DNA from: Hyphomicrobiales bacterium
GTDB lineage: Bacteria > Pseudomonadota > Alphaproteobacteria > Rhizobiales > Beijerinckiaceae
Assembly (NCBI GenBank): GCA_027484605.1
Contig: JAIXSR010000147.1
Span: 1 to 64,000, forward strand
Direction of reading: 5' to 3'
DNA: 64,000 bases
Part shown: positions 1 through 64,000 of the stretch, piece after piece
How the letters are laid out: every line of letters starts with the position of its first letter
Position numbering within the stretch: position 1 is the first letter of the stretch
Program-made: the position numbers and the translations under genes
Notes under the pieces: model-generated
What the model was told of the DNA's origin: nothing
Databases searched by the model: none
What the model saw: the letters and a program-made list of their open reading frames with translations, nothing else

Positions 1-180
1 ACCTATTGCTACACGCCTGTCGATTTCGTCCAGACCGTCGCGGCTCTGGCCTCCGGGCAGCTTGGCGCCCTGCGCTGGTTCGAGCAGCGCCCGCTGGCCG
101 AGGGGGCCGCCGCCTTCCGCGGCATCGACGAGGGCACGGTGCGCGCCCCGAAGGTTGTCCTGGACTGCCTCGCAACCTGA
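1..180 (+). CDS. C-terminal end of a zinc-type alcohol dehydrogenase (partial)
   Basis: Only the last 59 codons are present; the frame is open to the left edge and ends in TGA at 178-180. The residues fit the C-terminal tail of medium-chain (GroES/Rossmann) dehydrogenases of the sorbitol/threonine dehydrogenase type: a segment ending RWFEQRPLAEGAAAF, then an APKVVLDCLAT end, where such proteins place their last helix and strand. The catalytic zinc and cofactor sites would lie outside the window. It converges on the neighbouring Gfo/Idh/MocA dehydrogenase gene, whose stop is 4 bp away. It could belong to the adjacent sugar catabolic locus, but the substrate cannot be told from this fragment. 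Confidence 0.6.
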   Translation, partial: TYCYTPVDFVQTVAALASGQLGALRWFEQRPLAEGAAAFRGIDEGTVRAPKVVLDCLAT

Positions 181-184
181 CCGC

Positions 185-1306
185 TCAGCCGAACGTGTCC
201 AGCCGGATGCTCTGGCCTGTCCGGGCGCTTTCCTCCGCCGCGAGCCCGATCCGCACGGCCTGAATCCCGTCGGCGAGGCTCACGTCGACCGGGCCCTTCT
301 CCAGCATCGCGGCACGGAAGCCGAGATGCTGGAAATAGGTCGACCCATGATGGTCGCCCGCCTTGAGGATGGCCTCGTCGACATGGACCTTCCGCCGGAC
401 CGGGCCCTTCGGCGCGCGTGGCGAAACCACCACCTCGCTCTCGCGCTCGGCGCCGCCCGGCCAGAACCGCGCCGGCCCGGGAATGAACACCTCGATCTTG
501 GCGCGGTCGCCCGTCGCGGCGATTTCCTCCTGGAAATGGCTGCCCTCCGCGAACATGCAGAGATCGAGGCTCGCCCGGCAGCCATTGGCGAAATCGACGA
601 TGACGAAGGCATTGTCGAGAATGTCCGGTACCCGCCCGCCATAGCGTTCGTCGCGATGGTTCACATCGGCCGCGCCCGAGGCATAGACCCGCACCGGCTC
701 CGACCCGACCACCAGCCGCATCAGGTCGAAGAAATGACAGCATTTCTCGACCAGGGTCCCGCCGGTCCGTTCGGAAAACCGGTTCCAGTCGCCCACCTTC
801 TCGAGGAACGGGAAACGATGCTCGCGGATCGCGAACATCCTGAGGGTGCCGATCTCGCCGGCCTCGACCGCGCGGCGCAGCTCGGCGACAGGCGGCATGT
901 AGCGATACTCCATCGCCACCCAGATCGGCCGTTTGTGGCCCTTCGCCCTCGCTTCGAGCCGGCTGCAATCCGCAAGCCGCGTCACCACCGGTTTCTCGAC
1001 AAGGATGCCCAACGGCCGGGAATGGCCCAGAACCGTTTCGAGCACGTCGATATGGGTATCGTTCGGGCTCGCGATCACGATGCAATCGATCGCATCCGCG
1101 GCGAGCATTGCCTCCGGCGTGGCGAAACCGCGCGGCTGCTGCCTCAGATGCCGCTCGGCCTCGGCAATCGACAAAGCCACCTGTTCGGCACTCGGATCGG
1201 CGAGGGCAACCAGCTGCGAACCGGGGATCAGACCGAGATTGCGGATATGCTCCCGGCCCATCATGCCCGCGCCGATCAGGCCGTAGCGCAGAGGCTGCGC
1301 GCTCAT
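185..1306 (-). CDS. Gfo/Idh/MocA-family NAD(P)-dependent sugar dehydrogenase
   Basis: This is a 373-residue cytoplasmic oxidoreductase. The N-terminus has the Rossmann motif YGLIGAGMMGREH. The middle carries the family EKP motif (LVEKPVV), whose Lys is catalytic or cofactor-positioning, and the C-terminal half is the usual beta-sheet domain. Family members oxidise or reduce hydroxyl or keto groups on sugars, inositols and amino sugars. The start at 1306 is chosen because its ATG overlaps the stop of the upstream isomerase-like gene (ATGA), which implies translational coupling. It is the last gene of a leftward trio after an aldolase and an isomerase-like gene. The family is clear, but the substrate is not. 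Confidence 0.85.
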   Translation of the reverse strand: MSAQPLRYGLIGAGMMGREHIRNLGLIPGSQLVALADPSAEQVALSIAEAERHLRQQPRGFATPEAMLAADAIDCIVIASPNDTHIDVLETVLGHSRPLGILVEKPVVTRLADCSRLEARAKGHKRPIWVAMEYRYMPPVAELRRAVEAGEIGTLRMFAIREHRFPFLEKVGDWNRFSERTGGTLVEKCCHFFDLMRLVVGSEPVRVYASGAADVNHRDERYGGRVPDILDNAFVIVDFANGCRASLDLCMFAEGSHFQEEIAATGDRAKIEVFIPGPARFWPGGAERESEVVVSPRAPKGPVRRKVHVDEAILKAGDHHGSTYFQHLGFRAAMLEKGPVDVSLADGIQAVRIGLAAEESARTGQSIRLDTFG

Positions 1307-2724
1307 GGGGCGGCATCCTCGGGGGTGAGGTCGATCACCGGCAGGCCCCGCGCTGCGGCCCAGGCTTCGAGAGGGGCCCGGAAATCGCCATAGGCGAAGG
1401 CGACATGGTGCTCCAGCATGGACCCGATCAGGCGCGAACCGGCTTGCCTCGTCCCGCCATCGAAGCGCACCACGGCGCTCGTGCCGGTGAAGCTCATCGG
1501 GGCCCGGATCACCTCGCCGGCGCCGATCGCCAGCGCCAGCCCGTTCCGGGCCTGGGTGAGCCGCGCCATCGTGATCCGGCCCGGCTTGAGGGTGAATTCC
1601 GCCAGCAGCGGCATTTTCCGGTTGGAATGGATCTGCGCGCGGGCCGCGCATTCCGGATCGCGCATGGAAAGCGGCGCCGATCCGCAATGCCAGAACACGC
1701 CCGTATCGCTGGCCGCGTCCATGTCGACGATATCGACCAGCCATCCCGTCTGGCCCGAGGCGGCATTGACCAGCAAGGTCGTCACGGCGCCCATCACATC
1801 GGCCTCGCAGGCGCAGGGTGTTCCGGCCTCTGTCAGGATGCCCATCGGCCCGCAAATGGCACAGCCATAGTCGGTGAAGGTCTCCGGCCAGCAGCGGACG
1901 GCAAAGGCATCGAGCCCATGCGCCGCCTTCAGGCCACGCAGGCCCTCGAGCAGACGCAGCGATTTTTCCAGCTGGCCCTGATCCACCGCTTCGGTACCGG
2001 CATAGGCGCGCCGGGCCTCGGCGAGGTCAAGCGCCGTCGTCCCGGCATCCGCCGCGCGGGCGCGCTCGAACAGGTCGCCCAGGGGCAGCGGCGTCACCCC
2101 GCCGCCGCCCAGCAGCCCGGCAACGCGCGCATCGTCATAGCGGCAGGTATCGAATCCGGCGGGATGTTCGCCGACCAGCCCGATCCGCCGGTTGCGGAGG
2201 GCGGCGTCGATCGCCGCCACGCTGGCCTGCGGAGCGGCATCGGCGCGCGCCGGCCGCGTTGTCGGGGCGGGGAGGGCCATAGAGGTCAGCGCTGCCTCGA
2301 TCGAGCCCGCGAGATCGGGGGCATCCGGGGCGGAGAACAGCCAGCCATGCGGGATCTCCGCCCGGCCGAGGGCATGGGCAGCAAGGTTCAGTCCGCAATA
2401 GGAATTGAGCCGCAGCCGCCCGCCCGCCCGCGGTTCCGGGAAAGCCCAGAGGGCGAGGGGGAGCCCCGGGAAGGCCCGCGCGATTTCCACGGTCATCGAG
2501 GCATCGGTGAAGGTGACCTGCAGCAGCAGCACTCCGCCCAGAGCGGCCGGGTCGATGCCGGCAATCGCCGCGCGGGCGGCTGCTGCATCGAACAGCAACG
2601 TGCGGGGCCCGCAGGTCGGGAAGCCCGCGTCATCGAGCCTGGCGAAAGCCGTGGCGGCGTAGGATTCGGCAAAGGGGACGTCGAAGGTCGGTCGCGCGAG
2701 CGGTAGAACCAGAACAGGCTTCAT
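1303..2724 (-). CDS. L-fucose/L-arabinose isomerase-like protein
   Basis: This is a 473-residue protein with the look of the fucose-isomerase-like superfamily: an N-terminal alpha/beta region, a central CWPETFTDYGCAICGPMG segment like those around the metal/substrate site of FucI-type proteins, and a C-terminal beta-rich domain. Members interconvert aldoses and ketoses, but many relatives have no assigned reaction, so isomerase activity here is inferred. It starts 4 bp after the aldolase stop and overlaps the downstream dehydrogenase by 4 bp. An isomerase feeding a LacD-like aldolase would make sense for a ketose phosphate route, yet no sugar kinase is visible in the window. Confidence 0.65.
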   Translation of the reverse strand: MKPVLVLPLARPTFDVPFAESYAATAFARLDDAGFPTCGPRTLLFDAAAARAAIAGIDPAALGGVLLLQVTFTDASMTVEIARAFPGLPLALWAFPEPRAGGRLRLNSYCGLNLAAHALGRAEIPHGWLFSAPDAPDLAGSIEAALTSMALPAPTTRPARADAAPQASVAAIDAALRNRRIGLVGEHPAGFDTCRYDDARVAGLLGGGGVTPLPLGDLFERARAADAGTTALDLAEARRAYAGTEAVDQGQLEKSLRLLEGLRGLKAAHGLDAFAVRCWPETFTDYGCAICGPMGILTEAGTPCACEADVMGAVTTLLVNAASGQTGWLVDIVDMDAASDTGVFWHCGSAPLSMRDPECAARAQIHSNRKMPLLAEFTLKPGRITMARLTQARNGLALAIGAGEVIRAPMSFTGTSAVVRFDGGTRQAGSRLIGSMLEHHVAFAYGDFRAPLEAWAAARGLPVIDLTPEDAAP

Positions 2725-2728
2725 CGGG

Positions 2729-3748
2729 TCAGGATCCGGGTTCCGAATAACGATGGCGGAAGGATTCATCGGCATCGGCCAGGGTCGCACCGCCCCAGCC
2801 GCTCCACCAGGGGAGGGCCTTGGCATCGGTCAGGGTATTGATGTCGCGCATATACGCTACCGCGCGCCCGGCAAGCCCCGCCTCGATCGCCGCCCAGTCG
2901 GGATAGGCCTTGAAGGCCTCCGACCAGATGGCCCGGCCCGCGAGATAGCCCGAGGCGCCGGCCCGATAGGCATGGTCCAGCACGGCCTTGAACTCGGTCA
3001 TCCCCGCGCCGGCCGAGAGCATCACCCAGGGGCGCCCGCACAGCCGGCCCATTTCGTCGAACAGAGCCTGGACCGGTGCGGAGCCGTCGCAGTCGCGCGC
3101 CGGTACCGGGCTTTCCAGCTTGAAGACATCGACGCCGTATTCGGGCTTGGCGAATTCCGCCACGCTCTCGAGCACGAGCGCGCTCTTCTTGTCGGCCATC
3201 TCGATATATTGCGTGGTCTGGTTCTTCTCGCCCGGCAGCGGATAGACCAGGAGCTCGAACAGGAAGGGAATGTCGTGCCGCTTGCAGGCCTCGCCGATCC
3301 GGCGGGTGAAATCCTGCTGATGGGCATTGATCTCGGCCGGGGCATCGGGGCGATACCACGCAAGCACCTTCACGGCATCCGCCCCCATCCGGCGGATCTT
3401 GGCGACCGACCAGCCATCGATCTCGGCGGAGAGGCGCCCCTCTCCGGTTTCGCGGAAGGCGGAATCCTCCAGCGTCATGATCAGGCCCTTCTGCGGATCG
3501 AGAACCGGCTCGGCCATCGGATAGGCATAGTTCGGATCGAGCAGCATGGCCGTGGACTGGCCCTGCAGGCGGTCGACCAGCAGCGTCTTGAACCGCGCGA
3601 CGGCCTCCCAGGGAGCAGTTCCGCCATGCGCCGCGGCGATCGGGTTGATGATCGGCGGCCGCTGGTCGACGGCGGTCATCTTGAAGCGTCCGGCGGTATC
3701 CGCCATGCGGCGAAGGCCGCGCAATTTTCCTGCGCTGAGGGCTTTCAT
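2729..3748 (-). CDS. LacD-like tagatose-1,6-bisphosphate aldolase family protein
   Basis: The 339-residue protein resembles class I Schiff-base aldolases of the LacD group, which cleave ketohexose bisphosphates to triose phosphates. Visible landmarks are MTAVDQRPP near residue 25 (the FDQRG position of LacD), a VKVLAWY strand near residue 127, and DVFKLESP with Lys210 in the place of the Schiff-base lysine. The start at 3748 follows a strong GGAGGAA ribosome site; longer upstream starts lack one. It heads the leftward trio, divergent from the ABC transporter operon. LacD relatives also act on other phosphorylated ketoses (for example sulfofructose phosphate), so the exact substrate is open. 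Confidence 0.75.
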   Translation of the reverse strand: MKALSAGKLRGLRRMADTAGRFKMTAVDQRPPIINPIAAAHGGTAPWEAVARFKTLLVDRLQGQSTAMLLDPNYAYPMAEPVLDPQKGLIMTLEDSAFRETGEGRLSAEIDGWSVAKIRRMGADAVKVLAWYRPDAPAEINAHQQDFTRRIGEACKRHDIPFLFELLVYPLPGEKNQTTQYIEMADKKSALVLESVAEFAKPEYGVDVFKLESPVPARDCDGSAPVQALFDEMGRLCGRPWVMLSAGAGMTEFKAVLDHAYRAGASGYLAGRAIWSEAFKAYPDWAAIEAGLAGRAVAYMRDINTLTDAKALPWWSGWGGATLADADESFRHRYSEPGS

Positions 3749-3840
3749 GAGGCCGGTTCCTCCGGAAAGATCGGGTTTCCGCGCCATCAGGCCCGCCTTT
3801 CGGGCTGCCGACGCGAAAGCTGGATTGCCAAGAACGATTA

Positions 3841-3861
3841 GTCTTATATAAGTTATAAGAC
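3841..3861. promoter_or_regulatory. perfect 8-5-8 palindrome, candidate operator for the divergent sugar operons
   Basis: GTCTTATA, five spacer bases, then TATAAGAC form a perfect inverted repeat in an AT-rich patch of otherwise GC-rich DNA. It lies 93 bp upstream of the aldolase start and 91 bp upstream of the transporter ATPase start, so one dimeric repressor could control both operons. The repressor gene is not nearby and may lie left of the window. Confidence 0.6.
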
Positions 3862-3951
3862 AAGAGACGAACGTCCACCCAAGCGGTTGGGATGGCCCGC
3901 GATGGCCTCCGGGTTCACCCACACGCTGAAGGAAGCGGGAGGGGCTGCGCC

Positions 3952-5016
3952 GTGGCCGGGATCGAGATCGCCAAGGTTGTGAAGGCCTATGGATCGGTGC
4001 CGGTGATCCATGGTATCGATCTGTCGGTGCGGGATGGCGAATTCGTCGTGCTGGTCGGCCCCTCGGGCTGCGGCAAGTCCACGCTTCTCCGCATGATCGC
4101 CGGCCTTGAAAGCGTAACCGGCGGGACGATCCGCATCGGCGACAGGGTGGTGAATGACCTGCCCCCGCGTGATCGTGATATCGCCATGGTCTTCCAGGAT
4201 TACGCGCTCTATCCCCATCGTACCGTCGCGGAGAATGTCGGCTTCGGCCTGCGGATGCGCGGCGCCGATGCCATGACGATCGAGAAGAAGGTGAAGGAGG
4301 CGGCCGAGATCCTGCAGATCACCCATCTGCTGGATCGCAAGCCCGGGCAGCTCTCCGGCGGCCAGCGCCAGCGCGTGGCGATGGGCCGGGCGATCGTGCG
4401 CGATCCCAAGGTCTTCCTGTTCGACGAGCCGCTCTCCAATCTCGATGCGCAGTTGCGGGCAGAGATGCGGGTCGAGATCAAGAAACTGCACCAGCGTTTC
4501 GGCACGACGATCATCTATGTCACGCATGACCAGGTCGAGGCGATGACATTGGCCGATCGGATCGCGATCCTCAAGGCCGGCCATGTCGAGCAATTCGCCA
4601 CGCCGGACGAGGTCTATCGCCGGCCACGCTCCACCTTCGTCGCCCGCTTCATCGGCTCGCCTTCCATGAACATCGTGCCGGCCCGGATTGCTCCGGATGC
4701 CACGACCATCACGCTGGATGGAGATGCCGCCGTGCCGGCGCCAGCCTCTTTCGCCCGGGCGCGCGGCCGTGATGTGCTGCTCGGCCTGCGGGCAGAGCAT
4801 CTCGGCCTTGCGGGGCCGGACGGCGTTCCGGCGCGGACTGTCATCGTCGAGCCGCTCGGCTCCGATACGCTCGCCCTGATGCAGATCGGGAGGGTGGAAA
4901 TGACCGGGCGTTTTCCGCCTGCCGCGCCCTTGCGTGCCGGCGGCGACGTGACGCTCCGGCTCGATCTCGAACAGGCGCATCTCTTCGATCCGGAAACCGG
5001 ACTGGCGATTGTCTGA
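3952..5016 (+). CDS. carbohydrate ABC transporter ATP-binding protein (MsmK/UgpC type)
   Basis: This 354-residue ATPase powers the sugar importer encoded downstream. It has a Walker A motif (GPSGCGKST), Q-loop (MVFQDYAL), signature (LSGGQRQR), Walker B ([12 protein letters not shown]) and switch His (YVTHDQ). The C-terminal TOBE/MOI region of about 120 residues is typical of CUT1 ATPases. A GTG start at 3952 is chosen because GGGAGGGG precedes it and homology begins immediately after it; the upstream ATG at 3892 adds unrelated residues. It is the first gene of a four-gene rightward operon. Confidence 0.9.
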
Positions 5017-5038
5017 CAACAACAAACGGGAGGAAACC

Positions 5039-6313
5039 ATGACATCACGCTTCACCCGCCGCATGGCCGCACGGCTGGGCCTCGCTGCCGGCCTTGCCCT
5101 GGCCGGCGCGGCCTATGCCCAGGCCCAGACCACCCTGCGCATCTTCACCGGTGGCCAGCAACGCCCCGATGTGATGCGCCAGATCGTCGATGGCTACATG
5201 AAGGCCAATCCGACCGTGAAGGTCGAGGTCGAGGTCGGCGGTGCCACGTCGGAACAGCAGCAGCAATATCTGAACACGGTTCTCGCCTCGAAGGATTCGG
5301 CGCTCGACCTGATCCTCATCGATGTCATCCGCCCGGCGCAATGGGCGGCCGCGCAATGGGCCGAGCCGCTGGATGCCTATCTCGGTGCCGAGAAGGACGC
5401 GATCATGGCGCGCTATCTTCCAGCCTACCGGGCAGCCAATATCGTCAATGGCAAGGTCATCGCGCTGCCCTATTTCGCCGACGCCCAGTTCCTCTATTAC
5501 CGCAAGGACCTGCTGGAAAAGCACGGCCTCCAGCCGCCGAAGACCTGGGATGAGCTGAAGGCTGCCGCGCAGAAGATCATGGCGGCCGAGGGCAATGCCA
5601 ATCTCCGCGGTTTCGAGACGGCCGGCGCCCCGATCGAGGGCACCGTCTGCACCTATCTCGTCCCGCTCTGGGGCTCCGGCGAGGACATGCTGAAGGACGG
5701 CAAGCTCAATCTCGCCGGCGATGCCGCGAAGAAGCCCTTCCAGCTCTGGGCTGACCTCAAGGCGGCGAATGTCACTCCGCCCAATCTCGCGGAAATCCCG
5801 ACGGATCGCATCCGGCAGAACATGCAGGCCGGCAACCTGATCTTCGGCATGACCTGGGGCTATGTCTGGAACCGCCTCCAGAACGACGCGGATTCGACCG
5901 TGAAGGGCAAGATCGGCGTCGTGCCGCTGCCCGGCTTCACCGCCGACAAGCAGGCCACCTGCATCGGCGGCTGGCAGGTCGCGGTCTCGGCCTTCTCGAA
6001 GAACAAGGCCGAGGCGGCGAAGCTGGCGCGCTATCTCTCCTCGCCGGAAGTCGCCAAGCAGCAGGCCATCCTCGCCTCGCATCTCCCGGTCTTCCCGGGC
6101 GTCTATACCGATGCCGAAGTGCTGAAGGCCAATCCCTGGTTCGAGCAGGCCCTGCCGGTGGTCCAGTCGGCCCGATCGCGCCCGGTGACGCCGCGCTATA
6201 CCGAAGTCTCCGAGATCATGCGGACCAACATGAATGCCTTCCTGGCCGGCACCAAGACCGGCGATCAGGCCCTCGGCGACATGACGAACCGCCTCGGCGC
6301 GATCTTCCGGTGA
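5039..6313 (+). CDS. sugar ABC transporter substrate-binding protein (CUT1 family)
   Basis: This is a 424-residue periplasmic binding protein. A basic N-terminus with FTRRMAARLG and a hydrophobic stretch ending AYAQA form a cleavable signal peptide. The mature part has the family-1 solute-binding layout, including a LPYFADAQFLYYRKDLLEKHGL-type hinge segment and PKTWDEL. It would capture a mono- or oligosaccharide and deliver it to the two permeases that follow. Start at 5039 follows GGGAGG; the gap to the ATPase stop is 22 bp. The ligand is unknown, though the neighbouring aldose 1-epimerase suggests a reducing sugar. Confidence 0.88.
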   Translation: MTSRFTRRMAARLGLAAGLALAGAAYAQAQTTLRIFTGGQQRPDVMRQIVDGYMKANPTVKVEVEVGGATSEQQQQYLNTVLASKDSALDLILIDVIRPAQWAAAQWAEPLDAYLGAEKDAIMARYLPAYRAANIVNGKVIALPYFADAQFLYYRKDLLEKHGLQPPKTWDELKAAAQKIMAAEGNANLRGFETAGAPIEGTVCTYLVPLWGSGEDMLKDGKLNLAGDAAKKPFQLWADLKAANVTPPNLAEIPTDRIRQNMQAGNLIFGMTWGYVWNRLQNDADSTVKGKIGVVPLPGFTADKQATCIGGWQVAVSAFSKNKAEAAKLARYLSSPEVAKQQAILASHLPVFPGVYTDAEVLKANPWFEQALPVVQSARSRPVTPRYTEVSEIMRTNMNAFLAGTKTGDQALGDMTNRLGAIFR

Positions 6314-6320
6314 GGCGCGG

Positions 6321-7232
6321 ATGAGCGACGCGATCCGTCACCGGCTCACGCCGCTGGAGAAATCGGAGCGCCGGCTTGGCTTTGCCATGCTGGCGCCCGC
6401 CTTCCTGCTGCTGGCTGCGGTGGTGCTCTATCCGATCGCCGAACTCATCCGGAACTCGTTCCATTTCAACCATCTCGCCCAACCCTGGATGGGCACGCCC
6501 TTCGTGGGTTTCGAGAACTACGTGAAGGCGCTCGGCGATGACCGCTTCCATGAGGCGGTGCTCCACACCGTGCTTTACATTCTCGTCACCGTGCCCGGCG
6601 CCGTGGTGATCGGGCTCGGCCTCGCTTTGCTGGCCAACCAGCCCTTCCGCGTGAAATGGCCGGTGAGGCTGGGCCTGCTCCTGCCCTGGGCATTGCCGCT
6701 CGTCTTTGCCGGCCTGATCTTCCGCTGGTTCTTCGAATACAATCAGGGCATCGCCAATGCCATGCTGCGCGGCCTCGGCCTCGAGCCGCTGAACTGGCTG
6801 ACCTCGCCCGGCCTGGCCTTTTTCGCGATCTGCCTCGCCATCATCTGGAAATCGTCCAGCTTCGTCGCGCTCGTGCTGCTCGCCGGGCTCCAGACCATCC
6901 CGAAGAGTTTCTACGAGGCGGCGGAGGTCGACGGCGCGACGAAATGGCAGCAATTCCGCGAGATCACCCTGCCCATGCTGCGGCCGGCGATTTTCGTGGC
7001 GCTGATCTTCCGCACCATCACGGCGATCCAGACCTTCGACATCCCCTATGCGATGACCAATGGCGGGCCGGGCAATTCCACCGAAACGCTGGCCATGTAT
7101 ATTCACAAGACCACGGTCGATTTCCTCGATCTCGGCTATGGCTCGGCTTTGGCCGTGCTGATGTTCATCGTCTCGGCCGTGATCACCAGCCTCTATCTCC
7201 GGCATACGCGCCGCGATCCGGGGAGGCACTGA
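6321..7232 (+). CDS. sugar ABC transporter permease, MalF-like
   Basis: This is a 303-residue inner-membrane subunit with six hydrophobic spans. The EAA loop that contacts the ATPase is visible as FYEAAEVDGATKWQQFREI followed by LPMLRP around residues 194-218. It pairs with the second permease to form the CUT1 channel. It starts 7 bp after the binding protein. Its last codons (DPGRH and stop) lie inside the 62-bp repeat unit that follows, so the repeat copied the end of this gene along with a ribosome site. Confidence 0.9.
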   Translation: MSDAIRHRLTPLEKSERRLGFAMLAPAFLLLAAVVLYPIAELIRNSFHFNHLAQPWMGTPFVGFENYVKALGDDRFHEAVLHTVLYILVTVPGAVVIGLGLALLANQPFRVKWPVRLGLLLPWALPLVFAGLIFRWFFEYNQGIANAMLRGLGLEPLNWLTSPGLAFFAICLAIIWKSSSFVALVLLAGLQTIPKSFYEAAEVDGATKWQQFREITLPMLRPAIFVALIFRTITAIQTFDIPYAMTNGGPGNSTETLAMYIHKTTVDFLDLGYGSALAVLMFIVSAVITSLYLRHTRRDPGRH

Positions 7233-7354
7233 GCATGGCCAGCAAAAGTGGTTTCCGGTTTTGCGTCCGGCCATGCGATCCGGGGAGGCACTGAGCATGG
7301 CCAGCAAAAGTGGTTTCCGGTTTTGTGTCCGGCCATGCGATCCGGGGAGGCACT
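7213..7354 (+). repeat. 62-bp tandem repeat, two full copies plus an 18-bp third copy, between the permease genes
   Basis: The unit beginning GCGATCCGGGGAGGCACT starts at 7213, 7275 and 7337. Full copies differ by one base (TTTTGC versus TTTTGT). Each full unit carries a GGGGAGG ribosome site, an ATG, and an imperfect hairpin (GCAAAA / TTTTGC inside GGCC / GGCC arms) that looks like a REP-type palindrome. The third, partial copy supplies the ribosome site of the second permease. The array probably arose by duplication of the junction after a palindromic element landed there. Confidence 0.9.
7235..7294 (+). CDS. 19-codon mini-ORF in repeat copy 1
   Basis: It reads MASKSGFRFCVRPCDPGRH and stops at 7292-7294. 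It starts 2 nt after the permease stop and is preceded by GGGGAGG at good spacing, so ribosomes could pass through it. It has no recognised relatives. It may only be a by-product of the repeat, or may serve translational coupling between the permease genes. Confidence 0.25.
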   Translation: MASKSGFRFCVRPCDPGRH

Positions 7355-7356
7355 AA
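7297..7356 (+). CDS. 19-codon mini-ORF in repeat copy 2
   Basis: It encodes exactly the same peptide as the copy at 7235; the single base difference between copies is a synonymous Cys change (TGC to TGT). Its stop is TAA instead of TGA and lies 1 nt before the ATG of the second permease. The expression and role are unknown. Confidence 0.25.
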   Translation: MASKSGFRFCVRPCDPGRH

Positions 7357-7357
7357 C

Positions 7358-8188
7358 ATGAAGCTCCTCAGGAACCGCCGGGCGATGATTATCCTTGCCG
7401 GCCTGATCGTGGCCGCGAATGGCTTCTTTCCCGCGCTCTGGATCCTCTTCACCTCGTTCAAGACCGAGGTGGAGCTGATGCGCGTGCCGATCACCATCAT
7501 CCCGCAGGCGCCGACCATCGAGAACTATATCCGCGTCTTCGTCGACCAGCCGATCCTGCGCTTCCTGTTCAACTCGGTGGTCGTGGCGGTGCTCTCGACC
7601 CTGCTTTGCGTCACCTGCTCGGCCCTGGCTGCCTATGCGCTTGTCCGGCTGCGCCTGCCCGGCGCCGGCATCATCCTCTCGGTCCTCCTCGCCATCGCGA
7701 TGTTCCCGCTCATCTCGATGATGGTGCCGCTCTTCCAGGTCATGCGTGATCTCGGCCTGCTCAACACCTGGTGGGCGCTGATCTTCCCGCATGCCGTGCT
7801 CTCGATGCCGGTCTGCACGCTGGTCCTGATCTCGTTCTTCCAGGATATCCCGCGCGACCTTGAAAACGCGGCGATGATCGATGGCTGCACGCGGCTCGGC
7901 GCGCTTTGGCATGTGGTGATCCCGCTCACCGCGCCGGGTGTCTTCACCGCCGGCATCCTCGCCTTCGTCAATTCCTGGGACGAGTTCCTGCTGGCACTGA
8001 CGCTGTCGCCCCGCGTCGCGAGCCGCACCCTGCCGGTGGGCATCACGCTCTATCAGGGCGAATTCTCGTTCCCCTGGCCGATCATCTCGGCGGCGTTGAT
8101 CGTCGCTATCGTGCCGATCTGCATCGTCATTGCCATCTTCCAGGAGCGCGTGGTCAGCGGGCTGACGAGCGGTGGTGTGAAGGGCTAG
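7358..8188 (+). CDS. sugar ABC transporter permease, MalG-like
   Basis: This is the second channel subunit, 276 residues with six membrane spans. The EAA-type loop appears as DLENAAMIDGCTRLGALWHV with LPLTAPG-like continuation (IPLTAPGVF), as in MalG relatives. The start at 7358 uses the ribosome site in the partial third repeat copy; the upstream in-frame start at 7310 lies inside the repeat and would add non-homologous residues. It ends 4 bp inside the convergent aldose epimerase gene. Confidence 0.9.
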   Translation: MKLLRNRRAMIILAGLIVAANGFFPALWILFTSFKTEVELMRVPITIIPQAPTIENYIRVFVDQPILRFLFNSVVVAVLSTLLCVTCSALAAYALVRLRLPGAGIILSVLLAIAMFPLISMMVPLFQVMRDLGLLNTWWALIFPHAVLSMPVCTLVLISFFQDIPRDLENAAMIDGCTRLGALWHVVIPLTAPGVFTAGILAFVNSWDEFLLALTLSPRVASRTLPVGITLYQGEFSFPWPIISAALIVAIVPICIVIAIFQERVVSGLTSGGVKG

Positions 8189-9222
8189 AACCGATACTCC
8201 GTCACCTGCCGGTAAAGCTCGCCGGGTCTGAGCACCGTGCCCGGCAGATGCGGCAGGTTGGGGCTGTCCGGCGCGTGCTGCGGCTCGAGGCAGATCCCGG
8301 CACTGGCGCCATACCTTGCCCCGTCCAGCCCGGGGACCGGCACATTCACCTTGAACCCGTCATAGACCTGCAGGCAGGGCTCCGAAGTCCAGACCTCCAT
8401 GGCGAGGCCGGATGTTGCGCTGGCGAGGGTCGCGGCATGGGCGATCTCGAGGCCTGAGGCATCCCTCGCGCGCCGCTCGCGCCGAAGCACGAAATTGTGG
8501 TCGTACCAGAAGCGTGCGCCGTCCGGGCCCGCCAGACGGATCGGCCGCGGCGTGCGGAAATCGAACGGTGTGCCGGAAACCGGCGCCAGCGAGCCATCGG
8601 GGATCAGGTCGGCATCGACCGGTGTCATCACATTGGCCCGCACGGCGAGGCTGTGATCCAGGATATCAGCCCCGCCATCGAGGTTGAAATAGCTGTGATG
8701 GCAGAGATTGAGGATGGTCGGCCTGTCGGTGAAGGCCGAGAGTTCCACCCGCAGGGCATTGCCCTCGGTGAGCGTGTAGCGGCAGGTGACCTGCAAGGTG
8801 CCGGGATAGCCGGCCTCGCCATCGGGCGAGACAAGGCCGAGCGTGCAACTCCCGGTATCGGCATGGAGCAGGGTCCAGGGCTGCTTGCCGAAGCCCTGCC
8901 CGCCGCCATGGAGCGAATGCTTCCCCTCCTGGTTGAGCGGCAGCTGGTAGGCGACGCCGTCCAGCGTGAACTGCCCCCGTGCGATCCGGTTCGCATAGCG
9001 CCCGGCAATCGCGCCGAAATGCGGCGAATGGGCGATGTAATCCTCGAGCGTGTTGAGGCCGAGAACGGCGCGCTGCATCTTGCCGGCATGCGGAACCACA
9101 AGATCCCGCAGGACGGCGCCCCAGCTCAGCACCTTCGCTTCGGCGCCGGCCCCGTTCCTGAGCGTGATCTCCTGCACCGTCCGGTGCCCGATCTGCCCGA
9201 AAGGCAAAACATCCTGGCTCAT
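8185..9222 (-). CDS. aldose 1-epimerase (galactose mutarotase family)
   Basis: This is a 345-residue enzyme interconverting alpha and beta anomers of aldoses. Family landmarks are GRYANRIARGQF, the catalytic-His region NLCHHSYFNL, and the catalytic-Glu region GICLEPQHAPDS near the C-terminus. It has no signal peptide, so it is cytoplasmic. It is tail-to-tail with the transporter operon and supports the view that the imported ligand is a reducing sugar or releases one. A partial FNR-type box lies 73 bp upstream. Confidence 0.92.
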   Translation of the reverse strand: MSQDVLPFGQIGHRTVQEITLRNGAGAEAKVLSWGAVLRDLVVPHAGKMQRAVLGLNTLEDYIAHSPHFGAIAGRYANRIARGQFTLDGVAYQLPLNQEGKHSLHGGGQGFGKQPWTLLHADTGSCTLGLVSPDGEAGYPGTLQVTCRYTLTEGNALRVELSAFTDRPTILNLCHHSYFNLDGGADILDHSLAVRANVMTPVDADLIPDGSLAPVSGTPFDFRTPRPIRLAGPDGARFWYDHNFVLRRERRARDASGLEIAHAATLASATSGLAMEVWTSEPCLQVYDGFKVNVPVPGLDGARYGASAGICLEPQHAPDSPNLPHLPGTVLRPGELYRQVTEYRF

Positions 9223-9294
9223 CCTGTCCTCCCGGCTGCGATGATGTCACGTCGCGGCGCCGGCCCGCAACCCGATCCACGGGCATCTTTCCCT

Positions 9295-9308
9295 TTGATC
9301 CAGATCAT
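9295..9308. promoter_or_regulatory. FNR-type box (TTGATCCAGATCAT), target unclear
   Basis: It matches TTGAT-N4-ATCAA at 9 of 10 fixed positions. It lies in the 211-bp gap between the epimerase start and the fnrL stop. For the epimerase it sits 73 bp from the start. On the + strand, a transcript from it would run antisense into the end of fnrL. Confidence 0.5.
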
Positions 9309-9433
9309 GGAGAGATTCGGCCCTGGCAAGCAGGGTAAGGGCGCTCGTGGACCCGAAGCAGGGAGGCGTCGGTATGAATCGGTTCAGACCACAGACGCCG
9401 GAAGCGGCGGATTTGCTTGCGGGAAAGCCGGCC

Positions 9434-10183
9434 TCAGCCAGCCAATGTCTGCTCGAGCCGCGCCTGGTCGAGAATGCGGATCCCGTCCGGAACGTCGAGG
9501 ATGACCTTCTCGCGCATCCACCGCGCGAGCGTGCGGCTGACGGTCTCGATTGTCAGGCCGAGATGATCGGCAATGTCCTGTCGCCCCATGGGCAGGGCGA
9601 GCGTGGCGGACGCGCCCGTGAGGCGCGCCATGCGCTCCCGCCAGCGCAGGATGAAGGCCGCGACCCGTTCTTCGGCGCGCCGGCGGCCGAGCACCACCAT
9701 ATGCTCCTGCGCGAGGCCAAGCTCATGCGAGGCGGAATCATGCAGGCGGCCCATCAGGCCATGCTTTTCGCGTGCGAGCCGCGCGAAGGCCGGGCGGTCG
9801 AACCGGCACAGGTTCACATGGGTGAGGCTGTCGGCCGAAAAGCCGAAATGATCGTCCATGGCCAGGCCGATGAAATCACCGGGAATGGCGAAGCCGATCA
9901 CCTGGCGGCGGCCATCGGCCAGGTCCCGCTGCAGGCGCAGCGTGCCGGACGTGACCGTATAGACCGACGCTGCGGCATCGCCGGCATGGAAAAGGGCCGT
10001 CTTGGGCGGCAGCGTGATATGCTGGGTGATGCGTTCGAGTTCGTTGATCTCGTCGCGGTCAAGTGCAGCACAAACGGCATACAGCTTGACCCGGCATTCC
10101 GCACAGACCGATGCGCATTGCCCGCCGCCGCAGGGCGTCAGGCTCGCAAGGGGCCCGGGACTGGTGGGCAGATGGGCTTCCAT
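9434..10183 (-). CDS. fnrL: FnrL-type oxygen-sensing CRP/FNR-family regulator
   Basis: This is a 249-residue regulator. Cysteines at residues 18, 23, 27 and 30 plus a further one at 38 supply the ligands for an oxygen-labile [4Fe-4S] cluster. A cyclic-nucleotide-like beta barrel follows, then a C-terminal winged helix with recognition segment GLTIETVSRTLARW. FNR proteins dimerise and bind TTGAT-N4-ATCAA when oxygen is low. The start at 10183 is chosen for its GAGGAG ribosome site and because upstream residues do not resemble the family. It is divergent from the cbb3 oxidase locus, the same company fnrL keeps in Rhodobacter, and FNR boxes precede ccoN, fpr and bchE here. Confidence 0.92.
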   Translation of the reverse strand: MEAHLPTSPGPLASLTPCGGGQCASVCAECRVKLYAVCAALDRDEINELERITQHITLPPKTALFHAGDAAASVYTVTSGTLRLQRDLADGRRQVIGFAIPGDFIGLAMDDHFGFSADSLTHVNLCRFDRPAFARLAREKHGLMGRLHDSASHELGLAQEHMVVLGRRRAEERVAAFILRWRERMARLTGASATLALPMGRQDIADHLGLTIETVSRTLARWMREKVILDVPDGIRILDQARLEQTLAG

Positions 10184-10305
10184 CACGCTCCTCGATCCGG
10201 TCAGTTTCCGTCTCCCATCCTGTCTATTCACTGGGGCCTGCAACGTCAATGTGCAGGTGCTCAGCCATTCGTTGCGGTCGAAACCATCAGGGCGGGCGCA
10301 ACGGC

Positions 10306-10641
10306 ATGACCCATCTTCCCGCCTATTCCTGTCGCCGGCTGGGAACGCGGGAATTGCGCGACACATATTCGCTTGCGCTTATGCATAACCCCGGCCTTTC
10401 CCTCGCGGAATGGCGGAAGGCGGCACAGGCTTTGCTGGACAAGAAAGCCGGCGCGCGGCTCGTCGCGGTCTACAACCGGGGGAACTGCGCCATTGCCGTC
10501 GTGCGGCATTCCGCCGCGGGCATGGCCTTCGTGCTCCGTCCGCCGGCCCTTCTGGCCGACCCGGCCCGGATTCTCGATGCCGTCCGGATTTTCTTCGATT
10601 CCCCCCGCAAGCCCGCCGCATCGCTCGCCGCCCCGGCTTGA
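10306..10641 (+). CDS. small protein of unknown function upstream of ccoN
   Basis: I do not recognise this 111-residue product with confidence. It has a helical N-terminal half (LGTRELRDTYSLAL, LSLAEWRKAAQALL) and a strand-like middle (ARLVAVYNRGNCAIAVVRH), loosely like part of a GNAT acetyltransferase fold, but no acetyl-CoA motif is evident. The start at 10306 has only a weak ribosome site; ATG at 10381 is an alternative. Its stop codon overlaps the first bases of the FNR box of ccoN. It is divergent from fnrL, 122 bp away. It may be a degraded or small accessory gene. Confidence 0.45.
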   Translation: MTHLPAYSCRRLGTRELRDTYSLALMHNPGLSLAEWRKAAQALLDKKAGARLVAVYNRGNCAIAVVRHSAAGMAFVLRPPALLADPARILDAVRIFFDSPRKPAASLAAPA

Positions 10642-10651
10642 CAAGGATCAA
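10638..10651 (+). promoter_or_regulatory. FNR box upstream of ccoNOQP (TTGACAAGGATCAA)
   Basis: It matches TTGAT-N4-ATCAA at 9 of 10 positions. Its centre is about 68 bp before the ccoN start, so a class II site at -41.5 would give a start of transcription near 10686 and a leader of about 27 nt. FnrL control of cbb3 oxidase genes is well established in related bacteria. Confidence 0.8.
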
Positions 10652-10712
10652 TGCGGGCTCCGGGCAGCCATGGCATCCCGGGCCTTATTGTCGTTACTGG
10701 GGGTAATCCGTC

Positions 10713-12368
10713 ATGGCAGCCGCACAGCGTTTCTCGATGAAGGGGAACGAAACCATCGGAGCCGGCCTTTGTGCCATCTTCGGGGTCCTGTTCCTCATCA
10801 TCGCCGGTCTGACCGACCATTCTGCCTACGCCTTTCATATGGTCGTGATGGCCCTGGCCTGCGGGCTGGGCTTCTACGCCATCGTCAACTGGGCTGCACG
10901 CGGCGATGTGCGCCTCGAGCCGCTCGAGATCGACGGCCGGCCGAACTACAATGACGGGCCGATCCGTTTCGCGACGATCGCCGCCATGTTCTGGGGGATC
11001 GCCGGCTTCACGGTGGGGCTGGTCATCGCCCTCCAGCTGGCCTTCCCGGTCCTCAATTTCGACCTGCCCTGGACGAATTTCGGACGCCTCCGGCCCCTGC
11101 ATACCTCGGCGGTGATCTTCGCCTTCGGCGGCAACGTGCTGCTGGCCACCTCCTTCTACGTGGTCCAGCGCACCTGCCATGCCCGGCTGGCCGGGGTGCT
11201 CTCGCCCTGGTTCGTGGTGCTCGGCTACAACCTCTTCATCGTGATCGCCGGGACGGGCTATCTCCTCGGCATCACGCAGGGGAAGGAATATGCCGAGCCC
11301 GAATGGTATGCCGACCTCTTCCTCACGGTGGTCTGGGTCGTCTACCTGCTGGTCTTCCTCGCCACGCTCTGGCGCCGGAAGGAGCCGCACATCTATGTGG
11401 CGAACTGGTTCTATCTCGGGTTCATCGTCACCATCGCCGTGCTCCATCTCGGCAACAACGCGACGATCCCCGTCTCGCTGACCAGCCCGAAGAGCTACAT
11501 CCTCTGGTCCGGCATCCAGGATGCCATGTTCCAGTGGTGGTATGGCCATAACGCGGTCGGCTTCTTCCTGACCGCCGGCTTCCTGGCCATCATGTATTAT
11601 TTCATCCCGAAGCGGGCGGAACGGCCGGTCTATTCCTACCGGCTCTCCATCATCCATTTCTGGGCGCTGATCTTCCTCTATATCTGGGCCGGGCCGCATC
11701 ACCTGCACTACACGGCTTTGCCGGATTGGGCCCAGACCCTCGGCATGACCTTCTCGATCATGCTCTGGATGCCCTCCTGGGGTGGCATGATCAACGGCCT
11801 GATGACCCTGTCGGGTGCCTGGGACAAGCTCCGGACCGACCCGGTCCTGCGCATGATGGTCGTCTCGGTGGCCTTCTACGGGATGAGCACCTTCGAAGGT
11901 CCGCTCATGTCGATCAAGGCGGTCAACTCGCTCAGCCACTATACCGACTGGACCATCGGCCATGTGCATTCCGGTGCGCTGGGCTGGGTGGGCTATGTCT
12001 CCTTCGGCGCGATCTACTGCCTGGTGCCCTGGCTCTGGAAGAAGGAGCGGCTCTATTCGAACCGGCTGGTCGAATGGCACTTCTGGATCTCGACCATCGG
12101 CATCGTCTTCTACATCAGCGCGATGTGGGTCTCCGGCATCATGCAGGGCCTGATGTGGCGCGCCTATACCAGCCTCGGCTTCCTTGAATATTCCTTCGTG
12201 GAAACCGTCGCCGCGATGCACCCCTACTACGTGATCCGTGCGGCCGGGGGCGGGCTCTTCCTGCTCGGCGCCCTGCTGATGGTCTACAATCTCTGGATGA
12301 CGGTCCGCGTCGGCGCCCCCCGGGCGGAAGCGGTGACCGGCAACCTCCAGCAAGTCCCTGCGGAGTGA
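10713..12368 (+). CDS. ccoN: cbb3-type cytochrome c oxidase subunit I
   Basis: This is the catalytic subunit, 551 residues with about 12 membrane helices, reducing oxygen at a haem b3/CuB centre in the inner membrane. Conserved histidines are seen in [51 protein letters not shown] (CuB/b3 region) and [14 protein letters not shown]. Length and order match CcoN. A GGGGGTAA ribosome site precedes the start and an FNR box lies upstream. It is first in a run ccoNOQP-ccoGHIS-hemN on one strand with small gaps or overlaps, so probably one or two transcripts. Confidence 0.97.
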
Positions 12369-12371
12369 ATC

Positions 12372-13139
12372 ATGACGACTTCCCCTCACGCTCAAGCCGG
12401 CAAGCCCTCGCTCTGGGCGCGCCACAAGATCTTCGAGACCAACTCGATCCTGCTCATCCTGGGCATCCTGGTCATGGTCTCGATCGGCGGGCTCGTCGAG
12501 ATCGCGCCGCTCTTCTACCTGCGTTCGACGATCGAGAAGGTGGAGGGCATGCGGCCCTACACCCCGCTCGAGCTCGCCGGCCGCGCCATCTATGTCCGCG
12601 AGGGCTGCTACAATTGCCACAGCCAGATGATCCGTCCGCTGCGCGACGAGATCGAGCGCTACGGCCATTTCTCCCTCGCGGCGGAGAGCATGTATGACAA
12701 GCCGTTCCAATGGGGCTCGAAGCGGACCGGCCCGGATCTGGCCCGGGTCGGCGGCAAGTATTCCGATGCCTGGCAGCTCCAGCATCTGAACGCGCCGCGC
12801 AGCCTCGTGCCGCAATCGATCATGCCGGGCTATCCGTTCCTCGCGGCCACGGAACTCGACGTGAACCGGATCGCCCAGGAAATGCGGGTCAACCGCATGA
12901 GCGGCGTGCCCTACACGGACGAGATGATCGCCAATGCCGTGACGGATCTCCGCGCGCAGGTCGATCCGGATCATCCGCAGGCCGATGCCTTCCAGAAGCG
13001 CTACCCGAAGGCCGTCGCGCGCGACTTTGACGGCAACCCGCAGCGGATCACCGAGGCAGATGCGATGATCGCCTATCTGCAGATGCTCGGCACGCTGGTC
13101 GACTTCAAGCAGTACGACAACAAAGCCAACCTGCGCTGA
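12372..13139 (+). CDS. ccoO: cbb3-type cytochrome c oxidase subunit II (mono-haem)
   Basis: This is a 255-residue membrane-anchored c-type cytochrome. One N-terminal anchor helix ([20 protein letters not shown]) is followed by a haem c site CYNCH at residues 79-83 in the periplasmic domain, with a likely Met axial ligand further on (MPGYPF). It passes electrons from CcoP to CcoN. It begins 3 nt after the ccoN stop. Confidence 0.96.
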
Positions 13140-13149
13140 GGAGGACACG

Positions 13150-13305
13150 ATGGCCCAGATGTACCAACTCCTCGCCTCGATCGCCCAATCCGTCGGCGTT
13201 CTGTACTTCATGGGGATGTTCCTGGCGGTCGTCGCCTACGCCCTGTGGCCCCGCAACCGCGAGACCTTCGATCGCGCGGCCTCTGTTCCTCTGGACGATG
13301 AGTGA
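13150..13305 (+). CDS. ccoQ: cbb3-type cytochrome c oxidase small subunit IV
   Basis: This is a 51-codon gene between ccoO and ccoP. It encodes a single membrane helix (VGVLYFMGMFLAVVAYALWP) followed by a short charged tail, RNRETFDRAA, just like CcoQ. CcoQ stabilises the oxidase or its interaction with CcoP. A GAGGAC ribosome site precedes the ATG. It ends 3 nt before ccoP. Confidence 0.93.
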   Translation: MAQMYQLLASIAQSVGVLYFMGMFLAVVAYALWPRNRETFDRAASVPLDDE

Positions 13306-13308
13306 GCC

Positions 13309-14202
13309 ATGACCAACCCGACCCAAACAGCCCCTGAATCCGACATCGATGTCGTGACCGGCCGCTCGACGACCGGCCATAGCTGGGACGGCATCCGCGA
13401 GCTCAACACGCCCCTGCCCCGCTGGTGGCTCTGGACCTTCTACGCCACCATTCTCTGGGCGGTCGGCTACTGGCTGGTCTATCCGGCCTGGCCGCTCATC
13501 TCCAGCCACACGACCGGGCTCTTCGGCTATTCCAGCCGCGCGGCCGTGGCCCTGGAGGTGCAGGCGCTCGAGCAGCGCCGCGACCAGCAGGCGGCCGGCC
13601 TCAGGACCGCCAGCCTCGAGGAGATCAAGGCCAGCCCGGACCTGCTCCGCGTGGCGCTCGCCCGTGGCAAGGCATCCTTCGCCGAGAATTGCGTGGGCTG
13701 CCATGGCCAGGGCGGCACGGGGGCGCCGAGCTATCCGAACCTGACCGATGATGACTGGGTCTGGGGCGGCGCGCTCAAGGACATCCAGGCCACGATCCAG
13801 AACGGGATCCGCTGGACGCAGAATGCCGATACCCGGATGGGCGAGATGCTCGCCTTCGGCCGGTTGGGCATGCTGAAGAAGGAGGAAGTCGAGCAGGTGG
13901 TGGATTTCGTCCGTTCGCTCGCCAAACTCGAGCCCGCCAAAGGGGCCAACCTGCCCGCCGGCAAGACAGTTTATGATGCGAATTGCGCCGCCTGCCATGG
14001 CGAGGCGGGCAAGGGCAACCGCGAGGTCGGGGCACCCGACCTCACGGACGCGATCTGGCTCTACGGCTCCAGCCGCGAAGCCATGATCGAGTCGGTCCAT
14101 AATGGCCGCGCGGGCATCATGCCGGCCTGGGCGAGCCGCCTGGATCCCGTCACGATCAAGGCGCTCACGGTCTATGTCCACTCGCTTGGCGGTGGGCAAT
14201 GA
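13309..14202 (+). CDS. ccoP: cbb3-type cytochrome c oxidase subunit III (di-haem)
   Basis: This is a 297-residue di-haem cytochrome c. The N-terminal cytoplasmic part has the HSWDGIRELNTPLPRWW signature, followed by one membrane helix and two periplasmic cytochrome c domains with CVGCH (residues 128-132) and CAACH (226-230). It receives electrons from soluble or membrane cytochromes. Its stop overlaps the start of ccoG by 4 bp. Confidence 0.96.
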   Translation: MTNPTQTAPESDIDVVTGRSTTGHSWDGIRELNTPLPRWWLWTFYATILWAVGYWLVYPAWPLISSHTTGLFGYSSRAAVALEVQALEQRRDQQAAGLRTASLEEIKASPDLLRVALARGKASFAENCVGCHGQGGTGAPSYPNLTDDDWVWGGALKDIQATIQNGIRWTQNADTRMGEMLAFGRLGMLKKEEVEQVVDFVRSLAKLEPAKGANLPAGKTVYDANCAACHGEAGKGNREVGAPDLTDAIWLYGSSREAMIESVHNGRAGIMPAWASRLDPVTIKALTVYVHSLGGGQ

Positions 14203-15647
14203 CCGCACAAGACACGATCCCGGATGAGGATGGCCCTCTCTACGCCGCGGCGGAGAAGGTCTATCCCCAGCGCGTGAAGGGCCGGTTCCGCCGGATCAAA
14301 TGGGCCCTTCTCGCCTTCTGTCTGGGCATCTACTATTTCCTGCCCTTCGTGCGCTGGGATCGTGGCCCGGCGCTGCCGGATCAGGCCGTTCTGGTCGATT
14401 TCGAGCGGCGCCGCTTCTACTTCTTCTTCATCGAGCTCTGGCCGCAGGAGGTCTACTACCTCACCGGCCTGCTCATCCTGGCGGCGATCGCGCTCTTCCT
14501 GATGAACGCGATCGCCGGCCGGATCTGGTGCGGCTATCTCTGCCCGCAAACCGTCTGGACAGATCTTTTCTTCGCGGTCGAGCGCCTGATCGAGGGCGAC
14601 CGCCGCGACCGGATCAAGCTCGATGCCCAGGGTTGGACGGCGTCCAAGGTCGCCCTGAAGGGCATGAAGCATTTCGTCTGGCTGATGATCGCCTGGTGGA
14701 CCGGTGGCGCCTGGGTGCTCTATTTCTCCGACGCGCCCACCCTCGTGAAGGACCTCGCGACCTTTCAGGCGCCCTTTTCGGCCTATCTCTGGATCGGCAT
14801 CCTCACGGCCACCACCTATGTCTTTGCCGGCCACATGCGCGAGCAGGTCTGCCTCTATATGTGCCCCTGGCCACGGATCCAGGCGGCGTTGACCGATTCC
14901 GACGCGCTCAATGTCACCTACAGGTTCGACCGCGGCGAACCCCGCGCCTCCGTGAAGCAGGCCGCCCAGCTCAAGGCGGCCGGACAGCCGGCAGGCGATT
15001 GTGTCGAGTGCAAGCAATGCATCGCCGTCTGCCCGACCGGCATCGACATCCGCGATGGCACCCAGCTCGGCTGCATCCAGTGCGGCCTCTGCATCGATGC
15101 CTGCGACGACATCATGGGCAAGCTCGGCCGCCCGACCGGGCTGATCGGCTATGACACGCTGAAGGCGGTCGAGGCCCGCGCCTGCGGGACGTCGCCGCCC
15201 AGCCTCCGCATCATCCGGCCGCGAACCCTGCTTTACGCGGCGATCATCGCCTTTGTCGGCGGCGCCATGATGTACCAGCTCGCGACGCGCGCCTTCCTGA
15301 ACCTCGCCGTCGTGCATGAGCGGACCCCGCTCTTCACCACGCTGAAGGACGGCTCCATCCGCAACGCCTACACGCTCCGGATCGCCAACAAGCGCTCCGA
15401 GGAACGGCCCGTTGCCATCACCCTGGACGCGCCGATGGGCACGACCTGGGAAGTCGTCGGTGCCCAGCAGACGGCCGATTGGCGGCCGATCGTGGTCGTG
15501 CCGCCGGATTCGACGCTGGATGTGAAGCTGTTCGTCACCATGCCGCAGCCACAGGCCAAGGGCCCTTCGCAGATGATCCAGATCAAGGCGGCGGATCTCT
15601 CTTTCGGCGAGAATGCAATCGTGAAGGACAACTTCTTCGCGCCATGA
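14199..15647 (+). CDS. ccoG: cytochrome oxidase assembly iron-sulfur protein CcoG/RdxB
   Basis: This is a 482-residue membrane protein with several N-terminal helices, a cytoplasmic bacterial ferredoxin-like region and a C-terminal periplasmic immunoglobulin-like domain. Two [4Fe-4S] motifs are clear: CVECKQCIAVC beginning at residue 268 and CIQCGLCIDAC about 27 residues later. CcoG reduces copper for delivery to the oxidase CuB site. The order ccoNOQP-ccoGHIS is the classical arrangement (also called fixG or rdxB). Confidence 0.95.
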   Translation: MTAQDTIPDEDGPLYAAAEKVYPQRVKGRFRRIKWALLAFCLGIYYFLPFVRWDRGPALPDQAVLVDFERRRFYFFFIELWPQEVYYLTGLLILAAIALFLMNAIAGRIWCGYLCPQTVWTDLFFAVERLIEGDRRDRIKLDAQGWTASKVALKGMKHFVWLMIAWWTGGAWVLYFSDAPTLVKDLATFQAPFSAYLWIGILTATTYVFAGHMREQVCLYMCPWPRIQAALTDSDALNVTYRFDRGEPRASVKQAAQLKAAGQPAGDCVECKQCIAVCPTGIDIRDGTQLGCIQCGLCIDACDDIMGKLGRPTGLIGYDTLKAVEARACGTSPPSLRIIRPRTLLYAAIIAFVGGAMMYQLATRAFLNLAVVHERTPLFTTLKDGSIRNAYTLRIANKRSEERPVAITLDAPMGTTWEVVGAQQTADWRPIVVVPPDSTLDVKLFVTMPQPQAKGPSQMIQIKAADLSFGENAIVKDNFFAP

Positions 15648-15659
15648 CAGGGAGGCCGC

Positions 15660-16214
15660 ATGTGCTGCTGCGGTTGTATCGCGATGCCCGTTGAACTGCC
15701 CGACCCCGCTTCCGCCCCGGTCCGCGAGCCCTTCCGGCTGACGGGCCGCCATGTCCTCGTGATCTTCATCGCCTTCTTCGGCATCGTCGCCGGTGTGAAT
15801 GGCTACATGATGCGCCAGGCGCTGCAGACCATGCCGGGGCTTGATGCCCGCAACGGCTATGATGTCAGCCAGCGCTACAATGCCGAACTGGCCGCTGCCG
15901 CCGAGCAGGATCGCCGGGGCTGGAAGACCGAGATCCGCCTCGACCGGAAGGGGAATGCGCTCGACCTGGCACTCTCGCTCATCGACCGGGACCTCCGGCC
16001 CGTTTCGGGCCAGCGCGTCAAGGTGCGCTTTGCCCATCCGGCCAGCCGCCAGCTCGACCGCGAGACCACCCTGAGCGAGACCGGTCGCGGCCGCTATTCC
16101 GGCGCCCTGCCGGGCATGGCGGCGGGCCATTGGTCGCTGATCCTGACCATCGAGGATCCGGCGGACAACCAGCCGCTCTACACCTCGCGCAACCGCGTCG
16201 AGCTGGGATCCTGA
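15660..16214 (+). CDS. ccoH: cbb3 oxidase assembly protein FixH/CcoH
   Basis: This is a 184-residue membrane protein with one N-terminal helix (TGRHVLVIFIAFFGIVAGVN) and a periplasmic FixH domain. It is needed for stable assembly of cbb3 oxidase. The start at 15660 follows AGGGAGG at good distance; ATG at 15684 has no ribosome site. With the chosen start, the N-terminus reads MCCCGC, an unusual cysteine cluster on the side of the membrane opposite the FixH domain. Confidence 0.9.
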   Translation: MCCCGCIAMPVELPDPASAPVREPFRLTGRHVLVIFIAFFGIVAGVNGYMMRQALQTMPGLDARNGYDVSQRYNAELAAAAEQDRRGWKTEIRLDRKGNALDLALSLIDRDLRPVSGQRVKVRFAHPASRQLDRETTLSETGRGRYSGALPGMAAGHWSLILTIEDPADNQPLYTSRNRVELGS

Positions 16215-16215
16215 C

Positions 16216-18438
16216 ATGGCCACCGCTCTCGCCACCCCCGCCGCCGACCTGCGCCAGTTTCTCCGCCTCTCGCCGGACGAGGCCTTTGCCAGCCTTGACC
16301 TCGCCGTCGAGGGCATCAAATGCGCGGCCTGCATGGCCACGATCGAGCGCGCCATCTCCCGCGAGCCCGGCGTTGTCGCTGCGCGTGTCAATCTCGGCGC
16401 CAGGCGCCTCCATGTGACCTTCGAACGGCGCGAGGCCGATCCGGCCCGCATCCTCCGGCGGCTCGACGAGCTGGGCTTCAAGGCCTATCCGTTCTCGCCC
16501 CGCCATTCGGAGGACAGCAAGGCGCAGGAAATGCGCCGCCTGCTCCGCTGCCTCGGCGTGGCAGCCTTCGCCTCGATGAACGTCATGCTGCTCTCGGTCG
16601 CCGTCTGGTCGGGCCACGAGACCGGCCTCGACGCGACCACGCGTGACCTGTTCCACTGGCTCTCGGCGCTGATCGCGCTGCCGACAGCCGCCTATTCCGG
16701 TCGCCCCTTCTACGAAAGCGCCATCGCCGCGCTCAAGGCCCGGCGCGTGAACATGGATGTGCCGATCACGCTCGGCATCTGCCTCGCTCTGGTCATGTCG
16801 GTCTTCGAGGTCTTGCGCCATGGCGAGCATGCCTATTTCGACGGCGTGGTCATGCTGCTCTTCTTCCTGCTGATCGGCCGGACGCTGGATCAGGTCATGC
16901 AGCGCCGCACCCAGCTGGTGGCGGCCAATCTCGCGGCACTCCGGGCCGAACATGCCACCAAGCGCCTGCCGGACGGCACCTGGCGCGATGTCCCGATCGA
17001 CATGGTCGAACCGGGCGACGTGATCCTCGTCCGCATCGGCGACCGCGTGGCCGCCGATGGCCGGATCGAGGATGGCCGTTCCGATATCGACCAGAGCCTC
17101 GTCACGGGCGAGACAGCCCATCGTGCCGTCCGCCCCGGGGACGAAGTCTATGCCGGCACGCAGAATCTCGGCGGCGCCCTCGTCATCCGCGTGCTGAAAT
17201 CGCAGGAAGGCACGCTGCTGGCCGGCGTCGAGCGCCTGCTCGCGCAGGCTGCCCAGACCAAGGGCGCCTATATCCGGCTGGCCGATCGTGCGGCCCGCCT
17301 CTACCCGCCCTTCGTCCATACCGTGGCCCTGCTCACCTTCATCGGCTGGATGATGATGGGCCTCGGCTGGCATGATGCGCTGATGATCGCGATCACCGTG
17401 CTGATCATCACCTGCCCCTGCGCGCTCGGGCTGGCCGTCCCGGCGGTGCAGGTCGTCGCGGCCGGTGCCATGTTCCGCAACGGCATCCTCATCCAGTCCG
17501 GCGATGCGATCGAGCGCCTCGCCGAGATCGATCGCGTCGTTTTCGACAAGACCGGCACGCTGACCCTGCCTGCGGCGGACATCGCCAACCGGGACGAGAT
17601 CCCGGCGGACGATCTTGCCCTCGCAGCCCGGCTCGCGCTGACCAGCCGGCATCCGCTGGCTGCGGCCATCTCCGCGCAGGACCGGAGCGCGAAGCCGCTC
17701 TCCACGGCCCGCGAAGTGCCGGGCGAGGGCGTCAAGGCCTGCCATTCCGGCCAGGTTGTCCGGCTCGGCAGCGCCACCTTCTGCGAGGCGATCCCGGAAG
17801 CCGAGGCCCTGGCGGCCCGGTTCCCCGGCGCGTCGATTGTCGCGTTCCGCCATGGCGAGCGCCTTGCCCTGTTCGCCATCCGCCAGCCCTATCGCGAGGA
17901 TGCCGCGGCCACCATCGCCGCCCTCGGCGCCATGAAGCTGCCCACGGAGATCATCTCCGGCGACCGGCCCCGCGCCGTCGCCGAGGCGGCGCGTGACCTC
18001 GGTATCGCCAATTGGCGCGGCGGCGCCCTGCCGGGCGACAAGGTCACCTGGCTGCAGCAGATGAAGCAGTTCGGCGCCCGGCCGCTGATGATCGGCGACG
18101 GGCTCAATGATGCCCCGGCGCTGGCAGCGGGCCATGCCTCGATCGCCCCGGCCTCCGCAAGCCAGCTGGCGCAGACCCAGGCGGATTTCCTGCTGGTCGG
18201 CCAGCGCCTCGGTGCCATCCTTCCGGCCATCCGCATCGCCCGCAAGGCCCGCTGGCTGATGCTGGAAAATCTCTGGATCTCGGTCGTCTACAACCTCATC
18301 GCGGTGCCGGTGGCCATTCTCGGCCATGCCACGCCGCTGGTGGCGGCCCTGGCCATGTCCGGCTCGTCGATCATCGTCACCCTCAATGCGCTCCGGGCCG
18401 GGCGCATTTCGGGAGAGGGCCCGGGAGAACGCCCATGA
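16216..18438 (+). CDS. ccoI: copper-translocating P-type ATPase of the cbb3 assembly group
   Basis: This is a 740-residue P1B ATPase that supplies copper to cbb3 oxidase. Domains in order: an N-terminal metal-binding domain with CAAC at residues 36-39, membrane helices, an actuator loop with TGE (VTGETAHR), the CPC metal site at 400-402 (ITCPCALGLAVP), the phosphorylation motif DKTGT at 444, the nucleotide-binding HP motif (TSRHPLA) and GDGLNDAPAL. Position in the ccoGHIS run identifies it as CcoI/FixI and not CopA. It starts 1 nt after ccoH and overlaps ccoS by 4 bp. Confidence 0.95.
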   Translation: MATALATPAADLRQFLRLSPDEAFASLDLAVEGIKCAACMATIERAISREPGVVAARVNLGARRLHVTFERREADPARILRRLDELGFKAYPFSPRHSEDSKAQEMRRLLRCLGVAAFASMNVMLLSVAVWSGHETGLDATTRDLFHWLSALIALPTAAYSGRPFYESAIAALKARRVNMDVPITLGICLALVMSVFEVLRHGEHAYFDGVVMLLFFLLIGRTLDQVMQRRTQLVAANLAALRAEHATKRLPDGTWRDVPIDMVEPGDVILVRIGDRVAADGRIEDGRSDIDQSLVTGETAHRAVRPGDEVYAGTQNLGGALVIRVLKSQEGTLLAGVERLLAQAAQTKGAYIRLADRAARLYPPFVHTVALLTFIGWMMMGLGWHDALMIAITVLIITCPCALGLAVPAVQVVAAGAMFRNGILIQSGDAIERLAEIDRVVFDKTGTLTLPAADIANRDEIPADDLALAARLALTSRHPLAAAISAQDRSAKPLSTAREVPGEGVKACHSGQVVRLGSATFCEAIPEAEALAARFPGASIVAFRHGERLALFAIRQPYREDAAATIAALGAMKLPTEIISGDRPRAVAEAARDLGIANWRGGALPGDKVTWLQQMKQFGARPLMIGDGLNDAPALAAGHASIAPASASQLAQTQADFLLVGQRLGAILPAIRIARKARWLMLENLWISVVYNLIAVPVAILGHATPLVAALAMSGSSIIVTLNALRAGRISGEGPGERP

Positions 18439-18608
18439 ACATCCTGCTGATCCTGATTCCCCTCGCCCTGGCCCTTGGCGGCCTCGGCCTCGCGGCTTTC
18501 CTCTGGTCGCTGTCGAACCGCCAGTACGAGGATCTCGACGGCGCCGCCTGGCGCGCGCTGATGGACGATGAGGCGCCGGTTCTCCCGCGCTCGGAGGATG
18601 GCCGATGA
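18435..18608 (+). CDS. ccoS: cbb3 oxidase maturation protein CcoS
   Basis: This is a 57-codon gene encoding one membrane helix (ILLILIPLALALGGLGLAAF) followed by WSLSNRQYEDLDG, the hallmark of CcoS/FixS, with an acidic tail. It is required for incorporation of redox cofactors into the oxidase. It overlaps both neighbours as ATGA (ccoI stop at 18436-18438, hemN start at 18605), so translation of all three is probably coupled. Confidence 0.95.
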   Translation: MNILLILIPLALALGGLGLAAFLWSLSNRQYEDLDGAAWRALMDDEAPVLPRSEDGR

Positions 18609-19963
18609 GCCTTTCCCCCGACATCGTGATGCGCCATGCCTCCCGGGCCGTGCCGCGCTACACCAGCTACCCCACCGCGCCGCATTTCACGCCGGAGGTT
18701 AACGGCCGCACCTACCAGCGCTGGCTGCTGGACGTGCCGGAAAACGCGACGCTCTCGCTCTACCTGCATATTCCCTATTGCGACACGCTCTGCTGGTTCT
18801 GCGGCTGCCACACCAAGATCACCCGGCAATATGCCCCGATCGAGGCCTATCTCGTCGCGCTCCGCCGCGAGATCGATCTCGTCACCCAGATCCTGCCTGC
18901 CAGCACGCGGGTGACCCATATCCACTGGGGCGGCGGTTCGCCGACCATCCTCGCCCCGGACGATATCCGCCGGCTGGCCGATCATGTGGCCGACCGCTTC
19001 TCGCTGGCTGCGGATTGCGATTTCGCGGTCGAGGTCGATCCGCGCGGCATGGATGCCGGCCGCATCGAGGCCCTGCTGGAACGCGGGCTCAGCCGGGTCA
19101 GCATCGGCGTGCAGGATTTCGATCCGGCGGTGCAGGCGGCGATCAACCGCTTCCAGTCCGTCGAGGAAACGCGGGATGTGATCGACCGGTTCCGCGCCGG
19201 CGGCATCCGTTCGCTCAACATCGATGCCGTCTATGGCCTGCCGAAGCAGGGCCTCGCCCAGCTCGAATCCACCCTCGATTCCGTGATGGATTTCCGCCCG
19301 GACCGCCTGGCCCTGTTCGGCTATGCCCATGTGCCCTGGGTCAAGCGCCATCAGGCGATGATCCTCGAATCCGACCTGCCCGGCGTCGTCGACCGTCATG
19401 CCCATGCCCTTGCGGCCGGCCAGCGCATTCAGGCCGCCGGCTACCAGGCGATCGGGATCGACCATTTTGCCCTGCCCGGCGATTCCCTTGCCGTGGCGCA
19501 GCGCGCCGGGCGCCTCCGCCGGAACTTCCAGGGCTATACGGATGATCCCGCCGATGTGCTGATCGGGCTCGGCGCCTCAGCCATCTCGGCCTTGCCGCAG
19601 GGCTATGTCCAGAACGAGCCGGCCATGGCGCGCTACCAGCGGGAGGTCGAGACCGGGCATCTCGCCGCCATACGCGGCCGCGCGCTGACCGACGAGGATC
19701 GCCGCCGCGCCCGCGTCATCGAGCGCCTGATGTGCGATCTCCGCTTCTCGACTGCGCATTGCCGCGCCCATGAGGGGCCGGAAGCCGAGGCGCTGATCGC
19801 CGTGGCGGAGCGGATCCTCCGCGACGATCGCGACGGGTTCGTCCAGCCGACGGCGGATGGCTTCGCGATCACGGAGGAAGGGCGCCCCTTCACCCGTCTG
19901 CTCGCCGCAGAATTCGATGCCTATCTCGCCCAGCGGCCCGGCGGCCATTCCCTCGCGGTCTGA
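18605..19963 (+). CDS. hemN: oxygen-independent coproporphyrinogen III oxidase
   Basis: This is a 452-residue radical SAM enzyme that decarboxylates two propionates of coproporphyrinogen III to give protoporphyrinogen IX without oxygen. The cluster motif is at residues 59-68 (CDTLCWFCGC, the CxxxCxxCxC of true HemN). The SAM-binding GGGSPT motif and the HemN C-terminal domain are also present. It is fused translationally to the cbb3 locus and serves both haem and bacteriochlorophyll synthesis in low oxygen. No separate FNR box is seen directly before it. Confidence 0.95.
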   Translation: MSLSPDIVMRHASRAVPRYTSYPTAPHFTPEVNGRTYQRWLLDVPENATLSLYLHIPYCDTLCWFCGCHTKITRQYAPIEAYLVALRREIDLVTQILPASTRVTHIHWGGGSPTILAPDDIRRLADHVADRFSLAADCDFAVEVDPRGMDAGRIEALLERGLSRVSIGVQDFDPAVQAAINRFQSVEETRDVIDRFRAGGIRSLNIDAVYGLPKQGLAQLESTLDSVMDFRPDRLALFGYAHVPWVKRHQAMILESDLPGVVDRHAHALAAGQRIQAAGYQAIGIDHFALPGDSLAVAQRAGRLRRNFQGYTDDPADVLIGLGASAISALPQGYVQNEPAMARYQREVETGHLAAIRGRALTDEDRRRARVIERLMCDLRFSTAHCRAHEGPEAEALIAVAERILRDDRDGFVQPTADGFAITEEGRPFTRLLAAEFDAYLAQRPGGHSLAV

Positions 19964-19972
19964 CCGGGCGCG

Positions 19973-20350
19973 TCAGCGCAGCCAGGCCTGAATCCGCGGC
20001 CGGAAGCCGAGGAAGCGGAGATAGGCCTTTTCCAGCAGCCAGAGAATGGCGGGAATCCGGGCCATGAGGCCAAGCGGCCTGAGCATCGGAATGCTGCGCC
20101 ACATCGCCGCAAAGGCGGCCGCGCCGGAGACCGGATCAGCCCCCCGTTCCTGCGCATGGAACCGCGCCAGCATGGCGGCCCGGTCCAGCGGGCAGCTCGA
20201 ATCCGGTGCCGCGAGATCGACGAAATGGATGGCCTGCCGCCGGTCCAGCCGGCGCATCAGCGCGATCTCGCGCTGGCAGAGCGGGCACCCGCCATCATAC
20301 CAGACCGTGAGATCGGGCGTTGCGGGGGGAGGGGCAATAGGGGCGGCCAT
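19973..20350 (-). CDS. DCC-family thiol-disulfide oxidoreductase-like protein (DUF393)
   Basis: This is a 125-residue protein with the family motif YDGGCPLCQREIALMRR near its N-terminus; CxxC is likely redox active. A C-terminal hydrophobic segment (GLMARIPAILWLLEKAYL) could touch the membrane. The biochemical role of the family is not settled. The start at 20350 has an AGGAAG ribosome site. It converges on hemN and follows fpr, with 51 bp between. Confidence 0.85.
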   Translation of the reverse strand: MAAPIAPPPATPDLTVWYDGGCPLCQREIALMRRLDRRQAIHFVDLAAPDSSCPLDRAAMLARFHAQERGADPVSGAAAFAAMWRSIPMLRPLGLMARIPAILWLLEKAYLRFLGFRPRIQAWLR

Positions 20351-20401
20351 GGCCTTCCTACGTCCGGCCGCACGGGCCGGATCGATCAAAGCCGCGCCGG
20401 G

Positions 20402-21175
20402 CTATTTCTCGACGAAGGCCTTCTCGATCACATAGGAGCCCGGCCTCGAGCTGTTGCCTTCCGAAAAGCCGCTTTTCTCGAGCAGGGCCACCATGTCGGC
20501 CAGCATCTGCGGGCTGCCGCAGAGCATCGCGCGGTCCTTGGCCGGATCCCAGGCGGGAAGGCCGATATCCGAGAAGATCCGGCCGGTCTCGACGAGATCG
20601 GTAATCCGCCCGCGGTTCCGGAAGGGCTCCCGCGTGACGGTGGGATAATAGACCAGCTGGGCGGCAATCTGCTCGCCCAGCAATTCGTGGTTCGGCATTT
20701 CGCGCTCGATCTGCTCGGCATAGGCGAGTTCGGCCACTTCGCGCACGCCGTGAACGAGCACCACCTTCTCGAACCGCTCATAGATATCGGGATCGCGGAT
20801 CAGGCTCATGAAGGGCGCGAGGCCGGTCCCGGTGCCGATCAGATAGAGATTCCGCCCGGGCAGGAGGTTGTTGGCCAGCAACGTGCCGGTCGCCTTCCGG
20901 CCCACGATGATCTCCTCCCCGACCTGGATATGCTGGAGCCGCGAGGTCAGCGGGCCATCCGGCACCTTGATCGAAAGGAATTCCAGCTCTTCCTCGTAAT
21001 TCGGGCTGACGACGCTGTAGGCCCGGAGCAGGGGCTTGCCATTCACCGGCAGCCCGATCATCACGAACTGGCCGTTCTCGTAGCGAAAGGCCGGATTGCG
21101 GGTGGTGCGGAAGGAAAAGAGCCGGTCCGTCCAGTGATGGACATGGGTCACGGTTTCGGTGTTGAAGGCACTCAT
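20402..21175 (-). CDS. fpr: ferredoxin/flavodoxin-NADP+ reductase
   Basis: This is a 257-residue FAD enzyme shuttling electrons between NADPH and ferredoxin or flavodoxin. It shows the FAD motif RAYSVVSP, the NADP-binding LIGTGTGLAPFMSLIRD, and the C-terminal end VIEKAFVEK of the bacterial subclass. Reduced ferredoxin/flavodoxin is the likely donor for radical SAM enzymes such as HemN and BchE, which makes the location fitting. An FNR-like box lies upstream, with a TAGATC -10-like hexamer about 30 bp nearer to the gene. Confidence 0.93.
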   Translation of the reverse strand: MSAFNTETVTHVHHWTDRLFSFRTTRNPAFRYENGQFVMIGLPVNGKPLLRAYSVVSPNYEEELEFLSIKVPDGPLTSRLQHIQVGEEIIVGRKATGTLLANNLLPGRNLYLIGTGTGLAPFMSLIRDPDIYERFEKVVLVHGVREVAELAYAEQIEREMPNHELLGEQIAAQLVYYPTVTREPFRNRGRITDLVETGRIFSDIGLPAWDPAKDRAMLCGSPQMLADMVALLEKSGFSEGNSSRPGSYVIEKAFVEK

Positions 21176-21240
21176 CGGCGTTTCGGGCCCTTGAACTGGC
21201 GAAGGACGGCTGGATCTAGCATCGGCCCTTGGGCCTGACT

Positions 21241-21254
21241 TCGATCTGGATCAA
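21241..21254 (-). promoter_or_regulatory. FNR-type box upstream of fpr (TCGATCTGGATCAA)
   Basis: It matches TTGAT-N4-ATCAA at 9 of 10 positions. Its centre is 72 bp before the fpr start. A -41.5 placement gives a transcription start near 21206, with TAGATC (21218 to 21213, minus strand) at the expected -10. Confidence 0.55.
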
Positions 21255-21291
21255 ACCCGTCCGCCTGCCAATATCCGGATTGGCCACGTCT

Positions 21292-21309
21292 TGTCAGCCC
21301 TTGCGGACA
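21292..21309 (+). promoter_or_regulatory. PpsR/CrtJ-type palindrome TGT-N12-ACA
   Basis: TGTCAGCCCTTGCGGACA fits the TGT-N12-ACA rule for the photosynthesis repressor PpsR (CrtJ). It lies 187 bp before the DUF3429 gene, which heads the genes leading to bchE. A single site is weaker evidence than the pair before bchE. Confidence 0.5.
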
Positions 21310-21495
21310 AAAAAGACGGAATTCCGCCCGCTCCGGGCGCGGAAGAGAAGGGGTGGGCTGCTGCCGGGCCTTCCTCGAGAACGGACTTTCGCTCCTGACG
21401 CCGGCTCCGGCCCGGCCAAGGTGTCGCGCCCTCTGGCCGGAAGGGCAGGGCGCCCCAGAATCCTCCGGGTTTTGACGAACGGGATCGAGGACTCG

Positions 21496-21981
21496 ATGGC
21501 ATCTCCGACAGCAGACGAGCCGGGCCAATCCATGCCGGTCTGGGCCGAGAGGCTGGGCCTTGCCGGGCTTTTGCCCTTTTTCGGCCTCGCCGGCCTTGCC
21601 TGGCTTGGCCCGGCCACGACGCAGGGGCCCGCTTTGGTGGCATTGCTGGCCTATGGCGCCACGATCCTTTCGTTTCTCGGCGGCATCGCCTGGGGTTTCG
21701 CCATTGCCGATACGCGGAATGGTGCCGATCTCGGCCGCAATGCCCCGCTTTTCATCCTCGGTGTCCTGCCCCAGTTGCTGGGCTGGGCCGGCCTGCTGGT
21801 CGGCGGCCGCATGGGCCATCTCGCCGTTGCCGCCGGCCTTCTCGCGGTGCTCTGGATCGACCGCCGCCTGGTTGCCGAGGGCCGGGCTCCGGGCTGGTAC
21901 GGGGCGCTGCGCTTCCGGCTTTCGGTTCTGGCCGGCCTTGCCATGCTGGCTGGCGCCTTCCATGGCGGGGTTTTGGCATGA
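21496..21981 (+). CDS. DUF3429 family membrane protein
   Basis: This is a 161-residue protein with about five hydrophobic helices and the family-like stretch LAYGATILSFLGGIAWGFAI. Its function is unknown. The start at 21496 follows GAGG at 21487-21490; the long upstream extension of the frame has no ribosome site and low complexity. It overlaps the next gene as ATGA, so it is translated together with the FGE-fold protein. The location between a PpsR-type site and bchE suggests expression under phototrophic conditions, which is inference. Confidence 0.8.
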   Translation: MASPTADEPGQSMPVWAERLGLAGLLPFFGLAGLAWLGPATTQGPALVALLAYGATILSFLGGIAWGFAIADTRNGADLGRNAPLFILGVLPQLLGWAGLLVGGRMGHLAVAAGLLAVLWIDRRLVAEGRAPGWYGALRFRLSVLAGLAMLAGAFHGGVLA

Positions 21982-22661
21982 AGCGGTGCGGCCTCATCCT
22001 CGCGCTGGCCCTGCTGGCAGCAGCGCCGGCCCGGGCCACGGAGCCTGACAGGGTCCGGATCGGCACGTTCGAGATCGACCGGACGGAAGTCACCGTCGGA
22101 GCATTCCGGGCCTTCCTCGCGCGGCGGGGCGGGCAGACCGCGGCAGAACGCGACGGCGGGGGCTTCGAATATGCCGGTGGCTGGGTGCGCCGGCCGGGCT
22201 GGATCTGGTCCCATCCGCAGGGCCGGCCGGCCGCGGATGCCGAGCCGGCCACCCATCTCTCCTGGGACGAGGCGCGCGCTTTCTGCGCCGATCGTGGCGG
22301 CCGGCTGCCCAGCCTGGCCGAATGGCGGCGCGCGGCCTTCACCGAGACGCGCAATCCCCCGGCCGACGGCTTCGAGACCGGGCGGACCTATCGCTATGCC
22401 GTGGGCGATTCCCCCGAGGGCATGAACAACAACCGACGCCATCACGTGCCTGCGGGCACCACGAAGCGCGGCGTCAACGGCCTCTACGATATGGGCGCCA
22501 ATCTCTGGGAGTGGCTGGCCGACCGGCGGGGCGACGAGGCGCTCACCGCCGGTGGCTCCTGGTGGTACGGGCCGGAGCAATCGCGCGCCGAGGGCACGCA
22601 ATGGAAGGCGGCCAGCTTCACCGTGCTCTATATCGGCTTCCGGTGCGCCTATGGCAGCTAG
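21978..22661 (+). CDS. exported FGE/SUMF1-fold protein lacking the catalytic cysteines
   Basis: This 227-residue protein starts with a signal peptide (CGLILALALLAAAPARA). The mature part is a short formylglycine-generating-enzyme-like fold: FEIDRTEVTVGAFRAFL at the start, GGRLPSLAEWRRAAF, GLYDMGANLWEWLAD, TAGGSWWYG and the terminal YIGFRCAYGS. The cysteine pair that true FGE enzymes carry shortly after the GGSW motif is absent (GGSWWYGPEQSRAEG), so sulfatase activation is unlikely; such proteins may bind ligands or partners. It overlaps genes on both sides. Confidence 0.8.
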   Translation: MKRCGLILALALLAAAPARATEPDRVRIGTFEIDRTEVTVGAFRAFLARRGGQTAAERDGGGFEYAGGWVRRPGWIWSHPQGRPAADAEPATHLSWDEARAFCADRGGRLPSLAEWRRAAFTETRNPPADGFETGRTYRYAVGDSPEGMNNNRRHHVPAGTTKRGVNGLYDMGANLWEWLADRRGDEALTAGGSWWYGPEQSRAEGTQWKAASFTVLYIGFRCAYGS

Positions 22662-23220
22662 GGCCGCGCAGCGGGCCTTCCTGATCGTCCTTGCCGGCTT
22701 TCTCGCCGGCATCCTGCCCTCGCATGCGGCGGAAGGCCCGGCCTGGGAGGCGCTCGCCCGCGGTGCCATCGTGCTGTTCCGGCACGCCAATGCGCCGGGA
22801 ACGGGGGATCCGGCGGGGTTCCGCCTCGGCGATTGCACAACCCAGCGCAACCTTGATCAGGCCGGCCGTGATCAGGCCCGCCGGATCGGCGAGGCCTTCC
22901 GCAGTCGCGGCATTGCCGTGGGCCGCGTGCTCGCCTCCCGCTGGTGCCGGGCGCAGGAAACGGCGATGCTCGCCTTTCCGGGCCGGGCCGGGAGCGAACC
23001 GGCCTTCGATTCCTTCTTCGATGAACCCGGCCGGCGCGACATGGCGACTGCAGCCGCCCGCCGGATTCTGGTCGGCTGGCAGGGGCCCGGCACCCTTTTC
23101 GTCGCGACGCATCAGGTGAACATCACCGCCCTGACCGGCATCGTGCCCCGCTCCGGCGAGGGCGTGGTTCTCCGGATCGAGAACGGGGAGATCCGCATCA
23201 TCGGCCGCATCCAGCCCTGA
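22651..23220 (+). CDS. exported histidine phosphatase family protein
   Basis: This 189-residue protein belongs to the phosphoglycerate-mutase-like fold. An N-terminal hydrophobic stretch ending SHAAEG acts as signal peptide. The phosphate-accepting His lies in VLFRHANAPG, a downstream Arg in LASRWCRAQET, and the second His in FVATHQVNITALTG. The target is unknown. ATG at 22651 lies inside the end of the preceding gene (11-bp overlap). It ends 77 bp before bchE, with the regulatory sites of bchE between. Confidence 0.85.
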   Translation: MAARAAQRAFLIVLAGFLAGILPSHAAEGPAWEALARGAIVLFRHANAPGTGDPAGFRLGDCTTQRNLDQAGRDQARRIGEAFRSRGIAVGRVLASRWCRAQETAMLAFPGRAGSEPAFDSFFDEPGRRDMATAAARRILVGWQGPGTLFVATHQVNITALTGIVPRSGEGVVLRIENGEIRIIGRIQP

Positions 23221-23226
23221 CGGGGG

Positions 23227-23240
23227 TTGATGTGTGTCAA
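23227..23240 (+). promoter_or_regulatory. FNR-type box in the bchE promoter (TTGATGTGTGTCAA)
   Basis: It matches TTGAT-N4-ATCAA at 9 of 10 positions. A class II placement puts the transcription start near 23275 with TAGCCT (23263-23268) at -10 and a leader of about 23 nt. Its right half overlaps the first PpsR-type palindrome. Confidence 0.65.
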
Positions 23241-23252
23241 AGACGCCTGACA
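23235..23252 (+). promoter_or_regulatory. PpsR/CrtJ-type palindrome 1 before bchE
   Basis: TGTCAAAGACGCCTGACA fits TGT-N12-ACA, with extended symmetry TGTCA...TGACA. It overlaps the FNR-type box, so repressor and activator would compete. Confidence 0.75.
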
Positions 23253-23278
23253 CTTGCCTTCCTAGCCTGAAGGTCAAA

Positions 23279-23296
23279 TGTCAGGGAGGCTGGACA
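23279..23296 (+). promoter_or_regulatory. PpsR/CrtJ-type palindrome 2 before bchE
   Basis: TGTCAGGGAGGCTGGACA fits TGT-N12-ACA and ends 1 nt before the bchE start codon; the bchE ribosome site (AGGGAGG) is inside it. Its start is 44 bp (about four helical turns) after that of palindrome 1, on the same face of the DNA. Confidence 0.7.
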
Positions 23297-23297
23297 C

Positions 23298-24947
23298 ATG
23301 CGGGTGATGCTTATCCATCCGAATTACCATTCCGGCGGTGCGGAAATCGCCGGGAACTGGCCACCTGCCTGGGCAGCCTACCTCGCCGGTTCGCTCAGAT
23401 CCGCCGGCTTCGACGACATCGTCTTCGTCGATGCCATGACCAACCATCTCGATGACGAGACGCTGGCCGCCCGCATCCGCGAGGCCCGGCCCGACATTGT
23501 CGGGGTCACCTCGATCACGCCCTCGATCTACACGGCAGAGCGCGTGCTGGAAATCGCCCGCGAGGTGCATCCCGAAGCCTTGCGCGTGCTCGGCGGCGTC
23601 CATGCCACCTTCATGTACAAGCAGGTCCTGTCGGAAGCGCCCTGGGTCGATGTCATCGTCCGGGGCGAGGGCGAGGAAATCTTCCGAAACCTCGTCCGCG
23701 CGGTGGACGAGGATCGCTGGCTGGAAAGCCGGGGCCGCATCGAGGGGCTCGCCTTCCGCGATGGCGAGCGGATTGTCGCCACCCCGGCCGCGCCGACCGT
23801 CAAGGATCTCGAGACGATCAATCCGGACTGGTCGCTGCTGGAATGGGAGAAATACATCTATGTCCCGCTCGGCGTCCGGGTGGCCATCCCGAACATGGCG
23901 CGCGGCTGCCCCTTCACCTGTTCCTTCTGCTCGCAATGGAAATTCTGGCGCGATTACCGGATCCGCGAGCCGAAGGCCGTGGTCGACGAGATCGAGCGGC
24001 TCGTGAACGACCATCAGGTCGGCTTCTTCATCCTCGCGGACGAGGAGCCCACCATCAACAAGAAGAAATTCACCGAATTCTGCGAGGAACTGATCGCGCG
24101 CGGCCTGCCCGACCGGGTGAAATGGGGCATCAATACCCGCGTCACCGACATCATGCGCGACAGGGACCTGCTGCCGCTCTGGCGCAAGGCGGGGCTCGTC
24201 CATGTCAGCCTCGGCACCGAGGCGGCGGCGCAGCTCAAGCTGGACCGTTTCAACAAGGAAACCAAGGTCAACCAGAACAAGGAGGCGATCCGCCTCCTGC
24301 GCGAGGCCGATATCTTCACCGAGGCGCAGTTCATCGTCGGGCTCGACAACGAGACGCCGGAAACACTGGAAGAAACCTACCGGATGGCCTGGGACTGGCA
24401 GCCTGACCTGGCCAACTGGTCGATGTACACGCCCTGGCCCTTCACGCCGCTGTTCAATGAACTGGGCGACAAGGTCGAGGTCTTCGACTTCTCGAAATAC
24501 AATTTCGTCACACCGATCATGAAGCCGGATGCGATGGAGCGCGGTGAATTGCTCGATGGCGTGATGAAGAACTATCGCCGCTTCTACATGAAGAAGGCCC
24601 TTTTCCATTATCCCTGGCGGGGCACGGGCTTCCGGCGCAAATACCTGCTCGGCTGCCTCAAGGCCTTCCTCAGGGCCGGCGTGCAGCGCACCTTCTACGA
24701 TCTCGGCAAGGTCGGCTATTGGGGCCCGCAGACCAGGAAGACGGTGGATTTCCATTTCGACGACAGCCGACAGATCGCACCCGCGCAGATGGAGGACTGG
24801 GTTGCCATCCAGGACCGGCGCCAGCGGGCGCAGGAACGCAAGAAGGCCGTGAAGGCCCAGCTGGATGCCGAACGCGAGCCCGTCCTGGCCTGCGGCGGCA
24901 GCACAAGGCAGATGGAGGAATCCACCCCCCATGGCCCGCACCCTTGA
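23298..24947 (+). CDS. bchE: anaerobic Mg-protoporphyrin IX monomethyl ester cyclase
   Basis: This is a 549-residue cobalamin-binding radical SAM enzyme that forms the isocyclic E ring of bacteriochlorophyll using water instead of oxygen. An N-terminal B12-binding domain starts at [17 protein letters not shown]; the radical SAM cluster CPFTCSFC lies at residues 204-211, and a long C-terminal domain follows. Overall pattern and length fit BchE, and identity is strengthened by the bchJ gene overlapping its end and by two PpsR-type sites plus an FNR-type box upstream, as known for bchE in Rhodobacter. No other bacteriochlorophyll genes are in the window, so this pair lies apart from any main photosynthesis cluster or at some distance from it. 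Confidence 0.92.
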
Positions 24948-25527
24948 CCCTGGGCGGATCGGCCCCAATGCCGTGATCCAGCTCCGCAATGTGCTGGCGG
25001 AAACGCTCGGCGCGGAAGCCGGCCGCGCCGTGTTCGACGCCGCGGGGCAGGGCCCCTGGTGGGAGGAGCCGCCCTCTTCCATGGTGCCGGAGGCGGCCGT
25101 GCGGGCTGTCCATGCGGCCTTGGTCCGGATGCTTCCCGCCCGGCAATCCACTGCCCTGCTGACGGAAGCCGGTTACCGGACCGGCGCCTATATCCTGGCC
25201 TATCGCATCCCCGGCTTTGCCCGCTGGCTGTTGCCGCGCCTGCCGGCGCGGCTGGCCGCCCAGCTTCTCGTCCGCGCCATTGCCCGCCATGCCTGGACCT
25301 TCTGCGGCACGGGGGCTTTCCGCTACCGGCTGGGCAACCGGCTGGATCTCGCGGTGATGGCCAACCCGCTGGCCGTGGCGCCGGGTGATCCCTGGCACCG
25401 GGCCGTCTTCGAGGCTTTGTTCCGCCATCTCGTCAGCCCGTCCTGCCGCGTCGTCGGGCCCGAAACCTCCCGGCCCGGACCGCCGGTCAGCGCCTTTTCC
25501 GTGCTCGGGCCCGGATTCGGGCTATAA
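24931..25527 (+). CDS. bchJ: BchJ, bacteriochlorophyll synthesis accessory protein (V4R-domain type)
   Basis: This is a 198-residue protein starting inside the end of bchE (17-bp overlap) after a GGAGGAA ribosome site. The fold includes a C-terminal region like the 4-vinyl-reductase (V4R) domain ([14 protein letters not shown], with a late Cys). BchJ was first taken as the 8-vinyl reductase and is now thought to assist substrate handling around BchE. The order bchE-bchJ is conserved in purple bacteria. It converges on the DUF294 fusion gene, 9 bp away. Confidence 0.85.
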
Positions 25528-25536
25528 GGCGCGGCC

Positions 25537-27627
25537 TCACGAGAACAGCAGGTCATGCGCGAGGGCGGGGGCGATCTTCAGCCCCGCGAGCAGGTCGCGC
25601 AATTCGCCCTGCTCGGTCTTGGAGAGCCGCCGGATTTCCACCGATGTGCTCGGCGGCATCCCCTCCACGATATCCGTGAGCTGTTGCCGGAGGATGAAGC
25701 CGGCCAGAGCCGCCTGCGCCTCCTCCAGCATGGCGAGGTCGCGATCCGCACCGATTTGCATCGCCCGCAGCGCCTGATACCGGTCAGCGGTGTTGCGATG
25801 CGCGATGCCATGGCTGAGCGCGAGGCACCGCGCCAGCGCCACGATCGGGAAAAGCCCGCCCCGCTTGAGATCGACCCGCCCGTCCTCGGCCTGGAGGCGT
25901 CCGAGAAAGCCGATCGGCGGCGACCAGCTGCCGATCTGGTTGGCCAGCAGCTTGATCATCGGCCGCGCCTCATGCGCGGCAGCGAGGGCATCGCGCCGAA
26001 GGGCGGCGGCAAGGGCGGCATCGCCTTCCACGAACCGGAAATCGAAGAAGATATCGACGGCCAGAAGGTCCTGCGGATCGACCGTCTCGGTCCAGCCACG
26101 GATGCGCTGCCGCCAGGCTTCCTGCGTGCCGTTCCAGTCGGGCCGGCCCGCCATGACGCCGCCCTTGCAGAGCGGGATCCCGATATCGTCGAGGATCGCG
26201 TTCATGCGCGTGCCATGATCGAGGAACCACGCTGTATCCGCCTCGCTGCCGGCATGGATGACGGCATTGTCCTGGTCGGGAATGAGCAGGGATTCCCCGC
26301 GCCCGCCCGAGCCGAGCACCAGCACGGCATAGGGCGCCGGCGCCTTGCCATGGCCCGCCTCGATCATGGCGCTTTCGGCTTCCCGTGCGGCACGGCGGGT
26401 CAGCGCCCCGATCTCGCGGCTGATGATCGCGGCGATCTCCCCGGCGGTCACGCCCTCGCTGGCGAGCCGGCGGGCCACCACCGGCAGCCGGCCCCAGGCC
26501 GCCGCGAGATCGCCGACACTGCGGGACTGGTCGATCGCATCGCCAAGGGCGAGCGCATCCGAGGCCCGCAGCCGCAGCAGGTCCCGCGCGGAAATGGCGC
26601 CGATCATCGCGCCATCCTCGTCCACCACGCCGAGATGGCGGATATGCTTGAGTTCCATCCGGCCGATCGCGCGGTAGACAAAGGCATCCGCCGGCACGGT
26701 TTCCAGCGGCCGGTTGGCCAGAAGGCCGGCCTGCTGCCCCAGGCATGCCGGCCCCTCGAGCCCGACAAGGCGGATCACATCCCGCTCGGTCAGGATGCCG
26801 ATCGGCTCGGCGAGGCGCTCTGCCTCCGCCGAGACGAATACCGAGGAAATACCCCGCTCAGCCATCAGCCGGATCGCCTCGCCGAGGGGCAAGCCCGGCC
26901 CGACCCAGATCGGGGGCTGGCTGGCAATGTCCCGGACACGGTGGCGGAAGGGGAAGGCATCGATCCGCGACAGCACGCTGTCCGGTGCCGCCTTCGGCCG
27001 GACGGGTTCCGCCCAGCCGGCGCGGTGATAGCTGTCCAGCGCGTCGGTCAGCCGCCGGCAGGCCGTTTCCGCCTCGCCGAGCGTGCGGATGTTGCGCTGC
27101 TTCAGGATCGGCACGAGCGCGAGGAAGATCCGCGCTGTCAGCCGGGCATCGCCGAGGGCATCATGGCGGTCCGTGACGGCCAGCCCGAGATGGCTGGCGA
27201 ATTTGTCGAGCGTGAAGCCGCCGAGGCGCGGAAAGCACAATTCGCCGAGGAGCCGGGTGTCGAGGATATGCGTCCAGAAGGTCGGCTTGCCGGCCATGGC
27301 GCATTCCCGCTCGAGCACCGCGAGATCGAAGCCGATATTGTGGCCGATCATGACGCGCGCCCCGGCATAGCGCGCGAGATCGGCATGGATCTCGCCGAAA
27401 CGCGGCGCATCTTCCAGCATCTCCGCCGTCAGGCCATGGACGCGCGTGGTCTCGGGCGGGATGGGCACGCCCGGATTGACCTTGCGCTCGAAACCCTCCG
27501 CGATCTGGCCCCGCGCCAGATGCACCGCGCCGACCTGCAGGATCCGCACCGTTCCGGGGTCGAGGCCGGTCGTTTCCGTGTCCAGCACCACGGCCTCGAG
27601 GGCGATCAGCGGAATGGCATCGGGCAT
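25537..27627 (-). CDS. exonuclease - CBS - DUF294 nucleotidyltransferase fusion protein
   Basis: This is a 696-residue multidomain protein. Residues 1 to about 180 form a DnaQ-like 3'-5' exonuclease of the DEDDh type (VLDTETTGLDPG, IGHNIGFDLAVLE, HDALGDARLTA). Next come two CBS domains (around residues 225-350), then a DUF294 nucleotidyltransferase domain with GSGGRGESLLIPDQDNA and a C-terminal DUF294 helical part. CBS pairs bind adenine nucleotides and may sense energy state. The start at 27627 is backed by CGGGAGG; the open frame continues far upstream only as non-coding overlap with trmO. The role and substrates are unknown. Confidence 0.85.
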   Translation of the reverse strand: MPDAIPLIALEAVVLDTETTGLDPGTVRILQVGAVHLARGQIAEGFERKVNPGVPIPPETTRVHGLTAEMLEDAPRFGEIHADLARYAGARVMIGHNIGFDLAVLERECAMAGKPTFWTHILDTRLLGELCFPRLGGFTLDKFASHLGLAVTDRHDALGDARLTARIFLALVPILKQRNIRTLGEAETACRRLTDALDSYHRAGWAEPVRPKAAPDSVLSRIDAFPFRHRVRDIASQPPIWVGPGLPLGEAIRLMAERGISSVFVSAEAERLAEPIGILTERDVIRLVGLEGPACLGQQAGLLANRPLETVPADAFVYRAIGRMELKHIRHLGVVDEDGAMIGAISARDLLRLRASDALALGDAIDQSRSVGDLAAAWGRLPVVARRLASEGVTAGEIAAIISREIGALTRRAAREAESAMIEAGHGKAPAPYAVLVLGSGGRGESLLIPDQDNAVIHAGSEADTAWFLDHGTRMNAILDDIGIPLCKGGVMAGRPDWNGTQEAWRQRIRGWTETVDPQDLLAVDIFFDFRFVEGDAALAAALRRDALAAAHEARPMIKLLANQIGSWSPPIGFLGRLQAEDGRVDLKRGGLFPIVALARCLALSHGIAHRNTADRYQALRAMQIGADRDLAMLEEAQAALAGFILRQQLTDIVEGMPPSTSVEIRRLSKTEQGELRDLLAGLKIAPALAHDLLFS

Positions 27628-27759
27628 GGCAGCCTCCCGGGCCAACGCTAGGACGGATCCGCGCCTTCCGCCATCTGCACTGCAGCGAAACCGGTGGAAT
27701 CCGGCGGGATTCGCGCTACGTTCGGCTTCCTGTGAAGCCTGCCCGACAAGGACGATGCC

Positions 27760-28251
27760 ATGCCGCATGATGCGACGCGCAAGGGCGAGATCGAGACGAC
27801 GCTTCCGGCTGGCACGGATGCCGGCCTGTTCTTCATCGGCGTGATCCGCACGCCCTTCGCAAGCCGCGACCAGTGCCCGCGACAGGGCAGCCCGGACGGC
27901 CCTGTCTGCACGATCGAGCTGGATCCGCACTGGGCACCGGCCCTCAAGGGGCTGGAAGCCTTCGAGCGGATCGAGGTGCTCTACTGGATGCACCAGGCCC
28001 GGCGGGACCTCCTGCTGCAATCGCCGAAATCGGACGGGCAAACGCGGGGCACCTTCGCCCTCCGCTCGCCGGTCCGGCCCAACCCCATCGCGACATCTCT
28101 CGTGACCCTGCTGGGCATTGAAGGTCCCCGCCTGACGGTGCGCGGCCTTGATTGCCTCGATGGCACGCCGCTGATCGATCTCAAGCCCGATCGCTGTGCC
28201 TACACGCCGCTCTCGCCGCCCAGCCCGAGCGAGTGGCGCAGCCTCGCCTGA
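27760..28251 (+). CDS. trmO: tRNA (N6-threonylcarbamoyladenosine-37) methyltransferase, TsaA/TrmO family
   Basis: This is a 163-residue protein of the TsaA beta-barrel family that N6-methylates t6A37 in tRNA. Family stretches are FIGVIRTPFASRDQCPRQG at the start, VLYWMHQARRDLL in the middle, the RSPVRPNPIA motif and GLDCLDGTPLIDLKP near the end. The E. coli-type C-terminal domain is missing, which is usual for shorter bacterial forms. It is divergent from the DUF294 fusion gene. Confidence 0.85.
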   Translation: MPHDATRKGEIETTLPAGTDAGLFFIGVIRTPFASRDQCPRQGSPDGPVCTIELDPHWAPALKGLEAFERIEVLYWMHQARRDLLLQSPKSDGQTRGTFALRSPVRPNPIATSLVTLLGIEGPRLTVRGLDCLDGTPLIDLKPDRCAYTPLSPPSPSEWRSLA

Positions 28252-28341
28252 GCGGCGGCCGGGTCTGATCGCGGTCCTGGCTATCGCGCTTGCCAATCCC
28301 GCGCCGCATGGCAGGATGGCATCCCGTGCCGGGAAATCGGC

Positions 28342-28377
28342 TTGACCCCAGATTTTATACAATCTACAATATATAAA
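28342..28377 (+). promoter_or_regulatory. near-consensus sigma-70 promoter giving a leaderless dctQ transcript
   Basis: TTGACC (28342-28347) and TACAAT (28365-28370) are separated by exactly 17 bp, each one base from consensus. The expected transcription start, 7 bases after the -10 box, is the A of the dctQ ATG at 28377. No ribosome site precedes that ATG. Confidence 0.65.
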
Positions 28378-29021
28378 TGAGCGATGCGCCAATGACCGAT
28401 GCCGAGATGTCGTGGCCCGGGATTCAGCCGGGGCCTCTGGCCCGATTCTGGATCCGCCTTTCCGATGGCCTGCTTGCGGCCGAGCGTCTCGCCATCATGG
28501 GGCTGATGGGGCTCCTCGTCCTGCTGGTCCTGCTCAATGTCACGACCCGCTATATGGGCCGCTCGATCTACTGGATCGATGAATCCGCTGTCTATTCCGT
28601 GGTCTGGCTCACCTTCATCGGCGCTTCGGCCATGACGCGCCTGCGGCTGGATTTTGCGGTCACCATGCTCACCGAGCGGCTCTCGCAGCGCTGGCAGCGG
28701 CGGGCGCGCATCATCGCGACATCAGGCGTGATCGCCTTCGCTCTCGCGCTCGTCGCCATGTGCTGGCTCTGGCTTGATCCGGTGGGGATTGCCCGTGCCG
28801 GGTTCGACGCCCGCGAATTTTCAGGCCAGACCTTCAACTTTGTCTATACCGAGCGCACGCAGACGCTGAACTGGCCCACCTGGATCCTCTATCTGATCAT
28901 GCCGCTTTTCGCCGTCTCGATGGTGATCCATGGTGTTGCCAACCTGCTGGAGGATCTCGGCCGTGCCCCGAAGGCGGTCATGCCCGGCTTCAGCGCCGGC
29001 GACGTGGACGGGTTGAACTGA
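28377..29021 (+). CDS. TRAP transporter small permease (DctQ family)
   Basis: This is the 214-residue four-helix subunit of a TRAP importer. Helices are visible at roughly residues 35-60, 70-90, 110-135 and 160-185, with the family segment YWIDESAVYSVVWLTFIGAS. It bridges the binding protein and the large permease. The start at 28377 coincides with the predicted transcription start; in-frame ATGs at 28392 and 28407 also lack good ribosome sites. It ends 1 nt before the large permease. Confidence 0.88.
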   Translation: MSDAPMTDAEMSWPGIQPGPLARFWIRLSDGLLAAERLAIMGLMGLLVLLVLLNVTTRYMGRSIYWIDESAVYSVVWLTFIGASAMTRLRLDFAVTMLTERLSQRWQRRARIIATSGVIAFALALVAMCWLWLDPVGIARAGFDAREFSGQTFNFVYTERTQTLNWPTWILYLIMPLFAVSMVIHGVANLLEDLGRAPKAVMPGFSAGDVDGLN

Positions 29022-29022
29022 G

Positions 29023-30288
29023 ATGATCGCCTCCGCCGGGTTCCTGCTGATGATGCTGGTCGGGGTGCCCATCGGGCTCTGCCTCTGCCTCGGTGCCGTG
29101 ATCTACATCGCGGCGTCTGGCAACCCGATCCTCTACCAGAACTACCCGCTCCAGCTGTTCGGTGGCGTCGATTCCTACGGCCTGATCGCTATCCCGCTCT
29201 TCATCCTGATCGGCGAGATCATGAATGGCGGCGGCATCACGAAGAAGATCGTCGAACTCGCCATGGCCTTTGTCGGCTCGCTCCGGGGCGGGTTGGCCTA
29301 TGTAAACTTGCTCGCCAACATGTTCGTGGCCTCCATTCTTGGTTCTGCGACGGCACAGGTCGCGATCATGTCGCAAGTCATGGTGCCGGAGATGGAAAAG
29401 GCGGGCTACGACAAGACCTTCGCCGCGGGCCTGACGGCCTATGGCGGCATGCTCGGCCCGATCATTCCCCCGTCGGTGATGTTTGTTGTCTACAGCGTGA
29501 TCGCACAGGTTGCCGTTGGCGACATGCTGGCTGCAGGGTTGATCCCCGGTTTGATCCTCGTGGTGATGTTCTGCGCGGTGATCGCCGCCATGGGCTTCGT
29601 CTACAATTATCCGGCGTCTGAAAAGCGGACATTGGCCGAGCGCGGCCGCGCCATTCTCGCCGCCCTGCCGACGCTCTCGATACCGGTCGTCATTGTCGGT
29701 TCCATTCTGACAGGGCTCGCAAACCCGACGGAAGCCGCGGCGGTCGGTTCTGTCGTCGCGGCGCTGGTCGGGCGTTACTGGATCGGCAAGTTTCGCTTCG
29801 ATCAATTGCCGAACATGATGCTCAGGGCAGGGGTCTATTCTGCAATCGTCCTCTTTCTGGTCGCGGCCGCAGCCGTCTTCTCCTGGGTCCTGATCTACGG
29901 AAAGGTCCCGCAGGCGGCCGCGGCCTGGATCCAGACGGTCGCCAAGGATCCCGTGACATTCATGCTGCTCACGAATCTGATCCTCCTTCTCATCGGAACG
30001 GTCATTGACGGCATTCCGGGGTTGATCATGACCGTCCCGATCCTGCTGCCGATCGCAACGGAGGTTTACAACATCGATCCCCGCCATTTCGGTGTTGTCG
30101 TTGTTGTCAACCTCGTGCTTGGGCTGCTTTCGCCCCCGGTCGGACTCTGCTTTTTCGTCGCCGCCGCCATTACGGGAGCAAGTCCTGGGCGGATGTTTCT
30201 TGTCACGCTACCATTCTTCTTTGTCGCCTGCGTTCTTCTCGTTTTTCTGTCAATATACCCGTGGTTGTCATTGGCGCTTTTAAAGTAG
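29023..30288 (+). CDS. TRAP transporter large permease (DctM family)
   Basis: This is the 421-residue ion-coupled transport subunit with about 12 membrane spans. Typical segments are IPLFILIGEIMNGGGITKKI, AYGGMLGPIIPPSVMFV and NLVLGLLSPPVGLCFFVAA. Third-codon positions are visibly less GC-biased in its second half than in flanking catabolic genes, which may hint at a different history. It is followed by the binding protein after 23 bp. Confidence 0.93.
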   Translation: MIASAGFLLMMLVGVPIGLCLCLGAVIYIAASGNPILYQNYPLQLFGGVDSYGLIAIPLFILIGEIMNGGGITKKIVELAMAFVGSLRGGLAYVNLLANMFVASILGSATAQVAIMSQVMVPEMEKAGYDKTFAAGLTAYGGMLGPIIPPSVMFVVYSVIAQVAVGDMLAAGLIPGLILVVMFCAVIAAMGFVYNYPASEKRTLAERGRAILAALPTLSIPVVIVGSILTGLANPTEAAAVGSVVAALVGRYWIGKFRFDQLPNMMLRAGVYSAIVLFLVAAAAVFSWVLIYGKVPQAAAAWIQTVAKDPVTFMLLTNLILLLIGTVIDGIPGLIMTVPILLPIATEVYNIDPRHFGVVVVVNLVLGLLSPPVGLCFFVAAAITGASPGRMFLVTLPFFFVACVLLVFLSIYPWLSLALLK

Positions 30289-30311
30289 CGTCAGGTTAAG
30301 GAGGAATAAAA

Positions 30312-31292
30312 ATGAAACTGACACGTCGTTCTGTTCTTGCTGGAACTACGGCAGCCCTTGCGGCGCCATCCGTCGTCATCGCGCAGGCGCGGGAGCTGCG
30401 CTGCGGCATCCTCACCCCCAGTGGCCACCCCTGGAACCAGGCGGCTCTCCGTGTTGCCGACAAACTCAAGGCTGAAACCAATGGCCGCCTGACCATGACC
30501 GTTTTCCATGCCGGGCAGCTCGGCAACGAGCCGGCGATGCTGCAGCAGATGCAGTCCGGAGCGCTCGACATGGGGTGGATCATGGCCGGCGAAATGGGCA
30601 CGCGTGTCCCCGCCATCGCCTCCGTGAACTCTCCCTATGTCGTGGATTCGACAGCCAAGATCGCCAAACTGATCCGCCACCCGCTCGTGCTCGGGCTGTT
30701 TGATCTGCTGCCGCGTGAAACAGGCACGGTCGGCCTTGCCTGGGGCATTACCGGCATGCGTGCGATCTTCGCCGCGCGCGACATCTCGAAGCTTGCCGAC
30801 ATCAAGGGCATGAAACTTCGTATCAACACGACGCCGGCCTATCGCGACTTCTATCAGTTGCTGGGCGCCGCACCGACGCCGATCCCCGCGCCGCAGGTTT
30901 TCGATGCAATGACAAACGGGCAGGTCGATGGCCTTGAGTCCGATCTTGAATTCTCCTGGCTCCAGCGCTTCGACAAGGTCGCGAAAACGCTCCTGCAGAT
31001 GAATGCGATCCATATGCCTGTGATGGCGCAGGCTTCGGGGCGGGTCTGGCAGGGTCTCTCGGCCTCCGACCGGGAGCTGATCCAGCGCACGACCAAGGCC
31101 GAGCTTGATCGCCAGATCGACGAACTCGCCGGAAATGAGCCGAAGATGGTCGAGAATTTCCGGGGCACGTCGATCACAATGCGCACGGCGGATCCCGCCG
31201 AGGCCGAGGCCGTCGTGGCCGAATTCGACAAGATCTGGGTGCCGAAGGCACCGGTCCTCGCCGAGCTTCGCAAGGTCGGCAAGACGCTCTGA
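30312..31292 (+). CDS. TRAP transporter substrate-binding protein (DctP family)
   Basis: This is a 326-residue periplasmic binding protein with a twin-arginine-like or Sec signal (TRRSVLAGTTAALAAPSVVIAQA). The DctP signature is seen in MLQQMQSGALDMGWIM, GMKLRINTTPAYRDFY (including the Arg that binds carboxylates) and TNGQVDGLESDLE. The ligand is therefore probably an organic acid. An AAGGAGG ribosome site, among the strongest in the window, fits the usual excess of binding protein over permease. Confidence 0.9.
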   Translation: MKLTRRSVLAGTTAALAAPSVVIAQARELRCGILTPSGHPWNQAALRVADKLKAETNGRLTMTVFHAGQLGNEPAMLQQMQSGALDMGWIMAGEMGTRVPAIASVNSPYVVDSTAKIAKLIRHPLVLGLFDLLPRETGTVGLAWGITGMRAIFAARDISKLADIKGMKLRINTTPAYRDFYQLLGAAPTPIPAPQVFDAMTNGQVDGLESDLEFSWLQRFDKVAKTLLQMNAIHMPVMAQASGRVWQGLSASDRELIQRTTKAELDRQIDELAGNEPKMVENFRGTSITMRTADPAEAEAVVAEFDKIWVPKAPVLAELRKVGKTL

Positions 31293-31322
31293 ACCCGGGC
31301 GCCCCGCGCCGAGGATACCGGG

Positions 31323-31345
31323 GACCGGCCCAAGCGGGGCCGGTC
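31323..31345 (+). terminator. hairpin after the TRAP genes
   Basis: GACCGGCCC and GGGCCGGTC form a perfect 9-bp stem with a 5-nt loop, 30 bp after the dctP stop. No long T run follows, so it may slow transcription or protect the upstream message. Confidence 0.5.
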
Positions 31346-31396
31346 TCGCTTGAACCGCTTTCCGTCATTTGCCTGCTTTCAAGAGGAGCCGGGCCC

Positions 31397-32356
31397 ATGC
31401 CTGCCAAGATTGCCAACATTTTCCAAGGAACCATTCCGGCGCTAATGACGCCCTGCACGCCGGATCGCACGCCCGATTTCGACGCCCTCGTGCGCACCGG
31501 CAAGAGCCTCATCGCCGCCGGCATGTCGGCCGTGGTCTATTGCGGTTCGATGGGCGACTGGCCTCTCCTCACCGATGAGCAGCGCATGGAAGGCGTCGAG
31601 CGCCTCGTCGCCGCCGGCGTGCCGGTCATCGTCGGCACCGGTGCGCAGAGCCCCGCCCGTGCCGCGGCGCTGGCGGCCCATGCGAAGAAGGTCGGCGCCC
31701 ATGGCCTGATGATCATCCCGCGCGTGCTCTCGCGTGGCACGTCCGTCGCGGCCCAGCGGGCGCATTTCGCCGGCATCCTCGAGGCGGCGGTGGATCTGCC
31801 CTCGGTGATCTACAACAGCCCCTATTATGGCTACGAGACCAAGGCCGACCTCTTCTTCGAGCTGCGCGCCCGCCATGCCCATCTCGTCGGCTTCAAGGAA
31901 TTCGGCGGCGGCGCCTCGTTGCGCTACGCGGCCGAGCACATCACCAGCCGTGATTCCGCCCTGACCCTGATGGTCGGCGTCGACACGCAGGTCTTCCACG
32001 GCTTCGTCAATTGCGGCGCCGCGGGTGCGATTACCGGCATCGGCAATGCCCTGCCGCATGAGGTTCTGCATCTCGTCTCGCTCTGCGAGGCGGCGGCCCG
32101 CGGCGATGCCCGGGCCCGGCGCGAGGCGGAGGAGCTGGAACAGGCGCTCGCCGTCCTCTCCTCCTTCGACGAAGGCGTCGATCTTGTGCTCTATTACAAG
32201 TATCTGATGGTCCTCGAAGGGCATCCGGAATATGCTCTGCACTTCAACGAGAGCGACAGTCTTTCCGACAGTCAGCGCCACTATGTCGAGGCGCAGCACC
32301 GGCTCTTCAAGAGCTGGTATGCCGACTGGGCGCCGAAGGCCCGGAAAGCCGCCTGA
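31397..32356 (+). CDS. DapA/NAL-family lyase or deaminase (dihydrodipicolinate synthase family)
   Basis: This is a 319-residue TIM-barrel enzyme of the Schiff-base DapA family. Seen are PALMTPC at the start, YCGSMGDWPLLT in place of the GTTGE loop, VIYNSPYYG with the conserved Tyr, and HLVGFKEFGGG with the Schiff-base Lys. The sequence is reminiscent of enzymes annotated as 1-pyrroline-4-hydroxy-2-carboxylate deaminase (hydroxyproline route) but other 2-keto-3-deoxy acid dehydratases are close. Together with the next gene it would convert a substrate imported by the TRAP system to 2-oxoglutarate semialdehyde and then 2-oxoglutarate. This pathway is inference. Confidence 0.78.
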   Translation: MPAKIANIFQGTIPALMTPCTPDRTPDFDALVRTGKSLIAAGMSAVVYCGSMGDWPLLTDEQRMEGVERLVAAGVPVIVGTGAQSPARAAALAAHAKKVGAHGLMIIPRVLSRGTSVAAQRAHFAGILEAAVDLPSVIYNSPYYGYETKADLFFELRARHAHLVGFKEFGGGASLRYAAEHITSRDSALTLMVGVDTQVFHGFVNCGAAGAITGIGNALPHEVLHLVSLCEAAARGDARARREAEELEQALAVLSSFDEGVDLVLYYKYLMVLEGHPEYALHFNESDSLSDSQRHYVEAQHRLFKSWYADWAPKARKAA

Positions 32357-32380
32357 CCGGTCTCGTCAATGTCGAAACCG

Positions 32381-32405
32381 GCAGGGCCGCCCGGCGCGGC
32401 CCTGC
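32381..32405 (+). terminator. 10-bp stem hairpin between the lyase and aldehyde dehydrogenase genes
   Basis: GCAGGGCCGC and GCGGCCCTGC pair perfectly around a 5-nt loop. No T run follows. It may be an attenuator or an mRNA-stabilising structure. Confidence 0.45.
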
Positions 32406-32506
32406 TGCCCTCAGCATGGGCGGGCATGGCCCGGCCATCAACCGGAATGCAGAACGAGGCGCGCGTACCGGCCCGGCCGGATCGGCGCCCCCAAGGGTGG
32501 AACGTG

Positions 32507-33955
32507 ATGACGGTGCAGTTCAAGAACCTGATCGGCGGCGAGGTGGTTTCTGCCTCGGCCTTTTCGGCCAATCTCAACCCCTCCAATACCGGTGACGTGA
32601 TCGGCGAATTCGCCGCCGGCACGAAGGCCGATGTCGATCAGGCCGTGGCCGCGGCGAAGGCCGCCTTCCCGGCCTGGAGCCGCTCGACCCCGCAGGAGCG
32701 CTACGAGGTGCTCAAGAAGGCCTCGGATGAAGTGCTCGCCCGCAAGGACGAGCTCGGCCGCATCCTCAGCCGCGAGGAAGGCAAGACCCTGCCGGAAGGC
32801 ATCGGCGAGGCCATGCGCGCCGGCCAGATCCTGGCCTTCTTCGCCGGCGAGGCCCTTCGCCTGAACGGCGAGGCGGTGCCCTCGATCCGGCCCGGCGTCG
32901 GCATCGAGGTCACGCGTGAGCCGGTGGGCGTCATCGGCATGATCACGCCGTGGAATTTCCCGATCGCCATCCCCGCCTGGAAGCTCGCGCCCGCTCTGGC
33001 CTACGGCAATACCGTGGTGATCAAGCCGGCCGATCTCGTGCCGCATTCGGCCTGGGCCCTGGTGGATATCCTCCAGCGCGCCGGCCTGCCCAAGGGCGTG
33101 CTGAACCTCGTGATGGGGCGCGGCTCCGTCGTCGGCCAGGCGATCATCGAGCACAGGGATGTCGCGGCGATCTCCTTCACCGGCTCGGTCGGCACTGGCC
33201 GTTCCATTGCGGCGGCCTGCGTGGCGGCAACGCCGATGAAGAAGGTCCAGCTCGAGATGGGCGGCAAGAACCCGCTCGTCGTGCTGGATGATGCCGATCT
33301 CAAGACGGCCGTCGAATGCGCGGCCAACGGCGCCTATTTCTCCACCGGCCAGCGCTGCACCGCCTCCTCGCGCCTCATCGTGACGGAGGGCATCCATGAC
33401 CGCTTCGTCGCCGCGCTGACCGAGCGCCTGCAGGGCCTCGTGGTGGATGATGCCCTCAAGGCCGGCACGCATATCGGCCCGGTGGTGGATGCGAAGCAGC
33501 TCGAGACCGACGAGAACTACATCGCCATCGGCCGCAAGGAAGGCGCGAAGCTCCATTGGGGCGGCGAGCGCCTGAACCGCGAGAATCCGGGCTTCTACCT
33601 CCAGCCCGCGCTTTTCACCGAATGCACCAACCAGATGCGCATTTCCCGCGAGGAGATTTTCGGCCCGGTGGCCAGCGTGATCCGCGTGAAGGATTATGAA
33701 GAAGCGCTGGCCGTGGCGAACGATACCGATTTCGGCCTGTCCGCCGGCATCTGCACCGCCAGCCTGAAATACGCCACGCATTTCCGCCGCAACAGCGAGG
33801 CGGGCATGGTCATGGTCAACCTGCCGACGGCGGGGGTGGATTACCACGTCCCCTTCGGCGGCCGGAAGGGCTCGTCCTACGGCCCGCGCGAGCAGGGCGC
33901 CTATGCGCGTGAATTCTACACCACGGTGAAGACCGCCTATACGTTCGCGGGCTGA
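32507..33955 (+). CDS. NAD(P)+-dependent aldehyde dehydrogenase (2-oxoglutarate semialdehyde type)
   Basis: This is a 482-residue ALDH. Motifs: GMITPWNFPIAIPAWK (cofactor binding), FTGSVGTGRSI, LEMGGKNPLVV with the general-base Glu, STGQRCTASSR with the nucleophilic Cys, and EEIFGPVASV. Its closest-looking relatives oxidise 2,5-dioxopentanoate (2-oxoglutarate semialdehyde), and the position after a DapA-family gene supports that. ATG at 32507 was chosen because homology begins there; a GTG lies one codon upstream and the ribosome site is weak (AAGGGTGG). Confidence 0.88.
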   Translation: MTVQFKNLIGGEVVSASAFSANLNPSNTGDVIGEFAAGTKADVDQAVAAAKAAFPAWSRSTPQERYEVLKKASDEVLARKDELGRILSREEGKTLPEGIGEAMRAGQILAFFAGEALRLNGEAVPSIRPGVGIEVTREPVGVIGMITPWNFPIAIPAWKLAPALAYGNTVVIKPADLVPHSAWALVDILQRAGLPKGVLNLVMGRGSVVGQAIIEHRDVAAISFTGSVGTGRSIAAACVAATPMKKVQLEMGGKNPLVVLDDADLKTAVECAANGAYFSTGQRCTASSRLIVTEGIHDRFVAALTERLQGLVVDDALKAGTHIGPVVDAKQLETDENYIAIGRKEGAKLHWGGERLNRENPGFYLQPALFTECTNQMRISREEIFGPVASVIRVKDYEEALAVANDTDFGLSAGICTASLKYATHFRRNSEAGMVMVNLPTAGVDYHVPFGGRKGSSYGPREQGAYAREFYTTVKTAYTFAG

Positions 33956-34081
33956 GCCCCGGTCCGGACAGGGTGTTTCCGGCGCGGGGCAGACGCTGCT
34001 TCGCGCCGGACCGTGCCACCCGCCCGGAACCGCGCCCGGATCGTTCGGTAATCAGCTTCAAATCAAGGTCTTGCTAACGAC

Positions 34082-34100
34082 GCCGGCATTTCTTGCCGGC
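34082..34100. other. 7-bp stem hairpin in the gap before the TadG-like gene
   Basis: GCCGGCA / TGCCGGC with a 5-nt loop lies 127 bp after the aldehyde dehydrogenase stop. The downstream stretch to 34178 is relatively AT-rich and probably holds the promoter of the TadG-like gene. A T run is lacking, so terminator function is uncertain. Confidence 0.35.
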
Positions 34101-34177
34101 CTTCATTGATATGTCGAGCAACCATTAACCGCTTTGGACGAGGATTTCCGTCTGGAATCATCCGGACGGAATTGCCG

Positions 34178-35542
34178 ATGCGCGGCGCCTTGAACAGGAT
34201 CAGGCATTTCGGAGGCCACAGGGGAGGAACCTCTGCGGCGATGTTTGCCCTGTCGCTGCCGGCCTTGCTGGCGCTTGGCGCCGGGACGGTCGAATTCATG
34301 ATGGCCACGCAGAAGCAGGTGGCCCTGCAGGGCCTGACGGATGCCGCCGCCCTCGCCATCGCCCGGCACATGACGGTCACCACCCCCTCGCGTGCCGAGA
34401 TGCTGGCCATTGCACGGGGCTTTGCGGGCCCCTTCGAGGCCCAGCATGGCCCGGTGGCGCTGCAACCGGAACCCGGGCAGGAAGCGGGCACGGTCCGCGT
34501 GGCGGCAAGCCTCCGCCTCACCCAGGGGTTCGGCTTCCTCGCCAGCATGGGCGGCCTCGAAAGCGTTTCTGCCAGTTCCACGGCCAAGACCGGCGGCTCC
34601 AGCAAACTCTGCCTGATCTCGATCGACGAGGCCAAGGCGGATGAACGCGCGGCGGGCGCGAAGATGTTCGTCTCGAAGGATGCCAACGGCCTGCATCTGG
34701 GCGAGGGATCGCGCATTACCGCGCCGGGATGCACGCTCCACACCAATTTCCGCACGCGCAATGCCTTCATCATCGAGGCGCAGGCGAAGGTGACGGCGGA
34801 CCTGCTCTGCGCGGCCGGCGGCATCCGCAATTTCGGCGGGTCGGTCGATGCGGAAATCGTCACCGATTGCCCGCGTGTGCCCAACCCGCTGGAGACCCGG
34901 CAGACCACGGCGATCCAGCGCCGATGCGGCCTTGCCGATTACCGGGTCTGGGAATTCCGCGAGGGCACCCACACGCTTCAGCCCGGCCGCTATTGCGGAG
35001 ATATCATCATCGGCGGCAGCGCCAAGGTCCGGCTCAATGCCGGCGAATATGCCATCCAGGGCAAGTTCGTGGCCGGCGGGGATTCGGAAGTGACGGGCGA
35101 GGGCGTGGCGCTCTATTTCTACGGCGGCATCGACGGCCATCTCCGGCCATCCTATTTCCGTTTCACCGGCAATGCGCTGATCGACCTCACCGCCCCGGAA
35201 AAGGGCAGGATGGCCGGCATCCTCATCTGGGAGGGGGTCAACGGGGCTGTCAGCGATCTCGCCAGGAATCTCCGGGAACCGGAAGGCGCGAACTTCCACC
35301 GCATCTCGTCGGCCCGGGCCCGGCGCCTGACCGGGACGATCTACCTCCCGGGCGGCCAGTTGCGGATCGACGCGCCCGTCGTGGTGGCCGACCGCAGCGA
35401 CTATACCCTTCTGGTTGTCAACCGCCTCGAACTGGCACGGGGGCCGAACCTGGTCCTGAACTCGAACTATGCCCGCTCCCGCGTGCCGGTGCCGCCGGGC
35501 CTCGGCCCGGTCGGCGTGAAGGAAGTCCGCCTGATCAAATGA
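34178..35542 (+). CDS. TadE/TadG-like pilus-associated or surface protein, orphan
   Basis: This is a 454-residue protein. After a short basic start comes GGTSAAMFALSLPALLALGAGTVEFMM, the TadE/TadG-type membrane helix with ahead-of-helix GG, then QVALQGLTDAAALAIAR, the usual helical continuation. The long C-terminal part is beta-rich (GRYCGDIIIGGSAKVRLNAGEY, DSEVTGEGVALYFYGG) like other TadG-family surface domains. Normally such genes sit in a tad locus; none of its partners (pilin, TadA ATPase, secretin) is nearby. It converges on the dehydrogenase gene, 31 bp away. Confidence 0.75.
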   Translation: MRGALNRIRHFGGHRGGTSAAMFALSLPALLALGAGTVEFMMATQKQVALQGLTDAAALAIARHMTVTTPSRAEMLAIARGFAGPFEAQHGPVALQPEPGQEAGTVRVAASLRLTQGFGFLASMGGLESVSASSTAKTGGSSKLCLISIDEAKADERAAGAKMFVSKDANGLHLGEGSRITAPGCTLHTNFRTRNAFIIEAQAKVTADLLCAAGGIRNFGGSVDAEIVTDCPRVPNPLETRQTTAIQRRCGLADYRVWEFREGTHTLQPGRYCGDIIIGGSAKVRLNAGEYAIQGKFVAGGDSEVTGEGVALYFYGGIDGHLRPSYFRFTGNALIDLTAPEKGRMAGILIWEGVNGAVSDLARNLREPEGANFHRISSARARRLTGTIYLPGGQLRIDAPVVVADRSDYTLLVVNRLELARGPNLVLNSNYARSRVPVPPGLGPVGVKEVRLIK

Positions 35543-35573
35543 GGCGGACCGCCGGATCGGGCGGACCGGCCGC

Positions 35574-36470
35574 TCAGCCCTTCTTGATGCCGTTCTGCTC
35601 GGCGACGAAATCGGCCAGCATCGGCACGAATTTCTGGCCCATCCCGGCCCCGATCGCCTGGCCCAGCAGGTTTTTCGCCGCGCTGCCGATCGGGTTCGGC
35701 ACCTGCGCCGCATTGGCCATGGCATCGACGTAGCGCAGGTCCTTGAAGGCATTGGCCAGCGTGAACTTGTGCGATTCCGGGTTCCCTTCCAGCGCATAGC
35801 CCATGAAGGTCTCGTAGAAGCCGCAGGACATGCGTCCGCCGCGGATGACGCTGTCGAAGGTGGCGATCGAGATGCCCACCTTCTGGCCAAGCGCCAAAGC
35901 CTCGGCATAGATCGCGGCATAGCCCATCGAGACGAAGTTGTTCAGCAGCTTCATCTTGTGGCCGGAGCCGACCGGGCCGAGATGGACGATCTTCGCCGCC
36001 CAGGTCTCGATCACCGGCTTGACCCGGTTGAAGACGGCCTCGTCGCCGCCGCACATCGCCACGAGCTGGCCCGCTTCGGCCTGGACCGGCGTGCCGCCCA
36101 GCGGCGCATCGACGAAATCGACGCCCATCGTCTTGAGTTCGGCAGCCAGCGCCTCGGTCGAGACCGGGTTGGCCGTCGAGGTATCGACAATGACGAGGCC
36201 CTTATGCGCTCCGGCCATGATGCCGTCCGGCGCGCGCATGATCTTCTCGATCGTCGGGGAATCGCTGAGGCAGAGATGGAGGATGTCCGAATTGCGGGCG
36301 ACCTCGGCGGCGGTCTTGACCTCCACCGCACCCTTGGCGACCAGGCTTTCCACCGGCGCCCGGTTGCGGTTGCCGACGATGGTCAGCGGATGCCCCTTGG
36401 TCACGATGTTCTTGGCCATGCCATGGCCCATGAACCCCACGCCGATAAACCCGACCCGTTCCTTCGCCAT
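35574..36470 (-). CDS. 3-hydroxyisobutyrate dehydrogenase-family reductase 1
   Basis: This is a 298-residue beta-hydroxyacid dehydrogenase. It has the N-terminal cofactor motif VGFIGVGFMGHGMAKN, the substrate motif DAPLGGTPVQAEAGQL and the catalytic Lys region GSGHKMKLLNN. Family members act on 3-hydroxyisobutyrate, tartronate semialdehyde, threonate and related acids. It is the last gene of a leftward operon with a sugar-type ABC transporter and a second paralogous reductase; the two share only the family pattern and are not recent duplicates. Substrate unknown. Confidence 0.85.
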   Translation of the reverse strand: MAKERVGFIGVGFMGHGMAKNIVTKGHPLTIVGNRNRAPVESLVAKGAVEVKTAAEVARNSDILHLCLSDSPTIEKIMRAPDGIMAGAHKGLVIVDTSTANPVSTEALAAELKTMGVDFVDAPLGGTPVQAEAGQLVAMCGGDEAVFNRVKPVIETWAAKIVHLGPVGSGHKMKLLNNFVSMGYAAIYAEALALGQKVGISIATFDSVIRGGRMSCGFYETFMGYALEGNPESHKFTLANAFKDLRYVDAMANAAQVPNPIGSAAKNLLGQAIGAGMGQKFVPMLADFVAEQNGIKKG

Positions 36471-36475
36471 TCCCG

Positions 36476-37369
36476 TTACTCCTGATTGGTTCCGTTGAGC
36501 GCCCGATAGGCGCGGATCACCTGGCTGTCATCGGCGCGGCCATGGCCGGCGCCGGAGGCGGCGAGGAACATCTGGTGGGCCTGCGCGGCAAGCGGCAAGG
36601 CCACCTTGCCGGCGCGCCCGGCATCGAGCACCAGCGACAGGTCCTTGACGAAAATGTCGACCGCGCTGGTCACATCCGGGTCCTGCTGGATCATCCGCGG
36701 GCCTCGATTGCTGAGCATCCAGCTTCCCGCAGCCGACTGGCCGAGGATCTTCAGCAGCAGCGCGGTATCGAGCCCGGCCTTCTCGGCCATGGTAAAGGCT
36801 TCCGCGATGACCGCGATATGCACCCCGCAGAGCAGCTGGTTGACGGTCTTCACCATCGCGCCGTCGCCGGCCTTCCGGCCGACATGGTACAGCTTGTCGC
36901 CCATCGGCTCGAGCACGGGCCGGGCCAGGTCGAGCACGGCATCCGGCCCGCTGGCCATCAGCGTCAGCGTGCCGGCCTCGGCCCCGACCACACCGCCGGA
37001 AACCGGGCAGTCGAGGAAGGCCTTCCCGGCGGCTTCCGCCATCTGCCCGATCGCGACCGCATCGCCGGGCGAGCAGGTCGCCATCAGGATCACGACCGCG
37101 CCCGGCGCCAGCGCGTCGAGCGCGCCGCTCTCCACCAGGGCCGCCCGGGCCTGCTGGGCATTGACCACCATCAGGATGAGGGCGCCCGCGCCGGCGGCAG
37201 CCTCGCGGGCCGAGCCGGCGGCAACGCCGCCATTCTTCTCGTGGGCGGCCAGCGCGGCCGGGTTCAGGTCGAAGCCGCGGACACGGAACTGCTTCTCGAC
37301 GAGCCGCCTCGCCATGGGCAGGCCCATGGCGCCGAGGCCGATAAAGGCGATATCGCGCGAGGCCGGCAC
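36476..37369 (-). CDS. 3-hydroxyisobutyrate dehydrogenase-family reductase 2, L-threonate dehydrogenase-like
   Basis: This is a 297-residue paralogue of the downstream gene. Cofactor motif IAFIGLGAMGLPMARRL, substrate loop DCPVSGGVVGAEAGTL and catalytic Lys in DGAMVKTVNQLLCG are intact; VNQLL and HIAVIAEAF resemble LtnD-type threonate dehydrogenases. The start is GTG at 37369, 4 bp after the permease stop. Together with the neighbouring reductase and the ABC importer it suggests catabolism of a sugar acid or polyol, which is an inference from context. Confidence 0.82.
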   Translation of the reverse strand: MPASRDIAFIGLGAMGLPMARRLVEKQFRVRGFDLNPAALAAHEKNGGVAAGSAREAAAGAGALILMVVNAQQARAALVESGALDALAPGAVVILMATCSPGDAVAIGQMAEAAGKAFLDCPVSGGVVGAEAGTLTLMASGPDAVLDLARPVLEPMGDKLYHVGRKAGDGAMVKTVNQLLCGVHIAVIAEAFTMAEKAGLDTALLLKILGQSAAGSWMLSNRGPRMIQQDPDVTSAVDIFVKDLSLVLDAGRAGKVALPLAAQAHQMFLAASGAGHGRADDSQVIRAYRALNGTNQE

Positions 37370-37373
37370 GGCG

Positions 37374-38267
37374 TTATTCCTTCACCGCGCCGGTCATGGC
37401 CGAGACATAGTATTCCACGAAGAACGAGTAGAGGATCACCAGCGGCAGCGAGCCGACCAGCGCGCCCGCCATCAGCGAGCCCCAGCGATACTGGTCGCCA
37501 TCGGTGAAGGCGGTCACGATCGCCACCGGCACCGTCTTGTTGGCATGCGTGTTGATGAAGGTCAGCGCATAGATGAACTCGTTCCAGCACAGGGTCAGGC
37601 AGAAGATCCCGGCCGAGATCAGCCCCGGCACGGCCAGTGGCAGCACGATCTTCGTCAGGATCTGGAACCGGCTGGCGCCGTCGATCAGCGCGCATTCCTC
37701 CAGCTCGAACGGGATCGTCTTGAAATAGCCCATCAGCAGCCAGGTCGAGAACGGGATGAGGATGGTCGGATAGGTCAGGATCAGCGCGAACGGCGTGTCG
37801 AACAGCCCGTACTGGTAGACCACCGTCGAGAGCGGGATGAACAGGATCGAGGGCGGCACCAGATAGGACAGGAAGATCAGGCCGCCGACCGTGCTCGCGC
37901 CCTTGTAGCGGATACGCACGATCGCATAGGCCGCAAACACGGATGCGATCAGCGCCAGCACGGTCGAGACGACCGAGATGAACATCGTGTTCCAGAGCCA
38001 GCGCGGATACTCGGTCTTGAAGATCAGTTCCGTGATGTGCTCCAGCGTCGGCGCCCAGGTCCAGAACGGGTTGGAACGCTCGAAATCGACCAGCTCCTCC
38101 TTCGGCTTCACCGCCGTCAGCCCCATCCAGTAGAACGGGAAGAGCAGGACGAACATGATCAGGAAGAGCGGAATATAGACCGTCACGACCCGCCGCGGCA
38201 GCGTGTCGAGATAGGACATGCCCTCGCGGTTGTCGGTGATGTCGGCTCGGGTATCGGCGGCACTCAT
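37374..38267 (-). CDS. sugar ABC transporter permease, MalG-like (second system)
   Basis: This is a 297-residue inner-membrane subunit with six spans and the EAA loop at FELEECALIDGASRFQILTK with LPLAVPG following. The N-terminal tail is about 40 residues and hydrophilic. It starts 61 bp after the other permease and belongs to the operon headed by the ATPase at 41919. Confidence 0.9.
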   Translation of the reverse strand: MSAADTRADITDNREGMSYLDTLPRRVVTVYIPLFLIMFVLLFPFYWMGLTAVKPKEELVDFERSNPFWTWAPTLEHITELIFKTEYPRWLWNTMFISVVSTVLALIASVFAAYAIVRIRYKGASTVGGLIFLSYLVPPSILFIPLSTVVYQYGLFDTPFALILTYPTILIPFSTWLLMGYFKTIPFELEECALIDGASRFQILTKIVLPLAVPGLISAGIFCLTLCWNEFIYALTFINTHANKTVPVAIVTAFTDGDQYRWGSLMAGALVGSLPLVILYSFFVEYYVSAMTGAVKE

Positions 38268-38328
38268 GACAGGCTCCGGGAAGCAGCGGGACAGGGAAGG
38301 TTCGTCGGAAGGCAGGCAGCCGGAGGCA

Positions 38329-39279
38329 TCAATCCTCTCCCTGCTGCCATTTGCGGCGTTGCAATCCGAACCACGAGATCATGATCGCGCCGAGCAGGAA
38401 GGGGATCATCGCCGTGGAGACCGCGGCACCCTCGCCGATCTTCCCGCCAAGGATGGCGGTGTTGTAGCTCATCGTGGCCATGAGTTCGGTTGCCCCGGCC
38501 GGCCCGCCATTGGTCAGCACCTTGATGAGCTGGAAATCGGTGAAGGTGAACAGCACCGAGAAGGTCATCACCACCGCGATGATCGGGGTGAGCAGCGGAT
38601 AGGTGATGTAGCGGAACATCTGCCAGCGCGTGGCGCCGTCCAGAGTCGCGGCCTCGTAGAGCGAGGGCGGCACGGTCTGCAGGCCGGCAAGCAGGGTGAT
38701 GGCGATGAAGGGCACGCCGCGCCAGACATTGGCGAAGATCACGCTCCAGCGGGCGTTCCAGGTATCGCCGAGGAAGTTGATGTTGGTCGTGCGCCAGCCC
38801 ATCTCCTTCAGCGTCCAGGAGATGATCGAGAAGGTCGGGTCGAAGATCCACCAGAAGGCGATGGCGGAAAGCACCGTCGGCACGATGAAGGGGATCAGCA
38901 CGATGGCGCGGATCATCGCCTTGAACGGCAGGTGGTGGTTCAGCAGGATGGCAAGATACAGCCCGATCGCGAATTTCGCGACGCTGGCGATCGTCGTGTA
39001 GAACAGCGTGTTGAACACCGCGTCCTGGAACTTGCTGTCACCCAGCACCCATTCGTAATTCTCGATGCCGATGAACTCGCCCGGCCGGCCGATCCGCGTA
39101 TCCGTGAAGGACAGCCAGATGCCGAGGCCGAGGGGATAGGCCAGGAACAGGATCAGGAACGCCGCTGCGGGCACCATGAACCAGAAGCCGAGCCAGTTGC
39201 GGTTCGTCTTGAGGCGGTCCCAGGCGGTGATCTCGCGGATCGGGGCGCGGCGGGACAGGGGAAGGGCGGCATCGGTCAT
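38329..39279 (-). CDS. sugar ABC transporter permease, MalF-like (second system)
   Basis: This is a 316-residue inner-membrane subunit with six spans. The EAA loop reads LYEAATLDGATRWQMFRYIT and then YPLLTPI. ATG at 39279 is chosen because GGAGGATCC precedes it; the start at 39312 has no ribosome site. The gene lies after the binding protein, with a strong hairpin in the gap. Confidence 0.9.
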   Translation of the reverse strand: MTDAALPLSRRAPIREITAWDRLKTNRNWLGFWFMVPAAAFLILFLAYPLGLGIWLSFTDTRIGRPGEFIGIENYEWVLGDSKFQDAVFNTLFYTTIASVAKFAIGLYLAILLNHHLPFKAMIRAIVLIPFIVPTVLSAIAFWWIFDPTFSIISWTLKEMGWRTTNINFLGDTWNARWSVIFANVWRGVPFIAITLLAGLQTVPPSLYEAATLDGATRWQMFRYITYPLLTPIIAVVMTFSVLFTFTDFQLIKVLTNGGPAGATELMATMSYNTAILGGKIGEGAAVSTAMIPFLLGAIMISWFGLQRRKWQQGED

Positions 39280-39346
39280 CACGGATCCTCCGGCGGAAAT
39301 TCCGGTTCGCACGCCCGGCGGGGGCGGGGCGCGTCACAGGCGGGGA

Positions 39347-39372
39347 GCCCTCCCCGGCGAACCGGGGAGGGC
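39347..39372 (-). other. 11-bp stem hairpin after the binding-protein gene
   Basis: GCCCTCCCCGG and CCGGGGAGGGC pair perfectly around a 4-nt loop, which reads TTCG on the transcribed (minus) strand. It lies 11 bp after the binding-protein stop, inside the operon. Such structures commonly protect binding-protein mRNA or reduce read-through into the permeases. Confidence 0.65.
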
Positions 39373-39383
39373 AGACCTTGTCG

Positions 39384-40727
39384 TCAGCGGTAGATGCGCC
39401 GCAGCTGGCGATCGGCCACGGCCATCGCGCCTGGCACGGTCTCGCGCCCGGTGCAGACCGAGGCGAACATGTCGAGCACCACGAAATCGGCCAAGGCCGA
39501 GGCGGCGCGTTCGCCCACCGAGCCCTGGCCGCCGGCGGTCAGGGTGTTCCAGGCGGCCGGCTTGGCCACCGAGAGCTTCGGATCCGAGGTCCAGACGGCA
39601 TTCGCGTCATAGGCCTTGAGCGGATGCGAGAGATAGGCCACCGCAGCCTCGAGCCACTTGTTGTAGTTCTCGGCTTCCATCATGAAGGTCATGAAGGCCT
39701 TGCAGGCATTCGGAACCTTCGAATACTTCATGATCAGCATCGGATAGGCGATGTGGAATTCGGTCGGCTTGCCGACCGGGCCCACCGGCCAGACCGAGTG
39801 GTTCATGTCGTCGCGGACTTCCTTCATCTTCGGATCCTTGTCCGCGCCGGCCTTGGCCGCGGCATAGATCGAGACGCCGTTATTGGTGACCGAGACTTCG
39901 CCCGCCAGGAAGGCCTTGTTGTTGAACGCGTCGTTCCACGAGGCGGTTCCCGGCACGAAGGTATCCGACAGCGCCTTGGCATATTCGAGCGCCTTGGCGG
40001 TTTCCGGCGAATTGATCGTCACCTTGTCGTTCTTGTCGACGGTGTTGCCGCCATGGGACCAGAGCGCCCAGTGAACCCAGGCATTGCCGTCGCCCGAGGC
40101 GCGGCCGAGCGCGAAGCCGCCCGGAACCGACTTGGCCTTCAGCGCCTTCATCAGTTCGAGGAAGCCGGCCGTGTCCTTCGGCATTTCCTTGAAGCCGGCC
40201 TTCTCGATCATCGACTGGCGATAGTTGATGACGTTGGCATTGTAGGCCACCGGCAGCGCGATCCACTTGCCCTGGCTCTTGCCATAGGTTTCCGCGGTCG
40301 GGGCCCAGCCGCCATACTTCTTGCCGAGATAATTGGCCACGTCCGACACGTCGGTGCACTTGGCCGGGAAGAGATGCGGCAGCGAATAGAGACCCCAGAA
40401 CATGTCCGGGCCCTGGTTCGTGTTGGCCGCGACCGACGCCTTCGGCTGGACGTCGTCGAGCGATTCATTGATGACGTTCACCTTCACGCCGGTGGCCTTG
40501 GTGAAGGCCGCGACGAGCGCCATGAAGCCGTCTTCCTCGGCCTGGATGAAGCGCTTCCAGCGAAGGATCTGGATCGAGGCGTTGGCTTCCGGCTTGAACG
40601 GCGCCGCCTGGGCCCAGGCGCGCGCGAAATCCGTCAGGCCGCTGCCGGCCAGCATCGCGCCGGCGCCGAGCGTGGCCGTGCCGGACAGGAATGTGCGCCG
40701 GTCGAATGAGGGGGTCTTGATCGTCAT
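39384..40727 (-). CDS. sugar ABC transporter substrate-binding protein, Tat-exported (second system)
   Basis: This is a 447-residue periplasmic protein. The N-terminus has a twin-arginine motif (FDRRTFLSGTATLGAGA) and ends its signal near RAWAQA, so it is likely exported folded. The mature part has the family-1 binding-protein layout with QILRWKRFIQAEED at the start and TPWV-like hinge regions. Most CUT1 binding proteins use Sec, so Tat export is noteworthy but not rare in alphaproteobacteria. The ligand is unknown. Confidence 0.88.
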   Translation of the reverse strand: MTIKTPSFDRRTFLSGTATLGAGAMLAGSGLTDFARAWAQAAPFKPEANASIQILRWKRFIQAEEDGFMALVAAFTKATGVKVNVINESLDDVQPKASVAANTNQGPDMFWGLYSLPHLFPAKCTDVSDVANYLGKKYGGWAPTAETYGKSQGKWIALPVAYNANVINYRQSMIEKAGFKEMPKDTAGFLELMKALKAKSVPGGFALGRASGDGNAWVHWALWSHGGNTVDKNDKVTINSPETAKALEYAKALSDTFVPGTASWNDAFNNKAFLAGEVSVTNNGVSIYAAAKAGADKDPKMKEVRDDMNHSVWPVGPVGKPTEFHIAYPMLIMKYSKVPNACKAFMTFMMEAENYNKWLEAAVAYLSHPLKAYDANAVWTSDPKLSVAKPAAWNTLTAGGQGSVGERAASALADFVVLDMFASVCTGRETVPGAMAVADRQLRRIYR

Positions 40728-40832
40728 GCGGTTTCCTCCGTAAGGCCCGGACGTTGATCGCCGGGTCCGATGATGCGCCCATCCGGGCCGGTCGGTCCTC
40801 CGCCGGCCTCCCGCCAGCGAGGAAAAGTCGGA

Positions 40833-40852
40833 CCGCCGGCCTCTGCCGGCGG
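40833..40852 (-). terminator. hairpin with a short T run after the ATPase gene
   Basis: CCGCCGGC / GCCGGCGG form a perfect 8-bp stem with a 4-nt loop, 8 bp past the ATPase stop. On the minus strand, TTTT follows about 6 nt later. It could partly terminate transcription between the ATPase and the binding-protein gene. Confidence 0.5.
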
Positions 40853-40860
40853 GGAAAGCG

Positions 40861-41919
40861 TCAGGCGACGAGCCTCTTGCCGGTCTCGGCGTCGAAGAGA
40901 TGCGCGATCGGCAGGCTGGGCGAGATCGGGATCATCTCGCCGGGCTTGGCCGTGAGGCGTTCGCGGAACACGGCGATGATGTCCTGCCCGCCGGCCCGCA
41001 GCACGACCTGCGTTTCCGAGCCGGTCGGCTCCAGCACCACGACTTCGGCCGGCACGCCGGCCGAGTCGATACGGATATGTTCCGGGCGCAGGCCATAGAC
41101 CACCGGCTTGCCGTCGGAGCCGGCCGGCGCCGCGCCGACGGGCAGGTGGAACCCGCCCTCGGCCATGAAGCCGCCGCTGCCGAGCGTGCCGCGGATGAAA
41201 TTCATCGCCGGCGAGCCGATGAAGCCCGCCACGAACAGGTTTTCCGGTCGGTCATAAAGGTCGAGCGGCGCGCCGATCTGCTCGACGATGCCGTCATGCA
41301 TCACCACGATCTTGTCCGCCATGGTCATGGCCTCGATCTGGTCATGGGTCACATAGACGGTCGTCGTGCGAAGGCGCTGGTGCAGTTCCTTGATTTCGGT
41401 GCGCATCTGGACGCGCAGCTTGGCGTCGAGGTTCGAGAGCGGCTCGTCGAACAGGAAGACCTGCGGATCGCGCACGATTGCACGGCCCATCGCCACGCGC
41501 TGGCGCTGGCCACCGGAAAGCTGCTTGGGGAAGCGCTCGAGCAGCTTCTCGAGGCCGAGGATCTTGGCGGCCTTGTCGACCCGCTCCTTGATCTCCGCCT
41601 TCGGCGCGTTCCGGAGGCTCATCGAGAAGGCCATGTTGTCGGCCACTGTCATATGCGGGTAGAGCGCATAATTCTGGAACACCATCGCGATGTCGCGTTC
41701 CTTCGGCGGCACGTTGTTGACCACCCGGTCCCCGATCAGGATCTCGCCTGCGGAAATGTTCTCCAGCCCCGCCAGCATCCTGAGCAGGGTCGACTTGCCG
41801 CAGCCCGAAGGACCGACCAGCACAACGAACTCGCCATCGGCGATATCGATATCGACCCCGTGGATGATCTGAACGTTGCCAAACGCTTTCCGCACATCGC
41901 GGATCGTCACAGACGCCAT
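40861..41919 (-). CDS. sugar ABC transporter ATP-binding protein (second system, UgpC/MsmK type)
   Basis: This is a 352-residue ATPase with Walker [11 protein letters not shown]-loop MVFQNYALYPHM, signature [14 protein letters not shown], Walker [13 protein letters not shown] and switch YVTHDQIEAMT, then the regulatory TOBE domain. It resembles the ATPase of the first system closely in the core. It heads the operon ATPase - binding protein - two permeases - two dehydrogenases, divergent from the GntR regulator. Confidence 0.92.
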   Translation of the reverse strand: MASVTIRDVRKAFGNVQIIHGVDIDIADGEFVVLVGPSGCGKSTLLRMLAGLENISAGEILIGDRVVNNVPPKERDIAMVFQNYALYPHMTVADNMAFSMSLRNAPKAEIKERVDKAAKILGLEKLLERFPKQLSGGQRQRVAMGRAIVRDPQVFLFDEPLSNLDAKLRVQMRTEIKELHQRLRTTTVYVTHDQIEAMTMADKIVVMHDGIVEQIGAPLDLYDRPENLFVAGFIGSPAMNFIRGTLGSGGFMAEGGFHLPVGAAPAGSDGKPVVYGLRPEHIRIDSAGVPAEVVVLEPTGSETQVVLRAGGQDIIAVFRERLTAKPGEMIPISPSLPIAHLFDAETGKRLVA

Positions 41920-42019
41920 CGACTCCTCCCGCTACCGCCCCGACGGGGGCGTCTTGGATTGCGGCCGGGCTCCATGACGAGCCGACGCGCATCGGCCGGC
42001 TCTTGCGGCCGGTTCTAAA

Positions 42020-42030
42020 AAGTCATACTA
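42020..42030. promoter_or_regulatory. possible GntR (FadR-subfamily) operator
   Basis: AAGTCATACTA fits the GT-N3-AC core of TNGTNNNACNA with 5 of 6 fixed bases. It lies in the AT-rich part of the gap between the ATPase start (41919) and the divergent FCD-type GntR gene (42093). Confidence 0.35.
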
Positions 42031-42092
42031 GTTTTCGCGTGCTGTCAAGCGGGTCTCTGGCCAATCGGGGCGGAGAATTGAGGGAGGCAGGC

Positions 42093-42854
42093 GTGCTGAA
42101 ACGGGTTGCAGGGCGATCCCTGGCGCGACCAGGGATGGAAGGCCCCTTCACGCAGATGACCGAACGTCTTGCCGTGGCCATCCTGTCCGGCGCGCTGCCG
42201 GTCGGGGCCCTGGTCCCGAACGAGGAGGGGCCGGATGGCGAGGGGGCGGCCTCGCGCACGGCCTATCGCGAGGCGATGCGCTTCCTCGCCGGCAAGGGCC
42301 TGATCGAGGCTCGCCAGCGAGCCGGCACCCGCGTCGCCCCGCGTGAATCCTGGCATATGCTCGATCCGGACGTGCTGCGCTGGTCGCTGGCGGTGAAGCC
42401 GGACGAGGCCTTCATCCGCGATCTGTTCGAGCTCCGCTTCATGATCGAGCCCGGTGCCTCGCGGCAGGCAGCCATGCGCCACCGGCCCGAGCAGCTGGCT
42501 GCGATCCGGCGCGCGCTGGAGGGGATGGAGCGTGAAACGCCCTATACCGACGCGAATTTCGCCTGTGATCTCGCCTTTCACGAGGCTGTTTTCCACGCCT
42601 CCGGCAATGAGGCGCTGAAGGCTCTGGTCGGCGTCGTCTCGACGACGTTGCATTGGTCGCTCCGCACCCAGAGTGCGCGCAGGCCCGAGGATTTCGACCA
42701 GCCCCTGGCCGATCACCGCCGTCTTTTCGATGCGATCGAGCGCCGCGATGGCGATGGCGCCGCAACCCTCACGCGCATTCTCGTGGCCGATGCGTTGCGG
42801 GCGACATTGGCGGCCTTGCGCGGTCTCGACGGGAATTCGCCCCAATTGGCCTGA
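42093..42854 (+). CDS. GntR-family transcriptional regulator with FCD domain
   Basis: This is a 253-residue regulator. The N-terminal winged helix (TERLAVAILSGALPVGALVPNE and SRTAYREAMRFLAGKGLIEARQ) is followed by a helical FCD ligand domain with the metal-binding pattern LFELRFMIEPGASRQAA, FHEAVFHASGN and DHRRLFDAI. A GTG start at 42093 is chosen for its GGGAGGCAG ribosome site. Being divergent from the second ABC operon, it most likely represses it and responds to a sugar acid or its breakdown product. Confidence 0.88.
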   Translation: MLKRVAGRSLARPGMEGPFTQMTERLAVAILSGALPVGALVPNEEGPDGEGAASRTAYREAMRFLAGKGLIEARQRAGTRVAPRESWHMLDPDVLRWSLAVKPDEAFIRDLFELRFMIEPGASRQAAMRHRPEQLAAIRRALEGMERETPYTDANFACDLAFHEAVFHASGNEALKALVGVVSTTLHWSLRTQSARRPEDFDQPLADHRRLFDAIERRDGDGAATLTRILVADALRATLAALRGLDGNSPQLA

Positions 42855-42884
42855 CCAATCCGGAGGCAATCGCGCCTCTGCGCT

Positions 42885-43883
42885 TCAATTAATAATACTA
42901 ATTCGCGGGCCTTTGTCGTTCCGACGGCCGGGTTCGGGTGTCGGACCCGGCTCGCGACGGATTCCCTCCTGTCCGGGCGGGCCGGCGGGAGGACTTGCTT
43001 CGCGCGCGAGTTCGGCCATCAGCCAGTCGCGGAAGGCCGCGATTTTTTTCGGCAGCACCGCGCGGTGCCGCCAGACCAGCCGGTGCCCGCTGGCCTTGAT
43101 GTCCCGCGTGCCGAACGGCATGACCAGCCGGCCCGAGGCGAGTTCGGCCTCCGCGATCAGCGTTGATTCGAGGCAGATGCCGAGCCCGTCGGTCGCGGCG
43201 GCGATGGCCATGAACGAGCGGTCGAAATGCATGTTCCGCGCCGGAACCGGCTTGCCCGGCGCATGCTCGTCAAGCCAGCTCTGCCATTGCACGACATTGC
43301 GGACCGAATGCAGCAGCGTCATCGGCTCGAATTGCATGGTCCGCGGGTTCCACGGGCCGGGCCGGAGGTAATCCGGCGCGCAGAGCGGCACGATGCTCTC
43401 CTCGGCCACCAGCAGCGAGTCGCAGCCTTCCGGCACCGGCCGGCCATATTGCAGGTCGAGATCATAGACATCGTCCCGGAAAGGCCCGGCATCCGGCGTC
43501 GAGGACAGCCGGACCACGATATCCGGATGCGCGGAGATGAACCGTTTCAGCCGTGGCATCAGCCATTGCGCCGCGAAGCTCGGCGAGCAATGCAGCGCCA
43601 GGATCTGCGCATTGGCCGGCTGCGAGACGATCCGCGTCGCGGCCTCCAGCCGCTGGAACCCCTCCTGCAAAGCCTCGTGATAGCGATGCGCCGCATCCGT
43701 GGCGAAGACGCTGCGGTTGCGGCGCTCGAAGAGCGGCGCGCCGAGCACCCGCTCCAGCTCCCGGATCCGGTGCGAGATCGCCGCGGTGGTCAGGCCGAGG
43801 GACTCGGCGGCCTGGGTGAAGCTGCCCTGCCGCATCACGGCGCGGAAGGCTTCGAGCGAGCGGAGCGGCGGCAGGGCAGACAT
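42885..43883 (-). CDS. LysR-family regulator (GcvA-like)
   Basis: This is a 332-residue regulator with an N-terminal winged helix (SFTQAAESLGLTTAAISHRI and LGAPLFERR) and a periplasmic-binding-like effector domain starting about residue 90. A proline- and glycine-rich tail of about 35 residues follows. It is divergent from the SDR at 44015; the gap of 131 bp is AT-rich and includes CAAAA-AAA-TTTTG. Control of that SDR is the simplest guess. Confidence 0.88.
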   Translation of the reverse strand: MSALPPLRSLEAFRAVMRQGSFTQAAESLGLTTAAISHRIRELERVLGAPLFERRNRSVFATDAAHRYHEALQEGFQRLEAATRIVSQPANAQILALHCSPSFAAQWLMPRLKRFISAHPDIVVRLSSTPDAGPFRDDVYDLDLQYGRPVPEGCDSLLVAEESIVPLCAPDYLRPGPWNPRTMQFEPMTLLHSVRNVVQWQSWLDEHAPGKPVPARNMHFDRSFMAIAAATDGLGICLESTLIAEAELASGRLVMPFGTRDIKASGHRLVWRHRAVLPKKIAAFRDWLMAELAREASPPAGPPGQEGIRREPGPTPEPGRRNDKGPRISIIN

Positions 43884-44014
43884 TCAAAACTCCTGATGGA
43901 AGGCAATCGGAAAATCGTCAAAAAAATTTTGTCAATCGACATACATTATTTGATTTTCCTTGTCCAAAATCCTGCGCAAAATGGCGTCAAAACAGGTCAT
44001 TCCGGGAGGATTTC

Positions 44015-44767
44015 ATGCTGCTCAAGGGTCAGGTCGCCGTCATTACCGGCGGGGCGTCGAAGCGTGGGCTGGGCCTCGCCACGGCGCGGCTCTTCGCCGA
44101 GCACGGCGCCCGGGTGGCGATTCTCGACATCGACCTGAACGCCGCGAAGGAGGCTGTGGCCAGCCTGAAGGGCCGCGGCCACATGGCCCTCCGCTGCGAT
44201 GTGACGAAGCGCGCGGCATGTGAACGCGCCGTCGAGCGGGTTATCAAGCGGCATAACCGCCTGGATATCCTGCTGAATTACGCCGGCATCACCTCGCCGC
44301 AGCGGGTGATGCAGGTCGATGATGCCACCTATGATCGGATCTTCGATATCAATATGCGCGGCACCTATTTCATGACGCAGGCCGTCGTGCCGCAGATGCG
44401 GGCGCAGCATTCAGGATCGATCGTGAACATGTCCTCGGTCTCCGCGCAGCGCGGCGGCGGGGTGTTCGGCGGCTCGCATTATTCCGCCGCCAAGGGTGCA
44501 ATCCTTGGATATACAAAGGCTTGCGCGCGTGAACTCGGCCCGGACAATATCCGCGTCAACGCCATCTGCCCCTCGATGATCGATACCGACATCACCGGTG
44601 GCATGCTCACGGATGAACGGCGCGAGGAGATCAAGAAATCGATCCCGATGGGCCGGATCGGCACCGCCGACGAGGTGGCCGGCTGCGGCCTCTTCCTCGC
44701 CTCTTCGCTTTCCAGTTATGTCACCGGCTCCGAGATCGACATCAATGGCGGCAGCCATATCCATTGA
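44015..44767 (+). CDS. short-chain dehydrogenase/reductase
   Basis: This is a 250-residue SDR with the NAD(P) motif TGGASKRGLG, the NYAGI strand in place of NNAG, catalytic YSAAK and the C-terminal SYVTGSEIDINGG. The Asp of VAILDIDL at the end of strand 2 favours NAD(H). A GGGAGGA ribosome site precedes ATG at 44015. It is probably regulated by the divergent LysR gene. Substrate unknown. Confidence 0.88.
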   Translation: MLLKGQVAVITGGASKRGLGLATARLFAEHGARVAILDIDLNAAKEAVASLKGRGHMALRCDVTKRAACERAVERVIKRHNRLDILLNYAGITSPQRVMQVDDATYDRIFDINMRGTYFMTQAVVPQMRAQHSGSIVNMSSVSAQRGGGVFGGSHYSAAKGAILGYTKACARELGPDNIRVNAICPSMIDTDITGGMLTDERREEIKKSIPMGRIGTADEVAGCGLFLASSLSSYVTGSEIDINGGSHIH

Positions 44768-44792
44768 TATTTCAAGGGTCTGAGCGCTGCGT

Positions 44793-45368
44793 TCATCGCG
44801 CGCCGCCGGCCTCGGCCAACAGGGCGCGGGCAGAATCGCCCGCCCAGTCCATCGCCCCGGCTACATAGCCGAAATTCCGCCCGTCCGGCGTCAGCACATA
44901 GCTCAGCGGCAGGCCGAACAGCCGGAACGGGTCCTGCGGCGTCGCCTCATCCGCCCGCCGCGCGACGCGGAATTCCGGATCGATGAATGCAGGCAGCCTG
45001 TTCAGGCGAAGGGCGGCGAGATAGGGCCGCACGATCCGGGCGCCTTCCCGGTCGACCGAGATCGCCACGGCCCGGATGCCCGGTTCGCGCTGCAGCAGCG
45101 CATCGAGGGCGGGGAGTTCCTGCCGGCAGGGCGGGCACCAGGTCGCGAAGAAATTCACAATCAGAACAGTGCCCTGGAACCGATCCAGCGGCACCGCCCG
45201 GCCATCCAGCCCGATCAGTTGATGCCGGCCGACCGGCGCCGGATCGGCAAAGCGGATCGCCTGCCCGCGCGCGCTGCGCAGGGTGGGCAGGGGCGCCTGC
45301 GCGCGGGCCGGGGGCGCGAGCAGGCCCGTGGTCATCAGGCCGAGAAGGGTGCGTCGGGGCAGGAGCAT
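44793..45368 (-). CDS. TlpA-like thioredoxin-fold protein, exported
   Basis: This is a 191-residue thiol-disulfide protein with a Tat-like signal (PRRTLLGLMTTGLLAPPARAQA). The redox motif is FFATWCPPCRQELP in a TlpA/ResA-like fold, with the cis-Pro region GLPLSYVLTPDG. It would act in the periplasm, for instance reducing cytochrome apoproteins or copper proteins. The start at 45368 follows GGAAGA. It is tail-to-tail with the SDR and divergent from the TAXI binding protein; no obvious functional link to either. Confidence 0.85.
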   Translation of the reverse strand: MLLPRRTLLGLMTTGLLAPPARAQAPLPTLRSARGQAIRFADPAPVGRHQLIGLDGRAVPLDRFQGTVLIVNFFATWCPPCRQELPALDALLQREPGIRAVAISVDREGARIVRPYLAALRLNRLPAFIDPEFRVARRADEATPQDPFRLFGLPLSYVLTPDGRNFGYVAGAMDWAGDSARALLAEAGGAR

Positions 45369-45530
45369 GGGGTCTTCCCGGGCATTCAGCCTATAAAATA
45401 ACCAACGAAAACAATAATTTGCGAATTCTATACGAGGAAACCCCCATTGCAACCGCCTTCTGGCTGTGGCATTCAGGAAGGATGCGCCGCCGCTTGAGAA
45501 TGGCGCAAGATTGATGGGTGGAGAAACGGC

Positions 45531-46496
45531 ATGACATTTCCGATGCGCAAGACGATCCTCGCGGCCATGGCCGCTTCCGCCATGATGGTACCGGGCATCG
45601 CCCGGGCGGATTTCATCAACATCCTGACCGGCGGAACCTCGGGGGTCTATTACCCGATGGGTGTCGGCATGTCGAAACTGTTCGGCGAGAAGATTGCCGG
45701 CGCACGCCCGAGCGTTCAGGCGACCAAGGCCTCGGTGGAGAATCTCAACCTGCTCCAGCAGGGCAAGGGCGAGATCGCATTCACCCTGGGCGATTCGGTC
45801 ATCTCCGCCTGGAAGGGCGAGGTCGATGCCGGCTTTCCGGCGCCGCTGAAGAAGCTGCGCGGCATTGCCGCGATCTATCCCAACTATATCCAGATCGTGG
45901 CGTCCAAGGAATCCGGGATCAAGACCCTGGCAGACCTCAAGGGCAAGCGCCTTTCGGTCGGCGCGCCGAAATCGGGCACCGAGCTGAACGCCCGCGCCAT
46001 CCTCTCCGCTGCCGGCCTGTCCTACAAGGATCTGGGCAAGGTGGAGTATCTGCCCTTCGGCGATTCGGTCGAACTGATGAAGAACCGCCAGCTCGATGCG
46101 ACGCTGCAATCGGCCGGCCTCGGCGTGGCCTCGATCCGCGATCTCTCGACCTCGGTCGAGATCGTCATGGTGGAAGTGCCGCCGGCGCTGATCGACAAGG
46201 CCGGTCCTCCGTTCATCCAGGGCGCGATCCCGCCGAATACCTATACCGGCCAGACCACCCCGATCAGCACGGCCGCGGTGATGAACTATCTCGTCACGCA
46301 TGAAGGCATGTCGGAAAAGGCGGTCTACGAGATGACCAAGGCCATTTTCGAGAACCTCCCGACCATCGCTGCGGCCCATGCCGCCGGCCGGTCGATCAAG
46401 GTCGAGAATGCCATGGACGGGATGGCCATCCCGGTTCATCCCGGCGCCGCGAAATATTTCGCGGAAAAGGGCATCAAGGTCCCCGCCACCAACTGA
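45531..46496 (+). CDS. TRAP transporter TAXI-family substrate-binding protein
   Basis: This is a 321-residue periplasmic protein. After a signal peptide ending GIARA, the mature part begins DFINILTGGTSGVYYPMGVG, which contains the TAXI hallmark TGGxxGxYYP. Further family stretches are QGKGEIAFTLGDSV and LSVGAPKSGTELNARAIL. TAXI systems commonly import glutamate, 2-oxoglutarate or other acids. It is upstream of the fused TRAP permease. Confidence 0.92.
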   Translation: MTFPMRKTILAAMAASAMMVPGIARADFINILTGGTSGVYYPMGVGMSKLFGEKIAGARPSVQATKASVENLNLLQQGKGEIAFTLGDSVISAWKGEVDAGFPAPLKKLRGIAAIYPNYIQIVASKESGIKTLADLKGKRLSVGAPKSGTELNARAILSAAGLSYKDLGKVEYLPFGDSVELMKNRQLDATLQSAGLGVASIRDLSTSVEIVMVEVPPALIDKAGPPFIQGAIPPNTYTGQTTPISTAAVMNYLVTHEGMSEKAVYEMTKAIFENLPTIAAAHAAGRSIKVENAMDGMAIPVHPGAAKYFAEKGIKVPATN

Positions 46497-46535
46497 TCCT
46501 CCGTTCCGTTCGGAAAGACGGGAATCGCGGGCCAT

Positions 46536-46557
46536 CGGGCCGGCGGTTCCCGGCCCG
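46536..46557 (+). other. 8-bp stem hairpin between the TAXI binding protein and TRAP permease
   Basis: CGGGCCGG / CCGGCCCG pair perfectly around a 6-nt loop, 39 bp after the binding-protein stop. It resembles the mRNA-protecting structures seen after other binding-protein genes here. Confidence 0.5.
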
Positions 46558-46601
46558 TCGTGAACAGACATCCAGCCCCATCGAGATGAACAGGGCCCGC
46601 C

Positions 46602-48887
46602 ATGGCGCAAGCGCTTCCGCATGACCACCAGCCTTCCGCCCCGGTTGCCGTGGTCGATCCTGAACACGGGCTCCCGGACAATTTCGGCCAGGGCCGGGCG
46701 GCGATGATCCTGTTCTGGATCGCGGTGGCCTTCTCCGCCTTCCAGATCGTGACGGCCTTCGGCGTGCCCCTGGACAAGCCGATCCTCGGCACGATGACCG
46801 CCATTCATGTGCTGGACGGCGTCTTTGTCGCCTGGGCCGGCCTGCTGGTCTTCCGCAGCGTGACCGGGCGCGCCAGCCTGGCCGGCTGGGTTGCCTTCGC
46901 CACCCTTCTGGTCGCGCTCGTGCTGGTGCAGCGCTTCAATGGCAGCCTGCCGAACCAGGTTATCCGTACCCTGCACGTGGCCTTTCTCTGCCTCGTCGCG
47001 GGCGGGATGCTGGCGATCCACCGCTCCGCCCATGCCTGGGAGCGGGTGCTCTGGTGGTGCGTCGGCCTTGCCGGTTTCGGCGTCGGCGTCTTCCACTGGC
47101 ATTTCTACGAAGTGCTGGTGAACCGCGCCGGCGACATCACCCATCGCGAACTCTGGATCGGCGTGACCGCGCTCGCCATCCTCTTCCTGCTGATCTGGCG
47201 GGTGATGGGCATCGCCCTGCCCATCGTGGCGGGGATCTTCCTCGCCTATTGCCTGTTCGGGGAGATGCTGCCGGCCCCGTTCGACCATCGCGGCTACGCC
47301 TTCGATCAGGTGATCGAGCACATGGCCTATGGCACCGAAGGCATCTACGCCACGCCGACGCTGGTCTCCGCCACCTTCATCTTCCTGTTCATCCTGTTCG
47401 GTGCCTTCATGGAAAGGGCCGGCGTCATCGATTTCTTCAATGACCTGTCGATGGCCTTGTTCGGCGGCCAGCGCGGCGGACCCGGCAAGGTCTGCGTGGC
47501 CTCATCCGCGCTGATGGGCACGGTCTCCGGTTCCGGCGTCGCCAATGTCGTCGCCTCCGGCCAGTTCACTATTCCGCTGATGAAGCGCTCGGGCTTCAAC
47601 AGCGCCTTTGCCGGCGGCGTCGAGGCCACCTCGTCTATGGGCGGGCAGATCATGCCGCCGGTCATGGGGGCGGTGGCCTTCATCATGGCCGAGACGATCG
47701 ACGTGCCCTATTCCAAGATCGTCGAGGCGGCGATCATCCCGGCCATGCTGTATTTCCTCGCCTGCTACTGGGCCGTTCATCTGGAATCGCTGCGCCTCGG
47801 CCTTGTCGGTGTCCCGAAGGACCAGCTGCCCAGCGCCCGCGAGGAGATGCGCAAGAAATGGTTCCTGCTCGCCCCGCTCGGCGTGCTGGTCTACCTGCTC
47901 TTCGGCGGCTACACGCCCATCTTTGCCGGCGCCATCGGTCTTGCGCTCACCGTGGCGATGATCCTCGGCTCGGCCATCGTCATGGGCTTCGGCACGCTGG
48001 CGCTCCGCCTCGTCTTCTGGATCGGCTTCGCCCTGCTGGCGGCGGCCTCGATGGCCTACAGCATGGCGGCCGTCGTCATGGTCGTGCTGGCCCTCGTGAT
48101 CTGGAACCTGTTCCGCGGCCAGTCCGGCCGGACCGTGCTCGACCAATGCATCGTCGCCCTTGCCGACGGCGCCCGTCAGGCCCTGCCGGTCGGCCTCGCC
48201 TGCGCGGTGGTCGGCATCGTCATCGGCACGATGACGCTGACGGGCATCGGCACCATCTTCGGCGGCTGGCTGATCGGCATCGGCAAGAACAGCATGTTCC
48301 TTGCCCTGTTGCTCACCATGGTGTTCAGCCTCATCCTCGGCATGGGCATTCCCACCATTCCGAACTACATCATCACCTCGTCGCTGGCCGCGCCGATCCT
48401 GCTCGAACTGGGCGTGCCGCTGATCGTCAGCCATATGTTCGTCTTCTATTTCGGCATCATGGCCGATCTCACCCCGCCGGTTGCGCTCGCGGCCTTTGCC
48501 GCTGCGCCGATCGCGAAGGAAAGCGGGATGAAAATCGGCATCCAGGCGGTCAAGATCGCGCTGCCCGGCTTCGTGATCCCGTTCATGGCCGTTTATGATC
48601 CGAGCCTGATGCTGCAGCCGGTCAAGGGCCTGGCGGGGATGGACTATGCCCTGGCCGTGGCCTGGATCGTCATCAAGGCCACGCTCGCGATCATCCTCTG
48701 GGGGGCGGCCTTTACCGGTTATCTCCAGCATGCCCTGGCCGCGTGGGAGCGCATGCTGGCGGTGGCCGCGGCGGCATTGCTGGTGGCGGCTGTGCCGCTG
48801 ACCGACGAGATCGGCCTCGCCCTGTCAGCCTTGGTCATCGGCCATCATCTCTGGCGCGGGCGCCGGAAGCGCGCCGTTCCGGCATGA
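46602..48887 (+). CDS. TRAP transporter fused permease (4TM + 12TM)
   Basis: This is a 761-residue membrane protein in which the small and large TRAP permeases are one chain, the usual form in TAXI systems. The N-terminal third has several hydrophobic helices; the large-permease part shows ATFIFLFILFGAFMERAGVI, GTVSGSGVANVVASGQFTI, EATSSMGGQIMPPVMGA and LGMGIPTIPNYIITS. It is 105 bp after the binding protein and 10 bp before the DUF1850 gene. Confidence 0.92.
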   Translation: MAQALPHDHQPSAPVAVVDPEHGLPDNFGQGRAAMILFWIAVAFSAFQIVTAFGVPLDKPILGTMTAIHVLDGVFVAWAGLLVFRSVTGRASLAGWVAFATLLVALVLVQRFNGSLPNQVIRTLHVAFLCLVAGGMLAIHRSAHAWERVLWWCVGLAGFGVGVFHWHFYEVLVNRAGDITHRELWIGVTALAILFLLIWRVMGIALPIVAGIFLAYCLFGEMLPAPFDHRGYAFDQVIEHMAYGTEGIYATPTLVSATFIFLFILFGAFMERAGVIDFFNDLSMALFGGQRGGPGKVCVASSALMGTVSGSGVANVVASGQFTIPLMKRSGFNSAFAGGVEATSSMGGQIMPPVMGAVAFIMAETIDVPYSKIVEAAIIPAMLYFLACYWAVHLESLRLGLVGVPKDQLPSAREEMRKKWFLLAPLGVLVYLLFGGYTPIFAGAIGLALTVAMILGSAIVMGFGTLALRLVFWIGFALLAAASMAYSMAAVVMVVLALVIWNLFRGQSGRTVLDQCIVALADGARQALPVGLACAVVGIVIGTMTLTGIGTIFGGWLIGIGKNSMFLALLLTMVFSLILGMGIPTIPNYIITSSLAAPILLELGVPLIVSHMFVFYFGIMADLTPPVALAAFAAAPIAKESGMKIGIQAVKIALPGFVIPFMAVYDPSLMLQPVKGLAGMDYALAVAWIVIKATLAIILWGAAFTGYLQHALAAWERMLAVAAAALLVAAVPLTDEIGLALSALVIGHHLWRGRRKRAVPA

Positions 48888-48897
48888 CGGGCGCGCC

Positions 48898-49269
48898 ATG
48901 AGCGCCTGCCTGCTCGTCTCGGGAAAGGCGCTGGCCCTGGCCGCGCCGCTCTTCACCCTGGGCTGGACCCATTCGGTCGAGAAGGTCGAATGGGAGGAAA
49001 CCTGGCGCGTTGCCGGCACGACACTGGTGCTCGAACAGGCCCGCGTGAAGGCTTCCGGCGCCGGCATGGAACCTCCGCCGGAAGCCCGCCGCGTCGAGGG
49101 CTGGTATGTCTGGCACCCGCAGCGCATCGAGAGCCGGCTCATGCTGGCCGCCTCGGGCGCGACCGGCTCCGGCTGGCGGCTCTGTTCCGGCGGGCAATGC
49201 CATGTGCTGGGCGAGAATGCTGCCGGCCCCGTTCAGATCGAGCCCTGCCCGCCGTTCATCCGACCCTGA
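48898..49269 (+). CDS. DUF1850 domain protein accompanying the TAXI-TRAP system
   Basis: This is a 123-residue protein with the DUF1850 features LGWTHSVEKVEWEETWRV near the start and GSGMEPPP-like AGMEPPPEARRVEGWYVW in the middle. These genes very often follow TAXI-type permeases, but their function is not known; they may be periplasmic helpers. The last 14 bp overlap the convergent amidohydrolase gene. Two cysteines near the end (LCSGGQC) could pair. Confidence 0.85.
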   Translation: MSACLLVSGKALALAAPLFTLGWTHSVEKVEWEETWRVAGTTLVLEQARVKASGAGMEPPPEARRVEGWYVWHPQRIESRLMLAASGATGSGWRLCSGGQCHVLGENAAGPVQIEPCPPFIRP

Positions 49270-50629
49270 GGCGCCGCGCCCGGACCGGGCGGCCGATGCC
49301 GGGCGCGGCGACGATCTGCCCCTCCTTCGCCACCAGCTGCCCGCGCAGGAAGGTCATGACCGGCAGGCCCCGCGTCCGGAAGCCTTCGAACGGCGTCACA
49401 TTCCCGAGGGAGTGCAGGTCCTCGCCCCGGATCACGCCCTCCCGGTTCATGTCGATCACCACGAGATCGGCATCGGTGCCCGGCTGCAAGGTGCCCTTCT
49501 GCGGGAAAAGGCCAAAGGCGCGCGCCGGCGCGGCGCAGGCCATGCGGACGTAATCCGGCAGCGTGATCCGGCCATCATTCACGGCCGTCAGCATCAGGCG
49601 CATCGAGGTCTCGACCCCCGGAAAGCCCGGCGCGACATCCCAGATCGAGCCGCGCCGCTTCTCGGCCGGGGCATGGGGCGCATGGTCGGTCGAGATCATG
49701 TCGATCACGCCGCTCGCCAGCGCATCCCAGAGCGGGCCGGCATGCCCGGCTTCCCGCACCGGCGGCTTGACCCGCAAGGCGAGATCGCCGACGCGCGGGG
49801 CATCCTCCATACTCAGATAGAGATAATGCGGGCAGGTCTCGGCAGTAATGTCCACGCCCCGCCGCTTGGCAGCGGCGATCAGCGGCAGGGAGTGCCGGCA
49901 ATTCTCGTGGGCGATATGAACAGGGCAGCCGGTCCATTCGGCAAACAGCGCGATCCGCGAGACAGCTTCGACCGTCGCGATATCGGCATGCTGTTCGAGA
50001 TGGGCGGCGAGGTCGTGGCGTCCCGCCGCTTTCAGCTTCGCGCCCCGCCAGGCGAGGATCGGCGTGTTTTCCGCATGAACGGTGCAGCGGATGCCAAGCC
50101 CGGCGAGAATGCCCAGCGCATCGAGCACGGCGCCGTCATTCGGGCAGGGCACGAGCGGGTTGTCACTGCCGAGATAGAGCTTGAACGCCACGGCGCCCGC
50201 CTCGGCCATCGGTGCGAGCTGGTCGAGATTGCCCTCGCCGATATAGCCATAGACACCGAAATCGACCAGGGCCTGCGCCGAGGCGAGGGCCAGCTTGGCG
50301 CGGACGGCGCCGGCATCGGCTGTCGGCGGGTTGGTGTTCGGCATGTCGAATACGGTGGTCACGCCGCCGATGGCCGCGGCGCGCGTGGCGGTTGTCCAGG
50401 TCTCCTTGTGGGAGAAACCGGGTTCGCGGAAATGGACATGAACGTCCAATGCGCCGGGAATGACATGGTGCCCGGCAACGTCGATGACCTGCCGGGCGGG
50501 CGGCATCGCCGCATCATGGCCCAGCGCAACGATCCGGCCATCATGCACGGCGACCGCGCCCGGCCGCATTCCCTCGGGCGTGACGAGCATCCCCCCGGCA
50601 AGCACCAGATCGATCGGTCCGGCTGTCAT
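49256..50629 (-). CDS. cyclic amidohydrolase 1 (dihydroorotase/allantoinase/hydantoinase family)
   Basis: This is a 457-residue TIM-barrel hydrolase that opens cyclic amide or ureide rings using a binuclear metal site. Ligands are in DVHVHFREPG, the carboxylated Lys in FKLYLGS, His in TVHAEN and HIAHENC, and Asp in STDHAPH. Allantoinase, dihydroorotase and dihydropyrimidinase share these, so the ring opened is uncertain. It overlaps the upstream deaminase gene by 4 bp and is last in the ten-gene operon. A second paralogue lies at 57305. Confidence 0.85.
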   Translation of the reverse strand: MTAGPIDLVLAGGMLVTPEGMRPGAVAVHDGRIVALGHDAAMPPARQVIDVAGHHVIPGALDVHVHFREPGFSHKETWTTATRAAAIGGVTTVFDMPNTNPPTADAGAVRAKLALASAQALVDFGVYGYIGEGNLDQLAPMAEAGAVAFKLYLGSDNPLVPCPNDGAVLDALGILAGLGIRCTVHAENTPILAWRGAKLKAAGRHDLAAHLEQHADIATVEAVSRIALFAEWTGCPVHIAHENCRHSLPLIAAAKRRGVDITAETCPHYLYLSMEDAPRVGDLALRVKPPVREAGHAGPLWDALASGVIDMISTDHAPHAPAEKRRGSIWDVAPGFPGVETSMRLMLTAVNDGRITLPDYVRMACAAPARAFGLFPQKGTLQPGTDADLVVIDMNREGVIRGEDLHSLGNVTPFEGFRTRGLPVMTFLRGQLVAKEGQIVAAPGIGRPVRARRLRVG

Positions 50630-52080
50630 GGCATTGCCCTCGTTATGGCCTCGGCAACGGCAAAGAGATCCGCATTGCGGGCCTTGAGGCTTGCGATCCG
50701 GTCGCGGATCTCCGCCAGCGCGCCGGCCGCGTCGAAGCTGGTGACCCGCCCGTCCTCGACCAGGACGCGGCCATCGACCAGGACATGCGAGACCGCTGCG
50801 CCCGTTTCCGCAAAGACCAGCTGCGCCACCGGGTCATTCACCGGCACCCACCAGGGATGATCGAGCCGGTAGAGAACGAGATCGGCCCGGAAGCCCGGCG
50901 CAAGAACCCCGATCTCGCCTTCCCGGCGAAGCGCCTTCGCGCCGCCTTCCGTCGCCATGCGCAGCGCATCGCGCGCGCCGACCCAGCGCGAGCGGTCGGG
51001 CAGATCCGCGCGATGCAGCAGGGCGGCGGCGCGCATGGCCTCCTGCAGGATCAGGTTGTCATTGGCGCCGGAGCCATCCGTGCCGAGCGCGATCGGCAGG
51101 CCGGCGGCGAGCATGTCCGGTGTCCGCATGCGCCCGGCGCCGATCCGGGCATTGCTCTCCGGATTATGAACAGCGACCACGCCATGTCCGGCCATCCGCG
51201 CGATATCGTCATCGGTCAGCCAGATGCAATGGGCGCAGGACCAGCGCCCGGACAGAACGCCGAGCCGGTCGAGATGCTCGACCGTGGTCATGCCGTAGCG
51301 GCGGGCCGCAATCTCGGCCTGCGCCCGTGTCTCCAGCAGATGCGTATGGATGCCGAGATCATGCTGCCCGGCCAGTTCGGCGCAGAAGACCAGAGCCTCG
51401 TCGCTGCACCGGTCCGGGTTCGACGGCGCCGGGAAGACGCCGATCCGCCCCGCATGGCCATGCCAGCGACGCACGATTTCCGGCATTTCCTCGCGCAGGG
51501 CGGCAAGGGGATGCGGCTTGAGGATGTCCACCGAGGCGGCAGCCGCCGCCAGGTCGGGTGGCAGCCCGGCTCCGGCAGGAAGGATATCGCCGAATGCGCC
51601 ATCGAAAAACCGCATGCCCAAGGTCGCGCGCATCCCCGTTTCCGCCCAGGCGGAAAGCACGGCATCCATCTCGGCAATCGAGAAGCGCTGGCCGGGGAAA
51701 TGGTCGATCACCGCCGTGGTGCCGCTCTGCAGCATCTGGGCCGCGCAGAGCAGCACGGCGAGGCGGATCTCGTCGGGATTCCGGCGGGAGGTATGGGCCT
51801 GGGTCAGCCACATGAAGGCGGGGTGGCTCAGCCGGTCGCCGAACCCCGCCATCGTGCCGGATTGTGAATGCATATGCGCATTCACCAACCCCGGAACCGC
51901 GAGCATGCCGCGGGCCTCGATCACCCGGTCAACAGGGGCGAGTGCGTCATCCGGCAAAGCACCCAAAGCGGCGATCACGCCATCGCGGATCAGGATATCG
52001 CCGGTCTGGTGGATCCGGGCCTCATCATCGAGGGTCAGGATCATCGCTTGCCGGATCAGCACGGTCCCGCTTTTCAGCAT
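50626..52080 (-). CDS. amidohydrolase of the ATZ/TRZ deaminase group 1
   Basis: This is a 484-residue metal-dependent hydrolase, typically deaminating or dechlorinating aromatic N-heterocycles or their nucleosides. Metal and catalytic residues are seen in NAHMHS, GIHTHLLETRAQ, CAHCIWL and LGTDGSGAND. Relatives act on guanine, 8-oxoguanine, methylthioadenosine/S-adenosylhomocysteine, cytosine-type or s-triazine rings. The gene is coupled by overlap with its neighbours (4 bp and 7 bp). Confidence 0.85.
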   Translation of the reverse strand: MLKSGTVLIRQAMILTLDDEARIHQTGDILIRDGVIAALGALPDDALAPVDRVIEARGMLAVPGLVNAHMHSQSGTMAGFGDRLSHPAFMWLTQAHTSRRNPDEIRLAVLLCAAQMLQSGTTAVIDHFPGQRFSIAEMDAVLSAWAETGMRATLGMRFFDGAFGDILPAGAGLPPDLAAAAASVDILKPHPLAALREEMPEIVRRWHGHAGRIGVFPAPSNPDRCSDEALVFCAELAGQHDLGIHTHLLETRAQAEIAARRYGMTTVEHLDRLGVLSGRWSCAHCIWLTDDDIARMAGHGVVAVHNPESNARIGAGRMRTPDMLAAGLPIALGTDGSGANDNLILQEAMRAAALLHRADLPDRSRWVGARDALRMATEGGAKALRREGEIGVLAPGFRADLVLYRLDHPWWVPVNDPVAQLVFAETGAAVSHVLVDGRVLVEDGRVTSFDAAGALAEIRDRIASLKARNADLFAVAEAITRAMP

Positions 52081-53081
52081 GGCAGCAGGCCTCCGCCCGC
52101 GAGGTCGACCGCGAGCCCGCGGCCCTCCGCTTCGGCGCGGTCGACGAGATGCGCCGCGAGGATCACATCCTGAATGGCAAGGCCCATCGACTTGAACACC
52201 CGCAGGTCGCTGCCTTCCGAAAGGGGCAGCCCGCGCGCCGGAACGGCTCCGATCTCCGCCCGGATCCGCGCCGGCACCAAAGCCCCGCTTTCCAATGCGA
52301 GCCGGATATCGCCCGCCTTGTCGATCGCGCCCTGCCGGGCATCGAGATAGAGATCGGCGCGCTGCATCAGCGCATCATCGGCCTCACGCGCCTCCGGGCG
52401 GTTCGCGCCGCCGAGGATGATGCAGGCACCGGGTTTCGCCGCCGCGCCGGGAAAGACCGGGCGATCCGAAGTCGTGACCGTGGCAATCAGATCCGCCCCC
52501 GTGACAGCCGCTTCCGGCGAGGCCGCGCAGACAATCCGGGTATCGGCAAGCTCCGGCCAGAGCGCCGCCTGCGCGGCAAGGGCCTGCACGCGTCCGGGCG
52601 TACGGCCGGCCAGCCGGATCTCGCGGATCGAGGGGCGAACGGCCTTGAGATAACGCAGGGTCAGCGGTGCGCTCTTGCCAGCGCCGAACAAGGCGAGGAT
52701 CCCGGCATCCGCAGCCGCGAGCCTGTCTGCCCCCGCCGCAAAGCCCGCCGCCGTGCGATGCTCGTTGAACAGCCGCGCCGAAAGCAGGGCCCGTGGTTCC
52801 GCCCGCCGCCAGTCCCAGAGCGTCAGCAGGCTGCCCCAGAGGCGGGGGGATTCCGGCCCGTCCGGATAGGCATGCACATTGCTTTTCACCGCGAGGGTAT
52901 CCGCGCCATGGGCGCCGGCCAGGACCAGACAACCCGCCTTCGGATCCGCATGCCTCAGATCGCCCCGGACCGGCGGAGCCGCCGAACCCCTGGCATGCAG
53001 CCGATAGGCAAGATCCGCGCAGTCCAGCGCTGCAGGAAAGGTGATCAGCGCCTCGATATCGGCCTCGCTCAGGATGCGCAT
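52074..53081 (-). CDS. ornithine cyclodeaminase / mu-crystallin family protein
   Basis: This is a 335-residue NAD(P)-binding protein of the OCD family: VRGDLRHADPKAGCLVLAG with the substrate-binding Arg, LALFGAGKSAPLTLRYL Rossmann motif, ADLIATVTTSDRPVF and SMGLAIQDVILA. Family members include ornithine cyclodeaminase, ketimine reductase, and alanine or pyrroline dehydrogenases. The start at 53081 is 5 bp after the stop of the preceding amidohydrolase. In this operon it may act on an imine or amino acid released by ring opening; that is inference. Confidence 0.85.
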   Translation of the reverse strand: MRILSEADIEALITFPAALDCADLAYRLHARGSAAPPVRGDLRHADPKAGCLVLAGAHGADTLAVKSNVHAYPDGPESPRLWGSLLTLWDWRRAEPRALLSARLFNEHRTAAGFAAGADRLAAADAGILALFGAGKSAPLTLRYLKAVRPSIREIRLAGRTPGRVQALAAQAALWPELADTRIVCAASPEAAVTGADLIATVTTSDRPVFPGAAAKPGACIILGGANRPEAREADDALMQRADLYLDARQGAIDKAGDIRLALESGALVPARIRAEIGAVPARGLPLSEGSDLRVFKSMGLAIQDVILAAHLVDRAEAEGRGLAVDLAGGGLLPC

Positions 53082-53085
53082 GGTC

Positions 53086-54531
53086 TCAGCAGCATCCGAG
53101 ACGCTGCAGGTAATGGTTCCGCACGGCGGTTTCGAATGCCGGCAGGGCGGCGCCGAACGCCGTCCGCCTGGCCATGCCGGCCCGATAGGCAGACCGAAGC
53201 TCCCGATGCGCCGCGCCGAGATCGACGCCGACCACGCGGCCCCGGCTGACAATGGTCCGGCCAGCGACGATCACCTCCCGGATATGGCTCCGGTTGGCGC
53301 GGGCAAACATCAGTTCCAGCGGATCGACCGGCATCAGCGCGTCGTCATCGAGCGCCGCCCGGTCAACCAGCACCAGGTCGGCGGCCGCGCCCTCGCGGAG
53401 CACCCCGCCGGCCGGCGCACCAATGGCGATACGCCCGTTTTCTAGCGCCATCCGCAGGATATCCGACGGCGCGAGTTCCGTGTCGAAACCCCAGCCGGCA
53501 TGGAGCGACCAGAGCAGGCGCATCTCGCGCAGCGCGTCGTCATCCTCGTCGAAGGCCTGCCCGTCAATGCCGAGCGCCACGCGGCAGCCGCGGCGCAGCA
53601 TCTCCGCCACCGGGGCGATGCCGGAACGCAGGGCAAGGTTGGAGGAGGCATTGGTGGCGATGACGCATCCGGCTTCGGCGATCATCTCCAGTTCGTCGGG
53701 CCGGGCCCAGACACAATGGGCCAGCGTGAGCCGCGGCGAGAGCAGGCCGATTTCCTTCCAGCGGCGTACAAGCCCGCCGGGATAGTTCCGGTCGGCCCAG
53801 TCGCGCTGGTATTTCGTCTCGAAGAGATGCGTCGTCACGCGGCGGCCGGTGCGGGCGGAAGCCTCGGCAATCGCTTCCCACAGCGCCTCTGAACACCATT
53901 GCGGCCCGTTCGGCCCGTACTGGACATCGACCATCGGCCCGCCGACGGCCTCGGCCACCGCATCGACCTGGGCAAGCTGCTCACGGATCGGCGGCACCGG
54001 GCCGAGAAAACGCTCCTCGATGGCCTGCCTTTCATCCCCCGGCAGCGCAGCCAGCACGCCGGCATGATCGCCATAGACGAGCGGGTTCTGGTCGCGCAGG
54101 CCGATCCCGTAGGCGATCCGCACCCCGACATCCCGCGCCGCGCGGGCGATTTCCGCGGCTTCCACGGGCAGGTCGGTCAACCCCATGGCCCGGGTGGCAT
54201 GGACCATGACGCTGCCCTGGCCACCGAGCGCGGCCCGGGCCAGCGGCGCCAGTGCCGCGAGATAGGGATCGACCGGTACCATCAGCGCCAGCCGATGCAG
54301 CCAGGTCTCCAGCGGCCGGCCGAAACCGCCGATGGAACTGGTCCGCAAGGGACGCGCATGGTCATGCGCATTCGCGAGGGCCGGGAGAACCACCACATCC
54401 TCGCCGGCATCCGCGGCCGGCTCGATCGCATGGATCAGCCCGCCCTCGAGAAGGATCCGGCGTTCGGCGAAGCCGCCTTGCGCATCGACCCCGTGACGGA
54501 CGGCAATCTCGCGCGGGGCTGGCTTCGTCAT
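53086..54531 (-). CDS. amidohydrolase of the ATZ/TRZ deaminase group 2
   Basis: This is a 481-residue metal-dependent hydrolase. Ligands are seen in NAHDHARPL, VTTHLFETKYQR, LAHCVWARPDELE and LGIDGQAFDEDDDAL; the second His in the N-terminal HxH motif is preserved (HDH). It resembles the neighbour at 50626 in layout but has diverged strongly. ATG at 54531 is preferred to GTG at 54534, with GAGGGCGGG upstream. Two different deaminases in one operon suggest sequential removal of amino groups or two related substrates. Confidence 0.82.
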   Translation of the reverse strand: MTKPAPREIAVRHGVDAQGGFAERRILLEGGLIHAIEPAADAGEDVVVLPALANAHDHARPLRTSSIGGFGRPLETWLHRLALMVPVDPYLAALAPLARAALGGQGSVMVHATRAMGLTDLPVEAAEIARAARDVGVRIAYGIGLRDQNPLVYGDHAGVLAALPGDERQAIEERFLGPVPPIREQLAQVDAVAEAVGGPMVDVQYGPNGPQWCSEALWEAIAEASARTGRRVTTHLFETKYQRDWADRNYPGGLVRRWKEIGLLSPRLTLAHCVWARPDELEMIAEAGCVIATNASSNLALRSGIAPVAEMLRRGCRVALGIDGQAFDEDDDALREMRLLWSLHAGWGFDTELAPSDILRMALENGRIAIGAPAGGVLREGAAADLVLVDRAALDDDALMPVDPLELMFARANRSHIREVIVAGRTIVSRGRVVGVDLGAAHRELRSAYRAGMARRTAFGAALPAFETAVRNHYLQRLGCC

Positions 54532-54542
54532 CACGCCCGCCC

Positions 54543-55586
54543 TCAGCTCTTCGGTGCCGCGAGCTTGCGATCGGCCAGCGGCGGCAGGAAGGAGCGGTTG
54601 AACACATCCGCCATGGTCGGGGCCTTGGGCAGCCCGAACGCTTCGACAATCTGCGCGATCGCCTTGCCCATCCGCTCGTCCGAGACATCGCCCGCGCCGA
54701 TCTTGTCGGTTTCCGGCGTGAACATATGGGCGCGGTAGGTGAACTCGACGCGCTTGGCCTCGATCTCCGGATTCACCGTCGGCTCGACCCGGGCCATCAC
54801 CTTGCCGGCTTCGGCCGGGTTGGCGGTCAGTTCCAGCATCGCGCGGTTGACGGCGCGCACCAGCCCGGCCACGGCCTTGGGGTTCTCGCGGATGAGTTTC
54901 TGCGACACCATCACGCCATTCGAATAGGCTTCGATGCCGTGATCGGAATACATGATGAACTTGTAGTCCTTGTCCGGGTTCAGGCGCATCCCGATCAGGT
55001 TCATGTAGGAGGTGACGGTGAAGACGAAGCCGCCATCGACCTGGCCCTGAACCATCATCATTTCCTGGACTGACGGGGCGATATTCACCACCTCGACCTT
55101 GCTCGCATCGAGGCCGTTGAGCTTGGCGAAGATCGGGAACAGGCGGTGCGTGGCCGAGCCGGCCGGCGAGGTCAGCTTGCGCCCCTCGAGGTCCTTCAGC
55201 GTCTTGATCGGGCTGTCCGCCTTGTGGATGATCGCGAAGGGCGCCTTGTTGTAGATCATGTAGACCATGACCGGCGCCTCGCCCGGCTTGTTGACCGCCT
55301 GCTGGATGATGGCGTTCATGTCGCCGAACCCGGCATCATAGGCGCCGGACATGATCCGCGTGACGGTGGCGGCCGAGCCTTCGCCCTGGTCGATCGTCAC
55401 GTCGAGGCCTTCGGCGGTGAAGTAACCCTTTTCCTTGGCGTAGAAATACCAGGAATGGACGCCCTGGTATTTCCAGTCGAGCGTGAAGCGGATCTTGGTC
55501 GGGCTCTGGGCGGAAGCGGGTGCCGCGAGGCCGAACGTGGCGGCGGCAAGGGTGGCAAGGGCAGTCTTGAGGAAAAGGCGACGCAT
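54543..55586 (-). CDS. ABC substrate-binding protein, THI5/NMT1-like, copy A
   Basis: This is a 347-residue periplasmic protein with a Sec signal ([22 protein letters not shown]). The mature start [15 protein letters not shown] and [21 protein letters not shown] are typical of the THI5/NMT1-like group that binds pyrimidines, thiamine precursors, sulfonates, or other small heterocycles. It works with the permease and ATPase just upstream. It is a clear paralogue of the protein at 59577. Confidence 0.88.
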
Positions 55587-55619
55587 GGAATTCTCCTGGA
55601 GGGCTGGGGAGAGAGAGCG

Positions 55620-55649
55620 AGGTCTTTCAGGGCAAGGTCTTTCAGGGCG
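55620..55649. repeat. 15-bp tandem duplication across the permease stop codon
   Basis: AGGTCTTTCAGGGCA at 55620-55634 is repeated at 55635-55649 with one change at the last base. The unit is five codons long and includes the permease stop, so a second in-frame stop lies 15 bp further on. It appears to be a slippage duplication without coding effect. Confidence 0.85.
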
Positions 55650-56424
55650 AGGCGAGATCGGTCTTCCGGTGGGCCCAGCCCGTGACCCGGTGCTCGATCA
55701 GCGAGAACAGGACGTAGAGCGTGACACCCAGCCCCGCGAGAACGAACAGGCCGGCAAAGACCAGAGGCACGTTGAAGCTGGAGGAGGCGATCATCATCAT
55801 GTTGCCGATGCCCCGGTTGGAGGCGACAGTCTCGGCCACGACGGAGCCGACGAAGGCGAGCGTGATCGCCACTTTCAGTGCCGCGAAGAAATAGGGCATC
55901 GAGCGCGGGAGGCTGACATTCCAGAGGATGTCGAGCTTCGACGCCTTGAGCGTCTTCATCACATCCTCGAGCTCGGGCTCGACCGTGGCGATCCCGGTGG
56001 CGACATTCACCACGATCGGGAAGATGCAGATGATCATGGCCGTCAGGATGGCCGGCACCGTGCCTGCCCCGTACCAGAGCACGAAGATCGGCACGACCGC
56101 GACTTTGGGGATCGACGAGAAGCCGACCAGCAGCGGATAGGCCGTGTCATAGGCGAGCCGCGACGAGCCGATCAGCACGCCGAGGAACAGCCCGATCGCC
56201 ACGCCGATGCTGAACCCGACCAGTGTCGTATAGAGCGTCTGGTAGGTATGCGGCCAGATGGCCGGCCAGAACTTCACCAGGGCGGCGACGATCTGGGTCG
56301 GGCGCGGCAGCAGGATATCGGAGATGTTGGCCACGAGGCAGAACAGCTCCCAGGCCACGAAGAATCCGAGGATCAGCGCGGTCGAGGCGCCCTTTTCCCG
56401 CAAGGTGTCGAGAATCCGTTCCAT
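55642..56424 (-). CDS. ABC transporter permease (SsuC/TauC type)
   Basis: This is a 260-residue inner-membrane protein with six spans and a cytoplasmic loop [21 protein letters not shown] carrying the EAA-like motif. This permease type forms homodimers, so one gene is enough. It lies between the ATPase and binding protein copy A. A GGAGGGA ribosome site precedes ATG at 56424. Confidence 0.9.
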
Positions 56425-56435
56425 CGGGTCCCTCC

Positions 56436-57308
56436 TCAGGCCGTGCCGGGCTGATGGCTGACAATGCCGGTGCCGCCCCGCGCGCCGACGATCATCGCGC
56501 GCAGCTTCTGGTTCAGTTCGACGAAATCCGGCTGGAAGGTCATGTCGATCGTGCGCGGGCGCGGCAGGTCGACGATCTGGTCGTCAAGGATCCGGCCCGG
56601 CCTTGCGCTCATCACGCAGATCCGGCTGGCGAGATAGGCCGCCTCGCGCAGGTCATGGGTGACGAGCATGACCGTCAGCTTCTTGGACAACCAGAGATCC
56701 TGCATCACGGCCCACAATTCCTCGCGGGTGAACTGGTCAAGCGCCCCGAAGGGCTCGTCGAGCAACAGCAGGTCCGGGTCATGCACCAGGGCGCGGCAGA
56801 GGTTGGCCCGCTGCATCATGCCGCCGGACAGCTGGTAGGGATATTTCTCGGCAAAGCCGGCAAGGCCGACTTGCTTGAGCAGGGCCTCGACACGATCCCG
56901 GAACTCGCCCTTCCGCTTGGCGCGGAAGGCCTGCCGGAAAGGCGGGACGATCTTCAGCGGCAGCATCACGTTGTCGCGGATATTGAGCCAGGGCAGCAGG
57001 GTCGGGTTCTGGTAGGCCATGCCGATCCGGATCGGATTGGCGCCGATCTCGCGGCCGGCCACGAAGACATAGCCCGTGCTCGGCTTGAGCAATTCGCCGA
57101 CCATCTTCAGGATCGTCGACTTGCCGCAGCCCGAAGGGCCGACAAGCGCCATGAATTCGCCCTCGGTGATCTTCAGCGAGGTCGGGGCCAGCGCCTGCAC
57201 GGCCCGCGCGCCCTTGCCATAGGTGATCGAGGCATTCTCGAATTCAATGAAAGGGGCGGGGCCTGCCGCCCCGGTGCCGGCTTCGGCCGATCGGACCTGG
57301 GCATTCAC
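56436..57308 (-). CDS. ABC transporter ATP-binding protein (SsuB/TauB type)
   Basis: This is a 290-residue ATPase with Walker [11 protein letters not shown]-loop MAYQNPTLLPW, signature LSGGMMQRANLCRA, Walker B LLLLDEPFGALD and switch VTHDLREAAYL. The start is GTG at 57308 after AGGAGG; it overlaps the stop of the preceding amidohydrolase as GTGA. It drives the importer used by both binding proteins of the operon. Confidence 0.92.
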   Translation of the reverse strand: MNAQVRSAEAGTGAAGPAPFIEFENASITYGKGARAVQALAPTSLKITEGEFMALVGPSGCGKSTILKMVGELLKPSTGYVFVAGREIGANPIRIGMAYQNPTLLPWLNIRDNVMLPLKIVPPFRQAFRAKRKGEFRDRVEALLKQVGLAGFAEKYPYQLSGGMMQRANLCRALVHDPDLLLLDEPFGALDQFTREELWAVMQDLWLSKKLTVMLVTHDLREAAYLASRICVMSARPGRILDDQIVDLPRPRTIDMTFQPDFVELNQKLRAMIVGARGGTGIVSHQPGTA

Positions 57309-58759
57309 GATGCGCCTCCTTGGATGGGCAGGGCTGGCCCTCGCAAGACTGCGGCCAATGTCTGGTCGGTATTGCGCGGCCGGGGCGTCGGCATGCGCTG
57401 GATCGCCGTGACCTGCCGGCCCCAGCCGCTGGTTTCCTCGACGAGGCGACGGTCGCGCTGGACGAAACGGCCCCGGACCAGCGTATGGATTGGCACGCCG
57501 GTGACCGGCACGCCCTCGAACGGCGTGATTTTGGCGCGCGAATGCAGGCCCGCCGCGGTGATCGTCTCGGTCCGCTCAAGATCGACCACGGCGATATCGG
57601 CATGCGCGCCGGCCTCGATCCGCCCCTTGGCCGGCCAGAGGCCGAAGGCACGCGCCGGATTCTCGGCCGAGATTTTCACATAATGCTCAAGCGTGATGCG
57701 CCCGCCTGCCACTTCATTCAGCATCAGGGGCATCTGCGTCTCGACGCCCGGGAAGCCGCAATCCGCTTCCCAGATGACGCTCTTGCTCTTTTCCTCCGGC
57801 GTATGGGGTGCGTGGTCGGTGGCGATCATGTCGACCACGCCGGTCTGCAGCGCCTGCCAGATCGCGGCGGAATCGTTCGCCTCGCGCACCGGCGGATTGA
57901 CGCGGATGATCGAGCCGAGCCGGGCATAGTCCCGGCTGTCGAGCAGCAGGTAGCAGGGGCAGGTTTCGCCCGTGATATCGACGCCGCGCGCCTTGGCATC
58001 GGCCAGCGGGCGCAATTCCGCCGCCGAGGAGATATGCAGCACATGGATGCGGGCGCCGGTCCATCCGGCAAGCTCGGCCGCGCGGCTTACCGCCTCCGCC
58101 GCCACGATGGCGGGTCGGGCGGCGATATGGGCGAGCGGGTCGTTCCGACCGGCTTCCATCAGCCTTTTCTGCCGCCACGCCATGATCGAGGCCGTTTCGG
58201 CATGGAGCGAAATCCGGAGCCCGGACGGCGCGATGATCTCGAACCCTTCGAGCATCGCCCCGGTCGAGGGCGAGGGCAGGTTGCCGAACGTGTTGCCCAT
58301 GAAGCATTTGAACGCGTTCACGCCGCCATCGATCAGCCCCTGCAGCTCGTCGATATTGTCTTCGGCGAGCAGGCCATAGATGCCGAAATCGACATGCGAT
58401 TTCTCCGCCGCCTGCTGCTTCTCGCGCAATTCGCGCACCGAACGGGTCGGCGGATGGGTGTTCGGCATCTCGAAGACCGTGGTTGTCCCGCCCATCGCCG
58501 CAGCGGCGCTGCCGGTCCGCCAGTCTTCCTTGTGGGTGTAGCCCGGCTCACGGAAATGGACATGCACGTCGATCGCGCCGGGCAGGAGGTACTTGCCGCC
58601 GACATCGACCACCTCGCGCGCGGCCGGCATGGCGGAGGGCTCGCCCACCAGCGCGATCAGACCATCCTTGATGGCGATGTCGGCGCGGTATCGCGTCATG
58701 CCGGTGACGACGGTGCCGCCGGTCAGGACCAGATCGGCGAGGAAAGGTTCGGTGCTCAT
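57305..58759 (-). CDS. cyclic amidohydrolase 2 (dihydropyrimidinase/allantoinase/dihydroorotase family)
   Basis: This is a 484-residue paralogue of the product at 49256. Metal ligands are in DVHVHFREPG, carboxylated Lys in NAFKCFMGNTFG, His in SLHAET and HVLHIS, and Asp in ATDHAPH. The loop after the carboxylated Lys differs from copy 1 (FGNLPSPSTGAML), implying another substrate or ring size. It follows the SDR gene after 7 bp and overlaps the ATPase gene. Confidence 0.85.
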   Translation of the reverse strand: MSTEPFLADLVLTGGTVVTGMTRYRADIAIKDGLIALVGEPSAMPAAREVVDVGGKYLLPGAIDVHVHFREPGYTHKEDWRTGSAAAAMGGTTTVFEMPNTHPPTRSVRELREKQQAAEKSHVDFGIYGLLAEDNIDELQGLIDGGVNAFKCFMGNTFGNLPSPSTGAMLEGFEIIAPSGLRISLHAETASIMAWRQKRLMEAGRNDPLAHIAARPAIVAAEAVSRAAELAGWTGARIHVLHISSAAELRPLADAKARGVDITGETCPCYLLLDSRDYARLGSIIRVNPPVREANDSAAIWQALQTGVVDMIATDHAPHTPEEKSKSVIWEADCGFPGVETQMPLMLNEVAGGRITLEHYVKISAENPARAFGLWPAKGRIEAGAHADIAVVDLERTETITAAGLHSRAKITPFEGVPVTGVPIHTLVRGRFVQRDRRLVEETSGWGRQVTAIQRMPTPRPRNTDQTLAAVLRGPALPIQGGAS

Positions 58760-58766
58760 CCGGACC

Positions 58767-59561
58767 TCACAGCATTGCCCAGCCGCCATCGACCGGCAGG
58801 TCGACGCCGCTGATCTGGCGGGAGACTTCGGAAGCGAGGAACAGGCAGGCATGGGCCACGTCCTCGTCGGTCGAGACGCGGCGCAGCGCATAATCGGCCG
58901 CGTGCTTCTGGACCGCCTGCTCCTCCGTGATCCCCAGCCGCGCCGCCATTTCCGGCACCACCTTGCCCCGGAAGCGGGGGCCATCGACCATGCCGGGCGC
59001 CACGCAATTCACGTTGATATTGTAGGGCCCCGCTTCCAGCGCGAAGCTCTTGGTGATGCCGCGCAGGCCCCATTTCGAGGCGGAATAGGCCATGCGGCCG
59101 GCACGGCCGCGCATGCCGAAGGTTCCGCCGACATTGACGATCTTGCCATCGCGCTGGGCGATCATGGTCGGCAGGCAGGCCCGCATCGTGTTGAAGCAGC
59201 CGCGCATGTTGAGATCGACGATCTCGTCGAATTCGGCCTCGGTCGTTTCCCATCCGGTCTTGCCGATCGGACCCGAGCCGCCGGCCACATTGACAAGCAC
59301 GTCGACGCGCCCCCCGAAGGCCGCTTTCGTCTCGGCAATCGCCGCATCGCAGGCTTCACCCCGGGTGATGTCGCAGGCGATCACGATCGCCTCGGCACCC
59401 CCGGCCCGCATCTCGGCGGCAACCGGCGCGATGGCAGCCGTGTCGCGGCCGAGCAGGGCCAGCTTGCTGCCCTCCGCCGCAAAGGCGCGGGTGATCGCTG
59501 CGCCCATGCCTTTGGCGGGGCCGGTGATCACCACCACCCGGTCCTTCAGTTTCAGATCCAT
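58767..59561 (-). CDS. short-chain dehydrogenase/reductase with altered catalytic serine
   Basis: This is a 264-residue SDR with NAD(P) motif TGPAKGMGAA, NVAGG strand, catalytic YSASK and C-terminal RQISGVDLPVDGGW. The residue 13 before the catalytic Tyr, normally Ser, is Gly, with Thr next to it (VNVGGTFG). Arg at the end of strand 2 (LLGRD) favours NADP. It is second in the operon, after binding protein copy B, and may reduce the imported ring or a carbonyl made from it. Confidence 0.82.
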   Translation of the reverse strand: MDLKLKDRVVVITGPAKGMGAAITRAFAAEGSKLALLGRDTAAIAPVAAEMRAGGAEAIVIACDITRGEACDAAIAETKAAFGGRVDVLVNVAGGSGPIGKTGWETTEAEFDEIVDLNMRGCFNTMRACLPTMIAQRDGKIVNVGGTFGMRGRAGRMAYSASKWGLRGITKSFALEAGPYNINVNCVAPGMVDGPRFRGKVVPEMAARLGITEEQAVQKHAADYALRRVSTDEDVAHACLFLASEVSRQISGVDLPVDGGWAML

Positions 59562-59576
59562 GATCGCGGTTCCGGC

Positions 59577-60641
59577 TCAGGTCAGCTTGGTGATGCGGTC
59601 GGCAGGCGGCGGGAGGTAGGCGCGGCTGAAGATTTCCGCCGGTGCCGGGCTGCGCGGCAGGCCATCCGCCTCCACGACAATGCCGATCGATTTGGCGAAC
59701 CGGGCATCGTCGATATCCCCGAGGCCCAGCTTCGCGAGTTCGGGATGGCTCATCTCGTCGGCCAGCGTCGCGAGCAGGCGCTCCTTCTCGACGACCTTGT
59801 TGATCAGCGGCTCGCGCTTGGCTACGGCATCGACAGCGGCATCCGGGTCCTTCAGCGTGTCCTTCAGGCCCTTGTTGATGGCCGCCAGCAGCCCCCTGAG
59901 CGCGCCCGGATTCTCGTTGACGAGCTTGCGCGAGGCGATGACCGCGTTGGAATAGAGGTCCATGCCGAAATCGCCGTAATTGATGAACCGGAAATCCTTG
60001 TCCGGATCGATCCCGACAAGCTTGGCCGAGAAGCGGATCGTGTTGACGAAGCCGAAAACGCCCTCCACCTGGCCGCGCTGGAGCATCTGCTCGCGCAGGT
60101 TGGGCTGCATATTGGTGATCTGCACCTTCGCCGGGTCAATGCCGACCTGCTTGGCAAAGGCCGGGAACAGTTTCAGCGCACCGTCATTGGCCGGCCCGCC
60201 CAATGTGCGGCCCTCGAAATCCTTCGGCGTCTTGATCGGCCCGTCGGCCTTCACCGCGATGGTGAAGGGGGGGCGGTTGTAGAGTGCGGAAATCGCCAGC
60301 GGCGTGTTGCCGCCGGCGGGGCCCTTGGCCACGAGCTGGATCAGCGCATTGATGTCGCCGAAGCCGAGATCGTAGGAGCCGGATGCCACCGCGCCGACCG
60401 CAGCCCCCGAGCCATTGCCCTGGTCCATCGTGATCTCGAGCCCGGCCTCGCGGAAATAGCCCCGGTCCTCGGCGAGGAAGAACCAGCCCTGCGGCCCCTG
60501 GTAGCGCCAGTTCAGCACCATTTTCAGCCGCGTGAGCGATTGGGCGATGGCCGGGCGCGGCAGCGTCGACGCCAGCGCGGCGCCACCCAGACCGAGGCCG
60601 AAGACCCGTCGCGAAATCCGTCCTGCTTCATCCGATGCCAT
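59577..60641 (-). CDS. ABC substrate-binding protein, THI5/NMT1-like, copy B, Tat-exported
   Basis: This is a 354-residue periplasmic protein and first gene of the operon. The signal contains SRRVFGLGLGGAALAS, a twin-arginine motif, in contrast to the Sec signal of copy A. The mature start VLNWRYQGPQGWFF and DQGNGSGAAVGAVASGSYDLG parallel copy A. Both presumably dock on the same SsuBC-like core, giving one importer two ligand ranges. Confidence 0.88.
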   Translation of the reverse strand: MASDEAGRISRRVFGLGLGGAALASTLPRPAIAQSLTRLKMVLNWRYQGPQGWFFLAEDRGYFREAGLEITMDQGNGSGAAVGAVASGSYDLGFGDINALIQLVAKGPAGGNTPLAISALYNRPPFTIAVKADGPIKTPKDFEGRTLGGPANDGALKLFPAFAKQVGIDPAKVQITNMQPNLREQMLQRGQVEGVFGFVNTIRFSAKLVGIDPDKDFRFINYGDFGMDLYSNAVIASRKLVNENPGALRGLLAAINKGLKDTLKDPDAAVDAVAKREPLINKVVEKERLLATLADEMSHPELAKLGLGDIDDARFAKSIGIVVEADGLPRSPAPAEIFSRAYLPPPADRITKLT

Positions 60642-60755
60642 GTGAGCGACCCCTTGTTCAGACAGGAGCGGACGCTAGGGGAGTTGACCGATGCCGTCTT
60701 CTGCTTATTTCTTGCCGGACCTGTTCGAAAAAAGCACCGCCTGGAGAGGTTGGCC

Positions 60756-61679
60756 GTGAAGCATCTGCGCCTGCTGCACTATGTCGACGAGGTGGCCCGC
60801 GTCGGTTCGATCCGGCGGGCGGCCGAGCGCCTCAACCTCACGGCCTCCGCCCTCAACCGCCGCATCCAGGATATCGAGGAGGAACTGGGCACGCCGATCT
60901 TCGAGCGCCTGCCCCGTGGCGTGCGGCTCAATGCGGCCGGCGAATTGCTGATCCGGCATATCCGGACCCAGCTCGCGGATATGAGCCGCGTGCGCTCGCA
61001 GATCGAGGATCTCTCCGGGTTCCGCCGCGGCACCGTCTCGATCGCCTGCAGCCAGGCGCTGGCCTATGAGCTGCTGCCGAGCGTCATTGCCGCGTACCGG
61101 CATGAATTCCCGCTTGTGGAATTCGAGGTGAAGGTCCGCGACCATGCCGATGCCCTGAGGGCGCTGGCGGATTTCGAGGTCGATCTCGCCATGGTGTTCC
61201 GGCCCTCGGTCATGGCGGATTTCCAGGTCCTGGCCTCGGTCGAGCAGCGCGTCGTGGCGATCCTGGCAGCCGATCATCCGCTGGCTGCGCGGCCCAGCCT
61301 CCGCCTGCGCGATTGCGCCGACTATCCTCTGGCCTTGCCCGATCCGAGCTATGGCGGACGCCAGCTTCTGGACGAGGCGACGGCGCGCAGTTCTTTCCGC
61401 TTCGAGGCCGTCGTCGAATCCAATTCCTTCGAGTTCCTGCGCAATTATGTGCGCTTCGAACAGGCCATCACCTTCCAGATCGAGGTCGGCGCGCCGGCGA
61501 CCCTGAAGGAACGGCATGGCCTCGTCTCGCGGCCGGTCGACCTGCGTGACATGCAGCCTGCCCGGCTGGCCATGGGGCAATTGCGCGGCCGCGCCCTGCC
61601 GGTGGCGGCAGCCAAGTTCGCGGAGCAGCTCGGCCGGCGGTTCACCGGGCCGCCGGTCACATCCATTTCGGAACCGTGA
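60756..61679 (+). CDS. LysR-family regulator, divergent from the ten-gene operon
   Basis: This is a 307-residue regulator with an N-terminal winged helix (SIRRAAERLNLTASALNRRI and LGTPIFERLPRG) and the usual effector domain. A GTG start at 60756 is chosen for the GGAGAGG ribosome site and because the family pattern begins there (KHLRLLHYVDEVA). It is head-to-head with the operon (114-bp gap), the standard layout for a LysR activator of a catabolic operon. Its end overlaps the LOG-family gene by 23 bp. Confidence 0.88.
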   Translation: MKHLRLLHYVDEVARVGSIRRAAERLNLTASALNRRIQDIEEELGTPIFERLPRGVRLNAAGELLIRHIRTQLADMSRVRSQIEDLSGFRRGTVSIACSQALAYELLPSVIAAYRHEFPLVEFEVKVRDHADALRALADFEVDLAMVFRPSVMADFQVLASVEQRVVAILAADHPLAARPSLRLRDCADYPLALPDPSYGGRQLLDEATARSSFRFEAVVESNSFEFLRNYVRFEQAITFQIEVGAPATLKERHGLVSRPVDLRDMQPARLAMGQLRGRALPVAAAKFAEQLGRRFTGPPVTSISEP

Positions 61680-62247
61680 CCTTCCGGAAACTCATCAGCC
61701 CGTCGATCAGCAGGCCCGGCTCGGGCTGCACCACGATGCCGTTCCGGTGTTCCGGCGGCAGGAACCGCTGGCCGATCATGTGGTCGATGAAGGCGAGGAA
61801 AGGCTGATAATAGCCGGCCACGTCGAGAAGCCCTGCCGGCTTGTCGATCTCGCCGAGCTGGTTCAGCGTCCAGATCTCCATGAATTCCTCCAGCGTCCCG
61901 ATCCCGCCCGGCAGGGCGATGAAGGCATCAGCCAGTTCGGCCATCCGTGCCTTCCGGGCCCGCATGGAGCCCACGATCTCGCTGGCATCGAGGTCCGGGT
62001 GCAGGTGGCCGCGATCCGCGAGGCGCTGCGTGATCACGCCATGCGCCGTGCCGCCCGCCGCGCGCGCGGCATCGGCCAGCAGGCCCATCAGCCCCTTGTT
62101 GGTGCCGCCATAGACCAATGTCAGCCCCCGGCTGCCAATGGCATGGCCAAGCCTTTTCGCGGCCTCGATATAGGTATCGCCGAGCCCGGTATTCGATCCG
62201 CAGAAGACGGCGATGGACCGGATGGGGCGGGGGGCTTCTTGCGACAT
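61657..62247 (-). CDS. LOG-family nucleotide phosphoribohydrolase
   Basis: This is a 196-residue protein of the lysine-decarboxylase-like/LOG fold (TIGR00730 type). The signature PGGIGTLEEFMEIWTLNQLG is intact, with the Arg of SMRARKARM upstream, as in active cytokinin-nucleotide phosphoribohydrolases. Such enzymes hydrolyse purine or pyrimidine 5'-monophosphates to base and ribose phosphate. Placed next to the amidohydrolase operon it could supply or recycle bases, but the family is also widely scattered. Confidence 0.85.
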   Translation of the reverse strand: MSQEAPRPIRSIAVFCGSNTGLGDTYIEAAKRLGHAIGSRGLTLVYGGTNKGLMGLLADAARAAGGTAHGVITQRLADRGHLHPDLDASEIVGSMRARKARMAELADAFIALPGGIGTLEEFMEIWTLNQLGEIDKPAGLLDVAGYYQPFLAFIDHMIGQRFLPPEHRNGIVVQPEPGLLIDGLMSFRKVTVPKWM

Positions 62248-62353
62248 GGGGCAGGGCTCGCGGGCTGGAAATGGGGCAGGCGGACATTCCGTACTTGCCG
62301 GGAGCCCCGGGCATTTGCAACATCACCGGGTGATTCCGCACGGGAAAGGACCG

Positions 62354-63301
62354 ATGGCGATGTTCGAACTCAAGGCCTCTCCTGCAACCATCCATTGGGG
62401 CTATTTCGAAGCGGGGCTGGCGCCCGCCCTGCGGGTGCCAAGCGGGTCGACCGTGCGGATGAGCAGCGTGTCCGGTACCCGGGAAGTACTGCCGCCGGCC
62501 GGGTTTCATGTTCCGCCGGAACTCCATGCGATCCACGAGGCGCAGGTCGGCCTGCCCTTCGGCCCGCATATCCTGACCGGGCCCGTCCATGTCGAAGGCG
62601 CCAGCCCCGGCGACGTGCTCGAGGTGCGGATCCGCGAAGTCGCGCTCCACCAGGACTGGGGCTTCAACTTCAACCGCCCGCTGGCCGGCACCCTTCCGGA
62701 GGATTTTCCGGCCTATCACCTGATGCATATCGCGCTCGACGCGAAGCGCATGGTCGGCACCATGCCCTGGGGGCTCGAATTGCCGCTGGCGCCCTTCTTC
62801 GGCGTCATGGGCGTCGCCCCGCCGCCGGCCTGGGGGCGCTGCACCTCGATCATCCCGCGCGCGTTCGGCGGCAATATCGACAACAGGGAACTCGTGGCCG
62901 GCACCACGCTCTTCCTGCCGGTCTTCGTCGAGGGCGCGCTGTTTTCCTGCGGCGATGGCCATGCCCTGCAGGGCGATGGCGAGGTCAATGTCACGGCCAT
63001 CGAGACGGCCCTTTCCGGCACATTCGAATTCATCGTCCGGAAGGACCTGCGCTTCACCTATCCGCGTGCCGAAACGCCGACCCATGTCATCACCTGCGGG
63101 ATGGATCCCGATCTCGACAGATGCGCCGAGAAGGCGCTGCGGGACATGATCGCCCTGGTAGTCGAGCGGACGGGCCTGACGCGCGAACAGGCCTATGGGC
63201 TCTGCTCGATCACGGCGGACCTGCGGATCACCCAGACCGTCAACCAGCACAAGGGCGTGCATTGCATGCTGCGCAAGGAATTCCTGGCCCCACTGCGCTA
63301 G
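62354..63301 (+). CDS. acetamidase/formamidase family amidohydrolase
   Basis: This is a 315-residue FmdA/AmdA-family enzyme, which hydrolyses formamide, acetamide or related small amides to ammonia. Typical stretches are GPHILTGPVHVEGASPGDVL, FGGNIDNRELVAGTTLFLPV and FSCGDGHALQGDGEVNVTAIE. ATG at 62354 has GGAAAGGA upstream; the ATG two codons later is an alternative. It could handle the last step of ring degradation, releasing ammonia from a formamide-type fragment; this link is positional only. Confidence 0.88.
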   Translation: MAMFELKASPATIHWGYFEAGLAPALRVPSGSTVRMSSVSGTREVLPPAGFHVPPELHAIHEAQVGLPFGPHILTGPVHVEGASPGDVLEVRIREVALHQDWGFNFNRPLAGTLPEDFPAYHLMHIALDAKRMVGTMPWGLELPLAPFFGVMGVAPPPAWGRCTSIIPRAFGGNIDNRELVAGTTLFLPVFVEGALFSCGDGHALQGDGEVNVTAIETALSGTFEFIVRKDLRFTYPRAETPTHVITCGMDPDLDRCAEKALRDMIALVVERTGLTREQAYGLCSITADLRITQTVNQHKGVHCMLRKEFLAPLR

Positions 63302-63308
63302 ATGTGCC

Positions 63309-64000
63309 TCACGGCCATCCTTTCATGCCCAGCCGCCGCGCCAGTTCGATCAGGGCTGCATCCGCCATCGCGGCATGGCCTTCGGCGGTCGGGTGGATCG
63401 CGCCGCCATAGACCGCGCTGGTCGCGCCCCAGATGGGATCATGCAGGTCATCGGCGAACCGCCGGAACTCGTCGGGGAAGGTCATGGCGGAGAAATAGCT
63501 GTCATTGGCCGTGCGCACCCAGCGCTGGCGTGAGGCATAGGGGCGGAAATCGCCCTCGCGTCCGGCGCAGGCTCCGGCGAGGGCACTGGATTCTGGCGGC
63601 GGGTTCGACGCGAAGGATTGGCCATCCGCCCGGAAACATTGGCGATCGAAATCCGGATCCTCGCTTCCCGTCGCGCAGAAGCCATGCTGCGCGAACGCCG
63701 CCTGATGCCGGTCTGCAACGCTCATGGCTTGGATGTCCGGCTGGCGGCAGCCGGTGCCGGGCGCACATCGGGCAAGATTCCGCAGCATCGGGAAAAACTG
63801 TTCGTCCACGAACCGCACCGCAGCGGTGGCCTTGGCACCATCGACGCCGAAACCCGGATGGACATCGAAGCCGTGGCGTGAACTCGGGCAGGCCCGCAGG
63901 GCATCGCGTCGCGCCGGATTCCCGTAGATCGTGTAGACGACATTCCCGAGATCGCGATTGGCAACGACCGGAGCCAGGCGACGGCGCAGGCGGTCGAAAT
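63309..64000 (-). CDS. SGNH/GDSL-type hydrolase, C-terminal part (partial)
   Basis: The frame stays open to the right edge, so only the last 229 or so codons are seen. The end contains GGAIHPTAEGHAAMADAAL, the DxxH-like catalytic block of SGNH hydrolases with its His (Asp position reads Ala-Ile here), and six or more cysteines in the middle part, suggesting an exported disulfide-bonded enzyme. The nucleophile Ser block would be outside the window. The catalytic Asp is not evident at the usual place, so activity is unsure. Confidence 0.6.
   Translation of the reverse strand, partial: FDRLRRRLAPVVANRDLGNVVYTIYGNPARRDALRACPSSRHGFDVHPGFGVDGAKATAAVRFVDEQFFPMLRNLARCAPGTGCRQPDIQAMSVADRHQAAFAQHGFCATGSEDPDFDRQCFRADGQSFASNPPPESSALAGACAGREGDFRPYASRQRWVRTANDSYFSAMTFPDEFRRFADDLHDPIWGATSAVYGGAIHPTAEGHAAMADAALIELARRLGMKGWP

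Follow-up and report, generated by a model that had tools for sequence, protein, structure and literature searches.

A run of ten minus-strand genes in a 64,000-nucleotide stretch of Hyphomicrobiales DNA (hereafter the window) very probably imports and dismantles a small nitrogen-rich ring compound. This putative operon is not a one-off; its core recurs, and relatives of its atzA or hydB genes are in some cases physically linked to the gene for cyanuric acid hydrolase (AtzD). The latter observation is new here; it was missing from an earlier, sequence-only reading of this DNA, which was to that extent incomplete. Because the same gene groups were found in other genomes, the grouping is considered to be more than chance. 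A literature search found no paper on this gene cluster.

Operon Layout and Gene Families

The identified features are listed in Table 1, in which atzA and atzB are our own labels for the window genes. With corrected starts, the ten open reading frames extend from 60641 to 49256, separated in operon order (sbp1 to hydA) by 15, 7, −4, 11, 55, 11, 4, −7, and −4 bp, which bears out the leftward run, the largest gap of 55 bp, and the overlaps described earlier. The mechanical calls were over-long for hydB (58984) and the OCD gene (53252), and the starts at 58759 and 53081 were chosen because both fit the family matches. Pfam and NCBIfam searches of the ten genes returned NMT1 (twice), BPD_transp_1, ABC_tran, adh_short, Amidohydro_1 (four times), and OCD_Mu_crystall, in agreement with the families first proposed. 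The four Amidohydro_1 proteins comprise two of the dihydroorotase/allantoinase type and two of the ATZ/TRZ type.

Table 1. Coordinates and best-supported assignments of the operon and its neighbors in the window.
Feature	Position	Strand	Assignment	Evidence
hydA	49256..50629	-	Second cyclic amidohydrolase, add-on module	TIGR03178
atzB	50626..52080	-	Second ATZ/TRZ-type deaminase, add-on module	Best NCBIfam match 8-oxoguanine deaminase
ocd	52074..53081	-	OCD/mu-crystallin-family protein, add-on module	PF02423, 117.5 bits
atzA	53086..54531	-	Divergent ATZ/TRZ-type amidohydrolase, likely deaminase, C-terminal Cys-Cys	PF01979, 115 bits
sbp2	54543..55586	-	Second NMT1/THI5-like binding protein	PF09084, 128 bits
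ABC permease	55642..56424	-	ABC transporter permease, SsuC/TauC-like	PF00528, 92 bits
ABC ATPase	56436..57308	-	ABC transporter ATP-binding protein	PF00005, 109 bits
hydB	57305..58759	-	Core allantoinase/dihydroorotase-type cyclic amidohydrolase	TIGR03178, TIGR00857
sdr	58767..59561	-	Short-chain dehydrogenase/reductase, usually accompanies hydB	PF00106, 172 bits
sbp1	59577..60641	-	NMT1/THI5-like periplasmic binding protein, first gene of the operon	PF09084, 123 bits
lysR/sbp1 intergenic	60642..60755	.	Divergent stretch, presumed control region	Sequence
lysR	60756..61679	+	LysR-family regulator, divergent	HTH_1 + LysR_substrate
LOG	61657..62247	-	LOG-family (TIGR00730) phosphoribohydrolase-like protein	172.5 bits, cut-off 96.35
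fmdA	62213..63301	+	Acetamidase/formamidase family	PF03069, 115.5 bits

The combination of a binding-protein ABC importer with two ATZ/TRZ-type and two cyclic-amide hydrolases, as previously proposed, was supported. Of the binding proteins, sbp2 was compared with the PDB, and its matches include THI5 (4h6d) and the ThiY-type protein 3ix1, pointing to a resemblance to pyrimidine-binding proteins. Both scored below the cut-off of the aliphatic sulfonate binding protein model TIGR01728 (163.5), at 76.1 bits for sbp2 and 61.4 bits for sbp1.

The marker gene of this cluster family is atzA. Amidohydrolases of the ATZ/TRZ type (subtype III) carry metal and catalytic residues in the order HxH, H, E, H, and D, and residues H56, H58, H235, E238, H272, and D323 of atzA were invariant in the alignment columns (34 rows). 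Its AlphaFold model (pLDDT 92.5) resembled TrzN, AtzA, isocytosine deaminase, guanine deaminase, and SAH/MTA deaminases in a Foldseek comparison; atzA, the one protein tested for subtype III, hence has both its residues and its fold. Since SAH/MTA deaminases are among these nearest folds, the substrate of atzA could be quite different from the ring types favored below. The s-triazine aminohydrolases TrzN, AtzA, AtzB, and AtzC share the subtype and fold, but the window proteins are approximately 20–25% identical to them in the fold alignment and reach no equivalog cut-off. Along its entire length, atzB is closest among NCBIfam families to the 8-oxoguanine deaminase/N2,N2-dimethylguanine hydrolase group. 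With 276.8 bits, however, atzB stays below the cut-off of the 8-oxoguanine deaminase model NF006055, which is 532 (atzA, 117.9 bits), and this suggests that it probably acts on another substrate. The protein encoded by ocd was correctly assigned to the OCD family, but scores as a member of an imine/ketimine-reductase-like branch and not as ornithine cyclodeaminase (NF005762, 36.4 bits with the over-long start, cut-off 350). Its best profile matches are reductase-type models and its best PDB match is thiomorpholine-carboxylate dehydrogenase, so that it is probably an NAD(P)H imine reductase.

Both hydA and hydB belong to the allantoinase/D-hydantoinase/dihydroorotase group and exceeded the cut-off of the pyrC_multi subfamily TIGR00857 (279.05), at 319.4 and 338.9 bits, respectively. 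They differ from allantoinases and D-hydantoinases in falling below both cut-offs, that of the allantoinase AllB model TIGR03178 being 357.85 (hydA 351.5, hydB 353.3 bits), and in constituting a separate SDR-linked family. We know of no hydB-type enzymes for s-triazines. The hydA clade stood apart from the hydB clade in the tree, and a recent tandem duplication of hydB as the origin of hydA was rejected because of these separate clades; the joining of the hydA clade with the L162-type clade had a support of only 83/94. Haloarchaeal plasmid relatives of hydA were set aside owing to their different neighborhoods.

The lysR start was picked by its frame and an upstream GGAGAGG, and lysR beside sbp1 recurs in other clusters. 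A palindrome scan found no strict T-N11-A palindrome in the presumed control region, and a shared LysR box was set aside, as none was found by the scan in 17 intergenic stretches. The LOG gene scored 122.5 bits with the cytokinin LOG model NF058542 (cut-off 300) and recurs in L050, L125, L172, and other loci. The fmdA gene, whose true start is probably near 62363, encodes a protein 56% identical to that of a Skermanella cluster (307 positions, from residue 51). LOG was formerly regarded as a mere neighbor; instead, it accompanies the operon repeatedly, and so does the acetamidase/formamidase gene.

Recurrence of the Core and Its Add-On

The search of other genomes for the gene set, as suggested with the first reading, recovered a recurring core composed of two THI5/NMT1-like binding proteins, the ABC pair, SDR, hydB, and atzA. 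It was found in Azospirillum and Skermanella plasmids, same-order genomes, and named loci including Halomonadaceae. In other clusters, sbp1 is 60–73% identical and the sdr beside hydB is 68–82% identical. In 26 of the 80 named loci, a hydB gene of at least 59% identity is located no more than 10 kb from atzA, a count that omits matches shorter than 380 positions and thereby misses broken or cut copies such as that in L106. The idea of one fixed ten-gene set was not borne out, as the last three genes of the operon (the OCD gene, atzB, and hydA) form a rare, optional add-on present in 4 of the 80. Identity of the atzB–hydA pair with the ATZ-like/hydantoinase-like pair of L162 and L163 was a weak candidate: these ATZ-like proteins are 34–35% identical to atzB and scored 181–188 bits with the 8-oxoguanine deaminase model, versus 276.8 for atzB. 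A carbamoylase in Halomonas loci was rejected, since the M20 protein in L097 scores as an ArgE/DapE deacylase.

Linkage to Cyanuric Acid Hydrolase

Of the 80 named loci, 8 contain an AtzD gene, which lies immediately downstream of atzA in 7 cases. The Skermanella plasmid cluster is also linked to an AtzD gene, and AtzD adjoins hydB without atzA in L162, L163, and L164. AtzH/HpxZ-like, amidase, and BiuH/RutB-like genes also adjoin atzA in some loci. Among same-order genomes holding both genes, AtzD was located within 60 kb of atzA in 13 of 31 (five genera, one of which contributes 7 of the 13) and within 60 kb of hydB in 8 of 19. The RutA control gave 1 of 9 for the same distance (p = 0.12 versus atzA). 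Counted by genus, AtzD co-occurred with atzA in 14 of 19, with hydB in 8 of 8, and with the RutA control in 9 of 13 genera, indicating that co-occurrence partly reflects general catabolic breadth. Thirty genomes, hand-picked from the 80 loci and mostly core carriers, were checked for AtzD, which was absent from 10 of the 24 tested hydB-core genomes; these include carriers of the window's own OCD–atzB–hydA set (L055 and L057), Bosea being among such carriers.

Residue 188 is reported in one paper to be Arg in cyanuric acid hydrolases and Gln in barbiturases (PMC4051656). Arg188 was kept in the linked ring-openers of 9/9 atzA loci, in 3/3 beside hydB, and in the window genome's own copy, a tally that leaves out 11 of the 23 AtzD loci of the hand-picked genome set. 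Other ring-opener copies in two genomes (L154, L155) have Asn at this residue. The ring-opener of L077 scored 558 bits with NCBIfam NF052395 (cut-off 360).

Comparison with Known Pathways

The window genome encodes AtzD, biuret hydrolase (BiuH), a TrtA-like (triuret-hydrolase-like) protein, and AtzE on another contig, and its sole TIGR02714 copy is on contig C111. The operon resembles cyanuric acid/biuret/triuret catabolism (AtzD, BiuH, TrtA, AtzE, AtzH) in that AtzD occurs in the atzA operon or within 60 kb in some relatives, but differs in that the window operon is without AtzD, BiuH, and AtzE; no cyanuric acid hydrolase gene was found among its profile matches. To our knowledge, hydA, hydB, SDR, and the NMT1-type importer are lacking in those pathways. 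An NMT1-type importer and a dihydropyrimidinase-like enzyme are known from the Rut and Pyd pyrimidine pathways, and the operon shares both. It differs from them because RutA (TIGR03612) had no match in the window genome (G000) and neither dihydropyrimidine dehydrogenase nor ureidopropionase is among the operon's matches. The absence of RutA from the genome supports the earlier view that no standard pathway matches. The accompanying claim that carbamoylase is missing holds for the operon, but other parts of the genome contain three TIGR01879 carbamoylase-family genes that exceed the cut-off. The operon's profile matches include no ureidoglycolate or allantoate gene.

Candidate Substrates

The AtzD neighbors of relatives hint at the ring type. 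Since AtzD lies in the same operon or nearby in several lineages, s-triazine or purine-oxidation compounds are the most likely kind of substrate. We give an even chance to the explanation that LysR controls the operon and that its products take up and degrade a compound of this kind, either a cyclic ureide or an azaheterocycle bearing an amino group, as a source of nitrogen; here we infer each reaction and the substrate. In its favor we count the AtzD linkage, the conserved Arg188, the AtzD, BiuH, TrtA-like, and AtzE genes of the window genome, and the resemblance of the atzA model to TrzN and AtzA. The core genomes without AtzD, its separate contig in the window genome, the RutA control, the lack of known hydB-type enzymes for s-triazines, and the SAH/MTA deaminase folds count against it. 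The ABC importer with its two binding proteins would take up the compound, atzA would strip the exocyclic amine, and hydB would open the cyclic amide, while the SDR may oxidize or reduce a carbon in the ring or in a side chain. FmdA would then cut the amide product, and LOG may convert a nucleotide form to the free base. The add-on of the window lineage (OCD-family reductase, atzB, and hydA) may act on another ring of related type or on an intermediate formed later.

A pyrimidine-type pathway is possible, though we rather doubt it. Here a modified pyrimidine (HMP-, 5-methylcytosine-, or isocytosine-like) would be imported, atzA would deaminate it, and hydB would open the oxidized or reduced ring, the AtzD linkage representing a barbiturate-like step or general catabolic clustering. 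The THI5 and ThiY-type matches of sbp2 and the presence of isocytosine deaminase Vcz among the nearest folds of atzA are consistent with this pathway, as are a CoxL/XdhA-type molybdenum hydroxylase adjoining hydB-like genes in L162 and L165, which ring hydroxylation would predict, and DIOX_N-type 2OG oxygenases in L093 and L171. However, Arg188, and NF052395 where scored, place the linked ring-openers with the cyanuric acid hydrolases, and the genome is without RutA. Breakdown of the thiamine pyrimidine HMP in particular was set aside, since it fits the binding proteins and FmdA and has no other support.

An allantoin or allantoin-analogue pathway, with hydA and hydB as allantoinase variants in an operon for ordinary purine breakdown, is quite unlikely. 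The TIGR03178 scores of both enzymes lie just below the cut-off, some orthologues are annotated as AllB in their records, and carbamoylase-family genes occur elsewhere in the genome; that cut-off was nevertheless missed, the operon's matches lack ureidoglycolate and allantoate genes, and two ATZ-type deaminases with an AtzD linkage are foreign to allantoin breakdown. Creatinine or N-methylhydantoin breakdown was set aside because the AtzD linkage would have no reason. Very unlikely is the degradation of N-alkylated or cytokinin-like purines, in which LOG would free the base, the ATZ-type enzymes would remove an alkylamine, and the OCD-family enzyme would then handle it. A LOG-family gene does adjoin the operon, and relatives of the atzB class are described as hydrolyzing N2,N2-dimethylguanine (PMC13054789), but both LOG and atzB score far below the respective equivalog cut-offs, and the cyclic amidohydrolases would have no clear role.

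Within the s-triazine or purine-oxidation explanation, a bolder version, which we advance tentatively and regard as unlikely, is that the operon family is dedicated to nitrogen salvage from oxidized purines, i.e., guanine or urate oxidation debris of iminoallantoin, hydantoin, or triazine type, and that it is from this pathway that the ancient and widespread cyanuric acid hydrolases of soil bacteria obtain their substrate in nature, a source so far missing. Such hydrolases occur in many bacteria. According to one paper, cyanuric acid is not known as a natural product (PMC4051656), whereas oxidative damage of DNA or uric acid is named as a source of it in two others (PMC3758960, PMC7948467). 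The AtzD linkage of a conserved operon for import and deamination points to directly testable upstream substrates, and would allow functions to be assigned to a group of hydrolases whose current annotation goes no further than "amidohydrolase family protein" or "allantoinase".

Organization of the Operon

The leftward run of ten genes, read as an operon by the sequence-only reading, was borne out: its minus-strand genes (sbp1, sdr, hydB, an ABC pair, sbp2, atzA, ocd, atzB, and hydA) form a compact series with intergenic gaps of −7 to 55 bp, and family matches agreed with the protein families it had named. The starts were shortened to 58759 for hydB and to 53081 for the OCD-family gene. The window almost fills contig C28 (64,010 bp) of a 4.0-Mb genome.

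Genes and reading frames around the operon
Feature	Position	Strand	Remark
lysR, LysR gene	60756-61679	plus	divergent from operon
LOG-family gene	61657-62247	minus	beyond lysR
fmdA, acetamidase/formamidase gene	62213-63301	plus	start probably near 62363
DctM-type TRAP permease gene	46602-48887	plus	side observation, window 44793-48887
842-aa ORF	44793-47321	minus	family match confined to C-terminal redoxin-like part

Predicted Enzymes and Binding Proteins

In atzA, encoding an ATZ/TRZ-type amidohydrolase, H56, H58, H235, H272, and D323, which we take to be metal ligands or catalytic residues, were invariant among 34 aligned sequences together with E238. Its AlphaFold model (pLDDT 92.5) resembled SAH/MTA deaminases, TrzN, AtzA, the isocytosine deaminase Vcz, and guanine deaminases. 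The protein ends in Cys-Cys (window 53086-53100), a tail modeled with low confidence; this pair was the exact C-terminus in 57 of 83 collected relatives, and most others have Cys within the last few residues. Both cyclic amidohydrolases, HydA and HydB, carry the family motifs HxH, Lys, His, His, and Asp when inspected by eye, and their profile scores narrowly missed the allantoinase cut-off. In the tree, hydA formed its own clade (100/100), separate from the hydB clade (97/98). The nearest family of the second ATZ/TRZ-type protein, AtzB, was 8-oxoguanine deaminase, with a score far under its cut-off; enzymes of the AtzB cluster are described as promiscuous, with N2,N2-dimethylguanine hydrolases among them (PMC13054789). 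The nearest structures to the OCD-family protein were of the ketimine-reductase type, and the binding protein Sbp2 is a distant relative of THI5 and ThiY-type pyrimidine-binding proteins. Judged by family composition alone, the operon would very probably import and deaminate a nitrogen heterocycle and hydrolyze its cyclic amide.

Core Cluster and Add-On Genes

The atzA gene was found in 42 of 297 same-order genomes (E ≤ 1e-60). None of the other same-genus (0/2) or same-family (0/9) genomes among these had it, so its distribution is patchy. In the annotated clusters of the Azospirillum TSH58 and Skermanella plasmids, the order was LysR, binding protein, SDR, (hydB), ABC pair, binding protein, and atzA, followed by FmdA and DUF3830; Skermanella adds a ring-opening amidohydrolase. 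Individual loci carry L-numbers; the 80 named loci counted here were the best 80 of 442 atzA relatives in a scan with one genome per species. Among these 80, hydB was present in 26 (at least 59% identity over at least 380 positions), and hydA in only 4, namely L053 and L054 (Beijerinckiaceae MAGs), L055 (Bosea vaviloviae), and L057. These counts and the layouts divide the operon into a core (sbp1, sdr, hydB, ABC pair, sbp2, and atzA) and an add-on (ocd, atzB, and hydA). The synteny search suggested earlier recovered the core elsewhere, the add-on being rare. When 385 genomes from across the class were sampled, the OCD-family protein was detected only in the genome of the window itself (E ≤ 1e-45). 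A second arrangement, mostly in Bradyrhizobium (e.g., L126 and L129), retains ABC genes, binding protein, and atzA with no hydB in the locus, and its partners are a cytosine-deaminase-like amidohydrolase, a small putative SnoaL-like protein, and a GntR (GntR-FCD) regulator.

LOG and FmdA are not chance neighbors of the operon. The LOG gene noticed beside it at first reading is indeed there, and LOG genes recur in related loci: after atzA, AtzD (cyanuric acid hydrolase), and DUF3830 in L050, between FmdA and a binding protein in L125, after hydantoinase-like, DUF3830, and FmdA genes in L172, and adjoining LysR in L056, L057, L113, and L121. The window's FmdA shares 56% identity with its counterpart in the Skermanella cluster.

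Separately, in three Halomonadaceae loci (L097, L113, and L121), a BiuH/RutB-family-like protein precedes the core cluster and an ArgE/DapE-type deacylase follows it instead of AtzD. One megaplasmid stretch of Novosphingobium sp. RL4 (L052 and L028), outside the orders examined most, holds dispersed relatives of hydB, SDR, LysR, DUF3830, LOG, and atzA.

Linkage to Cyanuric Acid Hydrolase

In L077, the ring-opener encoded next to atzA scored well above the cut-off of NF052395, the cyanuric acid hydrolase model (558 vs. 360 bits), and its best match was the Azorhizobium caulinodans enzyme (4nq3). An AtzD gene lay in 8 of the best 80 loci, plus Skermanella, directly downstream of atzA in seven and approximately 5 kb upstream in L084. 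Arg188 was kept by all linked ring-openers (9/9 in atzA loci, 3/3 beside hydB-like genes in L162, L163, and L164) and by the genome's own copy; barbiturases are reported to have Gln at this position (PMC4051656).

Across the 297 same-order genomes, AtzD occurred in 54: in 31/42 with atzA vs. 23/255 without, and in 19/21 with hydB vs. 35/276 without. The unrelated pyrimidine gene RutA, used as a control, also co-occurred with AtzD (9/18 with RutA vs. 45/279 without), and the counts by genus were 9/13 for RutA, 14/19 for atzA, and 8/8 for hydB. Part of the co-occurrence therefore reflects general catabolic breadth. Physical distance separates atzA and hydB from the control better: among genomes having both genes, AtzD lay within 60 kb in 13/31 (atzA) and 8/19 (hydB), vs. 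1/9 for RutA, with p = 0.12 for the atzA comparison and seven of the 13 atzA genomes belonging to one genus. A binomial p of 2e-12 for proximity depends on an assumed 3% chance per genome. Among 30 hand-chosen genomes behind named loci, AtzD was present in 17 (16 over the cut-off) and missing in 13; for the 24 with the hydB core, these numbers were 14 and 10, the latter including three Halomonadaceae loci and L055 and L057, which carry the window's add-on. AtzD is thus a frequent rather than an obligatory partner of the cluster.

As a side observation, L162 and L165 each encode a molybdenum hydroxylase large subunit of the CoxL/XdhA type with no obvious small subunits. In L162 (7682-10063) its gene separates AtzD from the hydB-like gene, and in L165 (10466-12799) it adjoins the hydB-like gene; a similar ORF in L163 (7211-9829), at the same place as in L162, is a candidate only.

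Possible Substrates

The window's own genome holds on contig C111 (L134) a BiuH (biuret hydrolase, 421 bits; cut-off 370), an AtzD (542; 360), and an AtzE (678; 425.75), with a second BiuH-like protein, a Bmp-type binding protein, and ABC genes. The second BiuH-like protein scored 317 bits to 6XIX, the triuret hydrolase TrtA (PMC7948467), vs. 226 to biuret hydrolase 6XJM. By similarity it is TrtA-like, and the locus is a predicted triuret/cyanuric acid locus. Triuret and cyanuric acid are possible products of uric acid oxidation according to the same source (PMC7948467). Oxidation of guanine is reported to yield, among other products, guanidinohydantoin/iminoallantoin and, by way of 8-oxoguanosine, a nucleoside of cyanuric acid (PMC7589758).

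Based on the genomic linkage, it is about as likely as not that the ring compound belongs to the s-triazines, cyclic ureides, or oxidized purines. A pathway for purine-oxidation debris, supplying natural cyanuric acid, is consistent with all observations, though they do not single it out. No description of the cluster arrangement was found in the literature searched; as far as that search shows, the arrangement is new, and the enzyme families themselves are known.

Downstream of the operon, the family match of the 842-aa ORF covers its redoxin-like end alone, so that the long 5′ part overlapping the TRAP permease gene is probably non-coding.
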